Source of the DNA: a bacterium
GTDB taxonomy: Bacteria; UBP6; UBA1177
DNA: 64,000 nucleotides
Assembly (NCBI GenBank): GCA_017961325.1
Contig: JAGCXM010000015.1
Location: forward strand, 73,408 to 137,407
Direction: 5' to 3'
Every line of letters begins with the position of its first letter. The stretch's first letter is position 1. This document shows, piece after piece, positions 1 through 64,000 of the stretch. The notes beneath the pieces were generated by a model. That model saw nothing but the letters and a program-made list of their open reading frames with translations, was not told where the DNA came from and did not search any database. Position numbers and translations under genes: made by a program.

Positions 1-2
1 CA

Positions 3-1439
3 GATTCAGATGGAATAGGAATCGTTGAAGAGGACACGGATTCAGAAGAAGATTCGGATTTTATTGATGATTCAGATGGAAAACCGGATGCTGATGCGGA
101 TCAGGACACAGATTCAGATATACCTGAAACAGTGGAATGCCTCGATCTGCGCTACAACGAAAACACGATCAAAACTCCGTTTCCGTTCAAAGATGCAAAC
201 GGAAAACCGACTTTCTGTCGTCCGGGCTGCGACACACCGACTGAAAACGATCCGCAGTGTGTCCGCAACATCTGGGAATGGGATAACTGGAGCGAATATC
301 AAGTTTATCTTAAAGCGGAAAAGGAAAATCCCGGGCAATATCCTGAACGTGAATGCTACCCGTGGCCATGTAAAATTCCGGACACTGACACCAGTATAGA
401 AAGCGGATTAAGAAGTATATGTGATAGAAACATTACTGTTCATAGATTTTACGCCGATTCTGGAACTGTTTGGACACACGGTATGAGTGATGGTGTTGCT
501 GGTATGGCACTGTTTCATTCTGGCAGGATTGTTGAATATGATCCTCAAAAAGATGAATTTATGATTTTAGGGAAAAAAAGTGCTCCTTTCTTTTTCAATC
601 ATGGAAGATATATAGTTTCGGTTTTTGATTCATATCCAGTTGATAATCTCAATTACAAATCTTATGTTATTTCTGTTTTAAAAAAAGGAGATGAATATTT
701 CTACGAATTTGTTTATGATAACGAAAACCACAATGCATTTTTCTCGCGGCCGCCTTTTGTCGGCAAAGACTGGGCTTTAATTCAGGTATGTGAAGGCAAA
801 GGAGGTAAGTGCGATGTTAAATATGCAAAAGCTGATAACTGGGAATGGCACAGCCTCAATATCGGCAAGGTTCAGGAAGGAAACATCGTTGACGACAGGC
901 TTTCTTTTATCATTCATGATGGTATTGCTGAAAGACAGATATACTACTGCGACCTGAGCAAATATCCTTCGAGCATAAAAGAGTGCACAAAAGTGACGAG
1001 AAAACTTGATAGCGGCTATGAACTCGGTCACAGCCCCAGAATTGATGAAAATGACAAAAACAGACTTGTTTTTTACAGCTACACACTGCCCGGAGGAGTT
1101 CTCGTTGAGGTCAAGTTTGAAGACGGAAAAGAACCGGCTTATAAAGAAATAGTTGTCGGAACTTTGGCAAGTCCGCAGAAAATAGAGGGCAATCTGATAA
1201 TGGCGACATCTGTTTTACCGTTGCCTGTTGAAGAAGCAAACGGCAATCTTACGGCTTGTTTTTACCGTTTTGACAAAAACAAACTTTACTGTCCCGTAAA
1301 ACATGACTGGCCGACTCAGGACATGGCCTTTCCTACATTTTCAGGGAAGTGGCAGTTATACAAAGGAGAAGTGTCATTCACTATTAGGGATTGGGAATGT
1401 TACTGCAAAGAAAACAATGTCTGTCCGTTTGAAGAATAA
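3..1439 (+). CDS. Secreted/lipoprotein-like protein with acidic linker, 5' truncated
   Basis: The reading frame is open to the left edge, so the start lies outside the window; an internal GTG at 132 is only an in-frame codon. The visible N-terminal part is an Asp/Ser/Glu-rich low-complexity linker of the type that follows the lipobox in other lipoproteins of this window. It is followed by a Cys-containing segment and then about 330 residues of alternating short hydrophobic strands with aromatic-Asp turns, which looks like a beta-propeller. No family was recognised. It ends 21 bp before the large protease gene in the same direction, so the two are probably cotranscribed. Function unknown; surface location is inferred from the linker. 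Confidence 0.75.
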   Translation, partial: DSDGIGIVEEDTDSEEDSDFIDDSDGKPDADADQDTDSDIPETVECLDLRYNENTIKTPFPFKDANGKPTFCRPGCDTPTENDPQCVRNIWEWDNWSEYQVYLKAEKENPGQYPERECYPWPCKIPDTDTSIESGLRSICDRNITVHRFYADSGTVWTHGMSDGVAGMALFHSGRIVEYDPQKDEFMILGKKSAPFFFNHGRYIVSVFDSYPVDNLNYKSYVISVLKKGDEYFYEFVYDNENHNAFFSRPPFVGKDWALIQVCEGKGGKCDVKYAKADNWEWHSLNIGKVQEGNIVDDRLSFIIHDGIAERQIYYCDLSKYPSSIKECTKVTRKLDSGYELGHSPRIDENDKNRLVFYSYTLPGGVLVEVKFEDGKEPAYKEIVVGTLASPQKIEGNLIMATSVLPLPVEEANGNLTACFYRFDKNKLYCPVKHDWPTQDMAFPTFSGKWQLYKGEVSFTIRDWECYCKENNVCPFEE

Positions 1440-1460
1440 TTTAATTATTGGAGATTTGTC

Positions 1461-4400
1461 ATGAAAAGAATAATGTTTTTTATTCTGTTTTTAGGATTTT
1501 TTGCGAATTTATTCGCTGTGGAATTTACCTTTAATTTATCAGAAAAAAATGTTTCTGTTCAAAACGACAATGGTTTGGCTGTATTTGACTGGAGTAATGC
1601 TTTTTATCTCGCGTCTCCGGGCAATCCGGCTCTTCCTATCTACACTGTTGAGTTCATTTTGCCGGATGATGCAGACATCAATTCGCTTTCTGTAGAAATT
1701 AACCCTTTGACAGAAGTCCTTTCCGAAAGTTTTGATGTCGCACCGACTCCACCGATAGAAATGGGCGATGATTTTGAAAAATACTGGCCTAATCAGGAAA
1801 ACATTGATGAAAACGGCAGAAACCGATTGATTTACGGTGGAAACGGAATAAATGTGTTTAACGGATTCCTGCATCAAAATGACAACTGGATAAAAAAAAT
1901 AATTCATGGCAAGTGGAAATCTGTCAAATATGTAAAGGTATATGTCCGTGCTTACGATTGGAATCCGGCAACAAAAGAATTGAAAAAACTGACTGGCGGC
2001 ACTTTGACAGTTTCCGTTAATTCATCAAAAAATACGATTGCCTTATCGCATTTTTCACCTACCGCAGCCATGACTCTCGGAAATCTCATGCAGAACATGG
2101 TAAATCAAGACCAGATAAGAATTCAAAACATAAATCCGTTAGGAAATTCAAGTCTTTATTCCTATACTCAAGGACTAAAAGAATTCAGTACTTTTGCAGC
2201 ATCAAAAAAGAAACGAGACAGTCTTTATATAATCACCACTAATCATATAAAAAATGATTCAAAAATGCTGAATCGTTTCATAGATTCCAAAATAAACAGA
2301 GATTTTGATGTTTATATTGTAACAGAAGATAAAACCGACATTTACAACAAAGGGAAAACAACGATTTCTGAAGGATGGCAGGATTTAAATATCCAGCAAA
2401 GAGCGGATCAGATAAGAAATTACTTAACACATGACGACCGTTATGAAGGAATAGACTATCTTTTACTTATAGGGAATCCTCATCCAGGGAGTTGCCAGGG
2501 AGCTCCGGCATTCAATAATCTTAACAATATGAATAGACAAAGTGATTGCATATATGACGGCACAGATGAAGGCGACATTCCGATGAAGTGGATAAATATT
2601 CACGCATCTTCGACATGGTCAGGATTTTGCCGCAACAACAATGGAAATCCGTGTGCGCGTATCAATCGATTTTTGGCAGAAGACTTGCGAAGGGCGATGC
2701 CTTCAGACCGTTATTTTTCAGTCTTGTCCGGGAATTGGAATCCCAACAATGACGATTGGATAGGAGATGGAGAAGACGGTGACGCAGATGATAATGCAGA
2801 AGAGTTACACAATCTGGAGATTAACAACGATGTTATTCTTGGTAGAATTCCGGTTTATAATAATATTGCCGAGCTTGACAGATATCTTCAAAAAGTTATC
2901 CGATATGAAAACACTCTAAAGACTTTTATTCCCCCTACTATTAATAACGTCCAAAATCCGAATGCAGATACTATTGAAACACTAAGGCATAAGGTTTTTG
3001 CCATGGCTGATTATAAGGATAACCATGATGGGTGGGATGAAACTCCTAATTGGTTGTTTGCTAAAAAATTAAATAAGTTTTTGTCAGGTAATCAATTTTT
3101 TACTTACAGATTTATGTTAAGAAACGATGATTTATCGGGTTGGACGTATCCCGTAGGGTCTGACTTTTGTAATGTCGCAGATAAAGACGGTTTTAAGGAC
3201 AATCCTGATCCTCCCACTCCCAATCTTCCTCCTAATCTATGTGAGGTCAACAAACATTATTCCCGTTATTACAATGCTAATCTTAATAATGATCCGAATG
3301 ACCCTGATGACAGCGATAATATAATTGATGCTAATAGTGTAATCATAAATACTTTGCGTCGTAACAACAATGGTGATCTTATCTGGTCAGGTGATCAGGC
3401 AGCAGACGAGTGGCGAGATGGTAAATACGGTATTGTCCTGTGGAGTTCTCATGGAAATAGAAGAGGAGCCATAATTGATAATGGTGATATTGGTATTTTA
3501 GAGGATTATTACTCAGTTCATACTATCCAAGACAGCTGTGAGGTGGGTTGGCCGGAAGATTCAGACAATTTTGCAGTTTCTCTTTTAAGAAACGGTGCTA
3601 TAACAACTGTTGCAGCAAATAGAAATACTTATGGGGAGCTCACAAATTTTGTTGCGCAAACAGGAAGATTCGAACACAACGACTCAACTTTTGAAGATTG
3701 GGATGCACAAGCAATAGTCTTCAAATATGCAGAAAGTATAATAAATCACCGAGACGCCGGAACAGCCTTTTCAGAGGCACTAAATTCATTTGAATTCAGT
3801 AAATACAAACGTCATGCTATTTTGTTTACTTTTTATGGAGACCCGACAATAGGTCCTGAAACTTGGCAAGATAATGGAAATGACAGGGATAATGACGGAG
3901 TTATTGATGAATTTGACAATTGTCCATTATACCCTAATCCAGATCAATCTGACGGAGATTTTGACGGCATTGGGAATGATTGTGACAACTGTCCTGATGA
4001 TTATAATCCTTTTGTGGGTGAAGGACCTGCATATCAGGAACTTTTTGCCGCAAGACGTCAAGGAGCTTCATACAAAGCGGAATTTTCTCCTTTCTTCGGT
4101 TATTTTTCATCTGACAGAAAATCTTACATTTGGCAGCCGGATCACGACCTTGACGGCATTGGGGATGAGTGCGATTTTGATGACCCGAACAATAACAATG
4201 ACGGATTTTTCTATTCCCAAATAACGGATGTAAAAGGAATAAATTCAGACTTTGAAGATATTTGGCGTATGGGAATAAAAATAAATGATAGAGCCGAAAT
4301 CACACTTAAAATGCCGGAAAACAGCGGCTCGGGAAGCCAGAAATGCCTATACGGATGTCCTGTAGCAGTGCATTTCTGTGCAATAGACTATAATCAAAAA

Positions 4401-6890
4401 AATTTAGAAGATCATTGGGGAGAAGACGGTTATTGCACGACAACAGAAAAAACGGAAAATCCGCTTTATAAAAACACAGATTTTTCATGTCATTTCGGTT
4501 TCAGTCACGGAATGGATGATTACAGCGATCTGGCTGTTAAAAGTTGGAAAAGGAGAATCAGTGCATGGAGCGGTTCTTATGACAATTTAGAGCGGTATTT
4601 TGAAATTCCAGGAAATGATCCTGCTCGGAATTTCGTAACAATCAATACAGGTTCTCCATTTCCGACAAAGGTCAACTGGTTCTGGAAAAGAGACTGGTAC
4701 AATCAAAACGAATGTTTCAGACCTGGTCTGCAGTTTTATGATTCCGACTTGTGCAAAAGTTTGAGAACGGCCGGAGAATACAACAAGGAATTCACGATGT
4801 ATTATGCACTCTCGACAAATGTGGCGAATGTTTCAATTGACAGCAACGGACAGCCCGTAGGTTCAAACAGCACATACTCATACTTTGACACAGATCAAGA
4901 TATAGATAGAGAAGTTATTGATCCATCGTATTTCCATACAACAGAAAAAGCAGCAAGATCCTTCCGTTACGGATACGGCGGCAGCAATACCGGAACAATG
5001 GAATTGAATTTTTATAAGAAAGATTGGACTCCTGATACTCCGCCGCAAATTGAACCGATAGAAAAGGAATACTGCATTTCCTGCTATTGGAATGTTCCGC
5101 CGCACTTTATTTTTGATGAATACGGAATGCCGCTCCCTGATGCAGAAAGGTACCATTTAGGACGCTGGTCTTTAATGAAAACCGCTGAAAAAAGTTATGA
5201 TTTTTCATCGCAGCAGCTTTATTTCCCGAAAACGATGAATATTCTTGCCGAAGTTGACAATCAGGCAATGTTCGCCGTAACAACAAACAACGCTGAGAAT
5301 AAAAAAACAGCGGAATACGAACTCCGTTTTAATACAAAGGCCAGCGGAGCTGAATGGAGCAAAATAGGTGTAATCAGCAATTGGGATAACTCGATCCGTT
5401 CTCTTAAAGCTGCAACTGAAAAGAACAGGAGCATCTATTTTATCGCTGTTTCAAGTGATATGCTTAAACTCATTGTAATTATTCCGCCTGAACTTTTGTA
5501 TTCCGGCAATGTCTGCGAACAACCTTATCCAATATACATTTTGCGGCAGTTAGAAGTGCCCCGGCTCAATAGAGACGGTATTCAGACTATCAAAATGCTG
5601 AATTTCGGAGATTCTATTTATGTCGTAGGTTCAAGCCGGGCAAATGAAACAGTCAAAACTTACAAAATCACGGAAGAAAACGAACTTGTGGAAGTAGAAG
5701 GATTGAATCCGCCAATAAGAAGCATTATAAACACTGCAAAATACGGGAAATATATATTCCTGATCGGTGGAGAGAATTATCAATCAGTGCAAATGAATGA
5801 TATTTGGAGATTCGACACGGAAACAGAGACTTGGGAACAGATTCCGCTTACGCTTCAAGGCGATTTCAGAAAGGCAATTATCCAAATCGTTGACGGAAAA
5901 TTTGTTGCTGCAAATCCGATAATTGACGGAAACACAACTCATCCGGCTTTTGAACTTGATCCGACAATTTCTGACATAAGCGATCTTGCCGACAGTCTGA
6001 ATTATATTGAAATTCCGGTAACTGAAATTCAAAAAATTTCAAACGAAGCAAACTTCTGCCTCAACGAAACTGACAATTCAATTTTCCCGGGCATCACGAA
6101 TGTTTACGGCGAATGCGTGAAAGTTGAGAACTACGACTTCGACGAAGTTACTTTCCCGGATTACAAGCTGAGTGTCGCAGGTTACAGAAACAGCCTATAT
6201 CTCGGCGGTCTCACGGGAATCCGCAGAGTTGAAATCGGAGAGAACGGCGAAATCACAAAGAAAGAGATGATTTACAGCGGAGAATCGAACAATCTGGCAG
6301 TTTACGGCTATACGCTTTATGCTGCAAACTACAGTGAAATCGACATTTTCAAAATTGCCGAAGACGGCTCGATTGAAAGGAAATCATCAGTAAAAACAAA
6401 TGACTGCCGGAATATCAGAATTGAAGGCGGCAAACTTTTCGCAGCCGAAAACAAACGTGTCAGAATATTTGATTTGAACGATCCTCTTTCACCGGAACTG
6501 CTGAAAACCATTTCACTCAGCAACACTGTTGAAGACCTCGAAATCACAAGTAACAAACTATTTGTTTACGAAAATCTGAACGGACTTCTGACAAGAAAGG
6601 GAAAAGTCACGGTTTTTGACGTTTCAGACACCGCAAATCCCGATAAAATCAATGAATTCAGTCAGTATTGCAACGATCCTGAGATGCAGAAATCCCGAGA
6701 CAGCGTATATCTGGGTTGCAAGAACGGTGTCTTCAAGATCGGAGAAAACGGTTTGAAATCGGTAAGCGGTTCGAAGAACTATCTGCGTGAAGGTTACGCA
6801 TTTGACGGAATCCTCTATCAGGTTTTCAGCGGAACTCTGCATGAATCCAGGGTAGAACCTGAAGAAACTGAAGAAGACGGGTGGTTCTAA
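1461..6890 (+). CDS. Large secreted C25-like (gingipain-type) cysteine peptidase with TSP3 repeats and C-terminal propeller-like region
   Basis: 1809 residues starting with a signal peptide that ends near FANLFA. The N-terminal part resembles the C25 propeptide/beta domain (phrase ASPGNPALPIYTVEFILP). The middle has YLLLIGNP and IVLWSSHGN, giving a candidate catalytic His664; Cys693 in DSCEVG is the best candidate nucleophile. Around residues 810-850 and 894-915 are thrombospondin type-3 calcium-binding repeats (DNDGVID..DNCP, DLDGIGDECD). The last roughly 600 residues hold repeated strand blocks resembling kelch/LVIVD-type propellers. RBS GGAG lies just upstream of the ATG. The family assignment rests on motif order; the Cys context differs from classical gingipains, so activity is unproven. 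Probably exported and calcium stabilised. Confidence 0.7.
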   Translation: MKRIMFFILFLGFFANLFAVEFTFNLSEKNVSVQNDNGLAVFDWSNAFYLASPGNPALPIYTVEFILPDDADINSLSVEINPLTEVLSESFDVAPTPPIEMGDDFEKYWPNQENIDENGRNRLIYGGNGINVFNGFLHQNDNWIKKIIHGKWKSVKYVKVYVRAYDWNPATKELKKLTGGTLTVSVNSSKNTIALSHFSPTAAMTLGNLMQNMVNQDQIRIQNINPLGNSSLYSYTQGLKEFSTFAASKKKRDSLYIITTNHIKNDSKMLNRFIDSKINRDFDVYIVTEDKTDIYNKGKTTISEGWQDLNIQQRADQIRNYLTHDDRYEGIDYLLLIGNPHPGSCQGAPAFNNLNNMNRQSDCIYDGTDEGDIPMKWINIHASSTWSGFCRNNNGNPCARINRFLAEDLRRAMPSDRYFSVLSGNWNPNNDDWIGDGEDGDADDNAEELHNLEINNDVILGRIPVYNNIAELDRYLQKVIRYENTLKTFIPPTINNVQNPNADTIETLRHKVFAMADYKDNHDGWDETPNWLFAKKLNKFLSGNQFFTYRFMLRNDDLSGWTYPVGSDFCNVADKDGFKDNPDPPTPNLPPNLCEVNKHYSRYYNANLNNDPNDPDDSDNIIDANSVIINTLRRNNNGDLIWSGDQAADEWRDGKYGIVLWSSHGNRRGAIIDNGDIGILEDYYSVHTIQDSCEVGWPEDSDNFAVSLLRNGAITTVAANRNTYGELTNFVAQTGRFEHNDSTFEDWDAQAIVFKYAESIINHRDAGTAFSEALNSFEFSKYKRHAILFTFYGDPTIGPETWQDNGNDRDNDGVIDEFDNCPLYPNPDQSDGDFDGIGNDCDNCPDDYNPFVGEGPAYQELFAARRQGASYKAEFSPFFGYFSSDRKSYIWQPDHDLDGIGDECDFDDPNNNNDGFFYSQITDVKGINSDFEDIWRMGIKINDRAEITLKMPENSGSGSQKCLYGCPVAVHFCAIDYNQKNLEDHWGEDGYCTTTEKTENPLYKNTDFSCHFGFSHGMDDYSDLAVKSWKRRISAWSGSYDNLERYFEIPGNDPARNFVTINTGSPFPTKVNWFWKRDWYNQNECFRPGLQFYDSDLCKSLRTAGEYNKEFTMYYALSTNVANVSIDSNGQPVGSNSTYSYFDTDQDIDREVIDPSYFHTTEKAARSFRYGYGGSNTGTMELNFYKKDWTPDTPPQIEPIEKEYCISCYWNVPPHFIFDEYGMPLPDAERYHLGRWSLMKTAEKSYDFSSQQLYFPKTMNILAEVDNQAMFAVTTNNAENKKTAEYELRFNTKASGAEWSKIGVISNWDNSIRSLKAATEKNRSIYFIAVSSDMLKLIVIIPPELLYSGNVCEQPYPIYILRQLEVPRLNRDGIQTIKMLNFGDSIYVVGSSRANETVKTYKITEENELVEVEGLNPPIRSIINTAKYGKYIFLIGGENYQSVQMNDIWRFDTETETWEQIPLTLQGDFRKAIIQIVDGKFVAANPIIDGNTTHPAFELDPTISDISDLADSLNYIEIPVTEIQKISNEANFCLNETDNSIFPGITNVYGECVKVENYDFDEVTFPDYKLSVAGYRNSLYLGGLTGIRRVEIGENGEITKKEMIYSGESNNLAVYGYTLYAANYSEIDIFKIAEDGSIERKSSVKTNDCRNIRIEGGKLFAAENKRVRIFDLNDPLSPELLKTISLSNTVEDLEITSNKLFVYENLNGLLTRKGKVTVFDVSDTANPDKINEFSQYCNDPEMQKSRDSVYLGCKNGVFKIGENGLKSVSGSKNYLREGYAFDGILYQVFSGTLHESRVEPEETEEDGWF

Positions 6891-6992
6891 TTTAATGCGG
6901 GTGAACTGCCCGCGCTCCAACGAAATGCACTCAATCCGGCTGTAAGTCGGTAAAACGGACATTTTAACTTTATGCTGAGAAAACAGCTTTAA

Positions 6993-7020
6993 TGGACTTT
7001 AATTTTTATAAAAGTATACT
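6993..7020 (+). promoter_or_regulatory. Candidate sigma70-type promoter for pilZ-nadB
   Basis: TGGACT at 6993-6998 and TATACT at 7015-7020 are separated by 16 bp, about 35 bp upstream of the PilZ gene ATG. The 5/6 match in the -10 box and the spacing shared with other promoters here support it. Read by eye; no transcription data. Confidence 0.5.
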
Positions 7021-7055
7021 AAAATGTTTGTCGCGTGTGATTTACGGAGTTGAAA

Positions 7056-7472
7056 ATGGAAGACAGACGGCAGAATAAAGACAGAAGAGATGATTTTCAG
7101 TTCAAGCTCCCCGACGACGAGCGGAGCAATATCGACAGAAGGCAGCGTGACCGGCGTACGAAAGAGCGCATTCCCGTAAAGATGTGGGTGCGCAACATCG
7201 ACGGCTTTGCCGACTACTTTCAGCAGACAGGCAATCTGAGCGCTGACGGAATGTATATTTTTTCACCAAGCCCCTACTCCGTCGGAACTGTAATCGACAT
7301 CGAATTTCAGGTTCCGGAAACCGACTACATCATCAAATGCGGCGCGGAAATCCTTCACTGCACCGAAGAAAACCAGATTTTCGGAGTGAGCGTGAAATTT
7401 ACGAACGTTTCTGAAGCAGATAAAAAAATCATAACAAAAGCACTGGACACTATTCAAACAGTTTTATCATAG
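7056..7472 (+). CDS. PilZ-domain protein (c-di-GMP receptor candidate)
   Basis: 138 residues. The ATG at 7056 was chosen over an in-frame TTG at 7050 because GGAG at 7046-7049 sits 6 nt from the ATG but touches the TTG. The N-terminal 35 residues are very rich in Arg, Asp and Lys. The two c-di-GMP binding motifs of PilZ are both present: an RxxxR at Arg34-Arg38 and N-x-S-x-x-G at residues 60-65 (NLSADG). It is a stand-alone soluble PilZ domain of usual length. It precedes nadB by 8 bp, so the two are probably cotranscribed, though no functional link is obvious. The output target is unknown. Confidence 0.85.
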   Translation: MEDRRQNKDRRDDFQFKLPDDERSNIDRRQRDRRTKERIPVKMWVRNIDGFADYFQQTGNLSADGMYIFSPSPYSVGTVIDIEFQVPETDYIIKCGAEILHCTEENQIFGVSVKFTNVSEADKKIITKALDTIQTVLS

Positions 7473-7480
7473 GTACGAAA

Positions 7481-9079
7481 ATGGAACGGATTTATGCTGA
7501 TGCACTCATCATAGGAAGCGGACTTTCAGGACTTTCGACCGCATTGAGCTTAGCAGAGAAAGGGTTGAAAATCGTTGTCGTAACAAAAGAGGCTATCGAT
7601 GTCTCGAACAGCGCGAACGCTCAGGGCGGGATCGCGACCGTCACCGATTTCAATGTCGATTCGTTTGAAAAGCACATCAAGGACACGATCACGGCGGGAG
7701 CAGGACTGAACAACGAAAAGGCCGTCCGCTTCTTCGTGGAAAACGGTCCCGATGCAATCAAATATTTTGAAAAATTAGGCTGTCACTTCACCGAAAACGA
7801 AAAGGGCGAACTCGATCTCGGACGTGAAGGCGGACACTCTGAACGCAGGGTCGTTCATGCCGGCGACATTACCGGTTTCGAACTGATAAAAGTCGTCAAA
7901 AAGGCGGTTCTGCTTCACTCGAACATCACCGTTCTGGAAAACCACACCGCAATAGACGTCATAACCGAATCGAAGTTCATGAGCAGCGAAAACAACCGCA
8001 TAATCGGTGCCTACGTTCTCGGCAGAAACGGAGAGATCCTTACTATCACGGCAAAAACGGTGCTTCTGGCGACCGGCGGCTGCGGAAAAGTTTATCTTTA
8101 CACTTCGAATCCTGATGTTACCACCGGTGACGGCGTCGCAATCGGTTTCCGTGCCGGCGTTCCTGTCGTCAACATGGAGATGATTCAGTTTCACCCGACG
8201 ATTCTATACCACGAAAAAATCAAGTCGATGCTGATTTCAGAGGCCCTGCGCGGCGAAGGAGGCGTTCTTATCAACAAAAAGGGTGAAACATTCATGGAAA
8301 AGTATCATCCGCTCAAATCACTCGCGCCGCGTGACATCGTTGCCCGCGCCATCGACCACGAAATGAAGATGAGCGGAGACGACTGCGTTTTCCTCGATAT
8401 GACAAAACTCGACGGACACTTTCTTCAGCAGAGATTCCCGAATATCTTCAGAATCTGCATGGACGCGGGAATCGACATGCGGACAATGCCTATACCCGTC
8501 GTTCCGGCGGCACACTATTCATGCGGCGGTCTGCAGAGCGAACCGACGGGAAAAACCATCATTCCCGGACTTTTCGTAAGCGGCGAAGTCGCTCACACAG
8601 GTCTTCACGGCGCAAACAGACTTGCCTCGAACTCGCTTTTAGAAGCTGCCGTCATGGGGAAATACGTTGCAAAAGAAATTGTCGCATATATTGAAAATTA
8701 TTCAGGAATTTGTCCTGAACCGCCGGAATGGAACTTCGGAGACGCCGAAGATGAAGACGAAAAAATCATAATCAAGCAGAATTGGGATGAAGTGCGCCAC
8801 ATCATGTGGAACTATGTCGGAATCGTCCGCAGCAACAAGCGTCTGGAACGCGCTCTGGCGAGACTCGAACTTATAAAACACGAAATCAACGAATATTACT
8901 GGAATTTCAAGGTTTCCCGTGACCTTCTGGAACTCAGAAACCTGACACTAGTAGCGGAACTTATTATAAAAAGTGCGATGAAAAGGAAGGAAAGCCGCGG
9001 ACTTCACTTCAACATCGACTACCCTAAAATGCTTAAAGAAGCAAAAGACACGATACTTACACAAACTGAAATTTTTTAA
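7481..9079 (+). CDS. nadB: L-aspartate oxidase
   Basis: FAD enzyme that oxidises L-aspartate to iminoaspartate, the first step of de novo NAD synthesis; in anaerobes fumarate can serve as electron acceptor. 532 residues, normal for NadB. The N-terminus has the dinucleotide fold GSGLSG. Family signatures follow in order: NAQGGIA, the active-site segment EGGHSERR, ATGGCGKVY, MIQFHPT, the Arg motif LRGEGG and PAAHYSCGG. The sequence resembles NadB more than SdhA/FrdA because of the soluble context and the NAQGG and HSERRVVHA motifs. The quinolinate synthase partners nadA and nadC are not in this window. Fifteen bp separate it from the next gene. Confidence 0.93.
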   Translation: MERIYADALIIGSGLSGLSTALSLAEKGLKIVVVTKEAIDVSNSANAQGGIATVTDFNVDSFEKHIKDTITAGAGLNNEKAVRFFVENGPDAIKYFEKLGCHFTENEKGELDLGREGGHSERRVVHAGDITGFELIKVVKKAVLLHSNITVLENHTAIDVITESKFMSSENNRIIGAYVLGRNGEILTITAKTVLLATGGCGKVYLYTSNPDVTTGDGVAIGFRAGVPVVNMEMIQFHPTILYHEKIKSMLISEALRGEGGVLINKKGETFMEKYHPLKSLAPRDIVARAIDHEMKMSGDDCVFLDMTKLDGHFLQQRFPNIFRICMDAGIDMRTMPIPVVPAAHYSCGGLQSEPTGKTIIPGLFVSGEVAHTGLHGANRLASNSLLEAAVMGKYVAKEIVAYIENYSGICPEPPEWNFGDAEDEDEKIIIKQNWDEVRHIMWNYVGIVRSNKRLERALARLELIKHEINEYYWNFKVSRDLLELRNLTLVAELIIKSAMKRKESRGLHFNIDYPKMLKEAKDTILTQTEIF

Positions 9080-9094
9080 TTTTCGGAGGACGAC

Positions 9095-10897
9095 ATGAAA
9101 AAACTGCTAATTACCTTTCTCGCCGTTTTGATGGTGCTTTTCAGCACAAGCTGCGGAGGAAATTCATCAGACAAAAAAAATGATGAGCCAGCAGACAACA
9201 AAAACGATTCAGACACAACTGACGAAAAAAACGACTCTGACGAAGAAACCAAAGACGACACCGGTGACACAGAAACGGACGATGACGGAACAACTGCTCC
9301 GGAACCGACTGTTTTAACTGAAGAGGAAAAACTTGAAAGCATTAAAAATCTTGCGGAAGAGTATATCAATTTTGCACACGGAACAGGTGTCGTAGTAGGT
9401 TACGGCATCGATAAGCTCACTTCTTTTGCTCTCGGTGTCAGCAGTATCGGAACAAGTGAACCGCTTAAAACAGACCACCTCTTTGAAATCGGCAGCATAA
9501 CCAAAAGCTTCACTGCCGTAACGATCCTTCTGCTTCAGGAAGAAGGCAAAATAAGTATCGACGACAAAATCAGCAAATGGTTCCCGGACTTTGAAAAAGG
9601 CGACAAAATCACCGTCAAAATGCTGCTCAACCACACCTCGGGCATCAAGGAAATGACCGAAATTCTCGATCCTGACAAAGTTATCGAGAATATTAAAGGC
9701 CGTTTCAATTTCGAACCCGGAACTGCCTGGGCAGACACGAATTCCGATTATATTTTAGCCGGTCTCATAATTGAAAAAGTCACGGGAAAACAGGCACACG
9801 AAGTGATCAGGGAAAAAATTCTCGATCCTTTCAAACTTAAAAACACTTTTATGAAAGGCTATGAAGAGTATCCGAAAAACAGCGAAGCAAAAGGTCACAA
9901 CTTCAATAATGACGGAAAAATCATACCGTACGAACTGGACCGCAAAGCCTGGACCGCCGGCGGAATGGTTTCAAATGCTGCAGACCTTTTCAAATATGCA
10001 GACGATCTTTTCGGAGGAAAAATCCTGAAAGAAGAAAGCCTGGAGCTTATGCTGGCGCCCGTTGACGAAAAAACGCCTTATGGACTCGGCGTTCAGCTTT
10101 CAACCGGAACACACGGTGTTTTCTACACTCTCGCAGGAAATGCTTCCGCAGCAAAGAATATAGCCCAGTCACATTCACTGCTCGCTTACTATCCTTCCGA
10201 CAGGACGAAACATATCATTCTGAACAACTTCCCCGACAACAAGGACATTGTCGTTCTCAACGACGAAATGGAATGGGTTCTCATCAACAACATTTTCGTC
10301 AAGGAAAGAAAGAATTCCCCGGATTGGGACACGTTGATTGACGGCGGTAAAAACACCCAGATTTTTGCCCTTTCGTCATTATACGTTCCCGGAATAGACT
10401 ACGGTATCGGTTATTTCGCATATCCGGAAGACACTTACAGAAACTATTACTGCAAGCAGTACGTCAATGCTCAGATGAAACAGAAAACGGATGAAGACGA
10501 TAAAGACGAAATCGAAAAAATCATAATAATTCATGATTGTCAGGAACCGAAAGAGTATGTTAATATCATGACCGAATACAAAATGCAGCGTACCAACATC
10601 TACATTGATTTCGAGGATTTCAAAAACGCAATCGAATCAAAAAAACCGATATCCAAATTCACCGTCGAAAAAGGAAACTACTCCATTGAAAACCTGACGA
10701 TAAAAAGCGGCTGCTATACATTCGAGGATGACGGCAACGAAGACAACAAAACAATCACAATCTTAAAGGATGAAACTATTCCTGGCGCGCAGCTTTACCG
10801 TCTCTGGGGCAAGGCAAGTTTGACTAAAAGCACAAAAGGCTGCTACTGCTTTGAAAAAAACGAAGCCGGCGAACTCGAACAAGTTGAATGCAAATAA
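9095..10897 (+). CDS. Serine-hydrolase (class C beta-lactamase fold) lipoprotein, copy 1, active site degenerate
   Basis: 600 residues with signal peptide and lipobox (FSTSC), an Asp/Lys/Asn-rich linker to about residue 75, then a beta-lactamase/PBP4*-like domain. The SxxK motif is intact (Ser134, Lys137 in GSITK). The Tyr of the YxN motif is Asp214, and the HGG motif reads LAG at Leu346, where copies 2 and 3 have Tyr and His. The last 150 residues form a separate Cys-containing domain ending in a CYC/Cys-rich segment and shared by all three paralogues. RBS GGAGG precedes the ATG and the gene follows nadB by 15 bp. It may be a non-catalytic member of the trio or have altered specificity. Confidence 0.85.
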   Translation: MKKLLITFLAVLMVLFSTSCGGNSSDKKNDEPADNKNDSDTTDEKNDSDEETKDDTGDTETDDDGTTAPEPTVLTEEEKLESIKNLAEEYINFAHGTGVVVGYGIDKLTSFALGVSSIGTSEPLKTDHLFEIGSITKSFTAVTILLLQEEGKISIDDKISKWFPDFEKGDKITVKMLLNHTSGIKEMTEILDPDKVIENIKGRFNFEPGTAWADTNSDYILAGLIIEKVTGKQAHEVIREKILDPFKLKNTFMKGYEEYPKNSEAKGHNFNNDGKIIPYELDRKAWTAGGMVSNAADLFKYADDLFGGKILKEESLELMLAPVDEKTPYGLGVQLSTGTHGVFYTLAGNASAAKNIAQSHSLLAYYPSDRTKHIILNNFPDNKDIVVLNDEMEWVLINNIFVKERKNSPDWDTLIDGGKNTQIFALSSLYVPGIDYGIGYFAYPEDTYRNYYCKQYVNAQMKQKTDEDDKDEIEKIIIIHDCQEPKEYVNIMTEYKMQRTNIYIDFEDFKNAIESKKPISKFTVEKGNYSIENLTIKSGCYTFEDDGNEDNKTITILKDETIPGAQLYRLWGKASLTKSTKGCYCFEKNEAGELEQVECK

Positions 10898-10968
10898 TAA
10901 AAAAAACCTGCCGGTGCTTTCATTTTTGAAGAAATTCTTGAATTAAATTTGTTTGAAAGGATTCCGAA

Positions 10969-12741
10969 ATGAAGAATTTTTTTATAGCCGTCCTAACTTT
11001 TTCGTTTCTCTTTTTCTGCATATCCTGCGGAAATTCATCAAAAAATGAAGAAAAAAAGCATGATACCGATGACACCGAAACAGACGACGTTGAAGAAGAA
11101 GACAATACGGAAGAACCTGACACTGACGAAAACGCTCAGCAGTTCTCGCCTGAAGACGAAGCGAAATTGGAGAGCATCAAAAATCTTGCTGAAGAGTATG
11201 TCAGATTCTCCCATGGAACAGGCGTTGTCGTAGGTTACGGAAAAGACGAACTGACTTCTATCGCTTACGGCATGCGCAACAGCGGAACTCAGGAACCGCT
11301 TTCGACAGACGACCTTTTCGATATCGGGAGCATCACTAAAAATTTCACCGCCGTTACGATGCTTCTGCTTCAGGAAGAGGGAAAAGTAGACCTCGACCAG
11401 ACGATAGACAAGTGGTTCCCCGACTTTGAAAAAGGTGACATAATCACCGTCAGAATGCTGCTCAACCACACGTCCGGCATTCTGGAATGGAACGAATACG
11501 ACGATCTGGAAGGCACTGTCGAAAAAGTCAACGGAAAATTCAACTTCGAACCCGGAACCGACTGGTCCTACAGCAACACCAACTTTATTCTGGCGGGACT
11601 TATCATAAACAGAATTACGGGAAAAGATGCGGTTGAAGTCATTCGTGAAAAGATCCTCGATCCGCTTGAAATGACACACACTTTCATGAAAAATTACGAA
11701 GAATATCCTCTTGAAGAAAAAGCCCACGGACACACGTTCGACGAATACGGGAACATCGTTCCCTACGAACTCAACGAAAAGTTTTGGACTGCCGGCGGAA
11801 TCATTTCAAACGTTGAGGACATGTTCAAATACGCTCACGCCCTTTTCAACGGAGAACTTATTTCCGAAGAAAGTCTGAATCAGATGCTTGACATGGTCAA
11901 AGTTTCGAACATTCCTGTTTACGGGCTCGGAATAATGTACGGAAGCGGGCATCACTGCAAATTCTACTACCACGGCGGAGACGTTATCGTCACCTCCGCA
12001 TTTGTTGCCTACTACCCGGAAACTGGCGAAATACACGTCCTTTTCAACAACGGCGGCAGCAGCTCCAGCACCCTCGCGATCCTCAATGACGAGATCGAAT
12101 TCGTTCTCATGGACGGAGAAACCGCTGGAAGCACAAGTGATTTTCCGGATTGGGAAGAACTTATCAGCGAAGATGACGACACACAGGTTTTCGCACTTTA
12201 CGCTCCGCTGCCCGATTACCCGGCTGAAGAGCTGAACGATTCTATCGGATATTTCGTCTATCCCGGAGACTACTATCCCGACTTTTATTGCGAGCATTAT
12301 ATGTTTAAATCCCAAGGCTACGTAAAAATCATACAGCAGTGCATGGAACCGTTGAGATATTACACTGACGATATAAAAGTCAGAAGAACCGACATAGACA
12401 TGTATCTCAGCGAGTTCGAGGCGGCTGCGGAATCGGGTGAGGCGACACAGGAGTTCTATGTCACGAAATACGATTATTTCTACGATGCGGCAGGCGACTC
12501 CGTCACAAAAATATGCTATGACCTCGAGGAGAGCGATCCTGACAGATATATGACGATTTCAAGTGCTGTGCACCCGTCGAATCCTGAATTTTACCACATC
12601 TGGGGCAAGTCAAAAATGGCTGAAGCCGCAAGAGCGACAGGCTGCATCTGTCTGGATGAAAGCGGTAAGGAGCGCGAATGTACCGAAGAAGAACTTACGG
12701 ATAATGAAAGCAGTATTCCGAATCTGCCGGCATTATTATAA
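10969..12741 (+). CDS. Serine-hydrolase (class C beta-lactamase fold) lipoprotein, copy 2
   Basis: 590 residues, paralogue of both neighbours. Lipobox Cys in FCISC, acidic linker to about residue 60, then the catalytic domain with all three classical motifs: Ser121-x-x-Lys124, Tyr201-Ser-Asn and His335-Gly-Gly. The HGG motif and lack of a class C Omega-type signature suggest a D-Ala-D-Ala peptidase or esterase-like member rather than a drug-degrading enzyme. The C-terminal 150 residues match the extra domain of copies 1 and 3 (EFYVTKYDY region and a terminal CICL segment). Probably anchored in a membrane facing the periplasm or the surface. RBS AAAGGA is 7 nt from the ATG. Confidence 0.88.
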   Translation: MKNFFIAVLTFSFLFFCISCGNSSKNEEKKHDTDDTETDDVEEEDNTEEPDTDENAQQFSPEDEAKLESIKNLAEEYVRFSHGTGVVVGYGKDELTSIAYGMRNSGTQEPLSTDDLFDIGSITKNFTAVTMLLLQEEGKVDLDQTIDKWFPDFEKGDIITVRMLLNHTSGILEWNEYDDLEGTVEKVNGKFNFEPGTDWSYSNTNFILAGLIINRITGKDAVEVIREKILDPLEMTHTFMKNYEEYPLEEKAHGHTFDEYGNIVPYELNEKFWTAGGIISNVEDMFKYAHALFNGELISEESLNQMLDMVKVSNIPVYGLGIMYGSGHHCKFYYHGGDVIVTSAFVAYYPETGEIHVLFNNGGSSSSTLAILNDEIEFVLMDGETAGSTSDFPDWEELISEDDDTQVFALYAPLPDYPAEELNDSIGYFVYPGDYYPDFYCEHYMFKSQGYVKIIQQCMEPLRYYTDDIKVRRTDIDMYLSEFEAAAESGEATQEFYVTKYDYFYDAAGDSVTKICYDLEESDPDRYMTISSAVHPSNPEFYHIWGKSKMAEAARATGCICLDESGKERECTEEELTDNESSIPNLPALL

Positions 12742-12761
12742 ACAACTTAAAGGAGACTAAC

Positions 12762-14777
12762 ATGAAAAAAATTATTGCTGCAATGATTCTCATTTCGATG
12801 GTTTTCTTCGGAGCAGCATGCGGAAGTTCATCTAAAAACGAAGAAAAACAGCCTGATACTGACGAAACTTCGGAAGATCAGGACTCCGAAAGTGAGGAAG
12901 AGGAAGATAACGAAGATGAAACAGACGATGTCAAGCCGGTTGATGACGGCGATGAGGAGGAACTGAAAGCGGTTACCCCGGAGGAAAAGCTCGAAAGCAT
13001 CAGAAATCTTGCCGAAGAGTATGTCAACTTCGCTCACGGCACAGGCGTTGTCGTAGGTTACGGGACAGAAGAACTTACATCTTTCGCTTACGGCGTACGC
13101 AACAGCGAAACGAAAGAACCTCTGCAGGCGGATGATCTTTTTGAAGTCGGCAGCATCACTAAAAATTTCACTGCCGTAACGATGCTTCTTCTGCAGGAGG
13201 AAGGGAAAATCGACCTTGACCAGACGATAGACACATGGTTTCCAGACTTTGAAAAAGGTGACATCATCACCGTCAGAATGCTCCTCAACCACACTTCGGG
13301 CATCAAGGAAATGACCGAAATTCTTGATCCTGAAGATATTGTCGAAAACGTCAACGGACGCTTCAACTTCGAACCCGGAACTTCATGGACATACATCAAC
13401 GCTAACTATGTTCTTGCCGGTCTCATCATGAGCGAAGTCGCAGGAAAACCGGCGCATGAAGCAATCCGTGAAAAAATAATCGAACCGCTCGGTCTCACAC
13501 ACACTTTCATGAAAGGTTTCGAAGAACATTCCGGAGATGAGGCAAAAGCTCACGGTCACGCCTACGACGCTTACGGAAACATCGTTCCCTATGAATATGA
13601 GCACAAGGCATGGACGGCAGGGTCTCTCGTTTCAAATGTCGAAGACCTTTTCAAATACGGCAAAGCCCTTTTCAACGGCAAAATTCTTTCGGAAGAGAGC
13701 ATGAACCAGATGCTCGACATCGTCGAACTTCTTGAAGAACCCGTCTACGGTCTCGGCACGCAGTATGGCATTGGTTCGCACAGTGAATTTTACGGTCACG
13801 GCGGAGACGTTTTCGCATCGCACTCCATGCTTTACTACTACCCTGAAACCGGCGAAATCCACATAATCCTTAATAATTTCAATGAAAGCAAGGATATGTA
13901 TGTCCTCAACGACGAAATCGAATACGTTCTTATGGATGACAACGGTGCAAAAAAGAAAACCGATTTCCCCGACTGGAACGAATTGATTGACAATGATGAA
14001 CATACGCAGATTTTTTCACTTTATTCAATCATGCTTGATGAATCCAATTATACCGATTACGGGATCGGTTACTTTGCATACCCCGAAGATGAGTATATTA
14101 ACTACTACTGTCAGAACTATATGTTCAAATGGAAAGGCTACGGAAAAACCATCGTAAAAATCGCTTCTGAGTGTATCGAACCAAAAGAATATTACGTTGG
14201 TCCGTTCAAAGTTCAGCGAACAGACATCGATATGTATCTCGAAGACTTCCAGATAGCAATCCGTACCGGTAAGCCGACACACGAATTTTATGTCACTAAA
14301 TACGATTATCTTTACGATCTTGAGAATGAATTCGTTTACAAAATCTGCTACCACCTTGAAGAAAGCGATCCCGAAAAATATATGGTGATTTCAAAAGATA
14401 CCAACCCCTCAAAAACTGATTTTTATCACGTTTGGGGAAAAACAAAAATGGATAAAAGCAAAAAACTTGTCGGCTGCCTCTGCTACAGACAGGACAACAC
14501 AGAACGAGAATGCACCGAAAACGATGAATATCCGCCGAAAGAGGAAACCGAAAACGATGATGAGTCGGACAATGACGAAATCACGGAAAACGATTCAGAT
14601 CTGACCAATCCTGACGAGGAAACCACGGACGAAGATCCGGACACGCCAGAAACTGACAAGGAAACCACTGAAAACGATTCAGATCCGATCAATCCTGATG
14701 ATGAAACCACGGATGAAGATTCGGACACGACGGAACCTGACGAAGAATTTTCCGACGAAGACTGTTGCGCCGGATAA
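12762..14777 (+). CDS. Serine-hydrolase (class C beta-lactamase fold) lipoprotein, copy 3, with repeated acidic tail
   Basis: 671 residues, longest of the tandem trio. Lipobox in FGAAC, a Glu/Asp linker to about residue 70, then Ser131-x-x-Lys134, Tyr211-Ile-Asn (Ser of YSN replaced by Ile) and His346-Gly-Gly. The shared C-terminal domain is followed by an extra roughly 85-residue Thr/Asp/Glu tail made of two 28-residue repeats and ending CCAG. It begins 20 bp after copy 2 with AAGGAG 7 nt before the ATG, so copies 2 and 3 look cotranscribed. DNA-level identity around the SxxK region with copy 2 indicates duplication in this lineage. Substrate unknown. Confidence 0.87.
   Translation: MKKIIAAMILISMVFFGAACGSSSKNEEKQPDTDETSEDQDSESEEEEDNEDETDDVKPVDDGDEEELKAVTPEEKLESIRNLAEEYVNFAHGTGVVVGYGTEELTSFAYGVRNSETKEPLQADDLFEVGSITKNFTAVTMLLLQEEGKIDLDQTIDTWFPDFEKGDIITVRMLLNHTSGIKEMTEILDPEDIVENVNGRFNFEPGTSWTYINANYVLAGLIMSEVAGKPAHEAIREKIIEPLGLTHTFMKGFEEHSGDEAKAHGHAYDAYGNIVPYEYEHKAWTAGSLVSNVEDLFKYGKALFNGKILSEESMNQMLDIVELLEEPVYGLGTQYGIGSHSEFYGHGGDVFASHSMLYYYPETGEIHIILNNFNESKDMYVLNDEIEYVLMDDNGAKKKTDFPDWNELIDNDEHTQIFSLYSIMLDESNYTDYGIGYFAYPEDEYINYYCQNYMFKWKGYGKTIVKIASECIEPKEYYVGPFKVQRTDIDMYLEDFQIAIRTGKPTHEFYVTKYDYLYDLENEFVYKICYHLEESDPEKYMVISKDTNPSKTDFYHVWGKTKMDKSKKLVGCLCYRQDNTERECTENDEYPPKEETENDDESDNDEITENDSDLTNPDEETTDEDPDTPETDKETTENDSDPINPDDETTDEDSDTTEPDEEFSDEDCCAG
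14583..14750 (+). repeat. Two 84-bp in-frame repeats (28-residue acidic units)
   Basis: Units 14583-14666 and 14667-14750 encode TENDSD-x2-NPD-x-ETTDED followed by a Glu/Asp/Thr stretch. They form the C-terminal tail of serine-hydrolase copy 3 and are absent from copies 1 and 2. Likely arose by slippage; could vary between strains. Confidence 0.8.
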
Positions 14778-14873
14778 CGATTATTCGCACCGTAACGATG
14801 CCGTTATAACGGGATACCGGCGGCACGGATCAAAATCACGATTTTCCGACGGTACAAATTTACGGCGGAAAAA

Positions 14874-16568
14874 TTATTTTAAAGTTTTTTCGAAACTGTC
14901 TTTCAGCGTGACGATTCTGTTGACGACGATTTTTTCCGGCGTCGAATCCTTGTCGATGCAGAAGTAACCTACTCTCTCAAACTGGAACTGCCTGCCTGTC
15001 TCAAGGTTCCTGAGGTTGGTTTCGGCATAGGCATCGACGATCTGAAGCGAATTCTTGTTCATGTTTTCTATGAAATCGTGGCCTTCCTCGACTTCGAAAG
15101 GATCTTCCATTTCAAAGAGATTTTCATATATTCTTGCTTCGATTTTCAAACAATTACGGGCATTTACCCAGTGAATCGTTCCTTTGACCTTTCTGCCGTC
15201 GCTGGACCAGCCGCCTTTTGTCGCCGGATCATAGGTGCAGTGAAGCTCCTTTATCGAACCGTCTTCGTTTTTGACGACTTCTGTGCAGGTGATGTAGTAA
15301 GCCGAACGGAGTCTGACCTCTTTTCCGGGAGCGAGCCTGTGGAATTTTGCCGGAGGCTCTTCCATGAAGTCCTTGCGCTCGATGTAAAGCTCTTTCGAGA
15401 AGGATACGAGCCTTTTCGCCGAATTTTCGTCTTCTGGGTTGTTTACAGCCTCGAATTCCTCGGTCTGACCTTCCGGATAGTTAGTAATGACGACCTTCAG
15501 CGGATCGAAAACTCCCATGAATCTTTCGGCTTTCTTGTTGAGATCTTCCCTGACGCAGTGTTCGAGAAGAGCGAGCGAAACCGTGCTGTTTCTCTTTGCT
15601 ACGCCGACTCTTTCAGCAAAATCCCTAATAGATTCAGGAGTATATCCGCGGCGTCTGATTCCTGCGATAGTCGGCATTCTCGGATCATCCCAGCCGGAAA
15701 CGTATTTTTCATCGACGAGTTTTTTGAGAAATCTCTTGCTCATTACGGTGTTCGTGAGGTTTAGACGGGCGAATTCGATCTGCTGAGGCTTCTTTTCGAT
15801 ACCTATAGCTTCTAAGAACCACTCGTAAAGCGGCCTGTGTGCTTCAAATTCGAGGGTGCATATCGAGTGAGTGATCCCTTCTATAGCGTCGCTCTGACCG
15901 TGCGTGAAGTCGTAAGTCGGATAGATGCACCATTTGCTGCCGGTTCTGTGATGCTCGACCTTTCTGATGCGGTACATGACCGGATCGCGCAGAAGAACGT
16001 TAGGATGAGCCATGTCGATTTTTGCGCGGAGCATGTATTCGCCCTCGTTGAACTCTCCGTTCTTCATCCTTTCGAAAAGATCAAGGTTCTCTTCTACGGA
16101 ACGGTTTCTCCACGGACTTTCTTTGCCTGCTCCCGTTGCGGTTCCGCGGTCGCGGCGCATCTCTTCAAGAGTCTGCTGGCAGACGAAAGCCTTTCCCTTT
16201 TTTATAAGTTTGACCGCCCATTCGTAGAGCTGATCGAAGTAACTGGAAGCGTAAAGCACTTTATCTGGTTTGAAACCGAGCCATCTGATGTCGTCCTGAA
16301 TCGAATCGACGTATTCGACATCCTCTTTTTCAGGGTTCGTGTCGTCGAAACGGAGGTTGCATTTGCCGCCGTACTGTTTCGCAAGACCGAAATTCAGGCA
16401 TATCGACTTCGCGTGTCCGATATGCAGGTATCCGTTCGGTTCAGGCGGGAAACGGGTCTGGATCGCGGTGTGTTTGCCGCTCTCAAGGTCGGCATCGATG
16501 ATCGCACGGATGAAGTTTACAGAAGTTTTTTCTTCCTGATTCTGGATTTCATTGATTTTTTCACTCAT
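14874..16568 (-). CDS. glnS: Glutaminyl-tRNA synthetase
   Basis: Class I aminoacyl-tRNA synthetase charging tRNA-Gln. 564 residues, close to the E. coli enzyme. The nucleotide-binding motif HIGH is at residues 49-52 within [17 protein letters not shown] and the KMSKS-equivalent is VMSKR. The anticodon-binding beta barrels fill the C-terminal 220 residues. GlnRS rather than GltX is supported by the [14 protein letters not shown] signature and IRWLGF. Presence of GlnS suggests direct Gln charging. RBS GAGGT lies 5 nt from the ATG. It is monocistronic, convergent with the serine-hydrolase block and divergent from the coiled-coil gene. Confidence 0.96.
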
Positions 16569-16622
16569 TTTTTACCTCAAAAAAAAAGAACGCCCTACCG
16601 GTGCAAAAAATTTCAGCCGAAA

Positions 16623-16650
16623 ATTATAGTCACTATCTTTCTGCGGTCAA
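16623..16650 (-). promoter_or_regulatory. Promoter of glnS
   Basis: On the minus strand TTGACC (16650-16645) and a perfect TATAAT (16628-16623) are separated by exactly 16 bp, about 55 bp upstream of the glnS ATG. This is one of the best promoter matches in the window. Confidence 0.72.
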
Positions 16651-16683
16651 TTTTTAAAAATCCAATTTATGTTGCGATAAAAC

Positions 16684-16712
16684 TTGAAAAAAAAACAAAA
16701 ATCAGTTAAATG
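16684..16712 (+). promoter_or_regulatory. Weak promoter candidate for the coiled-coil/TPR gene
   Basis: TTGAAA at 16684 and TAAATG at 16707 with a 17-bp spacer lie 40 bp upstream of the chosen TTG start at 16752. Matches are modest and the region is A-rich, so this is tentative. Confidence 0.28.
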
Positions 16713-16751
16713 TCGGCAGTTTTTTTTCAGAGCGATTATGTGGAGGTCAAA

Positions 16752-18068
16752 TTGAGAAAGAAATTTTTTATTTTTGCTTTGTTGGCCGCATTCATTTTCC
16801 CTGCCTATGCGGAAACGGTATTCTTTATGCAGCCGGTAACAAAAAGCATCGAAAAATCCGACGCGAAAAAAATCATAAAAAATCTGGAAGCGACGGTAAG
16901 TGCAAAACTCGACGCTGTAAGTTATAAAGATGTTCCCAAAAAGACTCTCAAAAAATTCGGCTCCTGCGGTATGAAGGCGGAGTGCTGGTCGGAAAACGCG
17001 GCAGAAGAAAATTTCAAGTATGTTCTTCTTTCGCTCATCAAAATGAATGAAGATGAAGAAATATCCATCCGTCTCGTTCTCATCAGCATTGAAGATGAAG
17101 AGGTAATCGACGACGAAACCAAAACTTACGACGACACCGACAGCGTTACCGAAAAGGCTCTTTTCTCGCAGATAAAAAAGCTTTCAGGCTACAACGACAT
17201 CAAAGGAAGCAAAAAATCCAAAAACGACAAGGAAATCGACAAGCGCACGAAAAAAATGGAGGAGGACCGCAAGAAAAGAGAGCGTGAACTTGAAAGACAG
17301 CGTGAAGAAGAGGCGCGTCTTGAAAAAGAACGCAAGAAAAGAGAGCGCATGGAAGAAGAGCGTCAGAGACGCGAAGAAGAGGCTGAAATAGCACTTCTCG
17401 AAAAAGAACGCGAAAGAAGGGAAAGCGAAAGAAAGGCTGAAAAGGCAAGCAAGAAGAAATCCCTCAAAAGCAATGCCGGCAAACTTAAAAAAGGCCGCGA
17501 ACTTGTTCTTGAAATGTGTGCCGAAGGTAAATACAACGATGCCGTAAAGGCAATCGTAAAAATCAGCGAAGTAAAGTGCGAATGCGAAGAAGATGCAAAG
17601 GTTCTGGCTCTCAAAACGCAGCTCCTCAACTTCAACAAAGTCCGTGAACAGATCATCAGGGGCGTCGAAGCGAAAAATTCATCGCTCATTCTCGACAACA
17701 TCGAAGCTGCGAAAGCTCTTGACGGATCGATAGTCGAAGGCGGAACCGAATTTTCGCAGAAAGTCGACAAGTACGCTGCAGTCGGATGGCTCGCACGCGG
17801 CAGAGAAATGGAAAAAGCCGACAAATACATCGAAGCGAACGAAGCTTTTGAAAAGTGCATCGAAATCGACTCCGAAAAAGCCGAATGCAACGAATGGCTT
17901 GAATCGAAAGACAAACTCGTAAAGAAAATTTACGACAAGGCGAATGTTTTCAAATACAGCAACCCGTCGAAGGCGAAAGAGCTTCTCCGCGCTATTCTCA
18001 AACTTGTCACCGCTGAAAACGACTACTACAAAAAAGCCGAAGCTGATTTGCAGCAGCTTGAATACTAA
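16752..18068 (+). CDS. Exported protein with charged coiled coil and TPR-like C-terminus
   Basis: The start is placed at TTG 16752: GGAGGT at 16742-16747 is 4 nt upstream and translation then begins with a complete signal peptide (MRKKFFIFALLAAFIFPAYA). Upstream codons in the open frame have no RBS. The mature protein, about 418 residues, has a roughly 125-residue N-terminal domain with FMQP and a Cys pair, then a long Arg/Glu/Lys coiled coil around residues 165-250, then helices with TPR-like spacing (ALEKCIEIDSEKAECNEW) to the end. Similar layouts occur in periplasmic scaffold proteins of motility or envelope complexes, but no family can be named. The next lipoprotein gene follows 9 bp later. 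Confidence 0.8.
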   Translation: MRKKFFIFALLAAFIFPAYAETVFFMQPVTKSIEKSDAKKIIKNLEATVSAKLDAVSYKDVPKKTLKKFGSCGMKAECWSENAAEENFKYVLLSLIKMNEDEEISIRLVLISIEDEEVIDDETKTYDDTDSVTEKALFSQIKKLSGYNDIKGSKKSKNDKEIDKRTKKMEEDRKKRERELERQREEEARLEKERKKRERMEEERQRREEEAEIALLEKERERRESERKAEKASKKKSLKSNAGKLKKGRELVLEMCAEGKYNDAVKAIVKISEVKCECEEDAKVLALKTQLLNFNKVREQIIRGVEAKNSSLILDNIEAAKALDGSIVEGGTEFSQKVDKYAAVGWLARGREMEKADKYIEANEAFEKCIEIDSEKAECNEWLESKDKLVKKIYDKANVFKYSNPSKAKELLRAILKLVTAENDYYKKAEADLQQLEY

Positions 18069-18077
18069 TCGTTTCTG

Positions 18078-19112
18078 ATGAACCCGAAAATCAGATTTCT
18101 TTCCGTTATATTTTTGCTGTCAGCATTCTGTTCCTGCGACACAGTCACCGGGAACAAAGATCCTTTTCTGATATGCAAGGCTTCTGAATACGACTGCGAC
18201 TATCAGCATCAGATTCCCGGAATAATCACGGTTACGAAAGGAAGCAGGAGGAAACACTACATTCTGACCGGAAACGGGATGGAGAAAATAAATATAAAAG
18301 AAGGCGAACCTCTTGCATTCGACCGGCAAAACAAAGTGGTGCTCGTCAAGGAATTTACCGATTCTTCGATAGATATTTTCACCGTCAGCACCGACAGCGG
18401 GGAGAAAATGTCCTCAAAAATTTCGTTAAAACCTAAAAGCATCAAAAACGAAAACGGCAAATCTCTGCTCTCCATCCCGACGCTTTTAGGCAGCTGTCTT
18501 CAAAACGACGGCACGATAATCCTTCTTTTGAATTTTGAATTTGCAGATTTGGGAATCAAATCGGAAAGCCGCGATTTTCTGTATGTTTATGAAAAAGGTG
18601 ACCGGAAAAAGCTGAAAAAATATCCTTTTTCGCAGGAAAACCGGCAGCAGACCGCCGGTCCGGACGATTTTTCTTCGGAAGATCTGCACAACATTCAGTG
18701 CACAGGCAACGGCATTTACGTTTTTTCAGAAAAAAATTACGACGACAGCATGTATTACAGCAAATACTATCCTCAGCCGAACTGGTTTCTGAACAAAATA
18801 ATTCTCAATCCCGAAAAAACAGCGGCAAACATTGAAAACCTGGCACTAATAGCCTACGACGACATCCGCTTCAATCATTATTCCGAGAAAGAAAACGCCG
18901 TTTATACAACAATTCACCCACCTGAAAGCAAAACGGAAAAGCTGCGGATTCTCAGACTGGACGAGGGATACGAAATTCCGGATGAACCTATTGAAAAAAC
19001 GGACGGCGAATTTCTGTTTTCAGAAACTACGGACGGAAAAATGCTCGTTTTTTTCGTAAAAAACAGGACAAATACCGGCGAAGAAGAGAGACTGGAGCCT
19101 ATAAGGCCTTGA
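18078..19112 (+). CDS. Predicted lipoprotein of unknown function
   Basis: 344 residues with an N-terminal hydrophobic segment ending SAFCSC, so Cys20 is the likely lipidated residue. The rest is strand-rich with repeated Lys/Asn turns; a Cys pair (CKASEYDCDY) follows the anchor. No recognisable domain. It lies 9 bp after the coiled-coil gene and lacks a clear RBS of its own, so translational coupling is likely. It ends 3 bp from a convergent glycosyltransferase gene. Confidence 0.72.
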   Translation: MNPKIRFLSVIFLLSAFCSCDTVTGNKDPFLICKASEYDCDYQHQIPGIITVTKGSRRKHYILTGNGMEKINIKEGEPLAFDRQNKVVLVKEFTDSSIDIFTVSTDSGEKMSSKISLKPKSIKNENGKSLLSIPTLLGSCLQNDGTIILLLNFEFADLGIKSESRDFLYVYEKGDRKKLKKYPFSQENRQQTAGPDDFSSEDLHNIQCTGNGIYVFSEKNYDDSMYYSKYYPQPNWFLNKIILNPEKTAANIENLALIAYDDIRFNHYSEKENAVYTTIHPPESKTEKLRILRLDEGYEIPDEPIEKTDGEFLFSETTDGKMLVFFVKNRTNTGEEERLEPIRP

Positions 19113-19115
19113 TTT

Positions 19116-20192
19116 TCATAAAAAAAACAGTTCCACGGCTTTCTGCTTGAAGTGATTCCAGTCAAAAAGCGAAGCTCTTTCCGAGACTTCATTTCTAAGC
19201 GAAAAATCGGGGTTCTCGGCGAAATTTTTAATAAAATCGGATAGTTTCCCGTCTTCATAAAATAAGCCGGCAAATTTATCCTGCGGAAAAATCTCAGGAT
19301 AACTCAATCTTTTCGGCAGAACCGGAATCACTCCGGCCGAAGCCGCTTCAAGAACGCTTATTCCGAAAAATTCGTGTTTTGAAGTGACCGGTAGAATGTC
19401 GCAGCCGGCAATCAGAGACTTGTAATCATCGTATTTTTCAACATAACCGAATGAAATTATTTCATTTTTCAGTTTTTCACGTGCAACTTCGAAAATTCCG
19501 GGACTCGTCGATTTTTCTTCGCCGGCAACGACAAGCTGAAAATTGATCCCAGCTTCTTTCAGACGAAACATCGTCCCGAAAAAAGTTTCAGGATCCTTGT
19601 CGTATTCCCAGCGGTGATTCCATAATATTCTCAGCACGTTACCTTTAGCAGTTTCTGATTTTGGAATCATATTCACCCCCGGATAAAGCACTTTCGATTT
19701 TTTGTAAATTCCATCGATTCTGCCAGTCAGCCTGTGATCCGGAAAAGAGCGGAGAAAACCTTCCAAAGCGGTAAAAAAACTCTCTCTGTTAAATTCCGAA
19801 TTGAAAAGCGCAGTATCGGAAACAAGAGCCGAAGTGAAGTTGATGAAAGAGTAGTGCATATCGGTTTTTGAAGGTTCCCTGTCGTCTTCAGACCAGGGAT
19901 AGGCCAGTTGGTTTTCGTGAAAATAAGTAACGAAGCGTGTTTCAGGCATTTTCGGCAGGACAAGCGACTTCAGAAGCGCCGTGTCGGTAAGCGACGAAGC
20001 AACAATCGTATCGAATTTTTCTCCGCTTTTTTCGATCATCCCTGCAAACGTGACGGCAGAACCGTGCATGCGCCACTTCCAGTGCCGGCCTTGAAGCACA
20101 AACAGCTGAATTTGTTCAGGAAAACATTTTATGAAACCGTCGGCGAAATATTTGTGGCTGCCTGAATAGTAAGGCTCGAGAAAGGCAAACAT
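19116..20192 (-). CDS. tRNA-queuosine alpha-mannosyltransferase-like glycosyltransferase (QTMAN/GTDC1 family, DUF3524)
   Basis: 358 residues from ATG 20192, which overlaps the TGA of the upstream gene by one base (TGATG); a GTG three bases earlier is disfavoured. The N-terminus (FAFLEPYYSGSHK) and HWKWRM match the DUF3524 domain of animal GTDC1. The C-terminal GT4 Rossmann domain carries NHRWEYDKDPETFF and HEFFGISVLEAASAG, the nucleotide-sugar binding region. Animal QTMAN transfers mannose from GDP-mannose to queuosine in tRNA-Asp. By homology this protein may glycosylate a queuosine-type base or another acceptor; that is inference. ManC, which makes GDP-mannose, is encoded elsewhere in the window (61570-62622). 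Confidence 0.83.
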   Translation of the reverse strand: MFAFLEPYYSGSHKYFADGFIKCFPEQIQLFVLQGRHWKWRMHGSAVTFAGMIEKSGEKFDTIVASSLTDTALLKSLVLPKMPETRFVTYFHENQLAYPWSEDDREPSKTDMHYSFINFTSALVSDTALFNSEFNRESFFTALEGFLRSFPDHRLTGRIDGIYKKSKVLYPGVNMIPKSETAKGNVLRILWNHRWEYDKDPETFFGTMFRLKEAGINFQLVVAGEEKSTSPGIFEVAREKLKNEIISFGYVEKYDDYKSLIAGCDILPVTSKHEFFGISVLEAASAGVIPVLPKRLSYPEIFPQDKFAGLFYEDGKLSDFIKNFAENPDFSLRNEVSERASLFDWNHFKQKAVELFFL

Positions 20193-21307
20193 CACTTCTC
20201 CGCAGAGTCTCCGGAAGAAACCTCAGGCTTTTCACCGTTGTAGAAATCGGACGCCTTGTATCTTTTAAGAACTTCGTCCAGAACGATTTTAAGCATTGCA
20301 AAAAGCGGAACCGCCGTGAGCACACCTAAAAAACCGCCTATTTCTGCTCCGGCGAAAAGGGCGATAATGACGAAAACCGGATTTACGTTCACTTTCTTGC
20401 CTACAATGTTGGGAGTTATGAAAATGGTGTCGCAAACCTGAATTATCACGAAAATAATCAGGACCTTGAACATTCCTACCGCTCCGCCGCTGATGAGAGC
20501 GAGGATAAGCGAAATTGAAATGCCGGTAAAAAGCCCGACATACGGCACGAAACAGAGCGTACCGATCATAATTCCAAGATTCCCGCCGCCCTTTATTCCG
20601 GCAACCGTGAAAAGAACGGCATAGAGAGAACCGAGAACTATGCATACCGTAAGCTGACCGCGGATGAATCCTGAGAAAATTTTGTCGAATCTGAGTATCC
20701 AATCTTTCGCCGAAGGCTGGATTTTAGGCGGAATTAGAGAAAAAATAGCCCTGTTGATCGCCTGAAAGCGGGAACTTACGAAGAAGGTTATGACAACAAA
20801 AATCAAAGCGTCGAGTATTAGCGAAATAATTGAAGAAGTCTGCGTCCAGATTACGGAAATGGCTTTGGAAAGGAAAGTCGAAAGTGAAGCGGCATGAGTT
20901 CCTATAGCCGAGACAAGCTCTTCCTGACTGACAAGTTCGCTCAAATTCACATCGAACCTGACAGCCTGCGAATTGGCGAATTCCCAGAGAGACATCATTG
21001 CCGGTTTCATATCAACATTGCTCAGCTGAAGAATGATTTCCGGAAGTATCGCAAGAAGGAGCACTGCAACGACAAGAGCTATCAGCACGATCGAAAGAAT
21101 AGTTGTAAAAGTGCGCGGAATCTTTAGCTTTTTAGAAAAAAAAGCGACTATCGGCTCAATCGCGTCGGCAGTGATGAAAGAGGCTATGAGAATTGAAACC
21201 ATCGTAGGCGCATAGACGAAAGCGAGAACAAAAAGAGCGAGCAGAAGAAGCGGAATCCATCCTTTTCTGTCAAACAGGAATCTGTTTATTTTTTCTTTCG
21301 TAATCAT
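20192..21307 (-). CDS. AI-2E family permease-like membrane protein
   Basis: 371 residues with about eight hydrophobic segments in the PF01594 pattern: two N-terminal helices, a long soluble loop (residues about 105-160), then a cluster of helices with the conserved GGGNLGIMIG and FVPYVGLFTGI region and the PNIVGKKVNVNP loop before the last helices. Members export small molecules, Na+/H+ or AI-2, but most are unassigned. A GGGGG-type RBS precedes the ATG. It sits in the middle of a three-gene minus-strand operon and is translationally coupled to the glycosyltransferase downstream. Substrate not predictable. Confidence 0.88.
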   Translation of the reverse strand: MITKEKINRFLFDRKGWIPLLLLALFVLAFVYAPTMVSILIASFITADAIEPIVAFFSKKLKIPRTFTTILSIVLIALVVAVLLLAILPEIILQLSNVDMKPAMMSLWEFANSQAVRFDVNLSELVSQEELVSAIGTHAASLSTFLSKAISVIWTQTSSIISLILDALIFVVITFFVSSRFQAINRAIFSLIPPKIQPSAKDWILRFDKIFSGFIRGQLTVCIVLGSLYAVLFTVAGIKGGGNLGIMIGTLCFVPYVGLFTGISISLILALISGGAVGMFKVLIIFVIIQVCDTIFITPNIVGKKVNVNPVFVIIALFAGAEIGGFLGVLTAVPLFAMLKIVLDEVLKRYKASDFYNGEKPEVSSGDSAEK

Positions 21308-21322
21308 ATTAACCCCCGGAAA

Positions 21323-21804
21323 TCACGAAAATTTCAGAACAATGTTTCCAGGCACCGGATCCAGTTTTCTGATTTTTACATTTGCCTGTTTCAGCATCAG
21401 TTTCGAGGCTTTAACCGCATCGGTATCGGCGTATTTGTCCGAAAGATAGACGATTTCCGAAATTCCGGCCTGAATTATGGCTTTCGCACACTCGTTGCAG
21501 GGAAAAAGCGCGACGTAAATCGTGCAGCCGCGGAGATTCTGAATCGAATTCAATATCGCGTTGAGTTCCGCGTGAACAACGAAAGGATATTTCGTGTCGA
21601 GATATTCGCCTTCACGCTCCCACGGCAGGGCATCGTCGCCGCAACCTGCCGGAAAACCGTTGTAGCCTACACCGACGATCCGGTGTTCACCGTTCACGAT
21701 GCACGCTCCGACCTGCGTGTTCGGATCTTTCGAGCGCTGTGCGCTGAGCAGTGCAACGCCCATAAAATACTGGTCCCACGAAATGTAATTTTCTCTCTTC
21801 GCCA
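21323..21804 (-). CDS. Deoxycytidylate (dCMP) deaminase, ComEB-like
   Basis: Zn-dependent deaminase converting dCMP to dUMP, precursor of dTMP. The ATG at 21804 was chosen because GGAGG (21813-21809) lies 4 nt upstream; the upstream codons of the open frame are not needed by the family. 160 residues. The zinc motif is complete: His78-Ala-Glu80 and Pro102-Cys103-x-x-Cys106. [13 protein letters not shown] and GYNGFP are typical of dCMP deaminase. First gene of an operon with the AI-2E permease and the glycosyltransferase; no biochemical link among the three is evident. Confidence 0.93.
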
Positions 21805-21854
21805 TGCAGCCTCCGCACAAAAAGATGAAAAACAATCAAAAATCCCGCTATTTT

Positions 21855-21882
21855 CGTATAAAATCTTAAAAAATCAACTCAA
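21855..21882 (-). promoter_or_regulatory. Promoter for the dCMP deaminase operon
   Basis: Minus-strand TTGAGT (21882-21877) and TATACG (21860-21855) with a 16-bp spacer, about 50 bp upstream of the dCMP deaminase ATG. It points away from the next promoter, giving a compact divergent intergenic region. Confidence 0.5.
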
Positions 21883-21906
21883 AATGCGGCAAGATTTCCC
21901 TTTTGC

Positions 21907-21934
21907 TTGCAAAAAAAGTGATTCCGTTTATTAT
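21907..21934 (+). promoter_or_regulatory. Promoter for the exported-protein block starting at 21988
   Basis: TTGCAA at 21907-21912 and TATTAT at 21929-21934 have a 16-bp spacer; a perfect TATAAT overlaps at 21932-21937 with a 19-bp spacer. Either gives a start about 40 bp upstream of the GTG at 21988. Confidence 0.5.
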
Positions 21935-21987
21935 AATAGGTCTGTTTTTTGCAGATTGTTTTATGATATTGAAATATTGAGGACAAA

Positions 21988-23043
21988 GTGAAAAAGAAAT
22001 TTTTAATTGCTTTTTTCGTGTTGCTTGCCTGTTTCGGACTTTCGGCACTCACGCCGGCTTTTCCGGCAGTTCAGTTTTTAGTCGCCGACGACGATGAAGA
22101 CGAGGATGAGGAAGAGTCCTCCTCGAACGAAGAAACTGCAGAGGATGAAACTTTCGAAAGCTCGAGAAACTCTGAAGATGAAGAAGAAATCGAAGAAAAA
22201 TCCGAGCCGGAAGAAGATCCTTTTGCGAAATCTGGTTCAAAACCGAAAAAGAAAAAAGACGATTTCGCCACGGAAGAATCCGATTCCGAAGAAGACGATT
22301 TTGTCGTTGAAAAACGTGAAAAAGGTGTCGTACACCACCATAAGGAACCGGATTTGGGCAAAGTCGTCGTTTCGACCTACCTTTATACCGAGGCGTCAGT
22401 TCGTTCCAAAAAACTGTTCGAACTTTACAAAAACGACGATCTCGTAATTCTCGAAGAGGTCAACGACTTCTATAAAGTTGAATTTCTGGGCAAATCGGGT
22501 TGGGTTCCGCGTAATGATGTCATACTCGAAAAATGGTATACTTACAGGATTTCACTTGAACTTTCCGGCGGAATCGCCGGCGGAGCGGGAGACTTCAAAG
22601 GAATCGACATCTTCGGAAACTACACTCTCAAGCTCAATGTTTCCATAATTCAGGATTTTATCGTAGGAATCGAAGGAAGAATGCTTTCGTTTGACAGGGA
22701 CAACCTCTACTACGGCGGCGGTCTCATGCTCAGATACTACATTCACGGCCTGAGAACGAAGAAAACAAGAAGCGCTGTCAGTGCGTCTGCAGGTTTCCTC
22801 GGCGGAATCGAACGCATCGAAGACAACACTCAGCAGAACAACTCACTGTACCGTTTCTTCGGCGGTCCGTATGCAAGCGTTTCACTCGACTACTTTTTCA
22901 GAGTCTGGGAATACATTGCAATCGGAATCGGCGGCGACTTCAATTATCTTAAAGTCTACGGTTCCTTCAGAGGTATGGACAAGACCGAACAGCTTTTCCA
23001 AGGCGGCGGACACCTTACTTTGATGTTTAATGTGATGAGGTAA
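21988..23043 (+). CDS. Exported protein: acidic linker, SH3-like domain and outer-membrane barrel-like C-terminus
   Basis: GTG start at 21988 with GAGGA about 5 nt upstream, giving a signal peptide ([20 protein letters not shown]). Residues about 33-110 are an extremely acidic Ser/Glu/Asp linker. Residues about 125-185 look like a bacterial SH3 domain ([30 protein letters not shown]), which usually binds peptidoglycan or peptides. Residues 190-351 show alternating amphipathic strands with Gly and aromatic residues and end with a strand finishing FNVMR, as in 8-strand outer-membrane beta barrels. First gene of a tightly spaced block of exported proteins; the next starts 4 bp later. Confidence 0.8.
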
Positions 23044-23047
23044 CGAT

Positions 23048-25921
23048 ATGAAAAAATTCTCGTTGATTTTTTCCACTTTTCTGCTTGCTTTAACGGCCTG
23101 TACGCCCAAAACAAGCCACTTCGACATCGAATGCAGCACCTTTGAAGACTGCGATCTCGGTGAAAAGTGTTTCGAAGCGCAATGCGTCAACAACCTCATG
23201 GAACCAAAGAATCCGCTCGATGAAAAAGAGGAGTTCGGCGGAATCGAATACGTTACGAACAAAATTTTCTATCAGGGCAGAGTAAGTCTTCCGGAAGGAT
23301 TCATAATTCCGTTCGCAAACCTTCAGGTTCAATACGGCAGAAACAACCTCGTTCAGAACGTTGATGCGGTAAACGGAACTTTCTGGGTCCGCTCCAACGT
23401 CGTCGGAACGACACTCTTCACGCTGAAGACGAACTATGAAGACGAAAGCAAGAATGTTCCGATAATGCTCACTGTTTTCCCGTCAAACGGCGAAAATTAC
23501 TTCAAGAGAAAACACGTTGAATTCAGCGTCCGCGAAACCGCAGCAGCCCTCATTTTCCTTCAGCCGGGCATCGCTACGACCGTAAATCCGCTTTACAACG
23601 CGGCACTTCTTGAAAGAATCCGCGGACTTAAAGCGACAAAAACCTTGATCAGAATTCTTAAAGACAAAATGGTAAGCATCTCTCCGAGCATCATAGTCGC
23701 AGGCGACATAGACGTTCAAAACGCCATTGCTGCGGCAGTTTACGAACTTTACAACGAAACGGCATCCGTCATCGAAAACAAGGAGAGCGCCGCTGCGACA
23801 AAGAACGCCTCAAAACGCGATCTCACGGTCACGCAGGACGATCTTACCGAAACTTTCCATCATTCAGTCGTCAGAGATACGCCGAAAGAGGCGAGCAGCG
23901 AAGAAATAGACAAGGTTTTCGTAAAATATTTCAACGAAAACGGTTCATCGGTAAAGACCTACAACTCTCAGCCGAGATGGGCTTATTTTTACGTCGACGC
24001 AATGCCGGTGGTTCCGCTTCTTCCTACAGACATAGCCGACAACGGTATCGACGAAAACGCGATGCCGGCCCTTATCGTTCCGCCGACGAGATATGTTTCG
24101 CCGAAACTCCGAGCACTTATTCAAACCTACATCACGCAGAACGAAGACTATCTGACCGAAAAACTTATCGTCGAAGGACAGCCGAACAGAATGGCATCGG
24201 AGATTGCCACATATTTTGAAGAAACTACTGAAACGGAAAAAACGCAGCTCAGATACAAAAACAACGAGATAAAAGAAGGAATTCTGGCAAGTTACGTTCC
24301 GGCGCAGGACAGCGGAAACATGCTCAACAGAGCGATGGATCCGATCTGGGCGACATATTTTTCCCAGATAATGCTGCCGCTAGTTATGATTTCAGCAGAC
24401 ATCAACGACAACTTCCTGAATATACTGATGAGTTACGACAGAACCGTCAACAAGGGTCTTGCAAGTCATCCGGTAAACGTTGTAGCAAGAGGAATCCGCG
24501 AACGCGGTATCGGACAGCGCGTCAACGACTTCATGAAAACGAGAAAGTCCTCCTTCATGACCAATCTTTATGACGACGATCTTTATATAAAAGTCATGGA
24601 AGTCATCGTAAATTCCTTCTCCGGCGACACGAAAAGCAGCAAGTCGTTCCTGCAGGACGTCAGTCAGGCGACTAACAGCGAATCCTATATGCTTCAGCTT
24701 CAAAAAGTGACTGATCTTGTTTTCAAAAAACTGACTCCCGCCGACACAGTCAAGCTTTTCCGCGGCATCGATCAGCCGATCATCGATTTTACGAACGAAA
24801 TATTCAATCCGGAACACACTCCCGGCGAGGATATTTATTATTTCAATGAAACAAACGATGAGTCGACCGACACGGATCCTGACGAAGAAACCGAACCCTA
24901 TCCGACGGACGAGAACATCTGCAGCAGCAGTACATGCCGCTGCAGCGAAGACGATATTCCGGGCTGTATGGTTGAAATCAATGCAGCCGACAAGGTTTTC
25001 ATAATGGGAAGCGAAACCGGCGAATCGTTCAACATGGAACAGCCGAAACACAGAATTACGATGTACAAAGACTTCCTTATCGACAGATATGAAGTTACGG
25101 TCGCTCAATACAAGAAATTTTTGAACGATCCGCAGAACAAGGCATGGCGTCCGGAAAACGCGACGAAAACAGACGATGAATTCGGTCTTGAAAAATGCTA
25201 CGGCAACGAGAAATACCTTGAAGAGTGGTCCGGAAAATACAGTTCAGAAAAATACAAAGGCGGCGCAAAGGACAAAATGCCGGTTACGAGCGTATGCTGG
25301 TATGCGGCAAACGCTTACTGCAAATGGGCCGGCAAACGTCTTCCGACCGAAGAAGAGTGGGAATTCGCGGCAAAGACGAGAAGCGACTGCCTGTGCTCCG
25401 TATCAGACGAAGAAGAATGCACGAAGGAATGCCCTGACCTGCCGTGGGAAGATTCCACGATCGAAGGGTGGCTGAACAGCGTAAGTTTCCTTGAAGGCGC
25501 CGACATTCCGTACAAATCGAACTACCGCGGCAGTACGGATCCTTACGAACCGAGCAAAGAACTTGAAAAACTCGTTTCGGCCGACGATCTGCTTATCGCC
25601 TACCCGGAACCTCATGTATCGCCCGTCGGATACTTCAACGGCACGCGCTACGATGCGTTCGGAACAAAAGACGCAAAGAGTCCGACCGGACTTTACGATA
25701 TGGCCGGAAACGCCGAAGAGTGGGTCTCGACAAGATTTTTCTACTATTCAGACCTTTTTCAGGGCGGAGTTCCGCTTCCTATCGGAGATCAGAGAACAGT
25801 CCGCGGAGGAAGCTGGAAAACATCGAGAAGACTAATACGATCGACTTACAGACGCGGCGTAAATCCGCAGTACAGTTCCAATTCGATCGGCTTCAGATGT
25901 GCAAAAGATATAACAGATTAA
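23048..25921 (+). CDS. Lipoprotein with C-terminal formylglycine-generating-enzyme-like (SUMF1/FGE-sulfatase) domain
   Basis: 957 residues. Lipobox LLALTAC; the N-terminal 600 residues match nothing recognised and contain a strand-rich part then a mostly helical part. A short Asp/Thr-rich linker and a Cys cluster ([16 protein letters not shown], about residue 620-636) lead into the FGE-sulfatase fold: [64 protein letters not shown] and the terminal SIGFRCA. The Cys pair that makes formylglycine in true FGE is not evident, so a structural, binding or other PvdO/EgtB-like role is more likely. Surface anchored. The ORF downstream starts 13 bp later. Confidence 0.85.
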
Positions 25922-25934
25922 TATAGGTGCAGCG

Positions 25935-27260
25935 ATGAAGAAAATTGTTTATTCATTGTTCTTATCGGTTATTTTTATAGCGGTTTTACCGATAAGTGCC
26001 GAAATAGTGCGCGACGGCGACGAGTGGCGCATCTACGACGAGCAGTATTCTGACGAAATCGAATTCGAATACCGCGACATTCTGATTCCTCACAACAAAT
26101 GGGGAACTGACGGCTGGTGGCCCGGATGCAGCGGCATCATCCCGCTAAGCCTCAAATTCAATGTCGAATACGGTGCCGAAATGGGTGCTAAAATGAAGGG
26201 ACGTGCTAAAGCGCAGTGGCCCGAATCGGTCAAGGTTTTCTTTGAGGGTACCGAAGACGGCGGTTTTGCCGACATATTTTACGGCATAAACATGGAGGCT
26301 CTCTGGAAAAACTGCTACTCCGGTGAAGAAAACGAACTCAGCAAGTGGCTCAACTTCGACCTCAGTTTTTCCGATGAAAAAACCTTTTATCCGTTCCTGC
26401 TTGACGGCAATGTCGACAATCCCGTTTCAATGGAAGACAGCGTCGATCATTTCCAGCTTTACGAAGGAACGCTTGCCGATATGGTCGGCGGCAGCTGCGG
26501 TCTCAATATCCCGCTGATCGGCGACGTATGCAGCCTCATCCACTTCAACTTCGAACTTGACGGCAAAATGTATGTCGAAATGTTCGGCAGCAGAATCGCC
26601 ATCGACGAAAAACAGGAACGGAGCATCTTCTCGGACAACCAATACCTTGTCATCGAACCTCCTGTTGTCGGAACCGTTATGAAAATTCCGATATTCTATG
26701 AATCGAACACTTTCTACAGAATAGAGGTCATCTTCACAGTCACACTCACAATTAAAATACTTGAACTTCAATTCCCGCTCCCGATCACGATACCGATAGT
26801 CCCGGGAACGGAAAAGCTCTGGCAGTACAACTCTCAGGAAGTCGAATTCAATTTCCCGGCTATTTTCATAGAGTCAAGATCGCACAAATTCGCAGATACG
26901 ATGCCGGGCGACGAAGATTATTGGGAATTCGACGTTGAAAACATCGGGACGAGAAACATGGAGGCGAAAGTTGTTTCAAACGATTCCAACTTTATCGTAA
27001 TTCCCGATACGCTCAACATCGAACCGGGTGCAAAATCCTCCGTAACGGTCTTCTTCAAACCTTACGACGTCGGCACGCAGAAAGGAGCCATAACGATTTA
27101 CAGCAACGATCCGGTGGAGCCCGTCACGAGAGTTTCCCTGTTCGGCTACAGCAGTGAAAATGACACGCAGTGGACTCAGGTAATCGAAGGCGACGAACCG
27201 CGCTGGGAAGTTGAAACAACGGAAGGCGGCTGTTCGATTTCCATTATAGGAGGTGAATAA
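25935..27260 (+). CDS. Exported protein with C-terminal ASH/immunoglobulin-like domain
   Basis: 441 residues with a signal peptide ending near PISA. Residues about 20-290 are strand-rich and unassigned, with two Cys pairs. Residues about 310-410 read as an ASPM-SPD2-Hydin-like or choice-of-anchor Ig domain: FDVENIGTRNMEAKV, DTLNIEPGAKSSVTVFFKP and GAITIYSNDPVEP are typical phrases. The stop codon shares one base with the next start (TAATG), so it is translationally coupled to the following FGE-like lipoprotein; the proteins may act together. Function unknown. Confidence 0.8.
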   Translation: MKKIVYSLFLSVIFIAVLPISAEIVRDGDEWRIYDEQYSDEIEFEYRDILIPHNKWGTDGWWPGCSGIIPLSLKFNVEYGAEMGAKMKGRAKAQWPESVKVFFEGTEDGGFADIFYGINMEALWKNCYSGEENELSKWLNFDLSFSDEKTFYPFLLDGNVDNPVSMEDSVDHFQLYEGTLADMVGGSCGLNIPLIGDVCSLIHFNFELDGKMYVEMFGSRIAIDEKQERSIFSDNQYLVIEPPVVGTVMKIPIFYESNTFYRIEVIFTVTLTIKILELQFPLPITIPIVPGTEKLWQYNSQEVEFNFPAIFIESRSHKFADTMPGDEDYWEFDVENIGTRNMEAKVVSNDSNFIVIPDTLNIEPGAKSSVTVFFKPYDVGTQKGAITIYSNDPVEPVTRVSLFGYSSENDTQWTQVIEGDEPRWEVETTEGGCSISIIGGE

Positions 27261-28555
27261 TGCTTGAAATATTGAAGAAAATCCTCGTTTTTTCAGCACT
27301 CCTAGCGCTTTTTACCGCTTGTTTCGAAGAGAGTGAGGAACACCGCCACAAAAAAACCGGTGAAGATTTCGACAACAAAGGCGGCGTTTACAAAGGCGTT
27401 GACGGCATTACCGTTCACATTGAGGAAAATTCTCTGCCCGAAGGAATCGATGTGGTGACGATTTCAGCATATTCGCTCGACACTCCGGCTTTCACCAATG
27501 TTTCAAAGCCGGTCACGAACATATATTCAATCTCTCCGGCAGCGGTTCAGTTTACAAAAAATCTGACCGTCGTAATTTCATACAAGGAAACCGAGTTCCC
27601 GAATCTGCTCGACGAACTCGACCTCAAGCCGTATTTCTCGATGGACAGGCAGACTTTCGAGGTTTTTGACGAAAGTTCCTATGAACTCGACGTTGAAAAC
27701 AACCTCTTTAAAATAAGCACTCCGTTTCTCGGCAACTTCCATATCGGATTTCCTAAAGAAAAGGTCAAACAGGAAGACGCCAATCAGGCCGGTATTGCCG
27801 AAATGGTGCTGATTCCGGCCGGCGAATTCGAATACGGCGCACCTGAAGGTACACCGACGGGACTTTCAGAAGAAGAGGACGGAATGAAACAGTCAGAAGG
27901 AACAAACACCGTTTATCTCTCATCATACTACATAGACAAATACGAGGTTTCAAACAGCCAGTACAAACTCTGTCAGGATGCGGGCGTATGCACCGAGCCT
28001 TACGACGTAACATCTATAATGTATCAGAATTACTACAACAATTCGACATATGCAGGATTTCCGATAATTTGGGTTTCCTACAATCAGGCGGCGACTTTCT
28101 GCCAGTGGGCAGGCAAAAAACTGCCGACCGAAGCCCAGTGGGAAAGAGCTGCGCGCGGCAAAACGATGCGGACTTATCCGTGGGGCGATCAGGATCCTGC
28201 AGACAACATCGAAGCGACGCAGGTCAACTATTCGGCTCTCTTCGGCGACGTCACTTCGGTAATGTGGGGCGAAGACGGTGTTTCACCGAACGGAGTCTAC
28301 AACATGGCGGGAAATGTTGCGGAATGGACCGACACATGGCACAACATTGATTCCTACTACCACAAAAGAACAGATGACGTGGTTGTTCAGGATCCTATCG
28401 GACCGGCCGATTCGCCTACGCAGGAAAAAGTTATCCGCGGCGGCAGCTGGGTTTCACTGAAAGACGAAATAACAACTTATGCAAGAGACAAGGCGTTCCC
28501 CAACTACCGCTACTACAACCTTGGCTTCAGATGCGTTCAGCCTGTCAGCCAATAA
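27260..28555 (+). CDS. Second lipoprotein with formylglycine-generating-enzyme-like domain
   Basis: 431 residues. The ATG overlaps the previous stop and has AGGAGG about 9 nt upstream. Signal peptide with lipobox LFTAC. Residues about 40-160 form a strand-rich domain with ZU5-like phrasing (GITVHIEENSLPEGIDVVTI). Residues about 175-431 are an FGE-sulfatase fold: MVLIPAGEFEYGAPEG, IDKYEVSNSQYKLC, CQWAGKKLPTEAQWERAARG, YPWGDQDP, GVYNMAGNVAEWTD, VIRGGSW and LGFRCV. It is closer to the canonical domain than the 957-residue protein upstream. The catalytic Cys pair of FGE is not apparent. Two such lipoproteins in one block suggest a shared surface role. Confidence 0.87.
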   Translation: MLEILKKILVFSALLALFTACFEESEEHRHKKTGEDFDNKGGVYKGVDGITVHIEENSLPEGIDVVTISAYSLDTPAFTNVSKPVTNIYSISPAAVQFTKNLTVVISYKETEFPNLLDELDLKPYFSMDRQTFEVFDESSYELDVENNLFKISTPFLGNFHIGFPKEKVKQEDANQAGIAEMVLIPAGEFEYGAPEGTPTGLSEEEDGMKQSEGTNTVYLSSYYIDKYEVSNSQYKLCQDAGVCTEPYDVTSIMYQNYYNNSTYAGFPIIWVSYNQAATFCQWAGKKLPTEAQWERAARGKTMRTYPWGDQDPADNIEATQVNYSALFGDVTSVMWGEDGVSPNGVYNMAGNVAEWTDTWHNIDSYYHKRTDDVVVQDPIGPADSPTQEKVIRGGSWVSLKDEITTYARDKAFPNYRYYNLGFRCVQPVSQ

Positions 28556-28566
28556 TGGAGGATCAA

Positions 28567-30348
28567 ATGAAAAAATTCATAATTTCATCTCTCTTTTTGA
28601 TTGTTCTGGCGGTTTTTGCCGTTTCGTGCGGTAAAAAAACTCCCGACGAACACCACGACACCGACTCCGATCCGGCTGAAATCAACGATTCCGACAGTAA
28701 CAGCGGCACCAACGACAACGACGGCACTCCGATCGATTCCAACAAAGACAACACCTCAAGCGACTGCAACTATTCAAGTGCCGACAACAGAATCAAGCCG
28801 AAAAACGAAGAACTTCTCTTTTCCGGTATAATTTTCGGCGAAACATCACTGACGAAATACATTTACATCATGAACCGCTGCTATTCATGCGATCCGGCCA
28901 GTCCGCTCAGCATCAAATCTATTACGATCGTCGACAAGGACGGCAACGCCGAACCGGGAACATTCGTAATCGAATCGAATCCGCTTGACAACGGCGCCGT
29001 CAATCTCCAAAACGACGAAGAAATCGAAATCGGCGTTTCGGTAAAGGCTTCGACCTGGGAAGATCAGGTACGCTATCTCCGGATAAAAAGCAATGACAAA
29101 TGCAAACCTGAATTCGACATCCCGCTCACGGCCCAGACGAAACCGACAGGAAGAATAAAAGTGAAGACACTTGACGACGACGAAGATGATGAAATTCTGA
29201 TGTTTACCGATGTCCTCAGCGAACTCGTCAATCAAATTGAAATCTACAACGAAGGGATTTCGCTTCTCAAGCTTTCATCCGTTTCCATCTCCGAAGGGCA
29301 GTCCAAAAACTCTAATGAAATGGGATTTTTCATTCAGGAAGCTCCGGAACCCGGCATTTCAATCGCTCCGGGAGAAAAACTCACTCTGGACGTCGGATGC
29401 CGCAACGACAAGGAATATCCGAGTCCGCTTACGGGGGAACTGCTGATTACGAACACCGACCCGACCGAATACGGAGCAAATGCCGAAAAAAGAATCGCTC
29501 TCAAATGCGGCCCGAATGTCAAAGAGTATCCGACTGCAAGACTTAAATGCGAACCTGAAAAAGTTTCAGTATTCCAGTGGGCGGTAATGGACGGCGGCGA
29601 AAGCACCGACAGTGACGGAGAATCGAAAGACGGTCTCAGATATCTTTGGAGTTTCTCAACGACTCCGGGCGGAATCTCACTCGACATAGTTGACGATTCA
29701 AACCGCGCCGGAACACCGCTCAACGGAGATCCGTCAAACAAAATTTCGCGCGCCGCATTTCAGGCGAAAATCAAAGGTTCATACACCGTAAAACTTGTCG
29801 TAATAAACGAAAAAGGCGTCAGCAGCGTTCCTGCGGAATGTACGGTTGAAGCAATTTCCGACGACGACCTTGCCGTAAAAATGCTCTGGAACAACAAAAA
29901 TTCCGATATCGACCTTCACCTCATCAGACCCGACGGTGAATTCGGCGATTTAGCAAGTGACTGTTATTACTGGAACTGTTCACCGCAATACCCGGGAGAA
30001 AGACCGGACTGGGGCGTTGAAGGCGAAACGAAGGACAATCCCTTCATCGACATCGACAACACCGACGGAATCGGTCCTGAAACCGTAACGATAAACAAAC
30101 CTGAAAACGGAATTTACAAAGTAATCGTTCACGCCTACGACACATCAAAGGGGCCGTCGACAGTTGTTTTAAAGGCTTACGCCCACGGAGTTGAAGAAAA
30201 AACGGCATCGCTCCTCATGAATCAGAGCGATACCTGCTGGGATGTCTTCACGATCGAAGTCGAAGACGGCAGCGAGTCGAAGAAAAAGATCACGATTAAA
30301 GAAATCACTCCGGTTCAAACTTACGAATGTTCAAGACCCACCCACTGA
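28567..30348 (+). CDS. Lipoprotein with acidic linker, PKD-like and DUF2135/YfaP-like domains
   Basis: 593 residues from ATG 28567, preceded 5 nt by GGAGG; an earlier in-frame codon at 28531 lies inside the previous gene and has no RBS. Lipobox FAVSC, then an Asp/Ser/Asn linker to about residue 65. Two strand-rich Ig-like modules follow (one with choice-of-anchor phrasing, IEIYNEGISLLKLSSVSI), then a PKD-like segment (LRYLWSFSTTPGG..GSYTVKLVVINEKG) and a C-terminal module with DIDLHLIRPDGE, characteristic of the DUF2135/YfaP-like family. Probable surface adhesion or assembly role, unproven. Last gene of the tightly packed exported-protein block before folE2. Confidence 0.82.
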   Translation: MKKFIISSLFLIVLAVFAVSCGKKTPDEHHDTDSDPAEINDSDSNSGTNDNDGTPIDSNKDNTSSDCNYSSADNRIKPKNEELLFSGIIFGETSLTKYIYIMNRCYSCDPASPLSIKSITIVDKDGNAEPGTFVIESNPLDNGAVNLQNDEEIEIGVSVKASTWEDQVRYLRIKSNDKCKPEFDIPLTAQTKPTGRIKVKTLDDDEDDEILMFTDVLSELVNQIEIYNEGISLLKLSSVSISEGQSKNSNEMGFFIQEAPEPGISIAPGEKLTLDVGCRNDKEYPSPLTGELLITNTDPTEYGANAEKRIALKCGPNVKEYPTARLKCEPEKVSVFQWAVMDGGESTDSDGESKDGLRYLWSFSTTPGGISLDIVDDSNRAGTPLNGDPSNKISRAAFQAKIKGSYTVKLVVINEKGVSSVPAECTVEAISDDDLAVKMLWNNKNSDIDLHLIRPDGEFGDLASDCYYWNCSPQYPGERPDWGVEGETKDNPFIDIDNTDGIGPETVTINKPENGIYKVIVHAYDTSKGPSTVVLKAYAHGVEEKTASLLMNQSDTCWDVFTIEVEDGSESKKKITIKEITPVQTYECSRPTH

Positions 30349-30375
30349 TTCGCGTTCGCACGAGGCTTTAGTAAC

Positions 30376-31206
30376 ATGAACGACGTCCAGAATTATGTCG
30401 ATAACAGAAACATCACAGTCGATCAGGTCGGAATCTGGGATATCGAGTACCCGATAGTCGTAAAAGACAGAACAAACGAAATCCAGCACACCGTGGCGAA
30501 AGTCGATCTGACCGTTATGCTGCTGCCTGAGTTCAAAGGAACGCACATGAGCCGGATCATCGAGGTTCTGAACCGTTTTCACGGGCAGATAACGACCGAT
30601 AACATACCTGAATTATTAATGAAAACACGGGAACATTTAGGCTCGCCGCAAGCGTTGGCGGCGCTGCGTTTTCCTTATTTTATCGAGAAAAAGGCACCTG
30701 TTTCCGGAATTTCCTCGATGTTTTCAGCGAATGTTCTTTTCAGCGGTTTCAGCGACGAAAAAGCGGGATACAGCTTCATTCTCGGGCTTCGCGTGCCGGT
30801 AACGACGCTTTGTCCGTGTTCAAAAGAGATAAGCGCGTTCGGAGCACACAACCAGCGCAGTTTCGTCACGCTTTACGTGCAGTTCAGGGATTTCATATGG
30901 ATTGAAGAGATGATTTCGGTCATCGAGGAAAGCGCAAGCTGCGAAATTTACCCGCTTCTCAAACGCCCTGACGAGAAATTCGTCACCGAAAAAGCGTTTT
31001 CCAATCCCGTTTTCGCAGAAGACGTCGTCCGCAACATTTCCGAAAAAATGATGGCTGACAAAAGAATAAAATGGTTTATGGTCGAAACTTTGCACTTGGA
31101 GAGCATTCATTCACACAACGCCTACGCGAGAATCGAGCGCTTCAAGACGAAATCGACCGTTCTCAACGAGCATCTGCGCATGTTCAAAGGATTTCCGAGA
31201 CAATAA
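30376..31206 (+). CDS. folE2: GTP cyclohydrolase FolE2
   Basis: Type IB GTP cyclohydrolase, making 7,8-dihydroneopterin triphosphate, first intermediate for folate and for 7-deazapurines such as queuosine. 276 residues, normal for COG1469. The metal/active-site Cys is Cys146 in LCPCSKEIS, followed by FGAHNQRSFVT; the C-terminus has the LHLESIHSHNAYA motif. FolE2 uses metals other than zinc and often substitutes for FolE under zinc limitation. It sits 27 bp after a lipoprotein gene and 22 bp before the subtilase, with no visible pathway partners, so its place looks incidental. A distant GAGG (spacing about 10) is the only RBS. Confidence 0.94.
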   Translation: MNDVQNYVDNRNITVDQVGIWDIEYPIVVKDRTNEIQHTVAKVDLTVMLLPEFKGTHMSRIIEVLNRFHGQITTDNIPELLMKTREHLGSPQALAALRFPYFIEKKAPVSGISSMFSANVLFSGFSDEKAGYSFILGLRVPVTTLCPCSKEISAFGAHNQRSFVTLYVQFRDFIWIEEMISVIEESASCEIYPLLKRPDEKFVTEKAFSNPVFAEDVVRNISEKMMADKRIKWFMVETLHLESIHSHNAYARIERFKTKSTVLNEHLRMFKGFPRQ

Positions 31207-31228
31207 TATATTTTAAAGGAGTTGGATT

Positions 31229-33313
31229 ATGAAAAAATTGTTTATTCTTTCATTCGTTCTGTTCTTCTTTTCTCTTCTTTCTGCCGAAACGCTCTACTAC
31301 TATGCCGAAGGCAAAAAAGTTGTTTTGACCGAAGACTTTTCAAGCTATTCCTTCATCAGGACAAATCAGACAAAGGCTAATTTCGTTTTTCCCGAAAACG
31401 TAAAAATCATCAAAAAGCACAAAAATGCATCAATTATCGAAACAGGCGACAAATCAGCCGTCGAACAGCTGAAAAAAAACGGGATTCTTTTCCCGGCCTA
31501 CATCAAAGAAGGTGTCAAAATCCATGCAAGCGGTCAGCTTTTCGTCAAAATTCCAGGGAAACCGAATGCCGAAAATGCCAAAAAATGGTGTAAAAACAAC
31601 GGATTAACCTTTATAAAGCAATATAAATTCGTTCCGGAATGGTACCTTGTTGCGGTAGAAGAAAACCCGATAAAAAAAGCTGCCGGACTTGTAGAAAAAA
31701 AGATTGCGGAGGCTGCGGAACCCGATTTTTTTATCCGGCTTCAAAAAAGGGCCTACAAGCCGAATGATCCTCTCTTCAAAAATCAGTGGCATCTTCACAA
31801 CGACGGCTCAAGCTCTTCCGTTTCGGGCAGCGACCATGCACATGTTGCTGAAGCATGGGAAGCGTTAAAGGCTTTAAAAGGCAGTATCGGCGGGAAAGGC
31901 GTAAATCTTGCAATTATCGACGACGGATTCGACCTCAATCACGAAGATTTTCAGGGAAGGTTCACCGACGGTTACGATTTTGCCGGCGATGACGATGATC
32001 CGACTTATGAAAACAATAAGTGGCAGCCCGATTATTCGGATATGCACGGAACATGCTGCGCCGGAGTCGCAGGAGCTGCGACTGACAACGGAAAAGGAGT
32101 TTCAGGTGCATGTCCGGAATGCACGCTGATTCCGATCAGAATGGATATGATGACATATTCCCTCGATTCCGCCGCAATCGAAAGTTTTGAATGGGCGGCT
32201 GATCACGGCGCAGACATTATTTCAAACAGCTGGGGACCTGAAGACGGAACCGGTGAAAAGGTCAATATGAACACAACTCTTAAAAATCTTGTAGCAAAAC
32301 TGGCTACGGAAGGGAGAAACGGCAAAGGAATCATCATTCTTTTTGCAGCCGGAAACGGTGAGGAAAGCATTGAAACCGACGGTTTTGCGAGCAATCCGAA
32401 TGTTTTCGCGATAGGTGCGACAAACGCAGGCGGAAACCGCTCATACTATTCTGATTACGGCCCGTCACTCGATTTTATGGCCCCGAGCGGCGACTATAAC
32501 AACTGGGGATCTCTAATAGACGGCATCTGGACCATTGACAACACCGGCAGTGACGGATACAACAGCGGAAGTTCATCACAGGGAGACAAAAAGGGCAACT
32601 ACACCAACGATTTTAACGGTACTTCTTCGGCATGTCCGCTTGCAGCAGGCATAACAGGACTTGTTCTTTCGGCAAATCCGAATCTTACCCGTGACGAAGT
32701 TTATCAAATCTATGTCAAAACTTCAGACAAAGTCGGTTTAACCGGATATAATGATGACGGATTCAGCGAAAAATACGGCTACGGCAGAATCAACGCTTGC
32801 AAAGCTGTCAAAAGAGCTCTAAAAAAGGCTGGAAAAGATGTAACACAGGTAATCTGTACCGGAGACCCTGATCCGATTGACGACACAGACACCGGCGATA
32901 CAGGTGACACGACCGACACGACTGACACAGCCGATACCGGAGATTCTACTGACACGACAGATACGGCAGACACCGCGGATACCGGAGATTCTACCGACAC
33001 GACAGATACGGCAGACACCGCGGATACCGGAGATTCTACTGACACGACCGACACGACTGACACCGCAGATACCGGAGATTCTACTGACACGACAGATACG
33101 GCAGACACCGCAGATACCGGAGATTCGGCCGACACAGCCGACACTGACACTCAGGAACAAGAAACCTGCGGCAACGGAATTGTCGAAGGTTACGAACAGT
33201 GCGATGACGGCAATACTATAAACGGCGACGGATGCTCGAAATTCTGTATGTTTGAAGAAAAGGACAGCGCAAAAATAATATCAAACGACGGATGCTCGAT
33301 GCTGTTTTTATAA
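31229..33313 (+). CDS. Secreted subtilisin-like serine protease with Thr/Asp repeat tail and Myxococcus Cys-rich repeat
   Basis: 694 residues with signal peptide (ends SLLSA). Residues about 20-165 form a propeptide; the S8 domain spans about 175-530. The catalytic triad is Asp231 (AIIDDG), His273 (MHGTCCAGVAG) and Ser466 (NGTSSACPLAAG), with the oxyanion Asn in AAGN. A low-complexity tail of D-T-G-D-S-T-D units (about residues 548-642) leads to a C-terminal Myxococcus cysteine-rich/DUF4215 repeat (CGNGIVEGYEQCDDGNTING). This architecture is usual for surface-displayed proteases of myxobacterial type. RBS AAAGGAG precedes the ATG. No partner inhibitor is encoded beside it. Confidence 0.93.
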   Translation: MKKLFILSFVLFFFSLLSAETLYYYAEGKKVVLTEDFSSYSFIRTNQTKANFVFPENVKIIKKHKNASIIETGDKSAVEQLKKNGILFPAYIKEGVKIHASGQLFVKIPGKPNAENAKKWCKNNGLTFIKQYKFVPEWYLVAVEENPIKKAAGLVEKKIAEAAEPDFFIRLQKRAYKPNDPLFKNQWHLHNDGSSSSVSGSDHAHVAEAWEALKALKGSIGGKGVNLAIIDDGFDLNHEDFQGRFTDGYDFAGDDDDPTYENNKWQPDYSDMHGTCCAGVAGAATDNGKGVSGACPECTLIPIRMDMMTYSLDSAAIESFEWAADHGADIISNSWGPEDGTGEKVNMNTTLKNLVAKLATEGRNGKGIIILFAAGNGEESIETDGFASNPNVFAIGATNAGGNRSYYSDYGPSLDFMAPSGDYNNWGSLIDGIWTIDNTGSDGYNSGSSSQGDKKGNYTNDFNGTSSACPLAAGITGLVLSANPNLTRDEVYQIYVKTSDKVGLTGYNDDGFSEKYGYGRINACKAVKRALKKAGKDVTQVICTGDPDPIDDTDTGDTGDTTDTTDTADTGDSTDTTDTADTADTGDSTDTTDTADTADTGDSTDTTDTTDTADTGDSTDTTDTADTADTGDSADTADTDTQEQETCGNGIVEGYEQCDDGNTINGDGCSKFCMFEEKDSAKIISNDGCSMLFL
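32936..33115 (+). repeat. Four tandem 45-bp coding repeats (15-residue Thr/Asp units)
   Basis: The motif ACCGGAGATTCTACYGACAC recurs at 32936, 32981, 33026, 33071 and 33116, an exact 45-bp period, with partial units on both sides. It encodes the D-T-G-D-S-T-D-T-T-D-T linker of the subtilase. The near-identical DNA makes it a slippage-prone variable-number repeat. It also produces a long antisense open frame that is an artefact. Confidence 0.9.
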
Positions 33314-33334
33314 ATTGCAATTTTGGAGGGAACA

Positions 33335-35365
33335 ATGCTCAATAATTTCGAGATTTCAAATGCAATGACGATCAAACTCGACCCCGTTCTTCCCGAATAC
33401 CCGAAATTCGTCGAGGGTATCAGACGCGCTCCGAAAAGAGAGCTCACTTTAACGAAAAACGAGATCGAACTTTCTCTCAGAAACGCGCTCCGCTATGTTC
33501 CGGAAGAGCTTCACGCATCTCTTGCTCCCGAATTTCTTGAAGAACTCCTGACACGCGGCAGGATTTACGGCTACCGCTTCCGTCCTGAGGGGCATATCTG
33601 GGGCAAACCGATAGATTCATACAAGGGAAACTGCATCGAAGGCAAGGCGTTTCAGGTAATGATCGACAACAACCTCGACTTCGCGACCGCGCTTTATCCC
33701 TACGAGCTCGTAACTTACGGCGAAACTGGTCAGGTCTGCCAGAACTGGATGCAGTACAGGCTCATCAAAAAATATCTCGAAGTGATGACCGACGAACAGA
33801 CGCTCGTTCTCCACAGCGGTCATCCGCTCGGACTTTTCAAATCGCACAAAAGAGCTCCGAGAGTCATCACGACGAACGGACTTATGGTCGGCCTTTTTGA
33901 CGATATGCAGAACTTCAACCGCGCCGCGGCTCTCGGCGTTGCGAACTACGGACAGATGACTGCCGGCGGCTGGATGTACATCGGTCCGCAGGGAATCGTT
34001 CACGGCACATACAACACGATCCTCATTGCAGGAAGAATGAAGCTCGGTGTTCCGTGGGACGGCGACCTTCGCGGCAAACTCTTCGTTTCCAGCGGTCTCG
34101 GCGGCATGAGCGGCGCACAGCCGAAAGCAGTAGAGATCGCGAAAGGTGTCGGCATTTTCGCCGAAGTCGATGCATCCAGGATCGAAACGAGACATTCTCA
34201 GGGCTGGGTATCGCTCGTCACGGACAGCGCAGAGGAAGCATTCAAGAAAGCATTTGAATATATTGAGAAAAAAGAACCTATCAGCATTGCTTACCACGGA
34301 AATATAGTTGATCTTCTCGAATATGCGGATTCCGAAAACATCCACATCGACCTTCTCAGCGACCAGACAAGCTGCCACGCAGTCTACGAAGGCGGCTACT
34401 GCCCGGCTGGGATCACGTTCGAAGAGAGAACGGCGCTTCTTGCAAACGACAAACCGAAATTCCGCCAGCTTGTAGACGCGACCTTGAGAAGACACTTCGA
34501 AGTCATCAAAAAGCTCGTCGCGAAAGGAACATACTTCTTCGATTACGGCAACTCCTTTATGCGTGCCATCTTCGACGCCGGTGTAAAAGAGATCTCCAAA
34601 AACGGAAAAGACACCTTCGAAGGCTTCATCTGGCCGAGCTACGTCGAAGACATCCTCGGACCTGAACTTTTCGATTACGGTTACGGCCCATTCCGCTGGG
34701 TATGCCTCAGCGGCAAAGAGAGCGACCTCGCGAAGACCGATGAAGCTGCTGCCGAAGTCATCGCGCACTGCAGACCGGTCCTCCGTTATCAGGACAAGGA
34801 TAATTACCACTGGGTAAAAGACGCGATGAAAAACAAACTCGTCGTCGGAACTCAGGCGAGGATCCTTTATCAGGATGCAGCAGGAAGAACGCAGATCGCG
34901 AAAAAATTCAACCAGTTGGTACGTGAAGGCGTCGTAGGGCCCATCATGCTCGGACGTGACCACCACGACACAGGCGGCACCGACAGCCCCTACCGCGAGA
35001 CTTCGAACATCAAGGACGGTTCCAACATCATGGCCGACATGGCGACCAACATTTTCGCCGGCAACTGCGCAAGAGGCATGAGCCTTGTCGCTCTCCACAA
35101 CGGCGGCGGAGTCGGCATCGGCAAATCGATCAACGGCGGATTCGGAATGGTCCTCGACGGTTCCGAAAGAGTTGACGCGATACTCGACATCGCATTCCCG
35201 TGGGATGTCATGGGCGGCGTTTCAAGAAGAGCGTGGGCAAGAAACGAACACTCGATCGAAACAGTCGTCGAATACAACAAAAACAACGGTCACAACGATC
35301 ACCTTACTCTTCCCTACATCGTCAGTGACGAACTCATCGCAAAAGTTATGAAAGCGGTCAAATAA
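33335..35365 (+). CDS. hutU: Urocanate hydratase, long form
   Basis: Converts urocanate to imidazolonepropionate in histidine breakdown, using bound NAD+. ATG 33335 was chosen over TTG 33323 because GGAGGG (33325-33330) lies 4 nt from the ATG and would overlap the TTG. 676 residues, longer than the roughly 555 of E. coli-type enzymes but typical of the longer bacterial clade. NAD-binding segment SSGLGGMSGAQPKA, LSDQTSCH, GRDHHDTGGTDSPYRET and HNGGGVGIGKSINGG match the family. No hutH, hutI or hutG neighbours are present. The following gene starts on its stop codon (TAATG), so the two are coupled. Confidence 0.93.
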   Translation: MLNNFEISNAMTIKLDPVLPEYPKFVEGIRRAPKRELTLTKNEIELSLRNALRYVPEELHASLAPEFLEELLTRGRIYGYRFRPEGHIWGKPIDSYKGNCIEGKAFQVMIDNNLDFATALYPYELVTYGETGQVCQNWMQYRLIKKYLEVMTDEQTLVLHSGHPLGLFKSHKRAPRVITTNGLMVGLFDDMQNFNRAAALGVANYGQMTAGGWMYIGPQGIVHGTYNTILIAGRMKLGVPWDGDLRGKLFVSSGLGGMSGAQPKAVEIAKGVGIFAEVDASRIETRHSQGWVSLVTDSAEEAFKKAFEYIEKKEPISIAYHGNIVDLLEYADSENIHIDLLSDQTSCHAVYEGGYCPAGITFEERTALLANDKPKFRQLVDATLRRHFEVIKKLVAKGTYFFDYGNSFMRAIFDAGVKEISKNGKDTFEGFIWPSYVEDILGPELFDYGYGPFRWVCLSGKESDLAKTDEAAAEVIAHCRPVLRYQDKDNYHWVKDAMKNKLVVGTQARILYQDAAGRTQIAKKFNQLVREGVVGPIMLGRDHHDTGGTDSPYRETSNIKDGSNIMADMATNIFAGNCARGMSLVALHNGGGVGIGKSINGGFGMVLDGSERVDAILDIAFPWDVMGGVSRRAWARNEHSIETVVEYNKNNGHNDHLTLPYIVSDELIAKVMKAVK

Positions 35366-36123
35366 TGCGCGAACTCAAAAATCTTCTCGAATCGCTCTAC
35401 AAAAAGCTCAATAAAAGAGGTCTTGTTGATCCTGACCCGCTGAAATTCCTGTATGATTATCCTGAGACAAAAGACCGTGAGATCATTGCGCTTTTAGCTT
35501 CTTCTATCGCTTACGGCAGAGTGGCGCAGATTCTTAAATCAATTGACAAAATTCTCCTTCCGGTCAAGGGAAAACCGTTCGATTTCGTCGATTCGCACAG
35601 CGAAAAGGATTTTATCAAGATATACAAAGGTTTTGTCCACCGCTTTACGACTGACGAGGATCTCGCGAAACTTTTCTGCGGAATGAAGCACGTCCTCATG
35701 GAATACGGGAATTTTGAAAACCTCTATCTCTGCGGAGTCGAAAAATTCGTTGACGAGATGAATCTTTCGCAAAAATCGTATCTTATTCCTTCTCCTGCCG
35801 ACGGTTCCGCCTGCAAGAGGCTCAACCTCTTTTTCCGCTGGATGGTTCGAAGCGACGAGGTCGATCCCGGCGGCTGGACAAAAACAAACCCTGCCAAATT
35901 GGTAGTTCCTCTCGACACGCACGCATTCAAGGCGGCGAAAATTCTCGGTTTTACCGAAAAAAAGGCTCCGAATTACAAAGCTGCCCTCGAAATAACATCG
36001 CATTACGCCGAAATCGCACCTGAAGACCCCGTAAAATACGATTTCGCACTGACCCGTTTCGGGATCCGTGATGACATGACTTTTGACGATTTCAGACGCG
36101 AAGTGAAAAACGCCGTATCGTAA
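35365..36123 (+). CDS. TIGR02757/DUF2400 family protein
   Basis: 252 residues, helix-rich, with phrases that identify the TIGR02757 (DUF2400) family: DREIIALLASSIAYGRVAQI near the N-terminus, HRF near residue 92, NLFFRWMVRSDEVDPGGW and LDTHAFKAAKILGFT. The fold is thought to be related to HhH-GPD DNA glycosylases, but the function is not established. The start codon overlaps the urocanase stop by one base. No histidine-pathway role is known for this family, so the pairing may be a chance operon. Confidence 0.85.
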   Translation: MRELKNLLESLYKKLNKRGLVDPDPLKFLYDYPETKDREIIALLASSIAYGRVAQILKSIDKILLPVKGKPFDFVDSHSEKDFIKIYKGFVHRFTTDEDLAKLFCGMKHVLMEYGNFENLYLCGVEKFVDEMNLSQKSYLIPSPADGSACKRLNLFFRWMVRSDEVDPGGWTKTNPAKLVVPLDTHAFKAAKILGFTEKKAPNYKAALEITSHYAEIAPEDPVKYDFALTRFGIRDDMTFDDFRREVKNAVS

Positions 36124-36140
36124 TATTTTCACAAAAAATC

Positions 36141-36168
36141 TTGCTTTTTACTACCAACTTTATATTAT
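36141..36168 (+). promoter_or_regulatory. Promoter for the DUF1566 lipoprotein at 36264
   Basis: TTGCTT (36141-36146) and TATTAT (36163-36168) with a 16-bp spacer, in an AT-rich intergenic stretch about 95 bp upstream of the lipoprotein ATG. The same -35 hexamer and spacer recur upstream of the 59832-61406 gene. Confidence 0.48.
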
Positions 36169-36263
36169 TATAAGAACTTTGTTTTTTTATGAATAGAGAC
36201 ATGAATTCAGGCTTGTTAAAAAACTCAATGATTTTAAAGATTTTTACTTATAGGATGTTTCCC

Positions 36264-37598
36264 ATGAAAAACTTTTTTATGTTTTTCGCTGTTTTTATGG
36301 CGATGTTTCTGATGCTGTCTTGCAATGGCAAATCTTCCCTCAACAGCGATCTCGAATCAACAAAAAACAGATTTTCAGACGAACAGTGTTCCGAAAACAA
36401 AGCCTGTGACAACGATCTGATCTGCGATGAGACAAAAAACGTCTGCGTAAAAACAAATAGCAACGATGAAACTTCCGAGAATGCTGAAACTTCGCCTTCA
36501 GGCGACAGCACTTCTGACTCAGCAAACGCGGAAAACTCCGTGGAACAGTGCTCCGAAGACAAAACCTGCAGCGGTGATTTGATTTGCGATGAAAAGAGAA
36601 ATGTCTGCGTAAAAGCCGTTGACAGCAACGAAACTGCTTACAACGAATATTCAAAGGTATGCGAATCCAATCCCTGCAAAAACACGGAATATTCCACCGG
36701 GCTCTGCATCCTTGACGGTGAAACCTATGCCTGCGAGTGCAGGGAAAACTATACATGGGATTCGGTTGAGAAAGAATGTACGCCGAACACCAAGGTTGCA
36801 AACTGTACGAATCTTCCCTTCGGTGCAATATGGAATCAATACAACACCGTCATCCAGACCTGGGACGGGAACTCCTGGCAGCCTGAAATAACAGCAGGAG
36901 TTTACGACGAGACGCCGAGTCAAACGCAGTGCAGATACATCTGTGACACACACACAACCTGGGACGGAGAAAGCTGCGCATGCGACGAAGGCTATCTGAG
37001 CGGCAAAAAGACATGCGGAAACCCGTGCGAAGACGCACCCTGCGAGGATGTCGCCAATTCAACTAAAGCATGCACGGCAAAAAACGGAGACGAATATTTC
37101 TGCGAATGCAACAAATACTTCGCTTGGAACGGCGAAACCTGCGATCCGATTCCCGCATGCAACAAAGAACAGCTTACACCGTGCAACTCGATCAACAATC
37201 TGAACTGGTCGACTTTCAAAGCATATTTAGATTGGAGTTCGTCGCTTTCATACTGTGAAGAATTAACCGAAGGAGGATATACCGACTGGCGTCTACCGAG
37301 TATCAACGAGCTGAAAACTCTGATCAGAAACTGTACAGCCACAATGGCAAACAGCGGACTGTGCCCCGTAAAAGATCCGAGTTGTCTCCATAGCGCTTGT
37401 TATAAAGCAGATTCATGTTCCTGCGAAGAAGATCGAAACGGCGAATACAGCGTATTCGGAGACACTGAAAAGTTCTGGTCTTCCTCTTCAACTTATGAGG
37501 GCTCAGGTGTTGCCTGGAGCGTAGACTTCTCGACTGCTGGAATTTACTATCACATGAAGTCGAGTCTTTTCGCCGTTCGCTGCGTAAGGAATCAATAA
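36264..37598 (+). CDS. DUF1566 lipoprotein with Cys-rich repeats and EGF-like modules
   Basis: 444 residues from ATG 36264 (AGGA 8 nt upstream, then a signal peptide with lipobox LMLSC). Earlier in-frame codons at 36189 and 36210 would put a long hydrophilic extension before the signal peptide. Two copies of CSE-x-K-x-C-x5-ICDE-x3-NVCVK occur near residues 40-62 and 95-117. Two EGF-like Cys modules follow (CKNTEYSTGLC..CEC; CEDVANSTKAC..CEC). The C-terminal 130 residues are a DUF1566/Lcl lectin-like domain: YTDWRLPSINELKTLI, FWSSSSTYEGSG and terminal FAVRCVR. Surface lipoprotein, ligand unknown. Confidence 0.85.
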   Translation: MKNFFMFFAVFMAMFLMLSCNGKSSLNSDLESTKNRFSDEQCSENKACDNDLICDETKNVCVKTNSNDETSENAETSPSGDSTSDSANAENSVEQCSEDKTCSGDLICDEKRNVCVKAVDSNETAYNEYSKVCESNPCKNTEYSTGLCILDGETYACECRENYTWDSVEKECTPNTKVANCTNLPFGAIWNQYNTVIQTWDGNSWQPEITAGVYDETPSQTQCRYICDTHTTWDGESCACDEGYLSGKKTCGNPCEDAPCEDVANSTKACTAKNGDEYFCECNKYFAWNGETCDPIPACNKEQLTPCNSINNLNWSTFKAYLDWSSSLSYCEELTEGGYTDWRLPSINELKTLIRNCTATMANSGLCPVKDPSCLHSACYKADSCSCEEDRNGEYSVFGDTEKFWSSSSTYEGSGVAWSVDFSTAGIYYHMKSSLFAVRCVRNQ

Positions 37599-37789
37599 CT
37601 CGTCATTGCATTTTAACGCAACTCCTTTCTGAATTTAGATAGAATTTTTAGTCAGCCGAAATTTTTGAATTGGAAAAAGAAAAATTTTTTGATTTTTATA
37701 ATTTTAATGGTAAATAGGCGCGTGAGGTTCTTTTGTCTCATTTCTCTGCATCGTTTTCGCAGTTTTTAATCAAAGAGTGAGGTTGTTGA
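37599..37789 (+). promoter_or_regulatory. Leader/promoter region of the rimP-nusA-infB operon
   Basis: 191 bp without a gene. It holds TATAAT at 37697-37702 without a well-spaced -35 box, and an alternative TTGATT (37689) to TAAATA (37711) with a 16-bp spacer. A short hairpin (CTGC at 37746-37749 with GCAG at 37759-37762) is followed by five T residues about 25 bp before rimP and could be a weak attenuator, as NusA operons are often autoregulated. None of these elements is strong. Confidence 0.35.
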
Positions 37790-38269
37790 ATGTGGAGTGG
37801 CAGAGCTAAGGATATTTTTAACAAGTTGGAGCCGCTGGCGAACAAAATGGGCTTCAAAATCGTGGAGCTGGATCTTCCGACCGGTCAGAACGGCGTTTTC
37901 AGGGTTTATCTCGACACGCTTTCGCCCGAAACGAGCATTTCTCTTGACGAATGCGGCAGATTCAGTCCGATCGTGAGTGATTTTCTTGACGCAGAAGACC
38001 CTTTTCCCTTCAGGTATTACCTTGAAGTGAGCTCGCCGGGTCTCGACAGACCCGTCAGAAGATGGGACGATCTTCACGACGAAATCGGAAAAACGCTGAA
38101 AATCAAACTTTCGGAACTTGTTGACGGCAGAAAGCGCTTTACCGGCGTGCTCGTTTCAGTCGATGACGACAGAGATGAATTCGTCGTCCGGGCAGAAGAC
38201 GGCACCGAACTTAAAATAGCAAAAGGATTTGTCAGAAAAATAAACGAAGTTTGGAATGGAGAAAAATGA
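37790..38269 (+). CDS. rimP: Ribosome maturation factor RimP
   Basis: 159 residues. Assists late 30S assembly. The N-terminal alpha/beta domain carries ELDLPTGQNGVFRVYLD and the family signature YYLEVSSPGLDRPV; the C-terminal SH3-like barrel covers about residues 90-155. GAGG lies 7 nt from the ATG. First gene of the classical rimP-nusA-ylxR-infB-rbfA operon. Its TGA overlaps the region of the nusA start. Confidence 0.95.
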   Translation: MWSGRAKDIFNKLEPLANKMGFKIVELDLPTGQNGVFRVYLDTLSPETSISLDECGRFSPIVSDFLDAEDPFPFRYYLEVSSPGLDRPVRRWDDLHDEIGKTLKIKLSELVDGRKRFTGVLVSVDDDRDEFVVRAEDGTELKIAKGFVRKINEVWNGEK

Positions 38270-39858
38270 TGGATTTTAATTTGAAGGAATTGATCGACCA
38301 GCTGGTCAAAATGAAGGGTATCAAAAGGGAATTTATCATCGACATCGTGAAAGAGGCTCTGTACCGCGCAGTACAGAAAAAGCTCGGAATCGACGCCGAC
38401 ATCGACATCATGTATGACGATGCGACCGGAACTCTCGAAGCGTACTATTTCAGAGTCGTCACCGACAAAGTCGAAGATCCCCTGCTCGACATTTCTCTGG
38501 AAGAAGCGAAAAAAATCGATTCCGAAGCCCAGCTCGGCGACACGCTCGGCATCAAAATGGAAGCGGACGAACTCGGCAGAATCGCAGCCCAGGTCGCAAA
38601 ACAGGTCATTCTTCAGAAAATAAAGACGCTTGAAGGCGACATCATTTACGAAGAGTTCAAAAACAGACAGTTTGAAATCATCACCGGAACGGTAAGGCGC
38701 TTTGAAAAAACGGGACTTATCGTCGATATCGGCAAAACCGAGGCGTATCTTCCCTACGGTCAGCAGATTCCGACAGACAAATTCAAAACCAACGACAGAA
38801 TCAAAGCTCTCATTCTCGAAGTCAAAAAACCTGCCGCAGGACAGAGCTGCAACATTCTGCTCAGCCGCGTCAGCACGATGTTCCTCATCAAACTCTTTGA
38901 ACTCGAAGTTCCTGAAATTGCTGAGAAAATCGTTAAAATCGAGGGCGTTGCGCGTGATCCGGGACACCGTTCCAAAATCAGCGTCAGATCCATTGACCGC
39001 GATGTTGATCCGGTCGGCGCATGCGTCGGAATGAAAGGCTCCAGAATCCAGAACGTCGTTCACGAACTCAGCGGCGAAAAAATAGACATCATTCCGTGGG
39101 ATGAAGATTCCGTAAAATACATCTGCAACACCCTTTCGCCGGTCGAAGTATCTCAGATCATAATTGACGACGAAGAGCACAGCATGGATGTAATCGTTCC
39201 CGATGACCAGCTTTCGGTCGCAATCGGCCGCGGCGGCGAGAACGTCAGACTTGCAAGCCAGCTTACCGGCTGGAGCATCGACATTCAGAGCGAAAGCCAG
39301 ATGCAGATGATGCTCGAAGAGGCGAAGAGAAGGCTTCTCTTCATCGACGGAATCGACGAAAGCGTTGCCGATTCTCTCATCAAACTCGGTTACACGACTC
39401 TTGAGGATCTGACCACTGTTTCACCGGATGTTTTATCTCAACTTCCTGATATTTCTAATGAAAAAGCAGTTTCAATAATCGATCAGGCAACAAAAATGCT
39501 TGAAAAGGGCATGGGAGTCATCAACATTGACGACGAACTCGAGAAGAAACTCGATGTTCCGACCACAACTCTGAAGTGCATAAACGAGGAGCTGGCCCAG
39601 TTCCTTGCTGAAAGAGGTTATCTCACGCTTGCCGACATCCAGAGCGAGCCCGATACCGAATCTTTTGCGAAAAACGCCGAACTCAACATCCGCAGAGCGA
39701 GACAGATCCGTTACAGCCTGCAGCTGCACATAGACGAACTCAACGGCAAAAAACGCGACAAAATCGGAAGAATAACGCCTGATTCTTTCTTCGATTTCTC
39801 GAAACTTGAAGAAGACGACGGTGAAAACGAAGGCGGCGAAAACGAAAACAAGGAGTAA
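38269..39858 (+). CDS. nusA: Transcription termination/antitermination factor NusA
   Basis: 529 residues from ATG 38269, 7 nt after GGAG (38258-38261); an adjacent ATG at 38266 is equally in frame, and the TTG at 38251 is upstream of the RBS. Domains in order: RNA-polymerase-binding NTD (about 1-125), S1 (ITGTVRRFEKTGLIVDIGKTEAYLP), KH1 (VDPVGACVGMKGSRIQNV) and KH2 (VAIGRGGENVRLASQL), then two helix-hairpin-helix C-terminal repeats (DGIDESVADSLIKLGYTTLEDL and NEELAQFLAERGYLTLADI) like the acidic repeats of E. coli NusA, ending in a Glu/Asn-rich tail. Binds RNA polymerase and nascent RNA; couples to rimP by TGATG overlap. Confidence 0.96.
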   Translation: MDFNLKELIDQLVKMKGIKREFIIDIVKEALYRAVQKKLGIDADIDIMYDDATGTLEAYYFRVVTDKVEDPLLDISLEEAKKIDSEAQLGDTLGIKMEADELGRIAAQVAKQVILQKIKTLEGDIIYEEFKNRQFEIITGTVRRFEKTGLIVDIGKTEAYLPYGQQIPTDKFKTNDRIKALILEVKKPAAGQSCNILLSRVSTMFLIKLFELEVPEIAEKIVKIEGVARDPGHRSKISVRSIDRDVDPVGACVGMKGSRIQNVVHELSGEKIDIIPWDEDSVKYICNTLSPVEVSQIIIDDEEHSMDVIVPDDQLSVAIGRGGENVRLASQLTGWSIDIQSESQMQMMLEEAKRRLLFIDGIDESVADSLIKLGYTTLEDLTTVSPDVLSQLPDISNEKAVSIIDQATKMLEKGMGVINIDDELEKKLDVPTTTLKCINEELAQFLAERGYLTLADIQSEPDTESFAKNAELNIRRARQIRYSLQLHIDELNGKKRDKIGRITPDSFFDFSKLEEDDGENEGGENENKE

Positions 39859-39859
39859 T

Positions 39860-40438
39860 ATGAACGAAAGAACCTGCGTATTCTGCGGTGGCAAAGACAG
39901 CAAGAAAAACCTGCTCAGATGGGTGATGTTCCGCGACAAACTTCTTCCGGACTGGACACAAAAAACGGAAGGACGCTCTGTTTATACCCATTTCGACAAA
40001 AAATGTCTGTGCGGAATATACGGATCCAAAAAGGTTTTCCCGCAATTCGGCGTTCAAAACGGCAGTTTCGGCATTCCGGAAACGGAAATCCTTGATTTCG
40101 TAAAAAAACAGGCTGAAAAATCGGTCAGTTACTATATCGCGCTCTGCCGCAAAAGCAGAGTTCTGCTCAAAGGACAGAACCTCATTTCAGAGGAAGCGGA
40201 TCAGAAAACCGTGTTTTCGGCACTATTTTTTGCAAACGACGCATCCGTAAAAACAATCGCGGAGCTTGAGAAAAAAACAGGTTTGAAAGGGACACCAACA
40301 AACTTTTCAAAAAGGGAGCTGGGCAAAAAATTCGACGGCAGAGAGGTCGCCGTTTTCGTGCTCAAACCTTCACAACAGTCTGAAAAACTTATGTTTTATA
40401 TGAATTTACTGAACAATTTCACTTCGGGGGATATTTAA
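39860..40438 (+). CDS. YlxR (DUF448) - L7Ae-like fusion RNA-binding protein
   Basis: 192 residues from ATG 39860, with AGGAG at 39851-39855 inside the end of nusA; the longer open frame upstream overlaps nusA and is rejected. The N-terminal 75 residues are a YlxR domain (RTCVFCGGKDSKKNLLRWV, GRSVYTH). Residues about 90-185 resemble the L7Ae/YlxQ fold (VFSALFFANDASVKTIAEL, ELGKKFDGREVAVFVL). In Firmicutes ylxR and ylxQ are separate genes at this locus; here they appear fused. The stop shares a base with the infB start. Confidence 0.85.
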   Translation: MNERTCVFCGGKDSKKNLLRWVMFRDKLLPDWTQKTEGRSVYTHFDKKCLCGIYGSKKVFPQFGVQNGSFGIPETEILDFVKKQAEKSVSYYIALCRKSRVLLKGQNLISEEADQKTVFSALFFANDASVKTIAELEKKTGLKGTPTNFSKRELGKKFDGREVAVFVLKPSQQSEKLMFYMNLLNNFTSGDI

Positions 40439-43071
40439 TGCGTATCAGTCAACTGGCAAAAGAACTTGGCGTTGAAAGCAAGGCGGTAATCGAATTTCTC
40501 GACTCAGAGGGATTCGGCGGCTACAACGCTTCAAAAGGTGTGGACGGCTTTCTTGAAGAAAAAATCCGCGATCACTTCCCTTCGGTAAAAAAGGAAGAGG
40601 AACAGGCGCAGGCGAAACCCAAGGCCATTCTCCGCAGAGGAAACAGGGAGAGAAGCTTCATTCCGTCCGACGAAAGAAAGCCAGACCAAGAACTAGAAGC
40701 ACCTGAATCCATTGAGGAAAAGCCGCAGGAAGAGACTAAGGCTGAAGTACCTGAACCGGTTTCAGAACCTGCTGAAGAAAAAACCGATACAACGGTTACC
40801 GAAGAAACGGCTGCCGCCCTACCCGAAGAGAAAATTGAAGAAAAAGAACCGGAAAACGATGAGCAAATCATCAGCATAGAAGATGAAATCCGCAAAATAG
40901 CCGCTGAACAAAAAGAGGAAGAACCCGAAGAAGAGCGCAAGCAGCAGCATGTTCACAAAAAAGAGGAAGAAAAAAACGAGGAAGAGGAGGAAGACTACTC
41001 CGACGACTTCAGAAACAGAACGAACAAGAAGAAAAAAGTCATCATTCCGGAAGCGAATGTCCAGACTTCACAGAACAACAACATGCAGCAGCGCCATACC
41101 GGCAAGAAGAAAAACAACCGCGGCGGCGGCAACGATTCAGCGAACCTTGTCGTAAAGGGGAAATTCCGCGGAGTCGATATTTCACAGTTCATGGGTGAAG
41201 ATCAGGGAAGCAGCTACGGCGGCGGATTTCAGGACTTCAAAAAGAAAAAGAAAGACAAGAAAAAGGCTAAACAGCAGCCTGTCCAGGCACCGAATCCGAC
41301 AAAAGCGATAAAAAAGATACTCAAAATCGAAGATTCCATTCAGGTCGCCGAACTTGCAAGAAGAATGGGCGTCAAGGCGGCGCAGCTTCTTTCAAAACTC
41401 ATGAGCATAGGCGAAATGTTCGGAATCAACGACAAAATCCCCTACGACACGGCGCAGTTTCTGGCTGAAGAATTCGGATTCACGGCGGAAAACGTTGCTC
41501 TCAGCGAAGAATCGTTCATCGAACTTACTGAAAGCAAGCCAGAAAACATGGTTCCGCGTCCGCCGGTCGTCACCGTTATGGGCCACGTCGACCACGGCAA
41601 AACGAAACTGCTCGACGCAATCAGGCACACGAACGTCGTTGACCGCGAAGCAGGCGGAATCACGCAGCATATCGGTGCATATTCGGTTGAAATAAACGGC
41701 GGAAAAATCACCTTCCTCGATACTCCAGGCCACGAGGCTTTTACCGCGATGAGAAGCCGCGGCGCACAGGCGACCGACGTAGTTATCCTCATCGTTGCGG
41801 CTGACGACGGCGTTATGCCTCAGACGGTCGAAGCAATCAACCACGCAAAGGCGGCGAACGTTCCGATAATCGTTGCAATCAACAAAATCGACAAGCCGAC
41901 GGCAAACCCGGCGAAAGTCAAAAACGAACTTCTCAAATACGAAATCGTTGCGGAAGAGCTCGGCGGCGAAAACCTTTTCGTAGAAATTTCGGCAAAGCAG
42001 AGAATAAACATCGAAGGTCTTCTCGAAGCGGTTCTTCTTCAGGTCGAAATGATGGATCTCAAGGCCGATCCCACCAAACCTGCTGAAGGCATCGTAATAG
42101 AATCGAGAATGGATCCGGGAAAAGGCCCCGTTGCAACGGTTCTCGTCAAAGACGGAACTCTGAAAATCGGCGACATGGTCGTTACGGGAGCATCGATCGG
42201 CTTCGTCAGGAGCATGATGGACTGGACGGGAAAACGCGTAAAAGAGGCTTCACCCTCTATGGCTGTTGAAATCACGGGTCTTGACACGGTTCCGCCTGCA
42301 GGCGAAAAACTTTATGTTTTCAAGGATGAACGGAAAGCTAAAGGTTTGGTCGAACTCAGAATCAACAAGCAGCGCGAGAAGAAGAATGTCGAAAAAGTTG
42401 AAAACGATAATGAGGACAAATTAAAGAAATTCTTTGCTCCTGAACATGAGGATGTTAAGGAGTTCAACGTCATCGTAAAAGGCGACGTCGACGGTTCCGT
42501 CGAGGCTATCATAGCTTCTCTCAACAAGATCGAACACAAGAAGATGAAAATAAAAGTCATCCACTCGGGTGTAGGCGGAATCAACGAAAACGACGTCCTG
42601 CTTGCAAGCGCATCTCAGGGAATGATCATAGGCTTCAACGTCCGCGTCGACAACAAGGCAAAGCAGGTCGCTGCGGCAGAAGGTGTAATTATCCAGATTT
42701 TCTCTATCATCTACGAGCTTATCGACGCGATCAAGGCGGCAATGTCCGGTATGCTTGCACCGATCATCAAGGAAGAATTTATCGGTAAACTCGAAGTCAG
42801 GGAACTGTTCAAAGTCGGCAAGGTCGGCACGATCGCAGGCTGCATGGTCACGGAAGGAAGAGTCGTCAAAAACTCCAAAATCAAGCTTGTCCGCGACAAT
42901 GTCGTCATATACAACGGCAAACTCGGAACGCTCAAACGGTTCAAAGATGACGTCAAAGAGGTCAAAAGCGGTTATGAATGCGGTGCGACTATCGAAAGTT
43001 ACAACGACATCAAACTCGGCGACATCATCGAATGCTACATTGACAAAGAGTTCAGAGACGAGGTTCTTTAA
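40438..43071 (+). CDS. infB: Translation initiation factor IF-2
   Basis: 877 residues. GTPase that places initiator tRNA on the 30S subunit. An IF2-N helical domain (residues 1-45) is followed by a Glu/Lys/Pro-rich low-complexity linker to about 285 and a second IF2-N-like module (about 300-365). The G domain has GHVDHGKT at residues 382-389, [18 protein letters not shown] and NKIDKP; domains II-IV complete the protein. Start overlaps the preceding stop (TAATG), and the stop overlaps the rbfA start in the same way, so the operon is tightly coupled. Confidence 0.97.
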
Positions 43072-43418
43072 TGGCTGGCGCTATAAGGCAGGGCAGAATT
43101 GCCGAAACGATAAAAAGATTCATCAGCACGATGGTTTACAGCGATTTCGGCGGAACTCCGGCCGATATGATAACGATAACCCACGTTTCGGTTCTGCCGG
43201 ATCTCAGATCGGCAAAGATCTACTATTCGACATTCAAACCCGAAAATGTGGAAAGGATTCAGGAATATTTGGACTCCAACCTTAAAAACATCCGCTTCAA
43301 GCTTGCGGCCCATCTGAACAGACTCAAAGTCGTTCCCGAAATAAAATTCGTTTACGACGACTCCGTCGACCGTGAAATCAGGCTGGAAAAAATTTTCGAA
43401 TCAATAAAAAACGATTAG
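43071..43418 (+). CDS. rbfA: Ribosome-binding factor A
   Basis: 115 residues with a KH-type fold that binds the 30S 5' region during maturation. Family phrases: GRIAETIKRFISTMVY near the N-terminus, ITHVSVLPDLRSAKIYYS and RLKVVPEIKFVYDDSVDRE. Coupled to infB by a one-base stop/start overlap. In this genome the next gene is a penicillin-binding protein rather than truB or a DHH nanoRNase. Confidence 0.93.
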   Translation: MAGAIRQGRIAETIKRFISTMVYSDFGGTPADMITITHVSVLPDLRSAKIYYSTFKPENVERIQEYLDSNLKNIRFKLAAHLNRLKVVPEIKFVYDDSVDREIRLEKIFESIKND

Positions 43419-43433
43419 TTTTTTGGGGGATAT

Positions 43434-46022
43434 ATGGCTCAAAGGAAATTCGGTTCAAAATCTTCTAAGTTTGGGAAAATATTAAAGATTGCTATCATAC
43501 TCTGCGCAGTGGCGCTTGTTTTTGCGGTCATTGCTGGAGTTTCACTCTACTTCAAATTCAAGGCTGAAGTTCCGGCAATCAACACCGTAAGCGACTATAA
43601 ACCGGATTCCGGCACGAAAGTCTATTCATACGACGGAGAGCTCATTGCCGAGTTTTACCATGAAAACCGGAGAATCATAATACCTTACGACAAAATTCCC
43701 GAAAAGCTGAGACTTGCCTTCGTTGCCGGCGAAGATTCTTCTTTCTACACTCATCACGGCATCGATCCGCTCGGCATCGTCCGCGCTGCGTTCAGATACA
43801 TGACGACCGGAATCAAACAGGGCGGCAGCACGATAACGCAGCAGCTTTCGAAATCGTTCGTCGGCACGGAAAGAACCTTCAGCCGCAAAATCAAGGATAT
43901 GATTCTGGCAATCGAGCTTGAAAAGCACCTTTCAAAAGAGGAAATCCTCTATCTTTACCTCAACGAAGTTTACCTCGGAAGCGGTGCTTACGGCGTCGAA
44001 GCGGCTTCGCGCAAATACTTCAGCAAGCACGTCTGGGAACTCGAAATCGACGAAATGGCGATTCTTGCCGGACTTCCGAAATTTCCGTCGGCAGCTTCTC
44101 CGATACTCAATCCCGACAAGGCTCTGCGCCGCAGGAACTACGTCTTAAAAAGAATGCTCGAAGAAAAATACATCACGAAAGCCGAATACGAAAAGGCTTT
44201 GGCGAAACCGATAAAAACGAATGTCCAGAAAGAACTGTTCCTCGACAAGGCACCGTATTTCAGTGAAAAAGTGCGCAGATACCTGCTTGACAAATACGGT
44301 TTCGACAAACTTTACAAAGAGGGTCTCACCGTTCAGACGACTGTCGACATGCGCGCCACGAAATACGCCCATGAAGCCATGTTTTACGGAATCCGCGAAC
44401 TTTCAAAACGTCAGGGATACGCTAGAGGCGAAGAGGACAGTTACCAGAAAGGTGAGAAATTCGCCGGCGAAGTAACGAATCCGCTCTATTCGATAAACAT
44501 AAAAAATGAACTTGGAACTTATCTGAAAAATCATGAAAAACAGTTCGGAAAAATAACCGAAGATTCGATTCGAAGCGGCATTTACTATCAGGGCGTAGTC
44601 CTTGAAACCGCAGATAAAAACGCACTCGTTCAGGTCGGCGAAGTGAAACGCAACATCTATCTTGAAGATCTGCAGTGGGCACGTCCGTGGAGTCCGACGG
44701 GTTCGTATGGGGCTGTAAAATCGGTAAAAAACGTCTTCAAACCCGGCGACGTAATTATCGTCAGAGCAACCGACAAAGCCGGAACCCGAGACCAGTTCGA
44801 CTTCCGCAACTATTCAAAAGAATTGGGAAAAGACTTCTATTTCGTTCTCGAGCAGATTCCGGCTTCACAGGCTGCGATAATCGTGAAAGACCCCTACTCC
44901 GGCTATGTCAAGGCGCTTATGGGCGGATACGATTTCGAAATCAGCGAATTCGACCGCACGACTCAGGCATGCCGTCAGCCCGGAAGTTCGATAAAACCGA
45001 TTTTCTACACTCTGGCACTTGAAAAGCGCTCCGGAAAACCGCCGCTTCTCACACCGGCTTCGATGGTTCTAGACGCGCCGGTAACAGTCACCGATGCCAA
45101 TTTCAAGCCGGCGAACTTTGAAAACACCTTCAAAGGCGAAGTCACCGTCTGGGAGGCGCTGATACACTCGATGAACACGCCAGCAATCAGGGTTCTGCAG
45201 AAGCTCGGGCTGCGCGACGCAATCGACGGCGCAAAGGCTTTAGGCATCAAAAGCGAGATAAAACCCGAATTCGGAAGCATGCTCGGTTCAAGCTGCCTCA
45301 CAATCGACGAGCTCACCGACGCATACGGTCACTTCCCGAACATGGGGCGCGCTCCGCATACGACCTACATAAGAAAAATTTACGACAAAAATGGCAAAGT
45401 TCTTGAAGACAACACCGTTTTTTATGACCCCTACATTTCTGCTCCTTCAAAAATCGAGCGCCTGCTTCACTTTGCAAAAAGGGAAGAAAAACAGGCACTT
45501 ACGCCGCAAACAGCATACATAACCAACAAAATTCTAGAAGATGTCGTCAATCGCGGAACTGCTGCGAGCGCACGCGGATTCAACCACTACAAATGCAAAA
45601 AAAGCAACCTGAGCGAGGAGGAAGGAGAAGAGGAAGGAATCTGCAGCCGTCACATTGCCGGCAAAACCGGAACGACGAACGACTATTTCGACGCGTGGTT
45701 CATCGGCTATTCCCCGAATTTCGTGACGGGTGTCTGGGTCGGCAACGACCAGCACGGGCGTCCGATCGGCAGAGTCGAAACAGGCTCGAAGGCTGCTCTT
45801 CCGATATGGCGCGACTTCATGGAAAGGTATCTCAAGAACTTTCCGCCGACAGACTACGAAATTCCGCCGAACATCGTCAGCAGGAACATTGATCCGGCAA
45901 CCGGACTCCTCTCAGAACATGACGGCGTAAGAATGTATTTCCACGCAGGAAGCGAACCGAGCAAAACCGTCGAAGAGAAGGATGTTTTCGATCCTACGCA
46001 GGGTGCCGAAGGACTTTTCTGA
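43434..46022 (+). CDS. mrcA: Bifunctional penicillin-binding protein 1A
   Basis: 862 residues. A single N-terminal membrane helix (about 15-45) precedes the GT51 glycosyltransferase domain with GEDSSFYTHHGIDPLGI, GGSTITQQLSK and YLNEVYLGSGAYGV. After an OB-like insertion, the transpeptidase domain has Ser518-x-x-Lys521 (GSSIKP), the S-x-N motif SMN and Lys744-Thr-Gly-Thr. It polymerises and cross-links peptidoglycan in the periplasm. GGGG precedes the ATG by about 6 nt and the gene begins 15 bp after rbfA, so it may share the operon or the next promoter region ends it. Confidence 0.95.
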   Translation: MAQRKFGSKSSKFGKILKIAIILCAVALVFAVIAGVSLYFKFKAEVPAINTVSDYKPDSGTKVYSYDGELIAEFYHENRRIIIPYDKIPEKLRLAFVAGEDSSFYTHHGIDPLGIVRAAFRYMTTGIKQGGSTITQQLSKSFVGTERTFSRKIKDMILAIELEKHLSKEEILYLYLNEVYLGSGAYGVEAASRKYFSKHVWELEIDEMAILAGLPKFPSAASPILNPDKALRRRNYVLKRMLEEKYITKAEYEKALAKPIKTNVQKELFLDKAPYFSEKVRRYLLDKYGFDKLYKEGLTVQTTVDMRATKYAHEAMFYGIRELSKRQGYARGEEDSYQKGEKFAGEVTNPLYSINIKNELGTYLKNHEKQFGKITEDSIRSGIYYQGVVLETADKNALVQVGEVKRNIYLEDLQWARPWSPTGSYGAVKSVKNVFKPGDVIIVRATDKAGTRDQFDFRNYSKELGKDFYFVLEQIPASQAAIIVKDPYSGYVKALMGGYDFEISEFDRTTQACRQPGSSIKPIFYTLALEKRSGKPPLLTPASMVLDAPVTVTDANFKPANFENTFKGEVTVWEALIHSMNTPAIRVLQKLGLRDAIDGAKALGIKSEIKPEFGSMLGSSCLTIDELTDAYGHFPNMGRAPHTTYIRKIYDKNGKVLEDNTVFYDPYISAPSKIERLLHFAKREEKQALTPQTAYITNKILEDVVNRGTAASARGFNHYKCKKSNLSEEEGEEEGICSRHIAGKTGTTNDYFDAWFIGYSPNFVTGVWVGNDQHGRPIGRVETGSKAALPIWRDFMERYLKNFPPTDYEIPPNIVSRNIDPATGLLSEHDGVRMYFHAGSEPSKTVEEKDVFDPTQGAEGLF

Positions 46023-46039
46023 TCACGAAAACAACCGAT

Positions 46040-46067
46040 TTGCATTGATTTTTCTTTTCCGTATAAT
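46040..46067 (+). promoter_or_regulatory. Promoter at the head of the hydrogenase accessory genes
   Basis: TTGCAT at 46040-46045 and a perfect TATAAT at 46062-46067 with a 16-bp spacer, 37 bp before the DRTGG gene ATG and just downstream of the PBP gene stop. Strong by sequence. Confidence 0.7.
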
Positions 46068-46104
46068 CGTATGATTTTTTGGTTTTTTATTATTGGAGTG
46101 AAAT

Positions 46105-46437
46105 ATGAAAGTAAAAGAACTTGTTGAAAAACTCGATCTCAAGATTTTTTCGGAAAATGCCGATCTTGACAAGGAAATTACCGGAGGCTACACCGGAGAT
46201 CTGCTCAGTGACGTCATGGGAACGGCGAAGGACGGCAACGTGCTCGTAACGGTTCAGTCGCACAAAAACGTTACTGCCATTGCATCGCTCAAGGAGCTTG
46301 CGGCGGTCGTTCTGGTAAAGGGAATCTCGCCCGAACCCGAAATGCTTGAATCGGCAAACGACGAGGGTATCGCAGTTTTGGGAACGAAAGAGAACGCTTT
46401 CACGATTTCGGGCAAAATTTACGAACTGATCAAGTAA
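46105..46437 (+). CDS. DRTGG-domain protein of hydrogenase locus
   Basis: 110 residues, one small alpha/beta domain. It resembles stand-alone DRTGG-type domains found next to [FeFe]-hydrogenase genes: KVKELVEKLDLKIF, then GGYTGDLLSDVMG and NVLVTVQSHKNVTAIASL. The DRTGG tetrad itself reads GGYTG. These domains are suspected regulatory or nucleotide-sensing modules, but function is not established. GGAG is 7 nt from the ATG. It leads a coupled set with the PHP and GHKL ATPase genes. Confidence 0.78.
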   Translation: MKVKELVEKLDLKIFSENADLDKEITGGYTGDLLSDVMGTAKDGNVLVTVQSHKNVTAIASLKELAAVVLVKGISPEPEMLESANDEGIAVLGTKENAFTISGKIYELIK

Positions 46438-46441
46438 AGCC

Positions 46442-47182
46442 ATGAACCAGTACAGGGCAGATCTTCACATCCACACGCTTCTTTCGCCCTGCGGTTCGCT
46501 CGAAATGAGCCCCGCCGCGATCCTCGAAGCTGCTGCGGAAAAGGCTCTCGACATAATCGGGATTGCCGACCACAATTCAACGAGACAGTCAACGATAATC
46601 CGCGATATGGCGAAAAAATACGGAATTTTCGTCCTCTGCGGCGCGGAGATAAACACGAAGGAGGAAATCCACTGCCTTGCATTCATGGAAGACGACGAAA
46701 AACTCGCGGTTTTTCAGAATTATCTCGACGAACACCTGATAAAAGTGCCGAACAATCCCGAAAAAATGGGATACCAGGTCGTCGTGAACGAGGCTGAGGA
46801 GATAATTTACGAAGAAGAAAATCTTCTTATCGCCGCAATAGATCAGGATATCGAAGCGGCTGAAAAGTTCGTCCACTCGCTCGGCGGCATCTTCATTCCG
46901 GCGCACATCAACAAGACCGTGAACAGCCTTCTCGGGCAGCTCGGTTTCATTCCGCCGGATCTGAAACCAGACGCGGTCGAGATTTCGAGGCACATCACGA
47001 GAGAAAAATTCCTCGCCGAAAATCCGTTCGTAAAGGGCTTCAATGTCACAACGGCGAGCGATGCCCACATTCCGGGCGATATCGGAAAGATCGCATCGGT
47101 TTTCGAAATCGAAAAAAGGAGTTTTGCCGAAATAAAAATGGCGCTTCACGGCGAAAACGGAAGGAGGGTTATCACAAAATGA
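46442..47182 (+). CDS. PHP-domain metal-dependent phosphoesterase-like protein
   Basis: 246 residues with a PHP fold: the first motif DLHIHTLLSPCG (metal-binding His pair), then GIADHNSTRQ, GAEINTKEEIHCLAF, PAHINK and the C-terminal TASDAHIPGDIG. All four PHP metal motifs can be found. PHP proteins of this type accompany trimeric hydrogenase genes in clostridia; the substrate is unknown. Only 4 bp separate it from the DRTGG gene, and its stop overlaps the next start by 4 bp (ATGA). Confidence 0.85.
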   Translation: MNQYRADLHIHTLLSPCGSLEMSPAAILEAAAEKALDIIGIADHNSTRQSTIIRDMAKKYGIFVLCGAEINTKEEIHCLAFMEDDEKLAVFQNYLDEHLIKVPNNPEKMGYQVVVNEAEEIIYEEENLLIAAIDQDIEAAEKFVHSLGGIFIPAHINKTVNSLLGQLGFIPPDLKPDAVEISRHITREKFLAENPFVKGFNVTTASDAHIPGDIGKIASVFEIEKRSFAEIKMALHGENGRRVITK

Positions 47183-47724
47183 AGGAACTTGCCCTGCATA
47201 TTCTCGATATTCTTCAGAATTCTACCCGCGCAAAGGCAAATAAGATAGAACTCAATATTTTTGAAGATACCAAAAAAAATATCTACTCAATAGAAATAAA
47301 GGACGACGGCTGCGGAATGTCGCCGGAACTTTTAGCCAAAGTGACCGATCCTTTCACGACGAGCAGAACGACGCGCAAGGTCGGTCTGGGCGTTCCGCTT
47401 TTCAAGCACACGGCCGAACAGAGCGGCGGACACCTCGAAATAACATCCGAACTCGGAAAAGGAACTGTCATCAAGGCGACAATGCAGCACGACAACATCG
47501 ACAGGCCGATCCTCGGCAGCGTTGCAGCGGTTTTCGTCCAGACTGTCGCTTCGAATCCTGAAATCCGCTTTGTCTACACCCACACGAAAGACGGCAAAAG
47601 CTACGTTTTCGACACCGACGAAGTCAACGAAGCTCTTGACGGAATGCCTATCCAAAGCCCTGAAGTCATCAACTACCTAATCAGCATGATAAACGAAAAT
47701 CTCAAAGAGATCGGGGTAAATTAA
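47179..47724 (+). CDS. GHKL-type ATPase (anti-sigma/histidine-kinase-like) of hydrogenase locus
   Basis: 181 residues with only an ATP-binding GHKL domain: N-box LDILQNSTRAKA, G1 box DDGCGM, and GLGVPLFKHTAEQSGG for the lid/G2 region. No phosphoacceptor His or sensor domain is present. Similar single-domain ATPases occur next to NuoE-like subunits of [FeFe]-hydrogenases, where they are presumed regulators. The start overlaps the PHP gene by 4 bp. The C-terminal 70 residues are an additional small domain. Partner unknown. Confidence 0.85.
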   Translation: MKELALHILDILQNSTRAKANKIELNIFEDTKKNIYSIEIKDDGCGMSPELLAKVTDPFTTSRTTRKVGLGVPLFKHTAEQSGGHLEITSELGKGTVIKATMQHDNIDRPILGSVAAVFVQTVASNPEIRFVYTHTKDGKSYVFDTDEVNEALDGMPIQSPEVINYLISMINENLKEIGVN

Positions 47725-47775
47725 AAATCATGGATTGCCTGTACTGAGGCTGAAAATTAGATAAGGAGACTTAGA

Positions 47776-49656
47776 ATGAAAAGATTTTTTGTTGTTTTTG
47801 CACTTTTTGCTGCTTTGATTTTTGTTGTCGGCTGCGGCGGCAGTTCGAAAAACGATAATCAAAATGAAAATTCCGACACCGGCGAAACAGTAAACGACAA
47901 CGACACCGTTGACTCAGGAACAACGGATAACGGAGATTCCGCACCTGATGACGACAAAACCGACACATCGCCGGAACAAAATGACGACAACGGTGATGCT
48001 GACGATTCCGCAACGGATGATGATACCGATACGGAAATTGTTCCGAATCCTTGCGACTCAGATCCTTGTGCAACTATCGAATTCGCAACCGGAGAATGCG
48101 AATCGGAAGGTATAGGTTATTTCTGCGAATGCATTGACAACTACGACTGGAACGGTACCGAGTGCAAACAGATCGCACCGATCTGCGACGAAACCGGAGA
48201 AACTCCGTGCTACGATCAGGAAAGCAAACTTTACTGGTCATCCGTAACGGAACTCGGTTCTCTCGATGAAATGACCGCGTACTGCAAAGGAATCGTAGAC
48301 GGCTACACCGGCTGGTATGTTCCGACGATTGATGATCTCAGAACATTGGTTGTGGGTTGTGACAAAATCAAAACCAACGGAATATGTCCGATAACTGCGG
48401 AAAACAGTTCGAGCGTAGGTTTCAACCACGAAGAGTGTCGATGCGAAGAATCCGTCGACTCCAGCAAACTTATGGATGACGGCGTGCTTCTTTCTTCGAC
48501 CAAAACGGAAAACGGTGAACTCTGGGGAATCAATTTCGACGGTGAGACGTTGGACTACGATCTTCCCGGAACAGTCGGCGAGATGCGCTGCGCTGCAAAA
48601 AAACTCACCAATCTGAAAGTTATCGGCAGGATCTGTTCGGGACAGAATGTATGCTACCATAAAACAGGAGAGGAGGAGACACCGTGGGGTTTTAATGAAG
48701 AAATATACGAGGAGACAAGCTGTTCCGGAATCGAAAAAGAATTTGCAGGTCAGGACGGACAGTATGCACAGCGCGGATACTGCGTGCCGGTCAGTTTGAC
48801 CACGGACTATTTGGTCCCCGGCGAAGACACTGTCATTGACAACAATCTGAAACTTGAATGGCAGGCGACCGTTCCTAACAAACTCTACACTATTGAAGAG
48901 GCTGAAGAATACTGCGAAGATCTGGTTTATGCGGAACATGACGACTGGCGTCTTCCGACAGCGCACGAACTTATCTCTATTCTTAATTTTTCACCTACTT
49001 CCGACGGGGAAGGTAATTCGCTCTATATGGATTATGATTATTTCCCGAATATATTTGAGTGGGAAATTGAAGGAATAATGCTCTTCTGGACATCCTCCTT
49101 TTCAGAAAAATCGGAAGATAAAAAAGACTTTTTTGTTGTATCACCGCTTGACGGACACAGTCTCCATATAGGAGGTTTCAGTTTAGATATCGAAAACGCC
49201 TTTGTCCGTTGCGTAAGAGGAAAGGTTCTGGATCCGAAAGGCGGTTTTGCGGTAAAAACGGTAAACGGAGACAAAGTTGTCATTGATTACGGAACACACC
49301 TTATCTGGAAACCGTCAAGCGGTGAAGAAAAAACATGGACGGAAGCTCTTGCCTACTGTGAAGATCTTAAATATGCGGGATATGACGACTGGAGACTTCC
49401 CAACATAAAAGAACTCGAATCTTTGATAAATTACAGTAAACAGTCTCCCGCTACGGATTTTCCTGAAAATTTGTTGAACTTTTCGCTCTCCAGATCCGAC
49501 TTCTGGTCATCAACATCAGTTCATAATTCAGGCTGGGCTTTTAATCTTGATATTTCTTCTTATCATAGTGATGACGGAGAGATAATATCTTACCGCAAAG
49601 ATGCCCGTAACGGTGATGCCGGAATCCACAAAATACCGGAACTCTGCGTCAGATAA
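47776..49656 (+). CDS. DUF1566 lipoprotein (three Lcl-like domains) inside the hydrogenase locus
   Basis: 626 residues. Lipobox VVGC with a long Asn/Asp/Thr linker to about residue 90, one EGF-like Cys module (CATIEFATGEC..CEC), then three DUF1566-type modules. Each has a WRLP-like core: GWYVPTIDDL, DDWRLPTAHELISIL and DDWRLPNIKELESLI, with MRCAAK, VRCVRG and LCVR at module ends. AAGGAG precedes the ATG by 7 nt. The gene lies between the accessory and structural hydrogenase genes in the same direction, although nothing in it relates to H2 metabolism. It resembles the lipoprotein at 36264. Confidence 0.85.
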   Translation: MKRFFVVFALFAALIFVVGCGGSSKNDNQNENSDTGETVNDNDTVDSGTTDNGDSAPDDDKTDTSPEQNDDNGDADDSATDDDTDTEIVPNPCDSDPCATIEFATGECESEGIGYFCECIDNYDWNGTECKQIAPICDETGETPCYDQESKLYWSSVTELGSLDEMTAYCKGIVDGYTGWYVPTIDDLRTLVVGCDKIKTNGICPITAENSSSVGFNHEECRCEESVDSSKLMDDGVLLSSTKTENGELWGINFDGETLDYDLPGTVGEMRCAAKKLTNLKVIGRICSGQNVCYHKTGEEETPWGFNEEIYEETSCSGIEKEFAGQDGQYAQRGYCVPVSLTTDYLVPGEDTVIDNNLKLEWQATVPNKLYTIEEAEEYCEDLVYAEHDDWRLPTAHELISILNFSPTSDGEGNSLYMDYDYFPNIFEWEIEGIMLFWTSSFSEKSEDKKDFFVVSPLDGHSLHIGGFSLDIENAFVRCVRGKVLDPKGGFAVKTVNGDKVVIDYGTHLIWKPSSGEEKTWTEALAYCEDLKYAGYDDWRLPNIKELESLINYSKQSPATDFPENLLNFSLSRSDFWSSTSVHNSGWAFNLDISSYHSDDGEIISYRKDARNGDAGIHKIPELCVR

Positions 49657-49766
49657 TTTCGTGATCACTGAACTTCCATGGGAACAATCGACACATATCC
49701 CGCAAAACAGTCCTGAACTGAAAGTTTTTTCTGGCCGCTTAATCTTTTTGTCGTTTTTATCGTTGT

Positions 49767-49827
49767 GCCGCCGTCGATATTTCGATATCTCGACATTTCG
49801 AAATATCGATACAAGATTGGCGGCGGC
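49767..49827 (-). repeat. Palindromic element A: five TCGA motifs at 8-bp period in GC-rich inverted arms
   Basis: TCGA occurs at 49774, 49782, 49790, 49798 and 49806, an exact 8-bp period. The 12-bp arms TCGATATTTCGA (49774-49785) and TCGAAATATCGA (49798-49809) are perfect inverted repeats, flanked by GCCGCCG (49767-49773) and CGGCGGC (49821-49827). The 14-mer ACAAGATTGGCGGC at 49811-49824 is the exact reverse complement of 54580-54593 in element B. Could fold as a long hairpin, act as a multi-site operator, or be a dispersed repeat. Confidence 0.8.
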
Positions 49828-49881
49828 AAGTCAGCGGCAAATCATTGATTTAATTATTAAAATTATTTTTTTAAATTAAAG

Positions 49882-49911
49882 TTGACAGCTGCCCTTTTAA
49901 TATTGTATGTT
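49882..49911 (+). promoter_or_regulatory. Promoter for hydrogenase structural genes
   Basis: A perfect TTGACA at 49882-49887 is followed after 18 bp by TATGTT at 49906-49911, about 60 bp upstream of the NuoE-like ATG. Element A ends 55 bp upstream of the -35 box, in a position where an activator or repressor could act. Confidence 0.52.
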
Positions 49912-49971
49912 CCGTCGCGGTTTATTAGTAATTGAGAGTTTCTTTATTTTCAGACAAGGAGGCTTGTTAGT

Positions 49972-50457
49972 ATGGCAAAAGCAACGATTAAAATCAATCG
50001 TCAGTACTTGAAAGAGATCAAAGAAGTCTGCGAATCTTTCAACTACGACAAGGGACAGCTTATCAATGTCCTTAAAAAGACTCAGGAAAAGATCGGTTAT
50101 CTTCCGGCAGAAGTCCAGATGGTCATCGCGGAAGAACTTAAAGTTCCGGTCGCAAAGGTTTACGGCGTAGTTTCATTCTACTCGTTCTTCACCATGGTTC
50201 CGAAGGGAAAACACCCGATTTCGATCTGTCTCGGAACGGCTTGCTACGTAAGAGGTGCCGAAGGCATTCTCGCTGAAGTCAAAAGACAGCTTGGCATCAA
50301 TCCGGGCGAAACGACTCCGGACGGTCTTTTCTCTCTTGATTGTCTCAGATGCATCGGTGCATGCGGTCTCGCTCCGGTTATCATGATCGGCGAAAAGGTT
50401 TATCCGCGCGTAACGCCGAACAAAGTTAAAGAAATCCTTGACGAATACAGAAAGTAG
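49972..50457 (+). CDS. hydC: NADH-dependent [FeFe]-hydrogenase, NuoE-like subunit (HydC)
   Basis: 161 residues, thioredoxin-like [2Fe-2S] protein of the 24-kDa complex I subunit family. Cluster ligands are Cys86, Cys91, Cys127 and Cys131 (CLGTACYVRG and CLRCIGACGLAP). An N-terminal helical part (residues 10-75) has the typical GYLPAEVQMVIAEELKVP phrase. In trimeric hydrogenases this subunit passes electrons between the NADH module and HydA. AAGGAGG is 9 nt from the ATG. First of four tightly spaced structural genes. Confidence 0.92.
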   Translation: MAKATIKINRQYLKEIKEVCESFNYDKGQLINVLKKTQEKIGYLPAEVQMVIAEELKVPVAKVYGVVSFYSFFTMVPKGKHPISICLGTACYVRGAEGILAEVKRQLGINPGETTPDGLFSLDCLRCIGACGLAPVIMIGEKVYPRVTPNKVKEILDEYRK

Positions 50458-50466
50458 GAGGGTAAA

Positions 50467-50856
50467 ATGGCAGTAAAATCACTCGCTGATCTCAAAAAAA
50501 TGAGCTCGGAATTCAAAAACACCGTTTCTCTCAGAGAGAACGGAGACAATGTCGATTCCCTTATCCAGATCAAAGTCGCTATGGCTACATGCGGAATCGC
50601 AAGCGGCGCGAAAGAAGTTATGGATTTCTACCTTGAAGAACTCGACAAACAGGGAATCAAGGCGGTCGTTACCCAGACAGGCTGCATGGGCTACTGCTAT
50701 GCAGAACCGACGATCGAAGTTAAACTTCCCGGCAAGGATCCTATCGTTTTCGGTCATGTAAATGTCGAAAAAGCAAGCGAAATTCTTGAAAAATACATCA
50801 AGAACGGCGAGCTCGTAGAAGGTATCATCCCGGTTAATTACGAAACGGTTAAATAA
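50467..50856 (+). CDS. Thioredoxin-like (2Fe-2S) ferredoxin domain protein of hydrogenase operon
   Basis: 129 residues. Phrases MATCGIASGAKEVM and TQTGCMGYCYAEP identify the small thioredoxin-fold ferredoxin found between NuoE-like and NuoF-like genes in clostridial hydrogenase operons. Only three Cys are in the expected region (Cys42, Cys73, Cys77), so whether it holds a [2Fe-2S] cluster is open. AGGAGG lies 6 nt before the ATG. It likely mediates or tunes electron flow, but this is context inference. Confidence 0.85.
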   Translation: MAVKSLADLKKMSSEFKNTVSLRENGDNVDSLIQIKVAMATCGIASGAKEVMDFYLEELDKQGIKAVVTQTGCMGYCYAEPTIEVKLPGKDPIVFGHVNVEKASEILEKYIKNGELVEGIIPVNYETVK

Positions 50857-50867
50857 GGGAGTTGAGA

Positions 50868-52664
50868 ATGACACATTACAGATTTCATATTCTCTGCTGC
50901 GGCGGTACAGGCTGCAAAGCTTCGAACAGCGCAGGCATAGTAAGAAAATTCGAAGCCGTTCTTAAAGAAAAGAACATCAACGATGTCCAGGTCATTACGA
51001 CAGGCTGTTTCGGCTTCTGCGAAAAAGGCCCCATCGTTAAAATACTTCCCGACAACACTTTCTACGTTCAGGTTAAGGAAGAAGATGTCGAGAACATCGT
51101 AAACGAGCACATCATCAAAGGAAGAAAGGTCGAAAGACTTCTCTATACCGACCCGAAATCGGAAGGTCACGTTTCCGACTCCAAACACATGGGTTTCTAC
51201 AAAAAACAGATGAGAATCGCTCTTCGTAACTGCGGTTTCATCAACCCCGAAGACATTCGTGAATACATCGCAAGAGACGGCTACGCTGCACTCGGCAAAG
51301 TCCTTACCGAAATGACTCCGGAAGCTGCTATCGCTGAAATGGAGAAATCAGGTCTCCGCGGCAGAGGCGGCGCAGGTTTCCCGACCGGCACGAAATGGAA
51401 ACTGGCAAGAACTCTGGTTCCGAATGCTGAACAGAAATACGTCATCTGCAACGCTGACGAAGGTGACCCGGGTGCATTCATGGACAGATCAATACTCGAA
51501 GGCGACCCGCACTCGATCATTGAAGCTATGGCTATCTGCGGATACTGCATCGGCGCAACGAAAGGTCTCGTTTACATCAGAGCTGAATATCCGCTTGCAA
51601 TCAGAAGACTCCAGATCGCTATCGATCAGGCTAGAGAATACGGTCTTCTCGGCAAAGGAATCCTCGGCACCGATTTCGAGTTCGACATCGAGCTCAGATA
51701 CGGCGCAGGCGCATTCGTATGCGGTGAAGAAACTGCTCTTATCCACTCGATGGAAGGACAGAGAGGCGAACCGACGGTTAAACCTCCGTTCCCAGCTGTA
51801 AAAGGCTACAAAGGAATGCCCTCCAACGTAAACAACGTCGAAACTTTCGCAAACGTTCCCGTTATCTACCTCAAGGGCGCTGACTGGTTCAACAAGATCG
51901 GAACCGAAAAGTCGAAAGGAACGAAAGTTTTCGCACTTGCCGGCAAAATCAACAACGTCGGTCTTATCGAAGTTCCGATGGGAACGACTCTCCGCGAGAT
52001 CATTTATGAAATCGGCGGCGGAATCAAAGGCGGCAAAAAATTCAAAGCTGTTCAGACCGGCGGACCTTCGGGCGGCTGCCTGACAGAAAAAGACCTCGAC
52101 ACTCCGGTTGACTACGAAAGTCTCGCCAGAGCGAAATCGATCATGGGCTCCGGCGGTATGATCGTTATGGACGAAGACAACTGCATGGTTGCAATCGCGA
52201 AATTCTACCTCGACTTCACAGTCGACGAATCCTGCGGCAAGTGCACTCCGTGCCGCGTCGGCAACAAGAGAATGAACGAGATCCTCGACAAGATAATCAA
52301 AGGCAACGGAACTATGGAAGACGTCGAATTGCTCAAGAACCTTGCAAACGTTATCCAGGACACCGCTCTCTGCGGACTCGGCCAGACGGCTCCGAACCCT
52401 GTTCTTTCGACTCTCAACAACTTCTACGACGAGTATGTTGCTCACGTAAAAGACAAAAAATGCCCGGCAGGACAGTGCAAAGACCTTCTCAGCTATGTCA
52501 TCAATCCTGACAAGTGCATGGGCTGCACGGCATGTGCAAGAAAGTGCCCGGTAGCTGCAATCACAGGTACCGTAAAACAGCCGCACTCAATCGATCAGGC
52601 AAAATGTATCAAATGCGGAACCTGTCTTGATACATGTAAATTCGGCGCAATTAGCAAACAGTAG
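50868..52664 (+). CDS. hydB: NADH-dependent [FeFe]-hydrogenase, NuoF-like flavoprotein subunit (HydB)
   Basis: 598 residues from ATG 50868; the TTG at 50862 is inside the GGGAG RBS. The N-terminal 95 residues are a thioredoxin-like [2Fe-2S] domain (CCGGTGCKAS, TGCFGFCEKG). Next is the FMN/NADH module with GRGGAGFPTGTKW, CNADEGDPGAFMDR and GAGAFVCGEETAL. After the SLBB region comes the [4Fe-4S] motif Cys456-x2-Cys459-x2-Cys462. A C-terminal bacterial-type ferredoxin with two CxxCxxCxxxCP motifs (from Cys550) completes it. Oxidises or reduces NAD(H), and in bifurcating enzymes couples this to ferredoxin. Fifteen bp before hydA. Confidence 0.94.
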   Translation: MTHYRFHILCCGGTGCKASNSAGIVRKFEAVLKEKNINDVQVITTGCFGFCEKGPIVKILPDNTFYVQVKEEDVENIVNEHIIKGRKVERLLYTDPKSEGHVSDSKHMGFYKKQMRIALRNCGFINPEDIREYIARDGYAALGKVLTEMTPEAAIAEMEKSGLRGRGGAGFPTGTKWKLARTLVPNAEQKYVICNADEGDPGAFMDRSILEGDPHSIIEAMAICGYCIGATKGLVYIRAEYPLAIRRLQIAIDQAREYGLLGKGILGTDFEFDIELRYGAGAFVCGEETALIHSMEGQRGEPTVKPPFPAVKGYKGMPSNVNNVETFANVPVIYLKGADWFNKIGTEKSKGTKVFALAGKINNVGLIEVPMGTTLREIIYEIGGGIKGGKKFKAVQTGGPSGGCLTEKDLDTPVDYESLARAKSIMGSGGMIVMDEDNCMVAIAKFYLDFTVDESCGKCTPCRVGNKRMNEILDKIIKGNGTMEDVELLKNLANVIQDTALCGLGQTAPNPVLSTLNNFYDEYVAHVKDKKCPAGQCKDLLSYVINPDKCMGCTACARKCPVAAITGTVKQPHSIDQAKCIKCGTCLDTCKFGAISKQ

Positions 52665-52679
52665 GCAAAGGAGAAACAC

Positions 52680-54494
52680 ATGGATATGATTAAAATTACA
52701 ATAGACGGCAAAGTTTTTGAAGTAGAGAAGGGAATAACCGTTCTCGAAGCCGCAAGAAAGAACGGAATCAAAATTCCGACGCTCTGCCACATGAATCTTT
52801 CCGGCCTTAGATTCGTGAACAAACCCGCTTCCTGCCGTGTTTGTGTCGTTGAGATCGAAGGAAGAAGAAACCTCGCTCCGGCTTGTGCAACCGACGTTAT
52901 GGACGGAATGGTCATCAAAACGCACTCGATCAGAGTTCTTAACGCAAGAAGAACCATCATCGAGCTCCTTCTTTCCGACCATCCGAAAGATTGTCTTGTC
53001 TGCATGAAGTCAGGCAACTGCGAACTTCAGGACATCGCTCACGAGTTCGGTGTTAGAGAAGTCCGCTACGACGAAAACTGCGCAATGAGCACATACAGAA
53101 AGGATAAATCACCGTCCATCATCAGAGATATGGACAAATGCATCATGTGCCGCCGCTGCGAAACGATGTGCAACGAAATCCAGACTGTCGGCGCCCTTTC
53201 GGCTGTCAACAGAGGTTTCAACAGCGTCGTTGCTCCGGCTTTCGAGCAGAATCTTGTTGATTCGGCTTGCACGTTCTGCGGACAGTGCCTTGCAGTTTGC
53301 CCGGTCGGCGCACTTACGGAAGTTGACCACACCTGGAACGTCATCCAGGCTATAAACGATCCTAAGAAAGTCGTTCTCGTTCAGACCGCTCCGGCAGTCA
53401 GAGTCGCGCTCGGCGAAGAATTCGATATGGAACCCGGAACGATCGTTACCGGCAAAATGGCTGCTGCTCTCAGAAGACTCGGCTTCGACTACGTTTTCGA
53501 TACCGACTTCGCAGCTGACCTTACCATCATGGAAGAAGGTTCGGAACTTCTCGACAGACTTTCGAGATTCCTTAACGGCGACAAGACCGTTAAGCTTCCG
53601 ATCCTCACCTCCTGCTGCCCGGCATGGGTAAACTTCTTCGAATACAATTTCCCGGATATGCTCGATGTTCCGTCGACCGCACGTTCTCCGCAGGAAATGT
53701 TCGGACCTATCGCGAAGACCTACTTCCTTGAGAAACTTCGCGAAAAACCCGAATACAAAGACCTTAAGAGAGAAGATATGGTCGTTGTTTCGATCATGCC
53801 GTGCGTCGCAAAGAAATACGAGTGCTCGAGACCGGAACTTTCCTACGAAGGCAACCCGGATGTCGACTACTCGCTTTCGACCAGAGAGCTCGCTGCTTTC
53901 ATCAAGAGAATGAACATCGACTTCAACTCGCTTCCTGACGAAGATTTCGACAGACCGCTCGGCGAATCGACCGGTGCAGCTGTTATCTTCGGAGCATCCG
54001 GCGGCGTTATCGAAGCTGCCGTCAGAACCGCTTACGAGCTTCTGACCAAACAGCAGTGCCCGAGTGTTGATTTCAAACAGATCCGTGGTCTTGAAGGAAT
54101 GCGTGAAGCAATAGTTCCGCTTCCTGAAGGAATGCCGCTCAAAGAGATCAAGATCGGTATCGCAAACGGCCTTGCAAACGCAAGAAAGCTTCTTGAAGCA
54201 GTTCAGCGCGGCGAATGCGACTATCAGGCAATCGAAGTCATGGCTTGCCCCGGCGGCTGCATCGGCGGCGCAGGTCAGCCCTACCACCACGGCGACAGCA
54301 CCATCATCAAAAAGAGACAGGAAGCTATCTACCGTGAAGACGAAGGCAAACCGATCAGAAAATCTCACGAGAACCCCTACATCCAGAAACTTTACGAGGA
54401 GTTCCTCATCAAACCGCTTGGCGAAAAATCGCACCACCTCCTCCACACTCACTACTTCAAGAAGAGAGAGAAATACGAGGAAGTCGACGATTAG
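52680..54494 (+). CDS. hydA: [FeFe]-hydrogenase catalytic subunit HydA
   Basis: 604 residues. Catalyses 2H+ + 2e- to H2 and the reverse. N-terminal [2Fe-2S] domain (LCHMN..ASCRVC..PACAT), the His-Cys3 cluster motif HPKDCLVCMKSGNC, then two [4Fe-4S] ferredoxin motifs (CIMCRRCETMC, CTFCGQCLAVC). H-cluster ligands are Cys312 (TSCCPAW), Cys375 (MPCVAKK), Cys523 and Cys527 (ACPGGCIGGAGQP); the L1 motif has Ala instead of the commoner Gly. The extra C-terminal [2Fe-2S] domain of Thermotoga HydA is absent. GGAG is 6 nt from the ATG. Last gene of the operon, followed by a strong terminator. HydE, HydF and HydG must be elsewhere. Confidence 0.96.
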   Translation: MDMIKITIDGKVFEVEKGITVLEAARKNGIKIPTLCHMNLSGLRFVNKPASCRVCVVEIEGRRNLAPACATDVMDGMVIKTHSIRVLNARRTIIELLLSDHPKDCLVCMKSGNCELQDIAHEFGVREVRYDENCAMSTYRKDKSPSIIRDMDKCIMCRRCETMCNEIQTVGALSAVNRGFNSVVAPAFEQNLVDSACTFCGQCLAVCPVGALTEVDHTWNVIQAINDPKKVVLVQTAPAVRVALGEEFDMEPGTIVTGKMAAALRRLGFDYVFDTDFAADLTIMEEGSELLDRLSRFLNGDKTVKLPILTSCCPAWVNFFEYNFPDMLDVPSTARSPQEMFGPIAKTYFLEKLREKPEYKDLKREDMVVVSIMPCVAKKYECSRPELSYEGNPDVDYSLSTRELAAFIKRMNIDFNSLPDEDFDRPLGESTGAAVIFGASGGVIEAAVRTAYELLTKQQCPSVDFKQIRGLEGMREAIVPLPEGMPLKEIKIGIANGLANARKLLEAVQRGECDYQAIEVMACPGGCIGGAGQPYHHGDSTIIKKRQEAIYREDEGKPIRKSHENPYIQKLYEEFLIKPLGEKSHHLLHTHYFKKREKYEEVDD

Positions 54495-54517
54495 TCGTAG
54501 CTTTATGCCAATTTTCC

Positions 54518-54545
54518 AGCCCCGGTTCCGCCGGGGCTTTTTTTT
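54518..54545 (+). terminator. Intrinsic terminator of the hydrogenase operon
   Basis: Perfect 8-bp stem AGCCCCGG (54518-54525) / CCGGGGCT (54531-54538), 5-nt loop and a run of eight T, 24 bp after the hydA stop. Only convincing Rho-independent terminator in the window. Confidence 0.92.
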
Positions 54546-54573
54546 GCTCTGCGCTGCGGGAATTTTTTTCAAT

Positions 54574-54637
54574 CGCCGCGCCGCCAATCTTGTCGATATA
54601 TCGAGATATCGTTATTTCGTAATCTCGACACGGCGCG
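54574..54637 (+). repeat. Palindromic element B: five TCGN motifs at 8-bp period, related to element A
   Basis: TCGA/TCGT occurs at 54593, 54601, 54609, 54617 and 54625, an exact 8-bp period as in element A. Outer arms CGCGCCG (54577-54583) and CGGCGCG (54631-54637) are inverted repeats; TCGAGAT/ATCTCGA (54601-54607/54622-54628) form a second pair. GCCGCCAATCTTGT at 54580-54593 is identical to the reverse complement of 49811-49824. The element is in the opposite orientation to A and sits 28 bp after the hydA terminator. Confidence 0.8.
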
Positions 54638-54711
54638 AATGTTGTTTTTTCCCTGATTTTTTTAAAATTCCTGTGTTTTTGTTCTGTTTCCAGGGAAAAA
54701 CGAGAAAATTT

Positions 54712-56448
54712 CTAACGATTACTCGAACCGGAGTGGACGAAATCCTTGATGTAAAGCTGCATATTTATGCCTTCGCCGTAAACATTGATCCGCGGGAAGT
54801 AAATTATGTCGATCAAATCACCGACAACCGGCGCGTTTCTGTGGTTAAGAAGCCCGAAAGCGATGGCATTGAACGTCATATTCGTGTTTTTCGCGCCGAG
54901 TTTCCAGTGAAGATGGCTTCTGTTGATGATGTTCTGCTTCAGAATTTTGACATTTCTGGCAAGAAAATTGGGTTCTGAATTGCTTATTCCGAAAGGTTCA
55001 AGTTTCGAAAGAGCTACAACCATATCAGGAACGAGTTCTTTAAGCTGAAGTTCGGAATCGATTTCAGTGAACTGACCGCCGACATCCTCCTCAAGTTCTT
55101 CGGCCACGATTTCATCAAATTTATCAATAAATTCAGCTATTTTCGATTCCTGGATCGTAAGCCCCGCAGCATATTTGTGACCGCCGTACTGAACGAGATA
55201 ATTGCTGAGTCTTTCGAGAACTTTATATATGTGAAGCTGCGGAATGCTTCTGACGCTGCCCCGCCCGATTCCGTCTTCGACAGAGATCATTATCGTCGGT
55301 TTGTAGAACTTTTCTACCAGACGCGACGCGACAATGCCGATAACGCCGGGATGCCACTTTTCGGAATATAAAACTATTGAATTGCGCTTCTGGATGATAT
55401 CGCTGTTTTCGACTTTCGCCAGAGCCTGATCGAAAATCTCGGCTTCAAGCTGCTGACGGTATTCGTTAGTCAGATTAAGCTCTTCCGCCATCTTCAGTGC
55501 CGCTTCGTAATCGGTGCTTTCGATAAGTTCCAAGCCTTTTATAGCATTTCCGATCCTGCCTGCCGCATTGAGACGCGGAGCCATTTTATAGCTTATCACG
55601 GAAGGGTTAATCTCTTTCAGCGACTTCAAACCGCATATATTAGCCAGTGCCAGAAGTCCGGGACGCTGGTTTTTCTGCATCTGCGTAAGACCGTATTTCA
55701 CGAAAATTCTGTTCGATTCAAGAAGCGGAACCATATCGGCAACCGTTCCGAGTGCGACGATGTCCAGATATTCGACCAGATTCGGAAGCGTTCCCGTAAA
55801 AAATCCGTCTTTCTCGACGATTTTTTTGAAAACCATGAGGAATGAAAAAGCAACGCCGACAGCAGCCATCTCTTTGAACGGATACTGGCATTCCGGCTGG
55901 TGCGGATTGACGATCGCGATAGCCGGAGGAACCGTTTCGCCGACATGGTGATGGTCGATTATTATCGTAGCAAGACCCAAATCGGCTGCGTACTTCACTT
56001 CATCGACGCTCGTTATTCCGCAGTCTACCGTAATGACAAGCTCGCCGCCGTTAGTTGCGATCTCTTCCAGAGTGTATGTATTGAGTCCGTAACCGTCTTC
56101 AAGCCTGTGCGGAATGTAGTGGTCCACGCTTGCTCCGATATGCGACAGAAACTGATACATAATCAGAGTAGAAGTGATACCGTCAACATCATAATCGCCG
56201 TAAATCACTATTTTCTTTCTGTTTTTGATGTAGTCGATTATGATTCCGGCAGCCTTTTCCGCGTCTTTCAGAAGAAAAGGATCAGGCAGAGACTTGATTT
56301 TAGCCTGAAGGAACATGCTCGCAGTTTCGACCTCGTCGATTCCGCGGTTCACGAGGACAGTCGCAACAGTCTTTGAAATACCGAGCGTTTTGCTTAAATT
56401 GTCGATTTTACCCGGATCGGGATTCAGTATTTGCCATTTCGGCTTCAT
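54712..56448 (-). CDS. recJ: Single-stranded-DNA-specific exonuclease RecJ
   Basis: 578 residues, same length as E. coli RecJ. 5'-3' ssDNA exonuclease of recombination and repair. DHH motif IV/I region VIYGDYDVDGITST is at residues 81-94, TVDCGITS and IIIDHHHVGE follow, and the DHHA1 region has GIVASRLVEKFYKPTIMIS and GGHKYAAGLT. The OB-fold and C-terminal domain are present. Its ATG directly abuts the secF stop, so it is the last gene of the yajC-secD-secF-recJ operon, an order also seen in some Deltaproteobacteria and Clostridia. Confidence 0.96.
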   Translation of the reverse strand: MKPKWQILNPDPGKIDNLSKTLGISKTVATVLVNRGIDEVETASMFLQAKIKSLPDPFLLKDAEKAAGIIIDYIKNRKKIVIYGDYDVDGITSTLIMYQFLSHIGASVDHYIPHRLEDGYGLNTYTLEEIATNGGELVITVDCGITSVDEVKYAADLGLATIIIDHHHVGETVPPAIAIVNPHQPECQYPFKEMAAVGVAFSFLMVFKKIVEKDGFFTGTLPNLVEYLDIVALGTVADMVPLLESNRIFVKYGLTQMQKNQRPGLLALANICGLKSLKEINPSVISYKMAPRLNAAGRIGNAIKGLELIESTDYEAALKMAEELNLTNEYRQQLEAEIFDQALAKVENSDIIQKRNSIVLYSEKWHPGVIGIVASRLVEKFYKPTIMISVEDGIGRGSVRSIPQLHIYKVLERLSNYLVQYGGHKYAAGLTIQESKIAEFIDKFDEIVAEELEEDVGGQFTEIDSELQLKELVPDMVVALSKLEPFGISNSEPNFLARNVKILKQNIINRSHLHWKLGAKNTNMTFNAIAFGLLNHRNAPVVGDLIDIIYFPRINVYGEGINMQLYIKDFVHSGSSNR

Positions 56449-57585
56449 CTATGCTGCGTTTCCTCTTCTTTTGTTCATGTATTTTTCAATGTAAAGCGTG
56501 ATCGGCGAAGCAATGAAAAGCGAAGAATATGTTCCGACTACTACACCGATGCACATAACGCCAGCAAAACCCGAAATGATTTCGCCGCCGAAAATAAGAA
56601 GTGCCAGAACAGAGAAGAGAGTCGTTATAGAAGTGAGGAACGTTCTCTGCAGGGTTTCGTTGAGGCTGACATTCATCTTTTCAGCCAAAGTCGTGCCTTT
56701 GTTCGGATCTTTCATGTTTTCCCTGATTCTGTCGAAAATGACGATCGTATCGTTGATCGAGTAACCGACGATCGTAAGAAGCGCCGCAACGACGGTAAGG
56801 TCAAACGAGAATCCGAAAAGCGACCAGATTCCGAGAGCGATCATGACGTCGTGGAAAAGAGCAAGAACAGCGCCCGGAGCGAACATGAAGTTGAATCTGA
56901 ACGCGATGTAGACAAGAATTGCGATAAGAGCGTAGAAAACAGCCATAATCGCGGAAAGTTTCAACTGCTGGCCGACTTTCGGGCCGACGAGTTCGACTCT
57001 TACGAGGTCAGCCTTAGCTTCTTTATTGATGTTGTCAATCGCGATGACGATTTCGTTCGTCATGCCTTTAAGCATAAGTTTGTAGATGTGTCTGTCGCCG
57101 ACTTTGTTGTATTTGATTGCATCATTTTCGATAACCGGAAGCTTGGTTTCGGCTATAAGCGCGTTCATAGCATCTTGACTGATTTCCTTGTCAAACCAGA
57201 TTTCTACTCTGTCGCCGACCTGTGAATCGAAGTGGGTCTTGACCATTTTCGCGTCGGTGAACTTTGCTTTTGCAGCATCGAGGAAAGCGTTGATCGTCGC
57301 ATCATCAACCATCGAAATGTTTTTGAAGCGGACGAGGTATTCATTCTGCTTGCCTTCAAACTGCTGGATGTCGTTTGCTCCGAACTGACCCATAACTTCT
57401 CTGACCTGCTGCTGGGTTACGCCGTCAGCCTTGATCTGGATTTCTGTTCCGCCGGCAAAGTCGATACCGAAGTTGAAACTCTTGAAAATGACAAGAAGGA
57501 TTGAAATCGCGACTAAAACGCACGAAATCGGGAACAATATTTTTGATTTGCCGATAAAATCTATTTTAAGTTCATTTAATCTCAT
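56449..57585 (-). CDS. secF: Protein-export membrane protein SecF
   Basis: 378 residues from ATG 57585, 6 nt after GGGAG (57596-57592); the TTG at 57591 touches the RBS. Six membrane segments: one at the N-terminus, the periplasmic P1 domain (residues about 45-160), then five helices. FGIDFAGGTEIQI after TM1 and GYSINDTIVIFDRIREN are SecF signatures. Uses the proton gradient with SecD to pull preproteins across. It is the RND-like partner of the upstream secD. Confidence 0.96.
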   Translation of the reverse strand: MRLNELKIDFIGKSKILFPISCVLVAISILLVIFKSFNFGIDFAGGTEIQIKADGVTQQQVREVMGQFGANDIQQFEGKQNEYLVRFKNISMVDDATINAFLDAAKAKFTDAKMVKTHFDSQVGDRVEIWFDKEISQDAMNALIAETKLPVIENDAIKYNKVGDRHIYKLMLKGMTNEIVIAIDNINKEAKADLVRVELVGPKVGQQLKLSAIMAVFYALIAILVYIAFRFNFMFAPGAVLALFHDVMIALGIWSLFGFSFDLTVVAALLTIVGYSINDTIVIFDRIRENMKDPNKGTTLAEKMNVSLNETLQRTFLTSITTLFSVLALLIFGGEIISGFAGVMCIGVVVGTYSSLFIASPITLYIEKYMNKRRGNAA

Positions 57586-57596
57586 CTTCAACTCCC

Positions 57597-59324
57597 TTAT
57601 TTAACGTGTGAAAACATCTTGATGTGTGCTTTCAGGAAATAGTTGAAAACAACTCTTGCTACGAATATTGCGGTAAACATACTTGAGCAGATACCGATGA
57701 GAAGCGTAATTGCGAAACCTTTGATCGCGCCGGTACCGAACTCCCAGAGAACGAAAGATGTTATCGCAGTCGTAAGGTTGGAGTCAAAAATCGCCGACCA
57801 TGCCTTGTTGAAACCGCCTTCAATTGCTGCTTCAAGAGCCTTTCCGGTTCTGAGCTCCTCTTTGATTCTCTCGAAAATAATAACGTTCGCGTCAACCGCC
57901 ATACCGACTGTAAGAAGGATACCTGCGATGCCGGGGAAGGTAAGCGTTGCGCCGAAAGTAGCCATCGCACCCATAATGAAAAGAAGGTTGAGGAAAAGGG
58001 CGATGTCAGCGATAAGTCCTGCAAAACCGTAGTAAAGGAACATGAAAAGAACGACAACTGCAAAGCCGACAGAAACTGCAACTTTACCTTTATCGATGGA
58101 GTCCTGACCAAGGCTTGGACCAACCGTTCTGTTTTCTTCAAATGTTACCGGAGCGGGAAGCGAACCTGCTCTGAGAACGAGCGCAAGGTCTTTTGCTTCC
58201 TCGAAAATCGAGTTGTAGTCGCCGTTTCCGCCAAGTGTGATCATTGCGCTGCCGCCTTCGATTCTGGACTGGATTACAGGTGCGCTGTTTACTTTTTCAT
58301 CAAGGATAATAGCCATTTTGCGTTTTACGTTCTTGCCGGTTACATCGGCGAAAATTTCCGCACCGACTTTATCAAAGTTCATGCTGACGTAAGGTCTGTT
58401 TTTCTGCTGGTCTATTGAAACTCTCGCGTCGGTGAGCATATCACCGGTAATGTAAGCCTGACGGTAAAGCAGCCATGACATATATTCCTTCGTTCCGTCG
58501 CCGAGAACGGTTTCTTCAAGAAGGAATTCTGTTCCTTCAGGAGCTTTGTCCTTCAAAAACTCTCTAAGTTTCGCACGGTCTTTCGAAGTTGCGTATTTGT
58601 AAGTAAGCAACGTTCCTTCGGAAGTTGTTCCTCTGCCTGTAACAAGCGTGATTCCTTCAGGAACTTCGCCTGTGTATTCGCCGAGCGGATCTTTGTCTTC
58701 AGCGACGATTTTGAACTCAAGCTGAGCTGTCTGGCCGATGATGCTTCTTGCTCTCTCGACATCTTTATAGCCTGGAAGCTGGACAAGTATCGAGTTTTCG
58801 CCCTGTTTCGTAACGATCGGCTCCTTGAGACCGAGCTCGTCAATTCTCGAACGGAGCGTTTCAAGCGTCTGGTCGACGGCATTAACCTTGAGCTGCTGAA
58901 CATATTCGTCTCTCATCGTGAGAGTGTAGGAATTTCCGGAACTTCCGGTCTTCTTAAGGTCGCCGAAGTAGTCAATTACCTTATCTCTGAAAAGGTCTTT
59001 GTTCGCGCCGTCCGCAAGTTTGACTTCGATCGCATAGCTTTCCGGCAGAACTTTTACCGTTTCATAAGGAATTTTTTCATCATCAAGTCTGATTCTGATC
59101 TCGTCGGTTCTGCGGTCGAGCCTGTCGGTAGCCGCCTTTTCGGTATCTACGCTGAGAACGAAGTGGATACCGCCTTTGAGATCGAGACCAAGACTCAGCC
59201 CGCTGTTTATCTTTTCAGCCCACGGATTAGCCTCCGTGTCGATAAAAGTCGGGATAAGCGCAACACACGCAGCAACAATAATAACAAGAACAAAAATTGC
59301 TCTTGCCAACCAGTTTCTTTCCAT
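57597..59324 (-). CDS. secD: Protein translocase subunit SecD
   Basis: 575 residues from ATG 59324 (MERNW); the open frame extends three codons to a TTG that lies next to GGAG. TM1 then SGLSLGLDLKGGIHFVLSV (D1), a large periplasmic region with GENSILVQLPG (P1) and a head domain, then five helices including GFAVVVLFMFLYYGFAG and MAVDANVIIFERIKEE. Intermediate in length between E. coli SecD (615) and short forms. Six bp separate its stop from the RBS-start region of secF. Confidence 0.96.
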   Translation of the reverse strand: MERNWLARAIFVLVIIVAACVALIPTFIDTEANPWAEKINSGLSLGLDLKGGIHFVLSVDTEKAATDRLDRRTDEIRIRLDDEKIPYETVKVLPESYAIEVKLADGANKDLFRDKVIDYFGDLKKTGSSGNSYTLTMRDEYVQQLKVNAVDQTLETLRSRIDELGLKEPIVTKQGENSILVQLPGYKDVERARSIIGQTAQLEFKIVAEDKDPLGEYTGEVPEGITLVTGRGTTSEGTLLTYKYATSKDRAKLREFLKDKAPEGTEFLLEETVLGDGTKEYMSWLLYRQAYITGDMLTDARVSIDQQKNRPYVSMNFDKVGAEIFADVTGKNVKRKMAIILDEKVNSAPVIQSRIEGGSAMITLGGNGDYNSIFEEAKDLALVLRAGSLPAPVTFEENRTVGPSLGQDSIDKGKVAVSVGFAVVVLFMFLYYGFAGLIADIALFLNLLFIMGAMATFGATLTFPGIAGILLTVGMAVDANVIIFERIKEELRTGKALEAAIEGGFNKAWSAIFDSNLTTAITSFVLWEFGTGAIKGFAITLLIGICSSMFTAIFVARVVFNYFLKAHIKMFSHVK

Positions 59325-59351
59325 AACAATCAATCTCCATTTATATTGTTT

Positions 59352-59714
59352 TTACTCTTCAGTTCCCTTTGCAACAACGCTTGAAACCACGCCTTTCTGC
59401 ACGGTGACGACGACTTTCGGATTTGAACAGATTTCGACTTTGAGCTCTGCATCCTTGACCTCGGCGATCCTGCCCTGTATGCCGTTGCTCATCATGATAA
59501 CATCGCCTTTTTTAAGCTGATTGAGCATTTCGTTATGTTTTTTCATCTGTTTTCTCTGAGGGAGAATAACAAGAAAGTAAAAAATACCGAAAATAAGGAT
59601 GAAAGGCAGGAGCATATTCAAAATTCCCATTGCTCCGCCCTGTTGCGCCGCCTCCTGCGTTATCAACAAATTACCAAATAAATTCAATGTGTTAGCTGTC
59701 ACGCCCGTCTCCAT
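59352..59714 (-). CDS. yajC: Preprotein translocase accessory subunit YajC
   Basis: 120 residues. One membrane helix (about 28-50, LPFILIFGIFYFLVILP) with the family phrase PQRKQMKKHNEML after it, then a small C-terminal SH3-like domain (LKKGDVIMMSNGIQGRIAEV). Leader gene of the sec operon. No clear Shine-Dalgarno precedes the ATG, only a TTTTAAAA tract, so initiation may be weak or the true start a little downstream. Confidence 0.93.
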   Translation of the reverse strand: METGVTANTLNLFGNLLITQEAAQQGGAMGILNMLLPFILIFGIFYFLVILPQRKQMKKHNEMLNQLKKGDVIMMSNGIQGRIAEVKDAELKVEICSNPKVVVTVQKGVVSSVVAKGTEE

Positions 59715-59745
59715 TTTTAAAAGTCAACAAAAAAACAAGCGGCAG

Positions 59746-59773
59746 AGTGTAGCACAAAAATTTTTTTTAGCAA
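59746..59773 (-). promoter_or_regulatory. Promoter of the yajC-secD-secF-recJ operon
   Basis: Minus-strand TTGCTA (59773-59768) and TACACT (59751-59746) with a 16-bp spacer, about 32 bp upstream of the yajC ATG. Confidence 0.52.
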
Positions 59774-59831
59774 GAAATGCGTTTAAAACTTTCTGGAAAA
59801 ATCGGGAGAAATAAGATTCTGAAAACGGATT

Positions 59832-61406
59832 TTATTCGCCGCAGCCGCCCTGAGGAGCAGGTTTGTCAGCAGCTTTGATCGCTTTTTCCGCAGCACAGCC
59901 TTTAAGATCCTTGTTGTGAGCGCAGATCTGTCTCTGGATGTCGTTTGCAGCAACGCCGCCGCCCTGGAATTTATTGTTGAAAATCCATGTCGGGCTGCCG
60001 CCGATGCCCATAGCGTTTCCGATTTTGATGTTTTCGCTGTGGAGTTTTACACCTTCGCCGCCGTTGAAGCATTTTTCGATGACGTCAGCTTTGATTTTGC
60101 CCGTTGCGCATTTCTGCCAGTCGGTTCCTCTGATGTTTTCGTTGCGGCACCAGATGTAATTCATGTAATCTTTCGGGTAATGTTTGATCGCGCAGAGTTC
60201 ACGGATGTTCTCGTCAACTTCGCCCTGACCGTGAAGCGCCTGGAACTTGCCGGGTTCGGTCTCGTTTGCGATGTAATTTACATGGAAATCAAGTTTGTCA
60301 TCCTTGAAAGCTTCAAAAACTTCCTTCATTGCATTAAGCGCCATAACGCCGTAAGGACACTGGCTCATAACGAAGAGGTCGACTCTTGCCGGAATTTCCT
60401 TTCTGCAGAGCATCTCTTCCTTGCAGTCGTCGTCGTCACAGTCGACTTTGCCGTTACCGGTATCATCGATGCCGTTGTCACAGATTTCTTTGGTGGGGTC
60501 AAATTTCGCACCGACTCTCAAAAGAATGAAATCGCCGGCTTTTACAGCCCAACGCGAAATCTTCTGATAGTCTTCTTCTTTTTCAACAGCCGGATCAAAA
60601 GCTAAAATAGGAAGAGTTTTGAAACCTGCTTCCGCGAATGTCTTGTACATTCCTTTAGCTTTTTCATCGGAGTAGTCAAGAGTTTCCGGAACAAGTCCCG
60701 GGAACATGTTCTTAAGCTGGCTGATCAATGCTTCTGGCCTGCACTCTTTGCATCTTTTGTCGGAAATAACCGTAACTTTTACCTTTGCAGGTTCCGGAAT
60801 CGAGCTGCATACTTCAGGTTTTGCCGTTTTGTATTCGTTGCAGATCGCTCTCATAAAGTCGTTGGAAGTTCTTCCGCCTCTGTAAGGATTCCCTGCAAGG
60901 AAAATCGTCGGGGAACCGCTTGCACCCTTTGATTGCGAGAACTTGTAGCTTTCAAGAAGAATCTGTTCGCCTTCGTCACCGTCTTTGCATGCTTTGACTT
61001 TTGCGATGTCAAGATTGAGTTCTTTAGCACAGCTTTCAAAGTTTTCGGGAATCTTTCTCGATTCTTTGTTCATGCAGACGATAAGATTCATGTAATCTTT
61101 CGGCATGTGTTTTTTGGCACAGAGGAAAATTTTGTCGCCGTTGCGCTCTGTTTCTCCGTGCATCGGCATCCAGCCGCCGTCCTTTTCGTAGCCGATGTAG
61201 TTGAGTTCGAAATCGACAGCGTTGCCGAGTTTGTCGAGAGTGGGTTTGATTGCGTTCATAACCTGAACACCGTAAGGACACTTACTCATAACGTGGAAAG
61301 AAAGTTTGACTTTCTCTTTCGCTTCCGGTTCCTTTTTTTCGCCGCATGAAACAAGCATGCCGATGCAAAGAGCTACAACCGAAGCTGCAATCAATAATTT
61401 TTTCAA
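59832..61406 (-). CDS. Lipoprotein with three thioredoxin-like domains (two DsbA/GILT-like CPYG, one CKEC)
   Basis: 524 residues from TTG 61406, with AGGAGGA 4 nt upstream, giving a signal peptide with lipobox LVSC (Cys21). Domain 1 (about 33-195) has MSKCPYG at Cys43, HGE..LCAKKHMPKDYMN and the cis-Pro loop GSP166. Domain 2 (about 205-300) is a thioredoxin-like fold with Cys219-Lys-Glu-Cys222 and TLPIL. A Ca-binding-like segment (CDNGIDDTGNGKVDC, 309-323) precedes domain 3 (about 340-505), a clear duplicate of domain 1 with MSQCPYG at Cys350 and GGSP472. The usual second active-site Cys (CxxC) is replaced by Gly in domains 1 and 3. Likely periplasmic thiol-redox protein. Confidence 0.87.
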   Translation of the reverse strand: MKKLLIAASVVALCIGMLVSCGEKKEPEAKEKVKLSFHVMSKCPYGVQVMNAIKPTLDKLGNAVDFELNYIGYEKDGGWMPMHGETERNGDKIFLCAKKHMPKDYMNLIVCMNKESRKIPENFESCAKELNLDIAKVKACKDGDEGEQILLESYKFSQSKGASGSPTIFLAGNPYRGGRTSNDFMRAICNEYKTAKPEVCSSIPEPAKVKVTVISDKRCKECRPEALISQLKNMFPGLVPETLDYSDEKAKGMYKTFAEAGFKTLPILAFDPAVEKEEDYQKISRWAVKAGDFILLRVGAKFDPTKEICDNGIDDTGNGKVDCDDDDCKEEMLCRKEIPARVDLFVMSQCPYGVMALNAMKEVFEAFKDDKLDFHVNYIANETEPGKFQALHGQGEVDENIRELCAIKHYPKDYMNYIWCRNENIRGTDWQKCATGKIKADVIEKCFNGGEGVKLHSENIKIGNAMGIGGSPTWIFNNKFQGGGVAANDIQRQICAHNKDLKGCAAEKAIKAADKPAPQGGCGE

Positions 61407-61457
61407 GAAATCCTCCTTTTAAAAAGTGAAAAAAGACCTTTTACAAAAAAACAGTGA

Positions 61458-61485
61458 ATCATATTCATTTATCATAAAAAAGCAA
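61458..61485 (-). promoter_or_regulatory. Promoter of the triple-thioredoxin lipoprotein
   Basis: Minus-strand TTGCTT (61485-61480) and TATGAT (61463-61458) with a 16-bp spacer, about 52 bp upstream of the TTG start at 61406. Same -35 and spacer as the promoter at 36141. Confidence 0.5.
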
Positions 61486-61569
61486 ACTTTTGAAAACGAT
61501 TTTTCAAACAGTTTCATATTTTTTCAACAACTTCACATAAAAATTTATTCCGGCAATTCAGAATTTCGA

Positions 61570-62622
61570 TTAAAGCAGCCTCTCGAGATTGTTTTTAGAC
61601 AAAAATTCAGTAATTTCGCGCATTTTCGCATGATCATCCAATGATGCCGAAAATATTGCGTCGTCAGTCGCCACAAGAAGCTCCCGCTCTTTTTCAAACA
61701 TGACTATCTCTTTTTCCGTCAGGTTTACGGCTAAAGAGTTCCGGCAGTTTATAAAATCAGCGTTCCCGACTTTGGCGTTTCCAGAACCGTCTTTCGGCAG
61801 AAGCTCGAAGTATGCAAGCCAGCTTCCGACATCGCTCCAGCCGAAATTTCCGGGAACGGCAAATAGCGGCTTTTCCGTCTTTTCCATTATTGCGTAATCA
61901 AAAGATATTGAATTTATTGAAGAATAAAGTTTTTCTTCAGGAAGTTCAAACGATTCGGAAGAACTTATTTTGTCATAAGTTTCCGGGGTCAGCCGTTTAA
62001 ATTCTTCCAGCATCGAATTCAGCGAAAAAATGAAAATCCCGCCGTTCCAGAGGTAATTTCCGCTCTTAACAAATTTTTCAGCCTTTTCAAAGCACGGTTT
62101 TTCTTCAAAAGATTCAACTCCGAAGATTTCGCTTTCAACAACTTCCCCCTTTTTTATGTAACCGAAACCTGTTTCGGGATAAGCCGGCTCGATTCCGACC
62201 GTTCCGATATAATTTTTGTTTTTATCAAGAAAATCAAGCCCTTTTTCAACGGTTTTTCTGAACCTTTCAGGATAAGCGACATAGTGGTCCGACGGCAGGA
62301 CAAGAAGCGCCCTATCTTCACAACACATTGATTTTATTGCAAAAAGTGAAAGAAGGATGCACGGCGCGGTATTCCTTCCGCAGGGCTCGTAGATAACTTT
62401 CACTTTTTCGTATTTTCCGGCATCCCGCTCTATTTCAGCGCGCTGTTTTAAGGAAGAAACTATCGTGATTTCTTCTGCAAGCGGCATTATCCTTTCAATA
62501 GTTTCGGCAAGGAGCGTCTTTTCCGAAAAAAGCGCCAGACTCTGCTTTGCCTTCGATTCTCTCGAAAGCGGCCAGAACCTTTTACCGCTGCCGCCTGCCA
62601 TAATCACAGCCGAAAGTTTCAT
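61570..62622 (-). CDS. manC: Mannose-1-phosphate guanylyltransferase (nucleotidyltransferase part only)
   Basis: Makes GDP-mannose from mannose-1-P and GTP. 350 residues, shorter than bifunctional ManC (about 470) because the C-terminal cupin is missing. Signature VIMAGGSGKRFWPLSRESKAKQ lies at the N-terminus, then EPCGRNTAPCI, LPSDHYV and ETGFGYI, with WNGGIFIF and FGWSDVGSW. A short left-handed helix-like region follows. The start overlaps the stop of the upstream gene by one base (TGATG). The missing isomerase-type cupin is encoded by that upstream gene. Provides sugar donor for polysaccharide or tRNA mannosylation. Confidence 0.92.
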   Translation of the reverse strand: MKLSAVIMAGGSGKRFWPLSRESKAKQSLALFSEKTLLAETIERIMPLAEEITIVSSLKQRAEIERDAGKYEKVKVIYEPCGRNTAPCILLSLFAIKSMCCEDRALLVLPSDHYVAYPERFRKTVEKGLDFLDKNKNYIGTVGIEPAYPETGFGYIKKGEVVESEIFGVESFEEKPCFEKAEKFVKSGNYLWNGGIFIFSLNSMLEEFKRLTPETYDKISSSESFELPEEKLYSSINSISFDYAIMEKTEKPLFAVPGNFGWSDVGSWLAYFELLPKDGSGNAKVGNADFINCRNSLAVNLTEKEIVMFEKERELLVATDDAIFSASLDDHAKMREITEFLSKNNLERLL

Positions 62623-63380
62623 CAGACTCTCCCGTAAATGTCTTCTATTCTTCTGACGTCGTCTTCGCCGAGGTAGCTTCCGAGCTGGAGTTCAACGATA
62701 ACCATAGATGAATCTTCCGTTTCTGCGCGGTGTTTTTCATGCTTTTGGATCGTGAAGACAAGTCCCTTTTCAGCCTTGAATCTGCGGTCTCCGATTACGA
62801 CGAACCCGCCTCCTTCCGCAATCATCCACGTTTCGCTTCTGAATTCATGCGTCTGCAGACTCAATTTCTGATGAGGTGCGACAAAAATGTGTTTTATTTT
62901 GTAATCTTCGGCATTTACGAGAGTTTTCCACCATCCCCACGGACGGGTGTCGAACGATTTTGTGTTGACAACTCTGTGTTCATAAAAATCGCAGAGTTCA
63001 TCAAGCGAAAAGTTTGAAATATCGCATTCCGAGCAGTTGAGACCGTTAATATTATCAATCAAACCGGCATATTTTTCTTTCAAATCGAAATCGAAAGAAT
63101 AGAACACGAACTGCCTGAAAAAGGCTCTGTTGACAAACGGAAGAAACGAAAAAGTATGAAGGGCATCAAAGCTTTTCATGTCGGTTTTTGTTTCAGAACA
63201 GAGTTTTTCAATGTCGCGGATTGAAAGATTTTTTATATCCAAAGCAGAAATATCAAGAATTTCAGCGTAAAAATCTTCGCGGGAATTCACTTCAGAAGCC
63301 AGTTTTTGAATAAAATCATTAGTGAATTCTGAATTTTCAGTCAACTCGTCGGCAGACTGGGTAATAAAAAGAATTTTCAT
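62622..63380 (-). CDS. Cupin (mannose-6-phosphate isomerase type II-like) with novel N-terminal region
   Basis: 252 residues. The C-terminal 110 residues match the cupin that normally ends bifunctional ManC/AlgA: RPWGWWKTLVNAEDYKIKHI, QTHEFRSETWMIAEGG and LGEDDVRRIEDIYGR, with metal-ligand His/Glu residues (H..RSE). The N-terminal 140 residues are a different domain; MKILFITQS and DALHTFSFLPF resemble the N-terminal Rossmann half of GT4 glycosyltransferases, but no full match is seen. Such a half could be a scaffold or remnant. GGAGG is 6 nt from the ATG. Translationally coupled to manC. Confidence 0.8.
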   Translation of the reverse strand: MKILFITQSADELTENSEFTNDFIQKLASEVNSREDFYAEILDISALDIKNLSIRDIEKLCSETKTDMKSFDALHTFSFLPFVNRAFFRQFVFYSFDFDLKEKYAGLIDNINGLNCSECDISNFSLDELCDFYEHRVVNTKSFDTRPWGWWKTLVNAEDYKIKHIFVAPHQKLSLQTHEFRSETWMIAEGGGFVVIGDRRFKAEKGLVFTIQKHEKHRAETEDSSMVIVELQLGSYLGEDDVRRIEDIYGRV

Positions 63381-63395
63381 TTATCCTCCGCAAAA

Positions 63396-64000
63396 TCACT
63401 TGCATACATAATCGTCAGTCATATATTCGGCACACCATTCATCGTTTTCGCAGCTTTTTGCAACACACTGCGAATTTCTGCACTCGTAAAATTTTTCCGG
63501 GTAAACAGAATTTGAGCAGTCGGCGGCAGTAGAACACGAAATCGTGCAGATTTTCAATGTTTTTCCGTCATATTCCTGCGGCAGACACTTGTAATCGCTT
63601 GAATATGTCGTGGTTTCGCACTCGGCATCGCTCAGGCAGCCTGTATAGACGCACAATCCGCTTTCGCATTTGTAGTTGTCAAAATCGTAGGCATACTGCG
63701 TTGAAGAGCCCTGACCGTAAAGATCGCAGTCGGCATCTTCCGAGCACACCGGCGTACATTCCGGGTAACCGTAAGCTCCGTTTTTGTTGCAGCGGTAGAC
63801 TCTGCCGGTCGCGGCAGTAACAGCTTCGTATATTTCGTCACATTCGGCATCGCTCAGGCAGCCTAAATATACACACCTGCCGTTATCGCAATTGTAGTTG
63901 TCAGCGTCGGTTATGGCGTTAAAACCTGCCGGAACGCAGTCTGAAGCCTTTTTGCAACCGATAACGCAGTATTTTGCCGCATTTTCCGACGGGTTTTCTT
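63396..64000 (-). CDS. Cys-rich tandem-repeat secreted protein, 5' end outside the window
   Basis: The frame is open to the right edge, so only the C-terminal roughly 200 residues are seen; the GTG at 63749 is merely internal. The visible part has about seven Cys-rich modules, alternating forms of NYxCxxGxCVYxGCLSDAEC and CTxxCSxxADC, e.g. DNYNCDNGRCVYLGCLSDAEC-like and DNYKCESGLCVYTGCLSDAEC-like copies. Paired disulfides are expected. Similar repeats occur in large surface lipoproteins of delta-proteobacterial-type genomes. It ends 15 bp before the cupin gene and may head the same operon. Function unknown. Confidence 0.72.
   Translation of the reverse strand, partial: ENPSENAAKYCVIGCKKASDCVPAGFNAITDADNYNCDNGRCVYLGCLSDAECDEIYEAVTAATGRVYRCNKNGAYGYPECTPVCSEDADCDLYGQGSSTQYAYDFDNYKCESGLCVYTGCLSDAECETTTYSSDYKCLPQEYDGKTLKICTISCSTAADCSNSVYPEKFYECRNSQCVAKSCENDEWCAEYMTDDYVCK

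What the first reader, a model, noticed from the sequence alone, without database searches (positions are those of the whole stretch)
9095..14777. Three tandem serine-hydrolase lipoproteins with graded loss of the catalytic triad
Copy 2 has SxxK, YSN and HGG intact. Copy 3 has YIN. Copy 1 keeps SxxK but has Asp214 for Tyr and Leu-Ala-Gly for His-Gly-Gly. All share an extra C-terminal Cys-containing domain that I cannot name. The pattern suggests duplication followed by pseudo-enzyme formation, for example a decoy, chaperone or binding role for copy 1.
Basis: partly seen in the sequence, partly recalled or inferred. Interest (0 to 1): 0.55.

Follow-up and report, generated by a model that had tools for sequence, protein, structure and literature searches.

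The report
Tandem enzyme-like lipoproteins, one remodelled
A rumen-type bacterium carries three neighbouring copies of an enzyme-like surface protein gene; two look like working enzymes, and the third has a rebuilt active site that selection has preserved, so it probably binds or senses something rather than cutting it.

Summary
The three genes are real: intact tandem ORFs right after nadB, each a lipoprotein with an acidic linker, an S12/PF00144 domain and a six-cysteine C-terminal domain. "Graded loss" is wrong: copy 3's YIN is an ordinary YxN, present in 16 of 16 copy-3 sequences, and copy 2 is intact as well. Only copy 1 is altered: Tyr→Asp214, His→Leu346 and six extra residues after motif 3, with Ser134, Lys137 and Asn216 kept. 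The one other copy 1 found (2 of 15 genomes of the genus) carries the same lesion, almost letter for letter, at 65% overall identity, and the copy-1 S12 domain is under purifying selection (omega about 0.07) near that of copy 3. So copy 1 is a maintained, remodelled protein, not a decaying duplicate. Non-hydrolytic binding, sensing or partnering is its likely role; this is inferred. Cautions: active S12 esterases vary in motif 3, and class C Tyr150 mutants are reported to retain activity, so altered catalysis or a covalent acyl trap stays open. The C-terminal domain is a six-Cys module found so far in two families of this phylum, doubled in the sister family. A precedent exists: MipB of Pseudomonas, a beta-lactamase-fold pseudoenzyme lipoprotein acting in sensing.

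The parts
9095..10897 (+). Copy 1: lipoprotein with remodelled S12 domain (Ser134, Lys137, Asn216 kept; Asp214 for Tyr; Leu346 for His; six-residue insertion after motif 3)
   Evidence: ORF; PF00144 148.8 bits; alignment; omega; model
10969..12741 (+). Copy 2: lipoprotein with intact S12 domain (SITK, YSN, HGG)
   Evidence: PF00144 172.4 bits; model; copy 2 present in 13 of 15 genomes of the genus
12762..14777 (+). Copy 3: lipoprotein with intact S12 domain (SITK, YIN, HGG) and an extra acidic C-terminal tail
   Evidence: PF00144 159.9 bits; copy 3 present in 15 of 15 genomes of the genus
9494..9505 (+). Copy 1 motif 1, residues 134-137 (SITK)
   Evidence: coordinates computed from the ORF start
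9734..9742 (+). Copy 1 motif 2 equivalent, residues 214-216 (DTN in place of YxN)
   Evidence: coordinates computed from the ORF start
10130..10177 (+). Copy 1 motif 3 equivalent and insertion, residues 346-361 (LAGNASAAKNIAQSHS)
   Evidence: pLDDT below 50 at 348-358; coordinates computed from the ORF start
10313..10894 (+). Six-cysteine C-terminal domain, copy 1
12139..12684 (+). Six-cysteine C-terminal domain, copy 2
13962..14516 (+). Six-cysteine C-terminal domain, copy 3
7481..9079 (+). nadB-like gene (FAD_binding_2, Succ_DH_flav_C; the name nadB is my reading), conserved upstream neighbour of the cluster
   Evidence: Pfam; synteny

Best explanation
A lineage-specific cluster of S12 lipoproteins. 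Copies 2 and 3 are ordinary, intact Ser-Lys-Tyr hydrolases of the D-peptidase / D-amino-acid-amidase / esterase type, tethered to the envelope by a lipid anchor and an acidic linker. Copy 1 is an accessory paralogue whose active site has been rebuilt and then preserved: the Ser-Lys dyad and Asn stay, the catalytic Tyr is Asp, motif 3 has lost its His, and a new loop follows it. It most likely no longer turns over substrate at a useful rate and instead binds the same kind of D-amino-acid or peptide ligand, or partners or modulates copy 3, the one paralogue that lies beside it in both genomes. Shown: gene structure, motif states, shared lesion, purifying selection (rough), predicted S12 fold. 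Inferred: lack of turnover, binding or partner role, envelope location, substrate type of copies 2 and 3.
For: Copy 1 in G015 (L037, another species) has the same WADTN and TLAGNASAAKNIA-x-SHS while 386 of 598 aligned residues agree overall. Codon model: omega 0.073 for the copy-1 S12 domain (likelihood ratio against omega 1: 202.9), near 0.060 for copy 3 of the same two genomes. Of 156 columns invariant in 29 copy-2 and copy-3 rows, 119 are unchanged in both copy-1 rows, 13 carry the same change (Tyr214Asp, His346Leu and Asn218Asp among them), 8 carry different changes and 16 change in one only. Tyr at motif 2 in 78 of 83 distinct S12 sequences of the phylum, Asp only in the 2 copy-1 sequences. 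The model of copy 1 matches D-amino acid amidase 2dns_D at Z 36.6, rmsd 2.2, 315 aligned. ClbP Tyr186 is reported indispensable (PMC9889268, passage). A precedent for a beta-lactamase-fold pseudoenzyme lipoprotein with a sensing role is MipB (PMC10936184, passages).
Against: Ser134, Lys137, Asn216, the NHTSG stretch and the last Gly of motif 3 are all kept, which a purely structural protein would not need. A review says class C Tyr150 mutants retain activity (PMC6723624, passage). Motif 3 varies in active esterases. Only two copy-1 sequences were found. dS is saturated (2.2 for the S12 domain), so omega is rough. Copy 1's branches are long, so a shift to a new substrate is also possible.
Confidence: 0.6

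Rival explanations
1. Copy 1 is an active hydrolase or acyltransferase with altered chemistry: a Ser-Lys dyad (perhaps helped by Asp214) acting on a different ester or amide, with the new loop forming part of the substrate site.
For: Ser134, Lys137, Asn216 and the motif-3 Gly are identical in both copy-1 sequences; active S12 esterases are reported as SxxK/Yxx/xxG; Tyr150 mutants of class C enzymes are reported to retain activity.
Against: Asp at the Tyr position occurs in none of the other 81 distinct S12 sequences of the phylum; the same esterase comparison keeps the Tyr; ClbP needs its Tyr.
Confidence: 0.25
2. Copy 1 is a covalent acyl trap or sensor: Ser-Lys still acylates, but without Tyr the acyl-enzyme is not released, so it holds D-peptides or beta-lactams. 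This overlaps with the binder reading of the best explanation.
For: Retained Ser-Lys dyad together with loss of the Tyr that one class C model uses for deacylation, while Lys is favoured as the acylation base (PMC6723624, passages); lesion conserved.
Against: No direct evidence; the deacylation role of Tyr is disputed in the same review; loss of the motif-3 His may also weaken ligand binding.
Confidence: 0.15
3. Copy 1 is a decaying duplicate on its way to a pseudogene.
For: Longer end branches than usual (0.44 and 0.28 against a median of 0.11 for the whole tree); found in only 2 of 15 genomes of the genus.
Against: Intact ORF, AGGA stretch before the start, omega about 0.07 in the S12 domain over a saturated dS, and the same lesion and insertion in another species.
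Confidence: 0.03

Closest known systems
S12 D-stereospecific hydrolases (Bacillus alkaline D-peptidase 4y7p, D-amino acid amidase 2dns, Streptomyces R61 DD-peptidase 3pte)
   Same: PF00144 domain, SxxK/YxN/HxG in copies 2 and 3, same predicted fold
   Different: Acidic-linker lipoproteins with a six-Cys C-terminal domain; copy 1 lacks the Tyr and the His of motifs 2 and 3
MipB of Pseudomonas aeruginosa (PMC10936184, passages)
   Same: Lipoprotein with a beta-lactamase fold, degenerate catalytic motifs and additional C-terminal beta domains
   Different: MipB lacks SxxK, has two eight-stranded barrels and lies near the ParRS two-component system, in some strains with mipA; copy 1 keeps SxxK and has one six-Cys domain, beside nadB and intact paralogues. 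Its sequence was not compared here
Pab87 / CubicO protease (2qmi; PMC2651629, passages)
   Same: S12 domain followed by a separate C-terminal domain
   Different: Pab87's C-terminal lipocalin domain builds an octamer; whether the six-Cys domain shares that fold is not settled here
DltE / FmtA D-Ala esterases (PMC10241514, passages)
   Same: S12-fold envelope hydrolases; DltE keeps only the Tyr of motif 2 and the Gly of motif 3 and is an active esterase
   Different: DltE keeps Tyr213; copy 1 has Asp there
Class C beta-lactamases (NF033085)
   Same: Same fold and superfamily
   Different: 65.5 to 73.6 bits against an equivalog cut-off of 415

Membership tests
PF00144 (S12-type domain family, by homology) | Profile score over the curated cut-off of 27 bits | tested here: met
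   148.8, 172.4 and 159.9 bits for copies 1, 2 and 3
PF00144 (S12-type domain family, by homology) | Serine beta-lactamase / PBP-like fold | tested here: met
   Predicted models: copy 1 Z 36.6 to 2dns_D, copy 2 Z 28.6 to 2drw_C; copy 3 was not modelled
Catalytic S12 serine hydrolase | SxxK | tested here: met
   All three copies
Catalytic S12 serine hydrolase | Catalytic Tyr of motif 2, copies 2 and 3 | tested here: met
   14 of 14 copy-2 and 16 of 16 copy-3 rows
Catalytic S12 serine hydrolase | Catalytic Tyr of motif 2, copy 1 | tested here: not met
   Asp in 2 of 2 copy-1 rows
Catalytic S12 serine hydrolase | Motif 3 (K/H)-x-G, copy 1 | tested here: not met
   LAG in 2 of 2; the Gly is kept. 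This feature varies in known active members
Catalytic S12 serine hydrolase | Measured turnover | not testable with these tools
   No assay possible
Class C beta-lactamase (NF033085) | Equivalog score over 415 bits | tested here: not met
   65.5, 73.6 and 72.8 bits
MipB-type pseudoenzyme sensor | Loss of SxxK | tested here: not met
   SITK kept in copy 1
MipB-type pseudoenzyme sensor | mipA-like outer-membrane partner gene adjacent | tested here: not met
   The genes flanking the cluster are nadB-like and a class I (E and Q) tRNA synthetase. Genes further off (132-1439, 16710-18068, 18078-19112) have no Pfam match and distant partners were not tested
CubicO / Pab87 | C-terminal lipocalin-type barrel | tested here: inconclusive
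   Fewer than a fifth of the rows reach past residue 400 of the model; the domain was not folded alone
Lipoprotein | Hydrophobic leader ending in a lipobox-like stretch with Cys at residue 20 | tested here: met
   Leader and Cys20-Gly21 in all three copies; C20 and G21 are at 90% or more of 32 rows. Judged by eye; no signal-peptide predictor was run

The most novel reading that the evidence does not exclude
Copy 1 is a rewired, still reactive site: a Ser-Lys-Asp arrangement with a new motif-3 loop that acylates but does not release its ligand, making a covalent sensor or trap for D-amino-acid peptides or beta-lactams, kept beside intact hydrolases of the same gene cluster in a rumen lineage.
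Probability: 0.15. Interest if true: 0.6.

Novelty: new variant of a known kind. Interest (0 to 1): 0.36.

Why it matters
In the few, narrow literature searches that I made for pseudoenzymes of this fold, MipB was the one close case. Here a remodelled member sits in tandem with two intact paralogues, and a second species carries the same lesion, so one purified set of three proteins would test what the Tyr and motif 3 really do and whether a dead or trapped S12 protein can serve as a receptor. A second S12 group of the same phylum, in 3 of its 28 genomes, has lost Ser, Lys, Tyr and the motif-3 His altogether, which suggests that such conversions recur.

Tried and rejected
Graded loss: rejected. 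Copy 3 has Ser, Lys, Tyr, Asn and His in 16 of 16 rows; copy 2 has Tyr, Asn and His in 14 of 14 and Ser and Lys in 13 of 13 readable rows (L035 is cut short).

Assembly artefact or frame damage: rejected, since an independent assembly (L037 = G015) has the same copy 1.

A nearby Tyr or His standing in for the lost ones: by sequence, no newly placed substitute was seen. Tyr219 of copy 1 aligns with Phe (14 of 14) in copy 2 and Tyr (8) or Phe (8) in copy 3; His340 is His in all 32 rows; His360 is His in 16 of 16 copy-3 rows. Low pLDDT around motif 2 is no sign of a dead site, because copy 2 has it too (188-205 below 50). Of the three motif regions only that of motif 3 (348-358) is below 50 in copy 1 and not in copy 2; residues 284-289 of copy 1 are low as well.

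Parent of copy 1: the best tree puts it beside copy 3 (95/92), but AU tests did not reject copy 1 with copy 2 (p 0.18), copy 1 with the L037 copy 3 (p 0.18) or copy 1 with the G000 and L044 copies 3 (p 0.069). So the age and parent of the duplication are open.

Identity in the active-site segments of the two copy-1 proteins: 85 of 100 against 226 of 305 in the core (hypergeometric p 0.0015). I chose the segments after seeing the alignment, so this is weak.

C-terminal domain: of 40 members scanned, at most 2 matched any one Pfam family, best E 0.013; the best PDB sequence match has E 0.092. Rfam at gathering thresholds found nothing in the window. UBP6 is not in the NCBI taxonomy by that name, and one paper holding UBP6, rumen and candidate phylum was listed and not read. 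Literature listings 58, 60 and 74 gave background; of PMC2266909 two passages were seen and not used. Of the 16 loci I left out L046 (Streptomyces, 29% over residues 142-333 only).
Full report
What is there. Three intact + strand ORFs follow one another at 9095-10897, 10969-12741 and 12762-14777, directly after a nadB-like gene (7481-9079; FAD_binding_2 and Succ_DH_flav_C) and before a convergent class I (E and Q) tRNA synthetase gene at 14874-16568. Each start has an AGGA stretch before it. Each protein has a leader with Cys20-Gly21, a low-complexity acidic linker, a PF00144 domain (148.8, 172.4 and 159.9 bits; cut-off 27) and a C-terminal domain of about 190 residues. The window lies in a 2.35-Mb genome of 48 contigs. 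Three of the relatives' records are titled 'bacterium UBP6_...', and others name rumen, reticulum, abomasum or duodenum of yak, water buffalo or goat, or reindeer or red deer, so I take the lineage as UBP6 of the ruminant gut; that is inference from titles. Two of the records are titled 'uncultured Spirochaetales'.

Motif states. In the alignment of 2 copy-1, 14 copy-2 and 16 copy-3 sequences, copy 2 has YSN in 13 of 14 and YCN in 1, with HGG in 14 of 14; Ser and Lys are present in the 13 rows that reach motif 1. Copy 3 has SITK and YIN in 16 of 16, HGG in 14 and HAG in 2. YIN is therefore an ordinary YxN, and there is no graded series. Copy 1 alone differs: Asp214 at the Tyr, Leu346 at the motif-3 His, and six extra residues after motif 3. 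The second copy 1 (L037, genome G015) has the same letters at these places, with one difference (Gln or Met) just after the insertion.

How unusual. I collected 118 S12 rows, 83 of them distinct, from the 28 genomes held for the phylum and the named loci. At motif 2, 78 have Tyr, 2 have Asp (copy 1) and 3 have Arg; the three with Arg have also lost Ser, Lys and the motif-3 His. The first residue of motif 3 reads His in 73, Lys in 3, Ala in 4, Leu in 2 and is unread in 1. These states rest on one multiple alignment.

Selection. Between the two copy-1 genes 386 of 598 residues agree, 246 of 333 in the S12 domain, and a pairwise codon model gives omega 0.073 there (dS 2.2, so rough), 0.10 in the C-terminal domain and 0.095 over the whole gene. 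The same pair of genomes gives 0.060, 0.041 and 0.086 for copy 3; two copy-2 comparisons gave 0.13 and 0.15 for the whole gene. Of 156 columns invariant in 29 copy-2 and copy-3 rows, both copy-1 rows keep 119 and share the same change in 13, including Tyr214Asp, Asn218Asp and His346Leu; 8 carry different changes and 16 change in one only. This is a protein under constraint with a fixed new active-site pattern, not a decaying gene.

Distribution. In the 15 genomes of the genus, copy 3 is in 15, copy 2 in 13 (one a fragment at a contig start) and copy 1 in 2. Of the 15 loci L031-L045, nadB is followed directly by copy 2 in 11, by copy 1 (then copy 3, no copy 2) in L037 and by copy 3 in L045; L035 and L044 begin in or at copy 2, so their upstream side is unread. 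L032 and L044 come from one genome record. Thus copy 1 and copy 2 are each missing in some species, while copy 3 was found in every genome searched of the genus. G015 is rated 84% complete with 6% contamination, but its locus is read through. The best tree sets copy 1 beside copy 3, but other placements are not rejected.

Structure. Copy 1 was predicted with mean pLDDT 75.9 and copy 2 with 71.8. The S12 domain of copy 1 matches D-amino acid amidase (2dns_D, Z 36.6, rmsd 2.2, 315 aligned), alkaline D-peptidase (4y7p, Z 33.7, rmsd 2.6, 310 aligned) and R61 (3pte, Z 32.6, rmsd 2.7, 309 aligned); copy 2 matches the same group (2drw_C, Z 28.6, rmsd 2.9, 299 aligned). So the fold of copy 1 is predicted intact. 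Its motif-3 loop (348-358) is of low confidence; motif 2 is low in both copies.

The C-terminal domain. In the alignment of 40 domains, four cysteines are invariant in 40 of 40, and two more are present in 36 of 40, missing only in the second repeat of the sister family. In that sister family of the order (f3), genomes G006-G009 each have one protein of 802-822 residues (open frame) with one S12 domain and two such domains in a row; in G005 the frame ends at a contig edge. The domain profile matches in 20 of 28 genomes of the phylum at E up to 0.001, 15 of the genus and 5 of f3, and in none of the 8 genomes of g2-g4, f2 and f4. Weak matches (E 1e-4 to 1e-3) point to small stand-alone lipoprotein-like proteins of 233-236 aa (L107-L109) and one of 504 aa with two stretches (L110); these may be distant relatives. 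No Pfam or PDB sequence match of note was found.

How it works. Copies 2 and 3 have the catalytic residues that an S12 hydrolase needs, and the nearest solved relatives by sequence or fold include D-stereospecific peptidases and amidases, so I expect envelope hydrolases acting on D-amino-acid peptides or esters (inference). Copy 1 should bind similar ligands in a changed pocket. The Tyr is reported indispensable in ClbP, but a review says that class C Tyr150 mutants retain activity and favours Lys as the acylation base, and motif 3 is variable in active esterases. Hence 'hydrolytically dead binder or partner' at 0.6, 'active with altered chemistry' at 0.25 and 'covalent trap' at 0.15; the last overlaps with the first.

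Comparison. MipB of Pseudomonas aeruginosa is the nearest functional precedent: a lipoprotein with a beta-lactamase fold, no SxxK, degenerate motifs 2 and 3 and two C-terminal barrels, which co-purifies with MipA in a polymyxin-sensing module (PMC10936184, passages only). Copy 1 may work in a comparable way; it keeps SxxK, has no MipA-like gene directly beside it and has a different C-terminal module, so it is not filed as a MipB. It is a homologue in PF00144 but is not filed as a catalytic S12 enzyme, because the Tyr test fails.

Noticed in passing
L116 (850-2745, -), L118 (1156-3093, +), L144 (853-2529, -): A second S12 pseudoenzyme group in three genomes of the sister family f3: PF00144 at 186.5, 185.6 and 167.1 bits, yet SxxK reads GGLTM or GGLTE, the motif-2 Tyr aligns with Arg and the motif-3 His with Ala. 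About 215 further residues follow the S12 domain, an outline like that reported for MipB.
   Followed up: partly
L107-L110, L111, L114: Weak matches to the six-Cys domain in stand-alone or tandem lipoprotein-like proteins, and in two proteins that continue into an Lcl_C (PF07603) domain.
   Followed up: partly
G000 genome, 42 of the 46 places: Apart from the three copies and one separate S12 gene, the matches of the full alignment are N-terminal and mostly cover leader plus acidic linker only: a common style of lipoprotein with an Asp/Glu-rich tether in this genome. Low complexity may inflate these scores.
   Followed up: no
window 1461-6890: 1809-aa protein with a Kelch-type repeat and a thrombospondin type 3 repeat below its cut-off, in the lower-GC part of the window.
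   Followed up: no
window 7050-7472: PilZ-domain protein just upstream of nadB; a relative lies before nadB in 11 of the 15 loci L031-L045 (open frames of 150 codons or more). L031 and L043 show none; L035 and L044 do not reach that far.
   Followed up: no

Follow-up and report, generated by a model that had tools for sequence, protein, structure and literature searches.

A bacterial member of the QTMAN glycosyltransferase family, predicted to mannosylate tRNA queuosine, in a UBP6-type bacterium expected to make queuosine

The stretch of DNA analysed here, 64,000 nucleotides in length and hereafter called the window, encodes a protein that truly belongs to the QTMAN family, and the bacterium that hosts it is expected to make queuosine (Q). 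The most likely function of the gene product, to which we give a probability of about 0.65, would be to alpha-mannosylate, with GDP-mannose as the donor, Q34 of a tRNA (probably that for Asp, by analogy with the vertebrate enzyme). QTMAN, or GTDC1, is the vertebrate tRNA-queuosine alpha-mannosyltransferase (Zhao et al. 2023, as cited in PMC12873605); it makes mannosyl-queuosine (manQ) in tRNA-Asp (PMC12518689), the vertebrate tRNA for which manQ is also described elsewhere (PMC8654956). Of the Q derivatives, galQ and manQ are assigned to vertebrates and gluQ to bacteria in a review (PMC12710937). In the literature searched, mostly papers available without subscription, no report of bacterial manQ or of an assayed bacterial enzyme was found, and a published case is possible.

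The QTMAN-family gene and its product

The gene is one intact frame of 358 codons, read from an ATG at 20192 to a TGA stop at 19118-19116 (Table 1). The coordinates given in the earlier note were correct; the strand, which had been left unstated, is the minus strand, the plus strand across 19116-20192 being closed by 10 stops. The motifs on which that note had based its comparison with animal GTDC1 are all present in the product, namely EPYYSGSHK (residues 6-14), HWKWRM (37-42), HRWEYDKDPETFF (193-205) and HEFFG (273-277).

Table 1. Features of the window, with coordinates on the forward strand and the evidence for each.
Feature	Coordinates	Strand	Evidence
QTMAN-family GT4/GT-B glycosyltransferase, 358 aa	19116..20192	-	PF12038 + PF00534, AlphaFold, Foldseek
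N-terminal (acceptor-side) domain, residues about 2-174	19671..20189	-	47-sequence alignment
C-terminal (donor-side) GT4 domain	19119..19670	-	PF00534 stretch 180-340, column contents
AI-2E-transporter-family membrane protein (permease)	20192..21307	-	PF01594, 144.4 bits
dCMP/cytidine-type deaminase, first gene of putative operon	21323..21811	-	PF00383, 93.6 bits
GlnRS	14874..16568
FolE2 GTP cyclohydrolase	30376..31206	+	PF02649, 290 bits; NF010200, 265.7 bits, over cut-off
Subtilisin-like protease with myxobacterial Cys-rich acidic repeat	31229..33313	+
Urocanate hydratase HutU, 680 aa	33323..35365	+	424 bits, over cut-off; match begins at residue 108
NuoE-like thioredoxin-fold ferredoxin	49972..50457	+
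NuoF-like subunit	50862..52664	+
Group A6 NADH-dependent [FeFe] hydrogenase	52680..54494	+	884.9 bits, over cut-off
Protein with GILT-like thiol reductase domain	59832..61406	-	Weak match to acidic disulfide-type repeat
Mannose-1-phosphate guanylyltransferase-like (ManC-like) ORF	61570..62622	-	TIGR01479, 255 bits, profile 2-349 of 467
Cupin ORF, mannose-6-phosphate isomerase part of split ManC	62622..63380	-	PF01050, 78.8 bits; TIGR01479 positions 360-467

That the ORF is not a chance reading frame follows from its Pfam matches. PF12038 (QTMAN_N, 'tRNA-queuosine alpha-mannosyltransferase N-terminal') covers residues 3-173 with profile positions 3-168 of 168 (186.9 bits, cut-off 25, E 3.3e-55), and PF00534 (Glycos_transf_1) covers residues 180-340 with 59.8 bits; none of the NCBIfam models scored over its cut-off against the protein. 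Congeneric orthologues share 76-84% identity with the window protein, and the nucleotide differences from one of them (L004) fall mostly at codon position 3 (134, vs 68 at positions 1 and 2 together). The gene was found in 12 of the 14 other congeners searched, the two without it being genomes that are 72-77% complete. Although the distribution within the phylum is patchy (17 of 28 genomes), the intact frame, its conservation in the genus, the bias towards the third codon position and the incompleteness of the two genomes lacking it make it barely credible that the copy is stray or has lost its function and plays no part in tRNA.

The AlphaFold model, computed from a 47-sequence alignment, has a pLDDT of 90.9 and a pTM of 0.89, and confidently predicts a GT-B glycosyltransferase. 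When the model was compared with the PDB by Foldseek, GT4/GT-B enzymes were retrieved at 9-16% identity and with E values down to 3.6e-13; glycogen synthase, MshA, SenB and BshA headed the list, and the methylmannose polysaccharide mannosyltransferase 7qsg ranked 33rd. By sequence, no full-length relative was found in the PDB. These retaining GT4 enzymes share the GT-B fold and the donor-domain match with the window protein, but they act on other acceptors and mostly use UDP- or ADP-sugar donors. The highest Kyte-Doolittle mean over 19 residues is 1.64, and therefore there is no clear membrane segment. No match to a defence system was found for the protein.

In the 47-sequence alignment, 40 columns are invariant and are equally split between the acceptor and the donor halves. 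On the acceptor side the invariant residues include S12-H13, W38-KWRM-42, HENQ 92-95, Y98-P99, N118 and F130-N-S132, whose columns are also near-invariant in a non-redundant set of 72 sequences. On the donor side they include WNHRWE.DK.P..F, FFG and LP, and this domain of the window protein contains W191-NHRWEYDK-199 and E274-x7-E282. R194-x4-K199 is spaced like the diphosphate clamp of GT4 enzymes, and E274-x7-E282 like their EX7E motif; the corresponding roles may be assigned to these residues by analogy with other members of GT4. In other homologues residue 274 is often Asp and residue 282 sometimes Gln, whereas both are Glu in the window protein. Of 42 comparisons, 36 showed the acceptor half to be the better conserved of the two, as is expected if the enzyme has one fixed acceptor.

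A very divergent QTMAN_N protein is encoded in another genome of the same phylum (L101, G345:C8; 32% identity, end branch 2.8). It has WRLNY in place of WKWRM and EENFG in place of HEFFG, and is possibly a paralogue with another function.

Neighbouring genes and distribution of the family

The permease gene lies upstream of the QTMAN gene on the same strand, and its TGA overlaps the QTMAN ATG by one base (TGATG). Because this overlap is kept at six of eight congeneric loci (L004-L007, L010 and L012), co-translation of the two genes is plausible. Translational coupling had been proposed for both the permease and the deaminase; it is plausible for the former, whereas the latter, 15 bases upstream of the permease, is arranged as in an operon and does not overlap. 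Among the best 80 of at least 584 relatives, the permease recurs as a neighbour only in UBP6 genomes. A functional tie of the permease or the deaminase to queuosine was considered and rejected, the permease being a neighbour, among the gathered loci, in UBP6 only. Clustering of the genes adjacent to the gathered loci gave no neighbour conserved across phyla, and an apparent neighbour cluster in 18 loci proved to be an antisense frame of the QTMAN gene itself. No polysaccharide gene cluster adjoins the QTMAN gene.

FolE2 catalyses the first step in both folate and queuosine synthesis. The FolE2 and ManC genes to which the earlier note pointed as possible suppliers of queuosine precursor and GDP-mannose are both real, and lie outside the putative QTMAN operon, at about 10 kb and about 41 kb from it, respectively. 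ManC is split over two ORFs with a one-base overlap, a guanylyltransferase of 350 aa and a cupin/isomerase of 252 aa; the former scores below the whole-protein cut-off of TIGR01479, its isomerase part being on the separate ORF, and the latter has about 140 extra N-terminal residues.

Some other features of the window may be recorded here. The three ORFs at 49972-54494 look like a trimeric bifurcating hydrogenase set, and the late beginning of the profile match in HutU suggests an N-terminal extension or a start called too early. A subtilisin-like protease and a protein with a GILT-like domain are also listed in Table 1.

The family was scanned in species-level genomes with six exact peptide patterns, and at least 584 relatives were retrieved. 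The best 80 of them come from UBP6, Bacteroidota, Balneolota, Neomarinimicrobiota, Desulfuromonadia, Desulfobacteraceae, Halobacteriovorax, Aminicenantes, KSB1 and two Bacillota. In a tree of 87 sequences the grouping is largely by phylum (7 label changes, compared with a mean of 30 after shuffling), which indicates mostly vertical inheritance within phyla, and no viral or plasmid copies of the gene were found in the search. The QTMAN family is therefore old, phylum-clustered and widespread in bacteria, and the window protein is not an unusual member of it. While the earlier note had rightly recognized a bacterial homologue, it had overstated how rare this is, given that members occur commonly in several phyla of bacteria and that the functional name is already in Pfam; since Pfam names the domain after the queuosine function, the gene is ordinary as an annotation.

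Queuosine genes in this and other genomes

The source assembly is 2.35 Mb in size and 97.9% complete, and the nearest named relatives of the genome are ruminant-gut UBP6 bacteria. The earlier note had tied its reading to the presence of queuosine genes in the genome, naming tgt, queA and queG. Both Tgt, at 511 bits against the equivalog model TIGR00430, and QueA, at 414 bits against its own equivalog model, are encoded, so that the refuting finding named in that note, a genome lacking queuosine genes, does not arise. QueG was not found in this 97.9% complete assembly, and for this reason QueH, the known alternative epoxyqueuosine reductase for the last step, was sought and found; QueC is present as well. 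The Tgt sequence reads GGLSVGEE at the site that is Val in bacterial enzymes of the preQ1 type. With Tgt, QueA, QueC and QueH present, and with a Tgt of the Val type, de novo synthesis of queuosine is expected. The four genes are located on four contigs (Tgt on C46, QueA on C25, QueH on C33 and QueC on C17) and do not form a single operon. Escherichia coli K-12 makes both Q and GDP-mannose, and Tgt, QueA and QueG were found or are annotated in it.

QueA is specific to Q, and was found in 42 of 44 QTMAN-carrying genomes from many phyla. The carriers with QueA include the cultured Geomonas silvestris Red330, Geotalea toluenoxydans JCM 15764, Peptoclostridium litorale DSM 5388, Geothermobacter hydrogeniphilus HR-1 and Balneola sp. 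EhC07. In UBP6 it is present in 17/17 carriers (one a fragment) vs 8/11 non-carriers, with a Fisher p of 0.05 that is uncorrected for relatedness. No association was observed in 245 Neomarinimicrobiota genomes, where QueA is as common among carriers (74/81, 91%) as among non-carriers (147/164, 90%; p 0.82). The carriers with no detected QueA are seven Neomarinimicrobiota genomes, mostly small assemblies of 1.1-1.4 Mb, and one Aminicenantes genome. In the phylum of Peptoclostridium the comparison is uninformative, because only one of 299 genomes (the centre genome) has the gene. In the carrier Geotalea toluenoxydans (G026, L051), QueA appears in two consecutive pieces (C39:16623-17640, profile positions 1-242 and 244-322), through a frameshift in the gene or a fault in the assembly.

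As regards gene linkage, no match to tgt, queA, queC, queD, queE, queF, queG, queH, folE2 or manC was found in the 873 kb surrounding the 80 relatives (flanks of about 6 kb). Taken together, the co-occurrence and linkage data are compatible with a role in Q modification and do not by themselves establish it, the Neomarinimicrobiota comparison and the search beside the 80 loci both being neutral. These two results and the QueA-negative carriers count against the manQ reading, as does the review's assignment of manQ to vertebrates and of gluQ to bacteria, and the two results are also what would be expected if the enzyme acted on a non-tRNA acceptor, such as a cell-surface glycan, a lipid or a small molecule, and the family name were misleading for bacteria. 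GT4 enzymes are indeed mostly envelope or metabolite enzymes, as are the weak NCBIfam matches. However, the specific QTMAN_N acceptor domain is matched over its full length, its signature is invariant across phyla, the protein has no clear membrane segment, no polysaccharide gene cluster adjoins the gene, and inheritance is mostly vertical; a non-tRNA acceptor is for these reasons improbable. In favour of manQ are the full-length QTMAN_N match, the Tgt, QueA, QueC and QueH genes, QueA in 42/44 carriers and in all 17 carriers of UBP6, the stronger conservation of the acceptor half, the lack of a clear membrane segment, the high-confidence GT-B model, the ManC-like gene in the window and the manQ activity of vertebrate QTMAN.

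Predicted function and its significance

The protein is predicted to be a cytoplasmic, retaining GT-B/GT4 glycosyltransferase that would move alpha-mannose from GDP-mannose onto the cyclopentenediol of queuosine at tRNA position 34, yielding manQ. The target would be one tRNA with a GUN anticodon, probably tRNA-Asp if the analogy with vertebrates holds. The order of domains, with the QTMAN_N acceptor domain (PF12038) ahead of the GT4 donor domain, is common to the window protein and to QTMAN/GTDC1, the likeness to the animal protein being drawn through the Pfam model; unlike the latter, the window protein is bacterial, and belongs to an organism for which de novo synthesis of Q is predicted. 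The earlier functional reading is borne out as to the family and the pathway prerequisites, while the function in bacteria is a prediction from homology: it is from homology that we infer the GDP-mannose donor, the Q-tRNA acceptor, the choice of tRNA and any effect on decoding.

GluQRS is the bacterial glutamyl-Q34 tRNA-Asp synthetase, which decorates the Q34 cyclopentenediol on tRNA-Asp. It is thus a known bacterial enzyme acting at the very site predicted for the window protein. However, GluQRS has an aaRS-like fold and adds glutamate, whereas the window protein is of the GT-B type and matches no GluQRS model. The nearby gene at 14874-16568 is a normal GlnRS.

The donor sugar cannot be read off the sequence, and the enzyme might glycosylate tRNA queuosine with another sugar, or on a tRNA other than tRNA-Asp (Tyr, His or Asn). 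Many nucleotide sugars are used by GT4 enzymes, the closest solved folds are mostly those of UDP- or ADP-sugar users, and the donor-side motif varies within the family (E274 or D274, E282 or Q282). In addition, manQ was mapped to tRNA-Tyr in Aedes aegypti (PMC11705514), which implies that the choice of target shifts within the QTMAN family. On the other hand, the window protein retains E-x7-E and a gene for GDP-mannose supply (ManC-like) is present, and we regard a different sugar or tRNA as unlikely, although somewhat less so than a non-tRNA acceptor. Mannosylation of Q34 is therefore the reading that we prefer.

The proposition that manQ has long existed as a tRNA modification in bacteria, where several phyla would make it (UBP6, Bacteroidota, Balneolota, Neomarinimicrobiota, Desulfuromonadia and others), and that the enzyme of animals derives from this family, is one that we consider evenly balanced. 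Bacterial manQ would be unexpected. If the activity were confirmed, manQ would no longer be an animal-specific mark, and it could be followed back to an origin in bacteria with a Q synthesis of their own. Its role in the decoding of Asp codons would become open to study in simple knock-outs, and gut and rumen bacteria would be a source of glycosylated Q, which is relevant to the salvage of queuine by animals.
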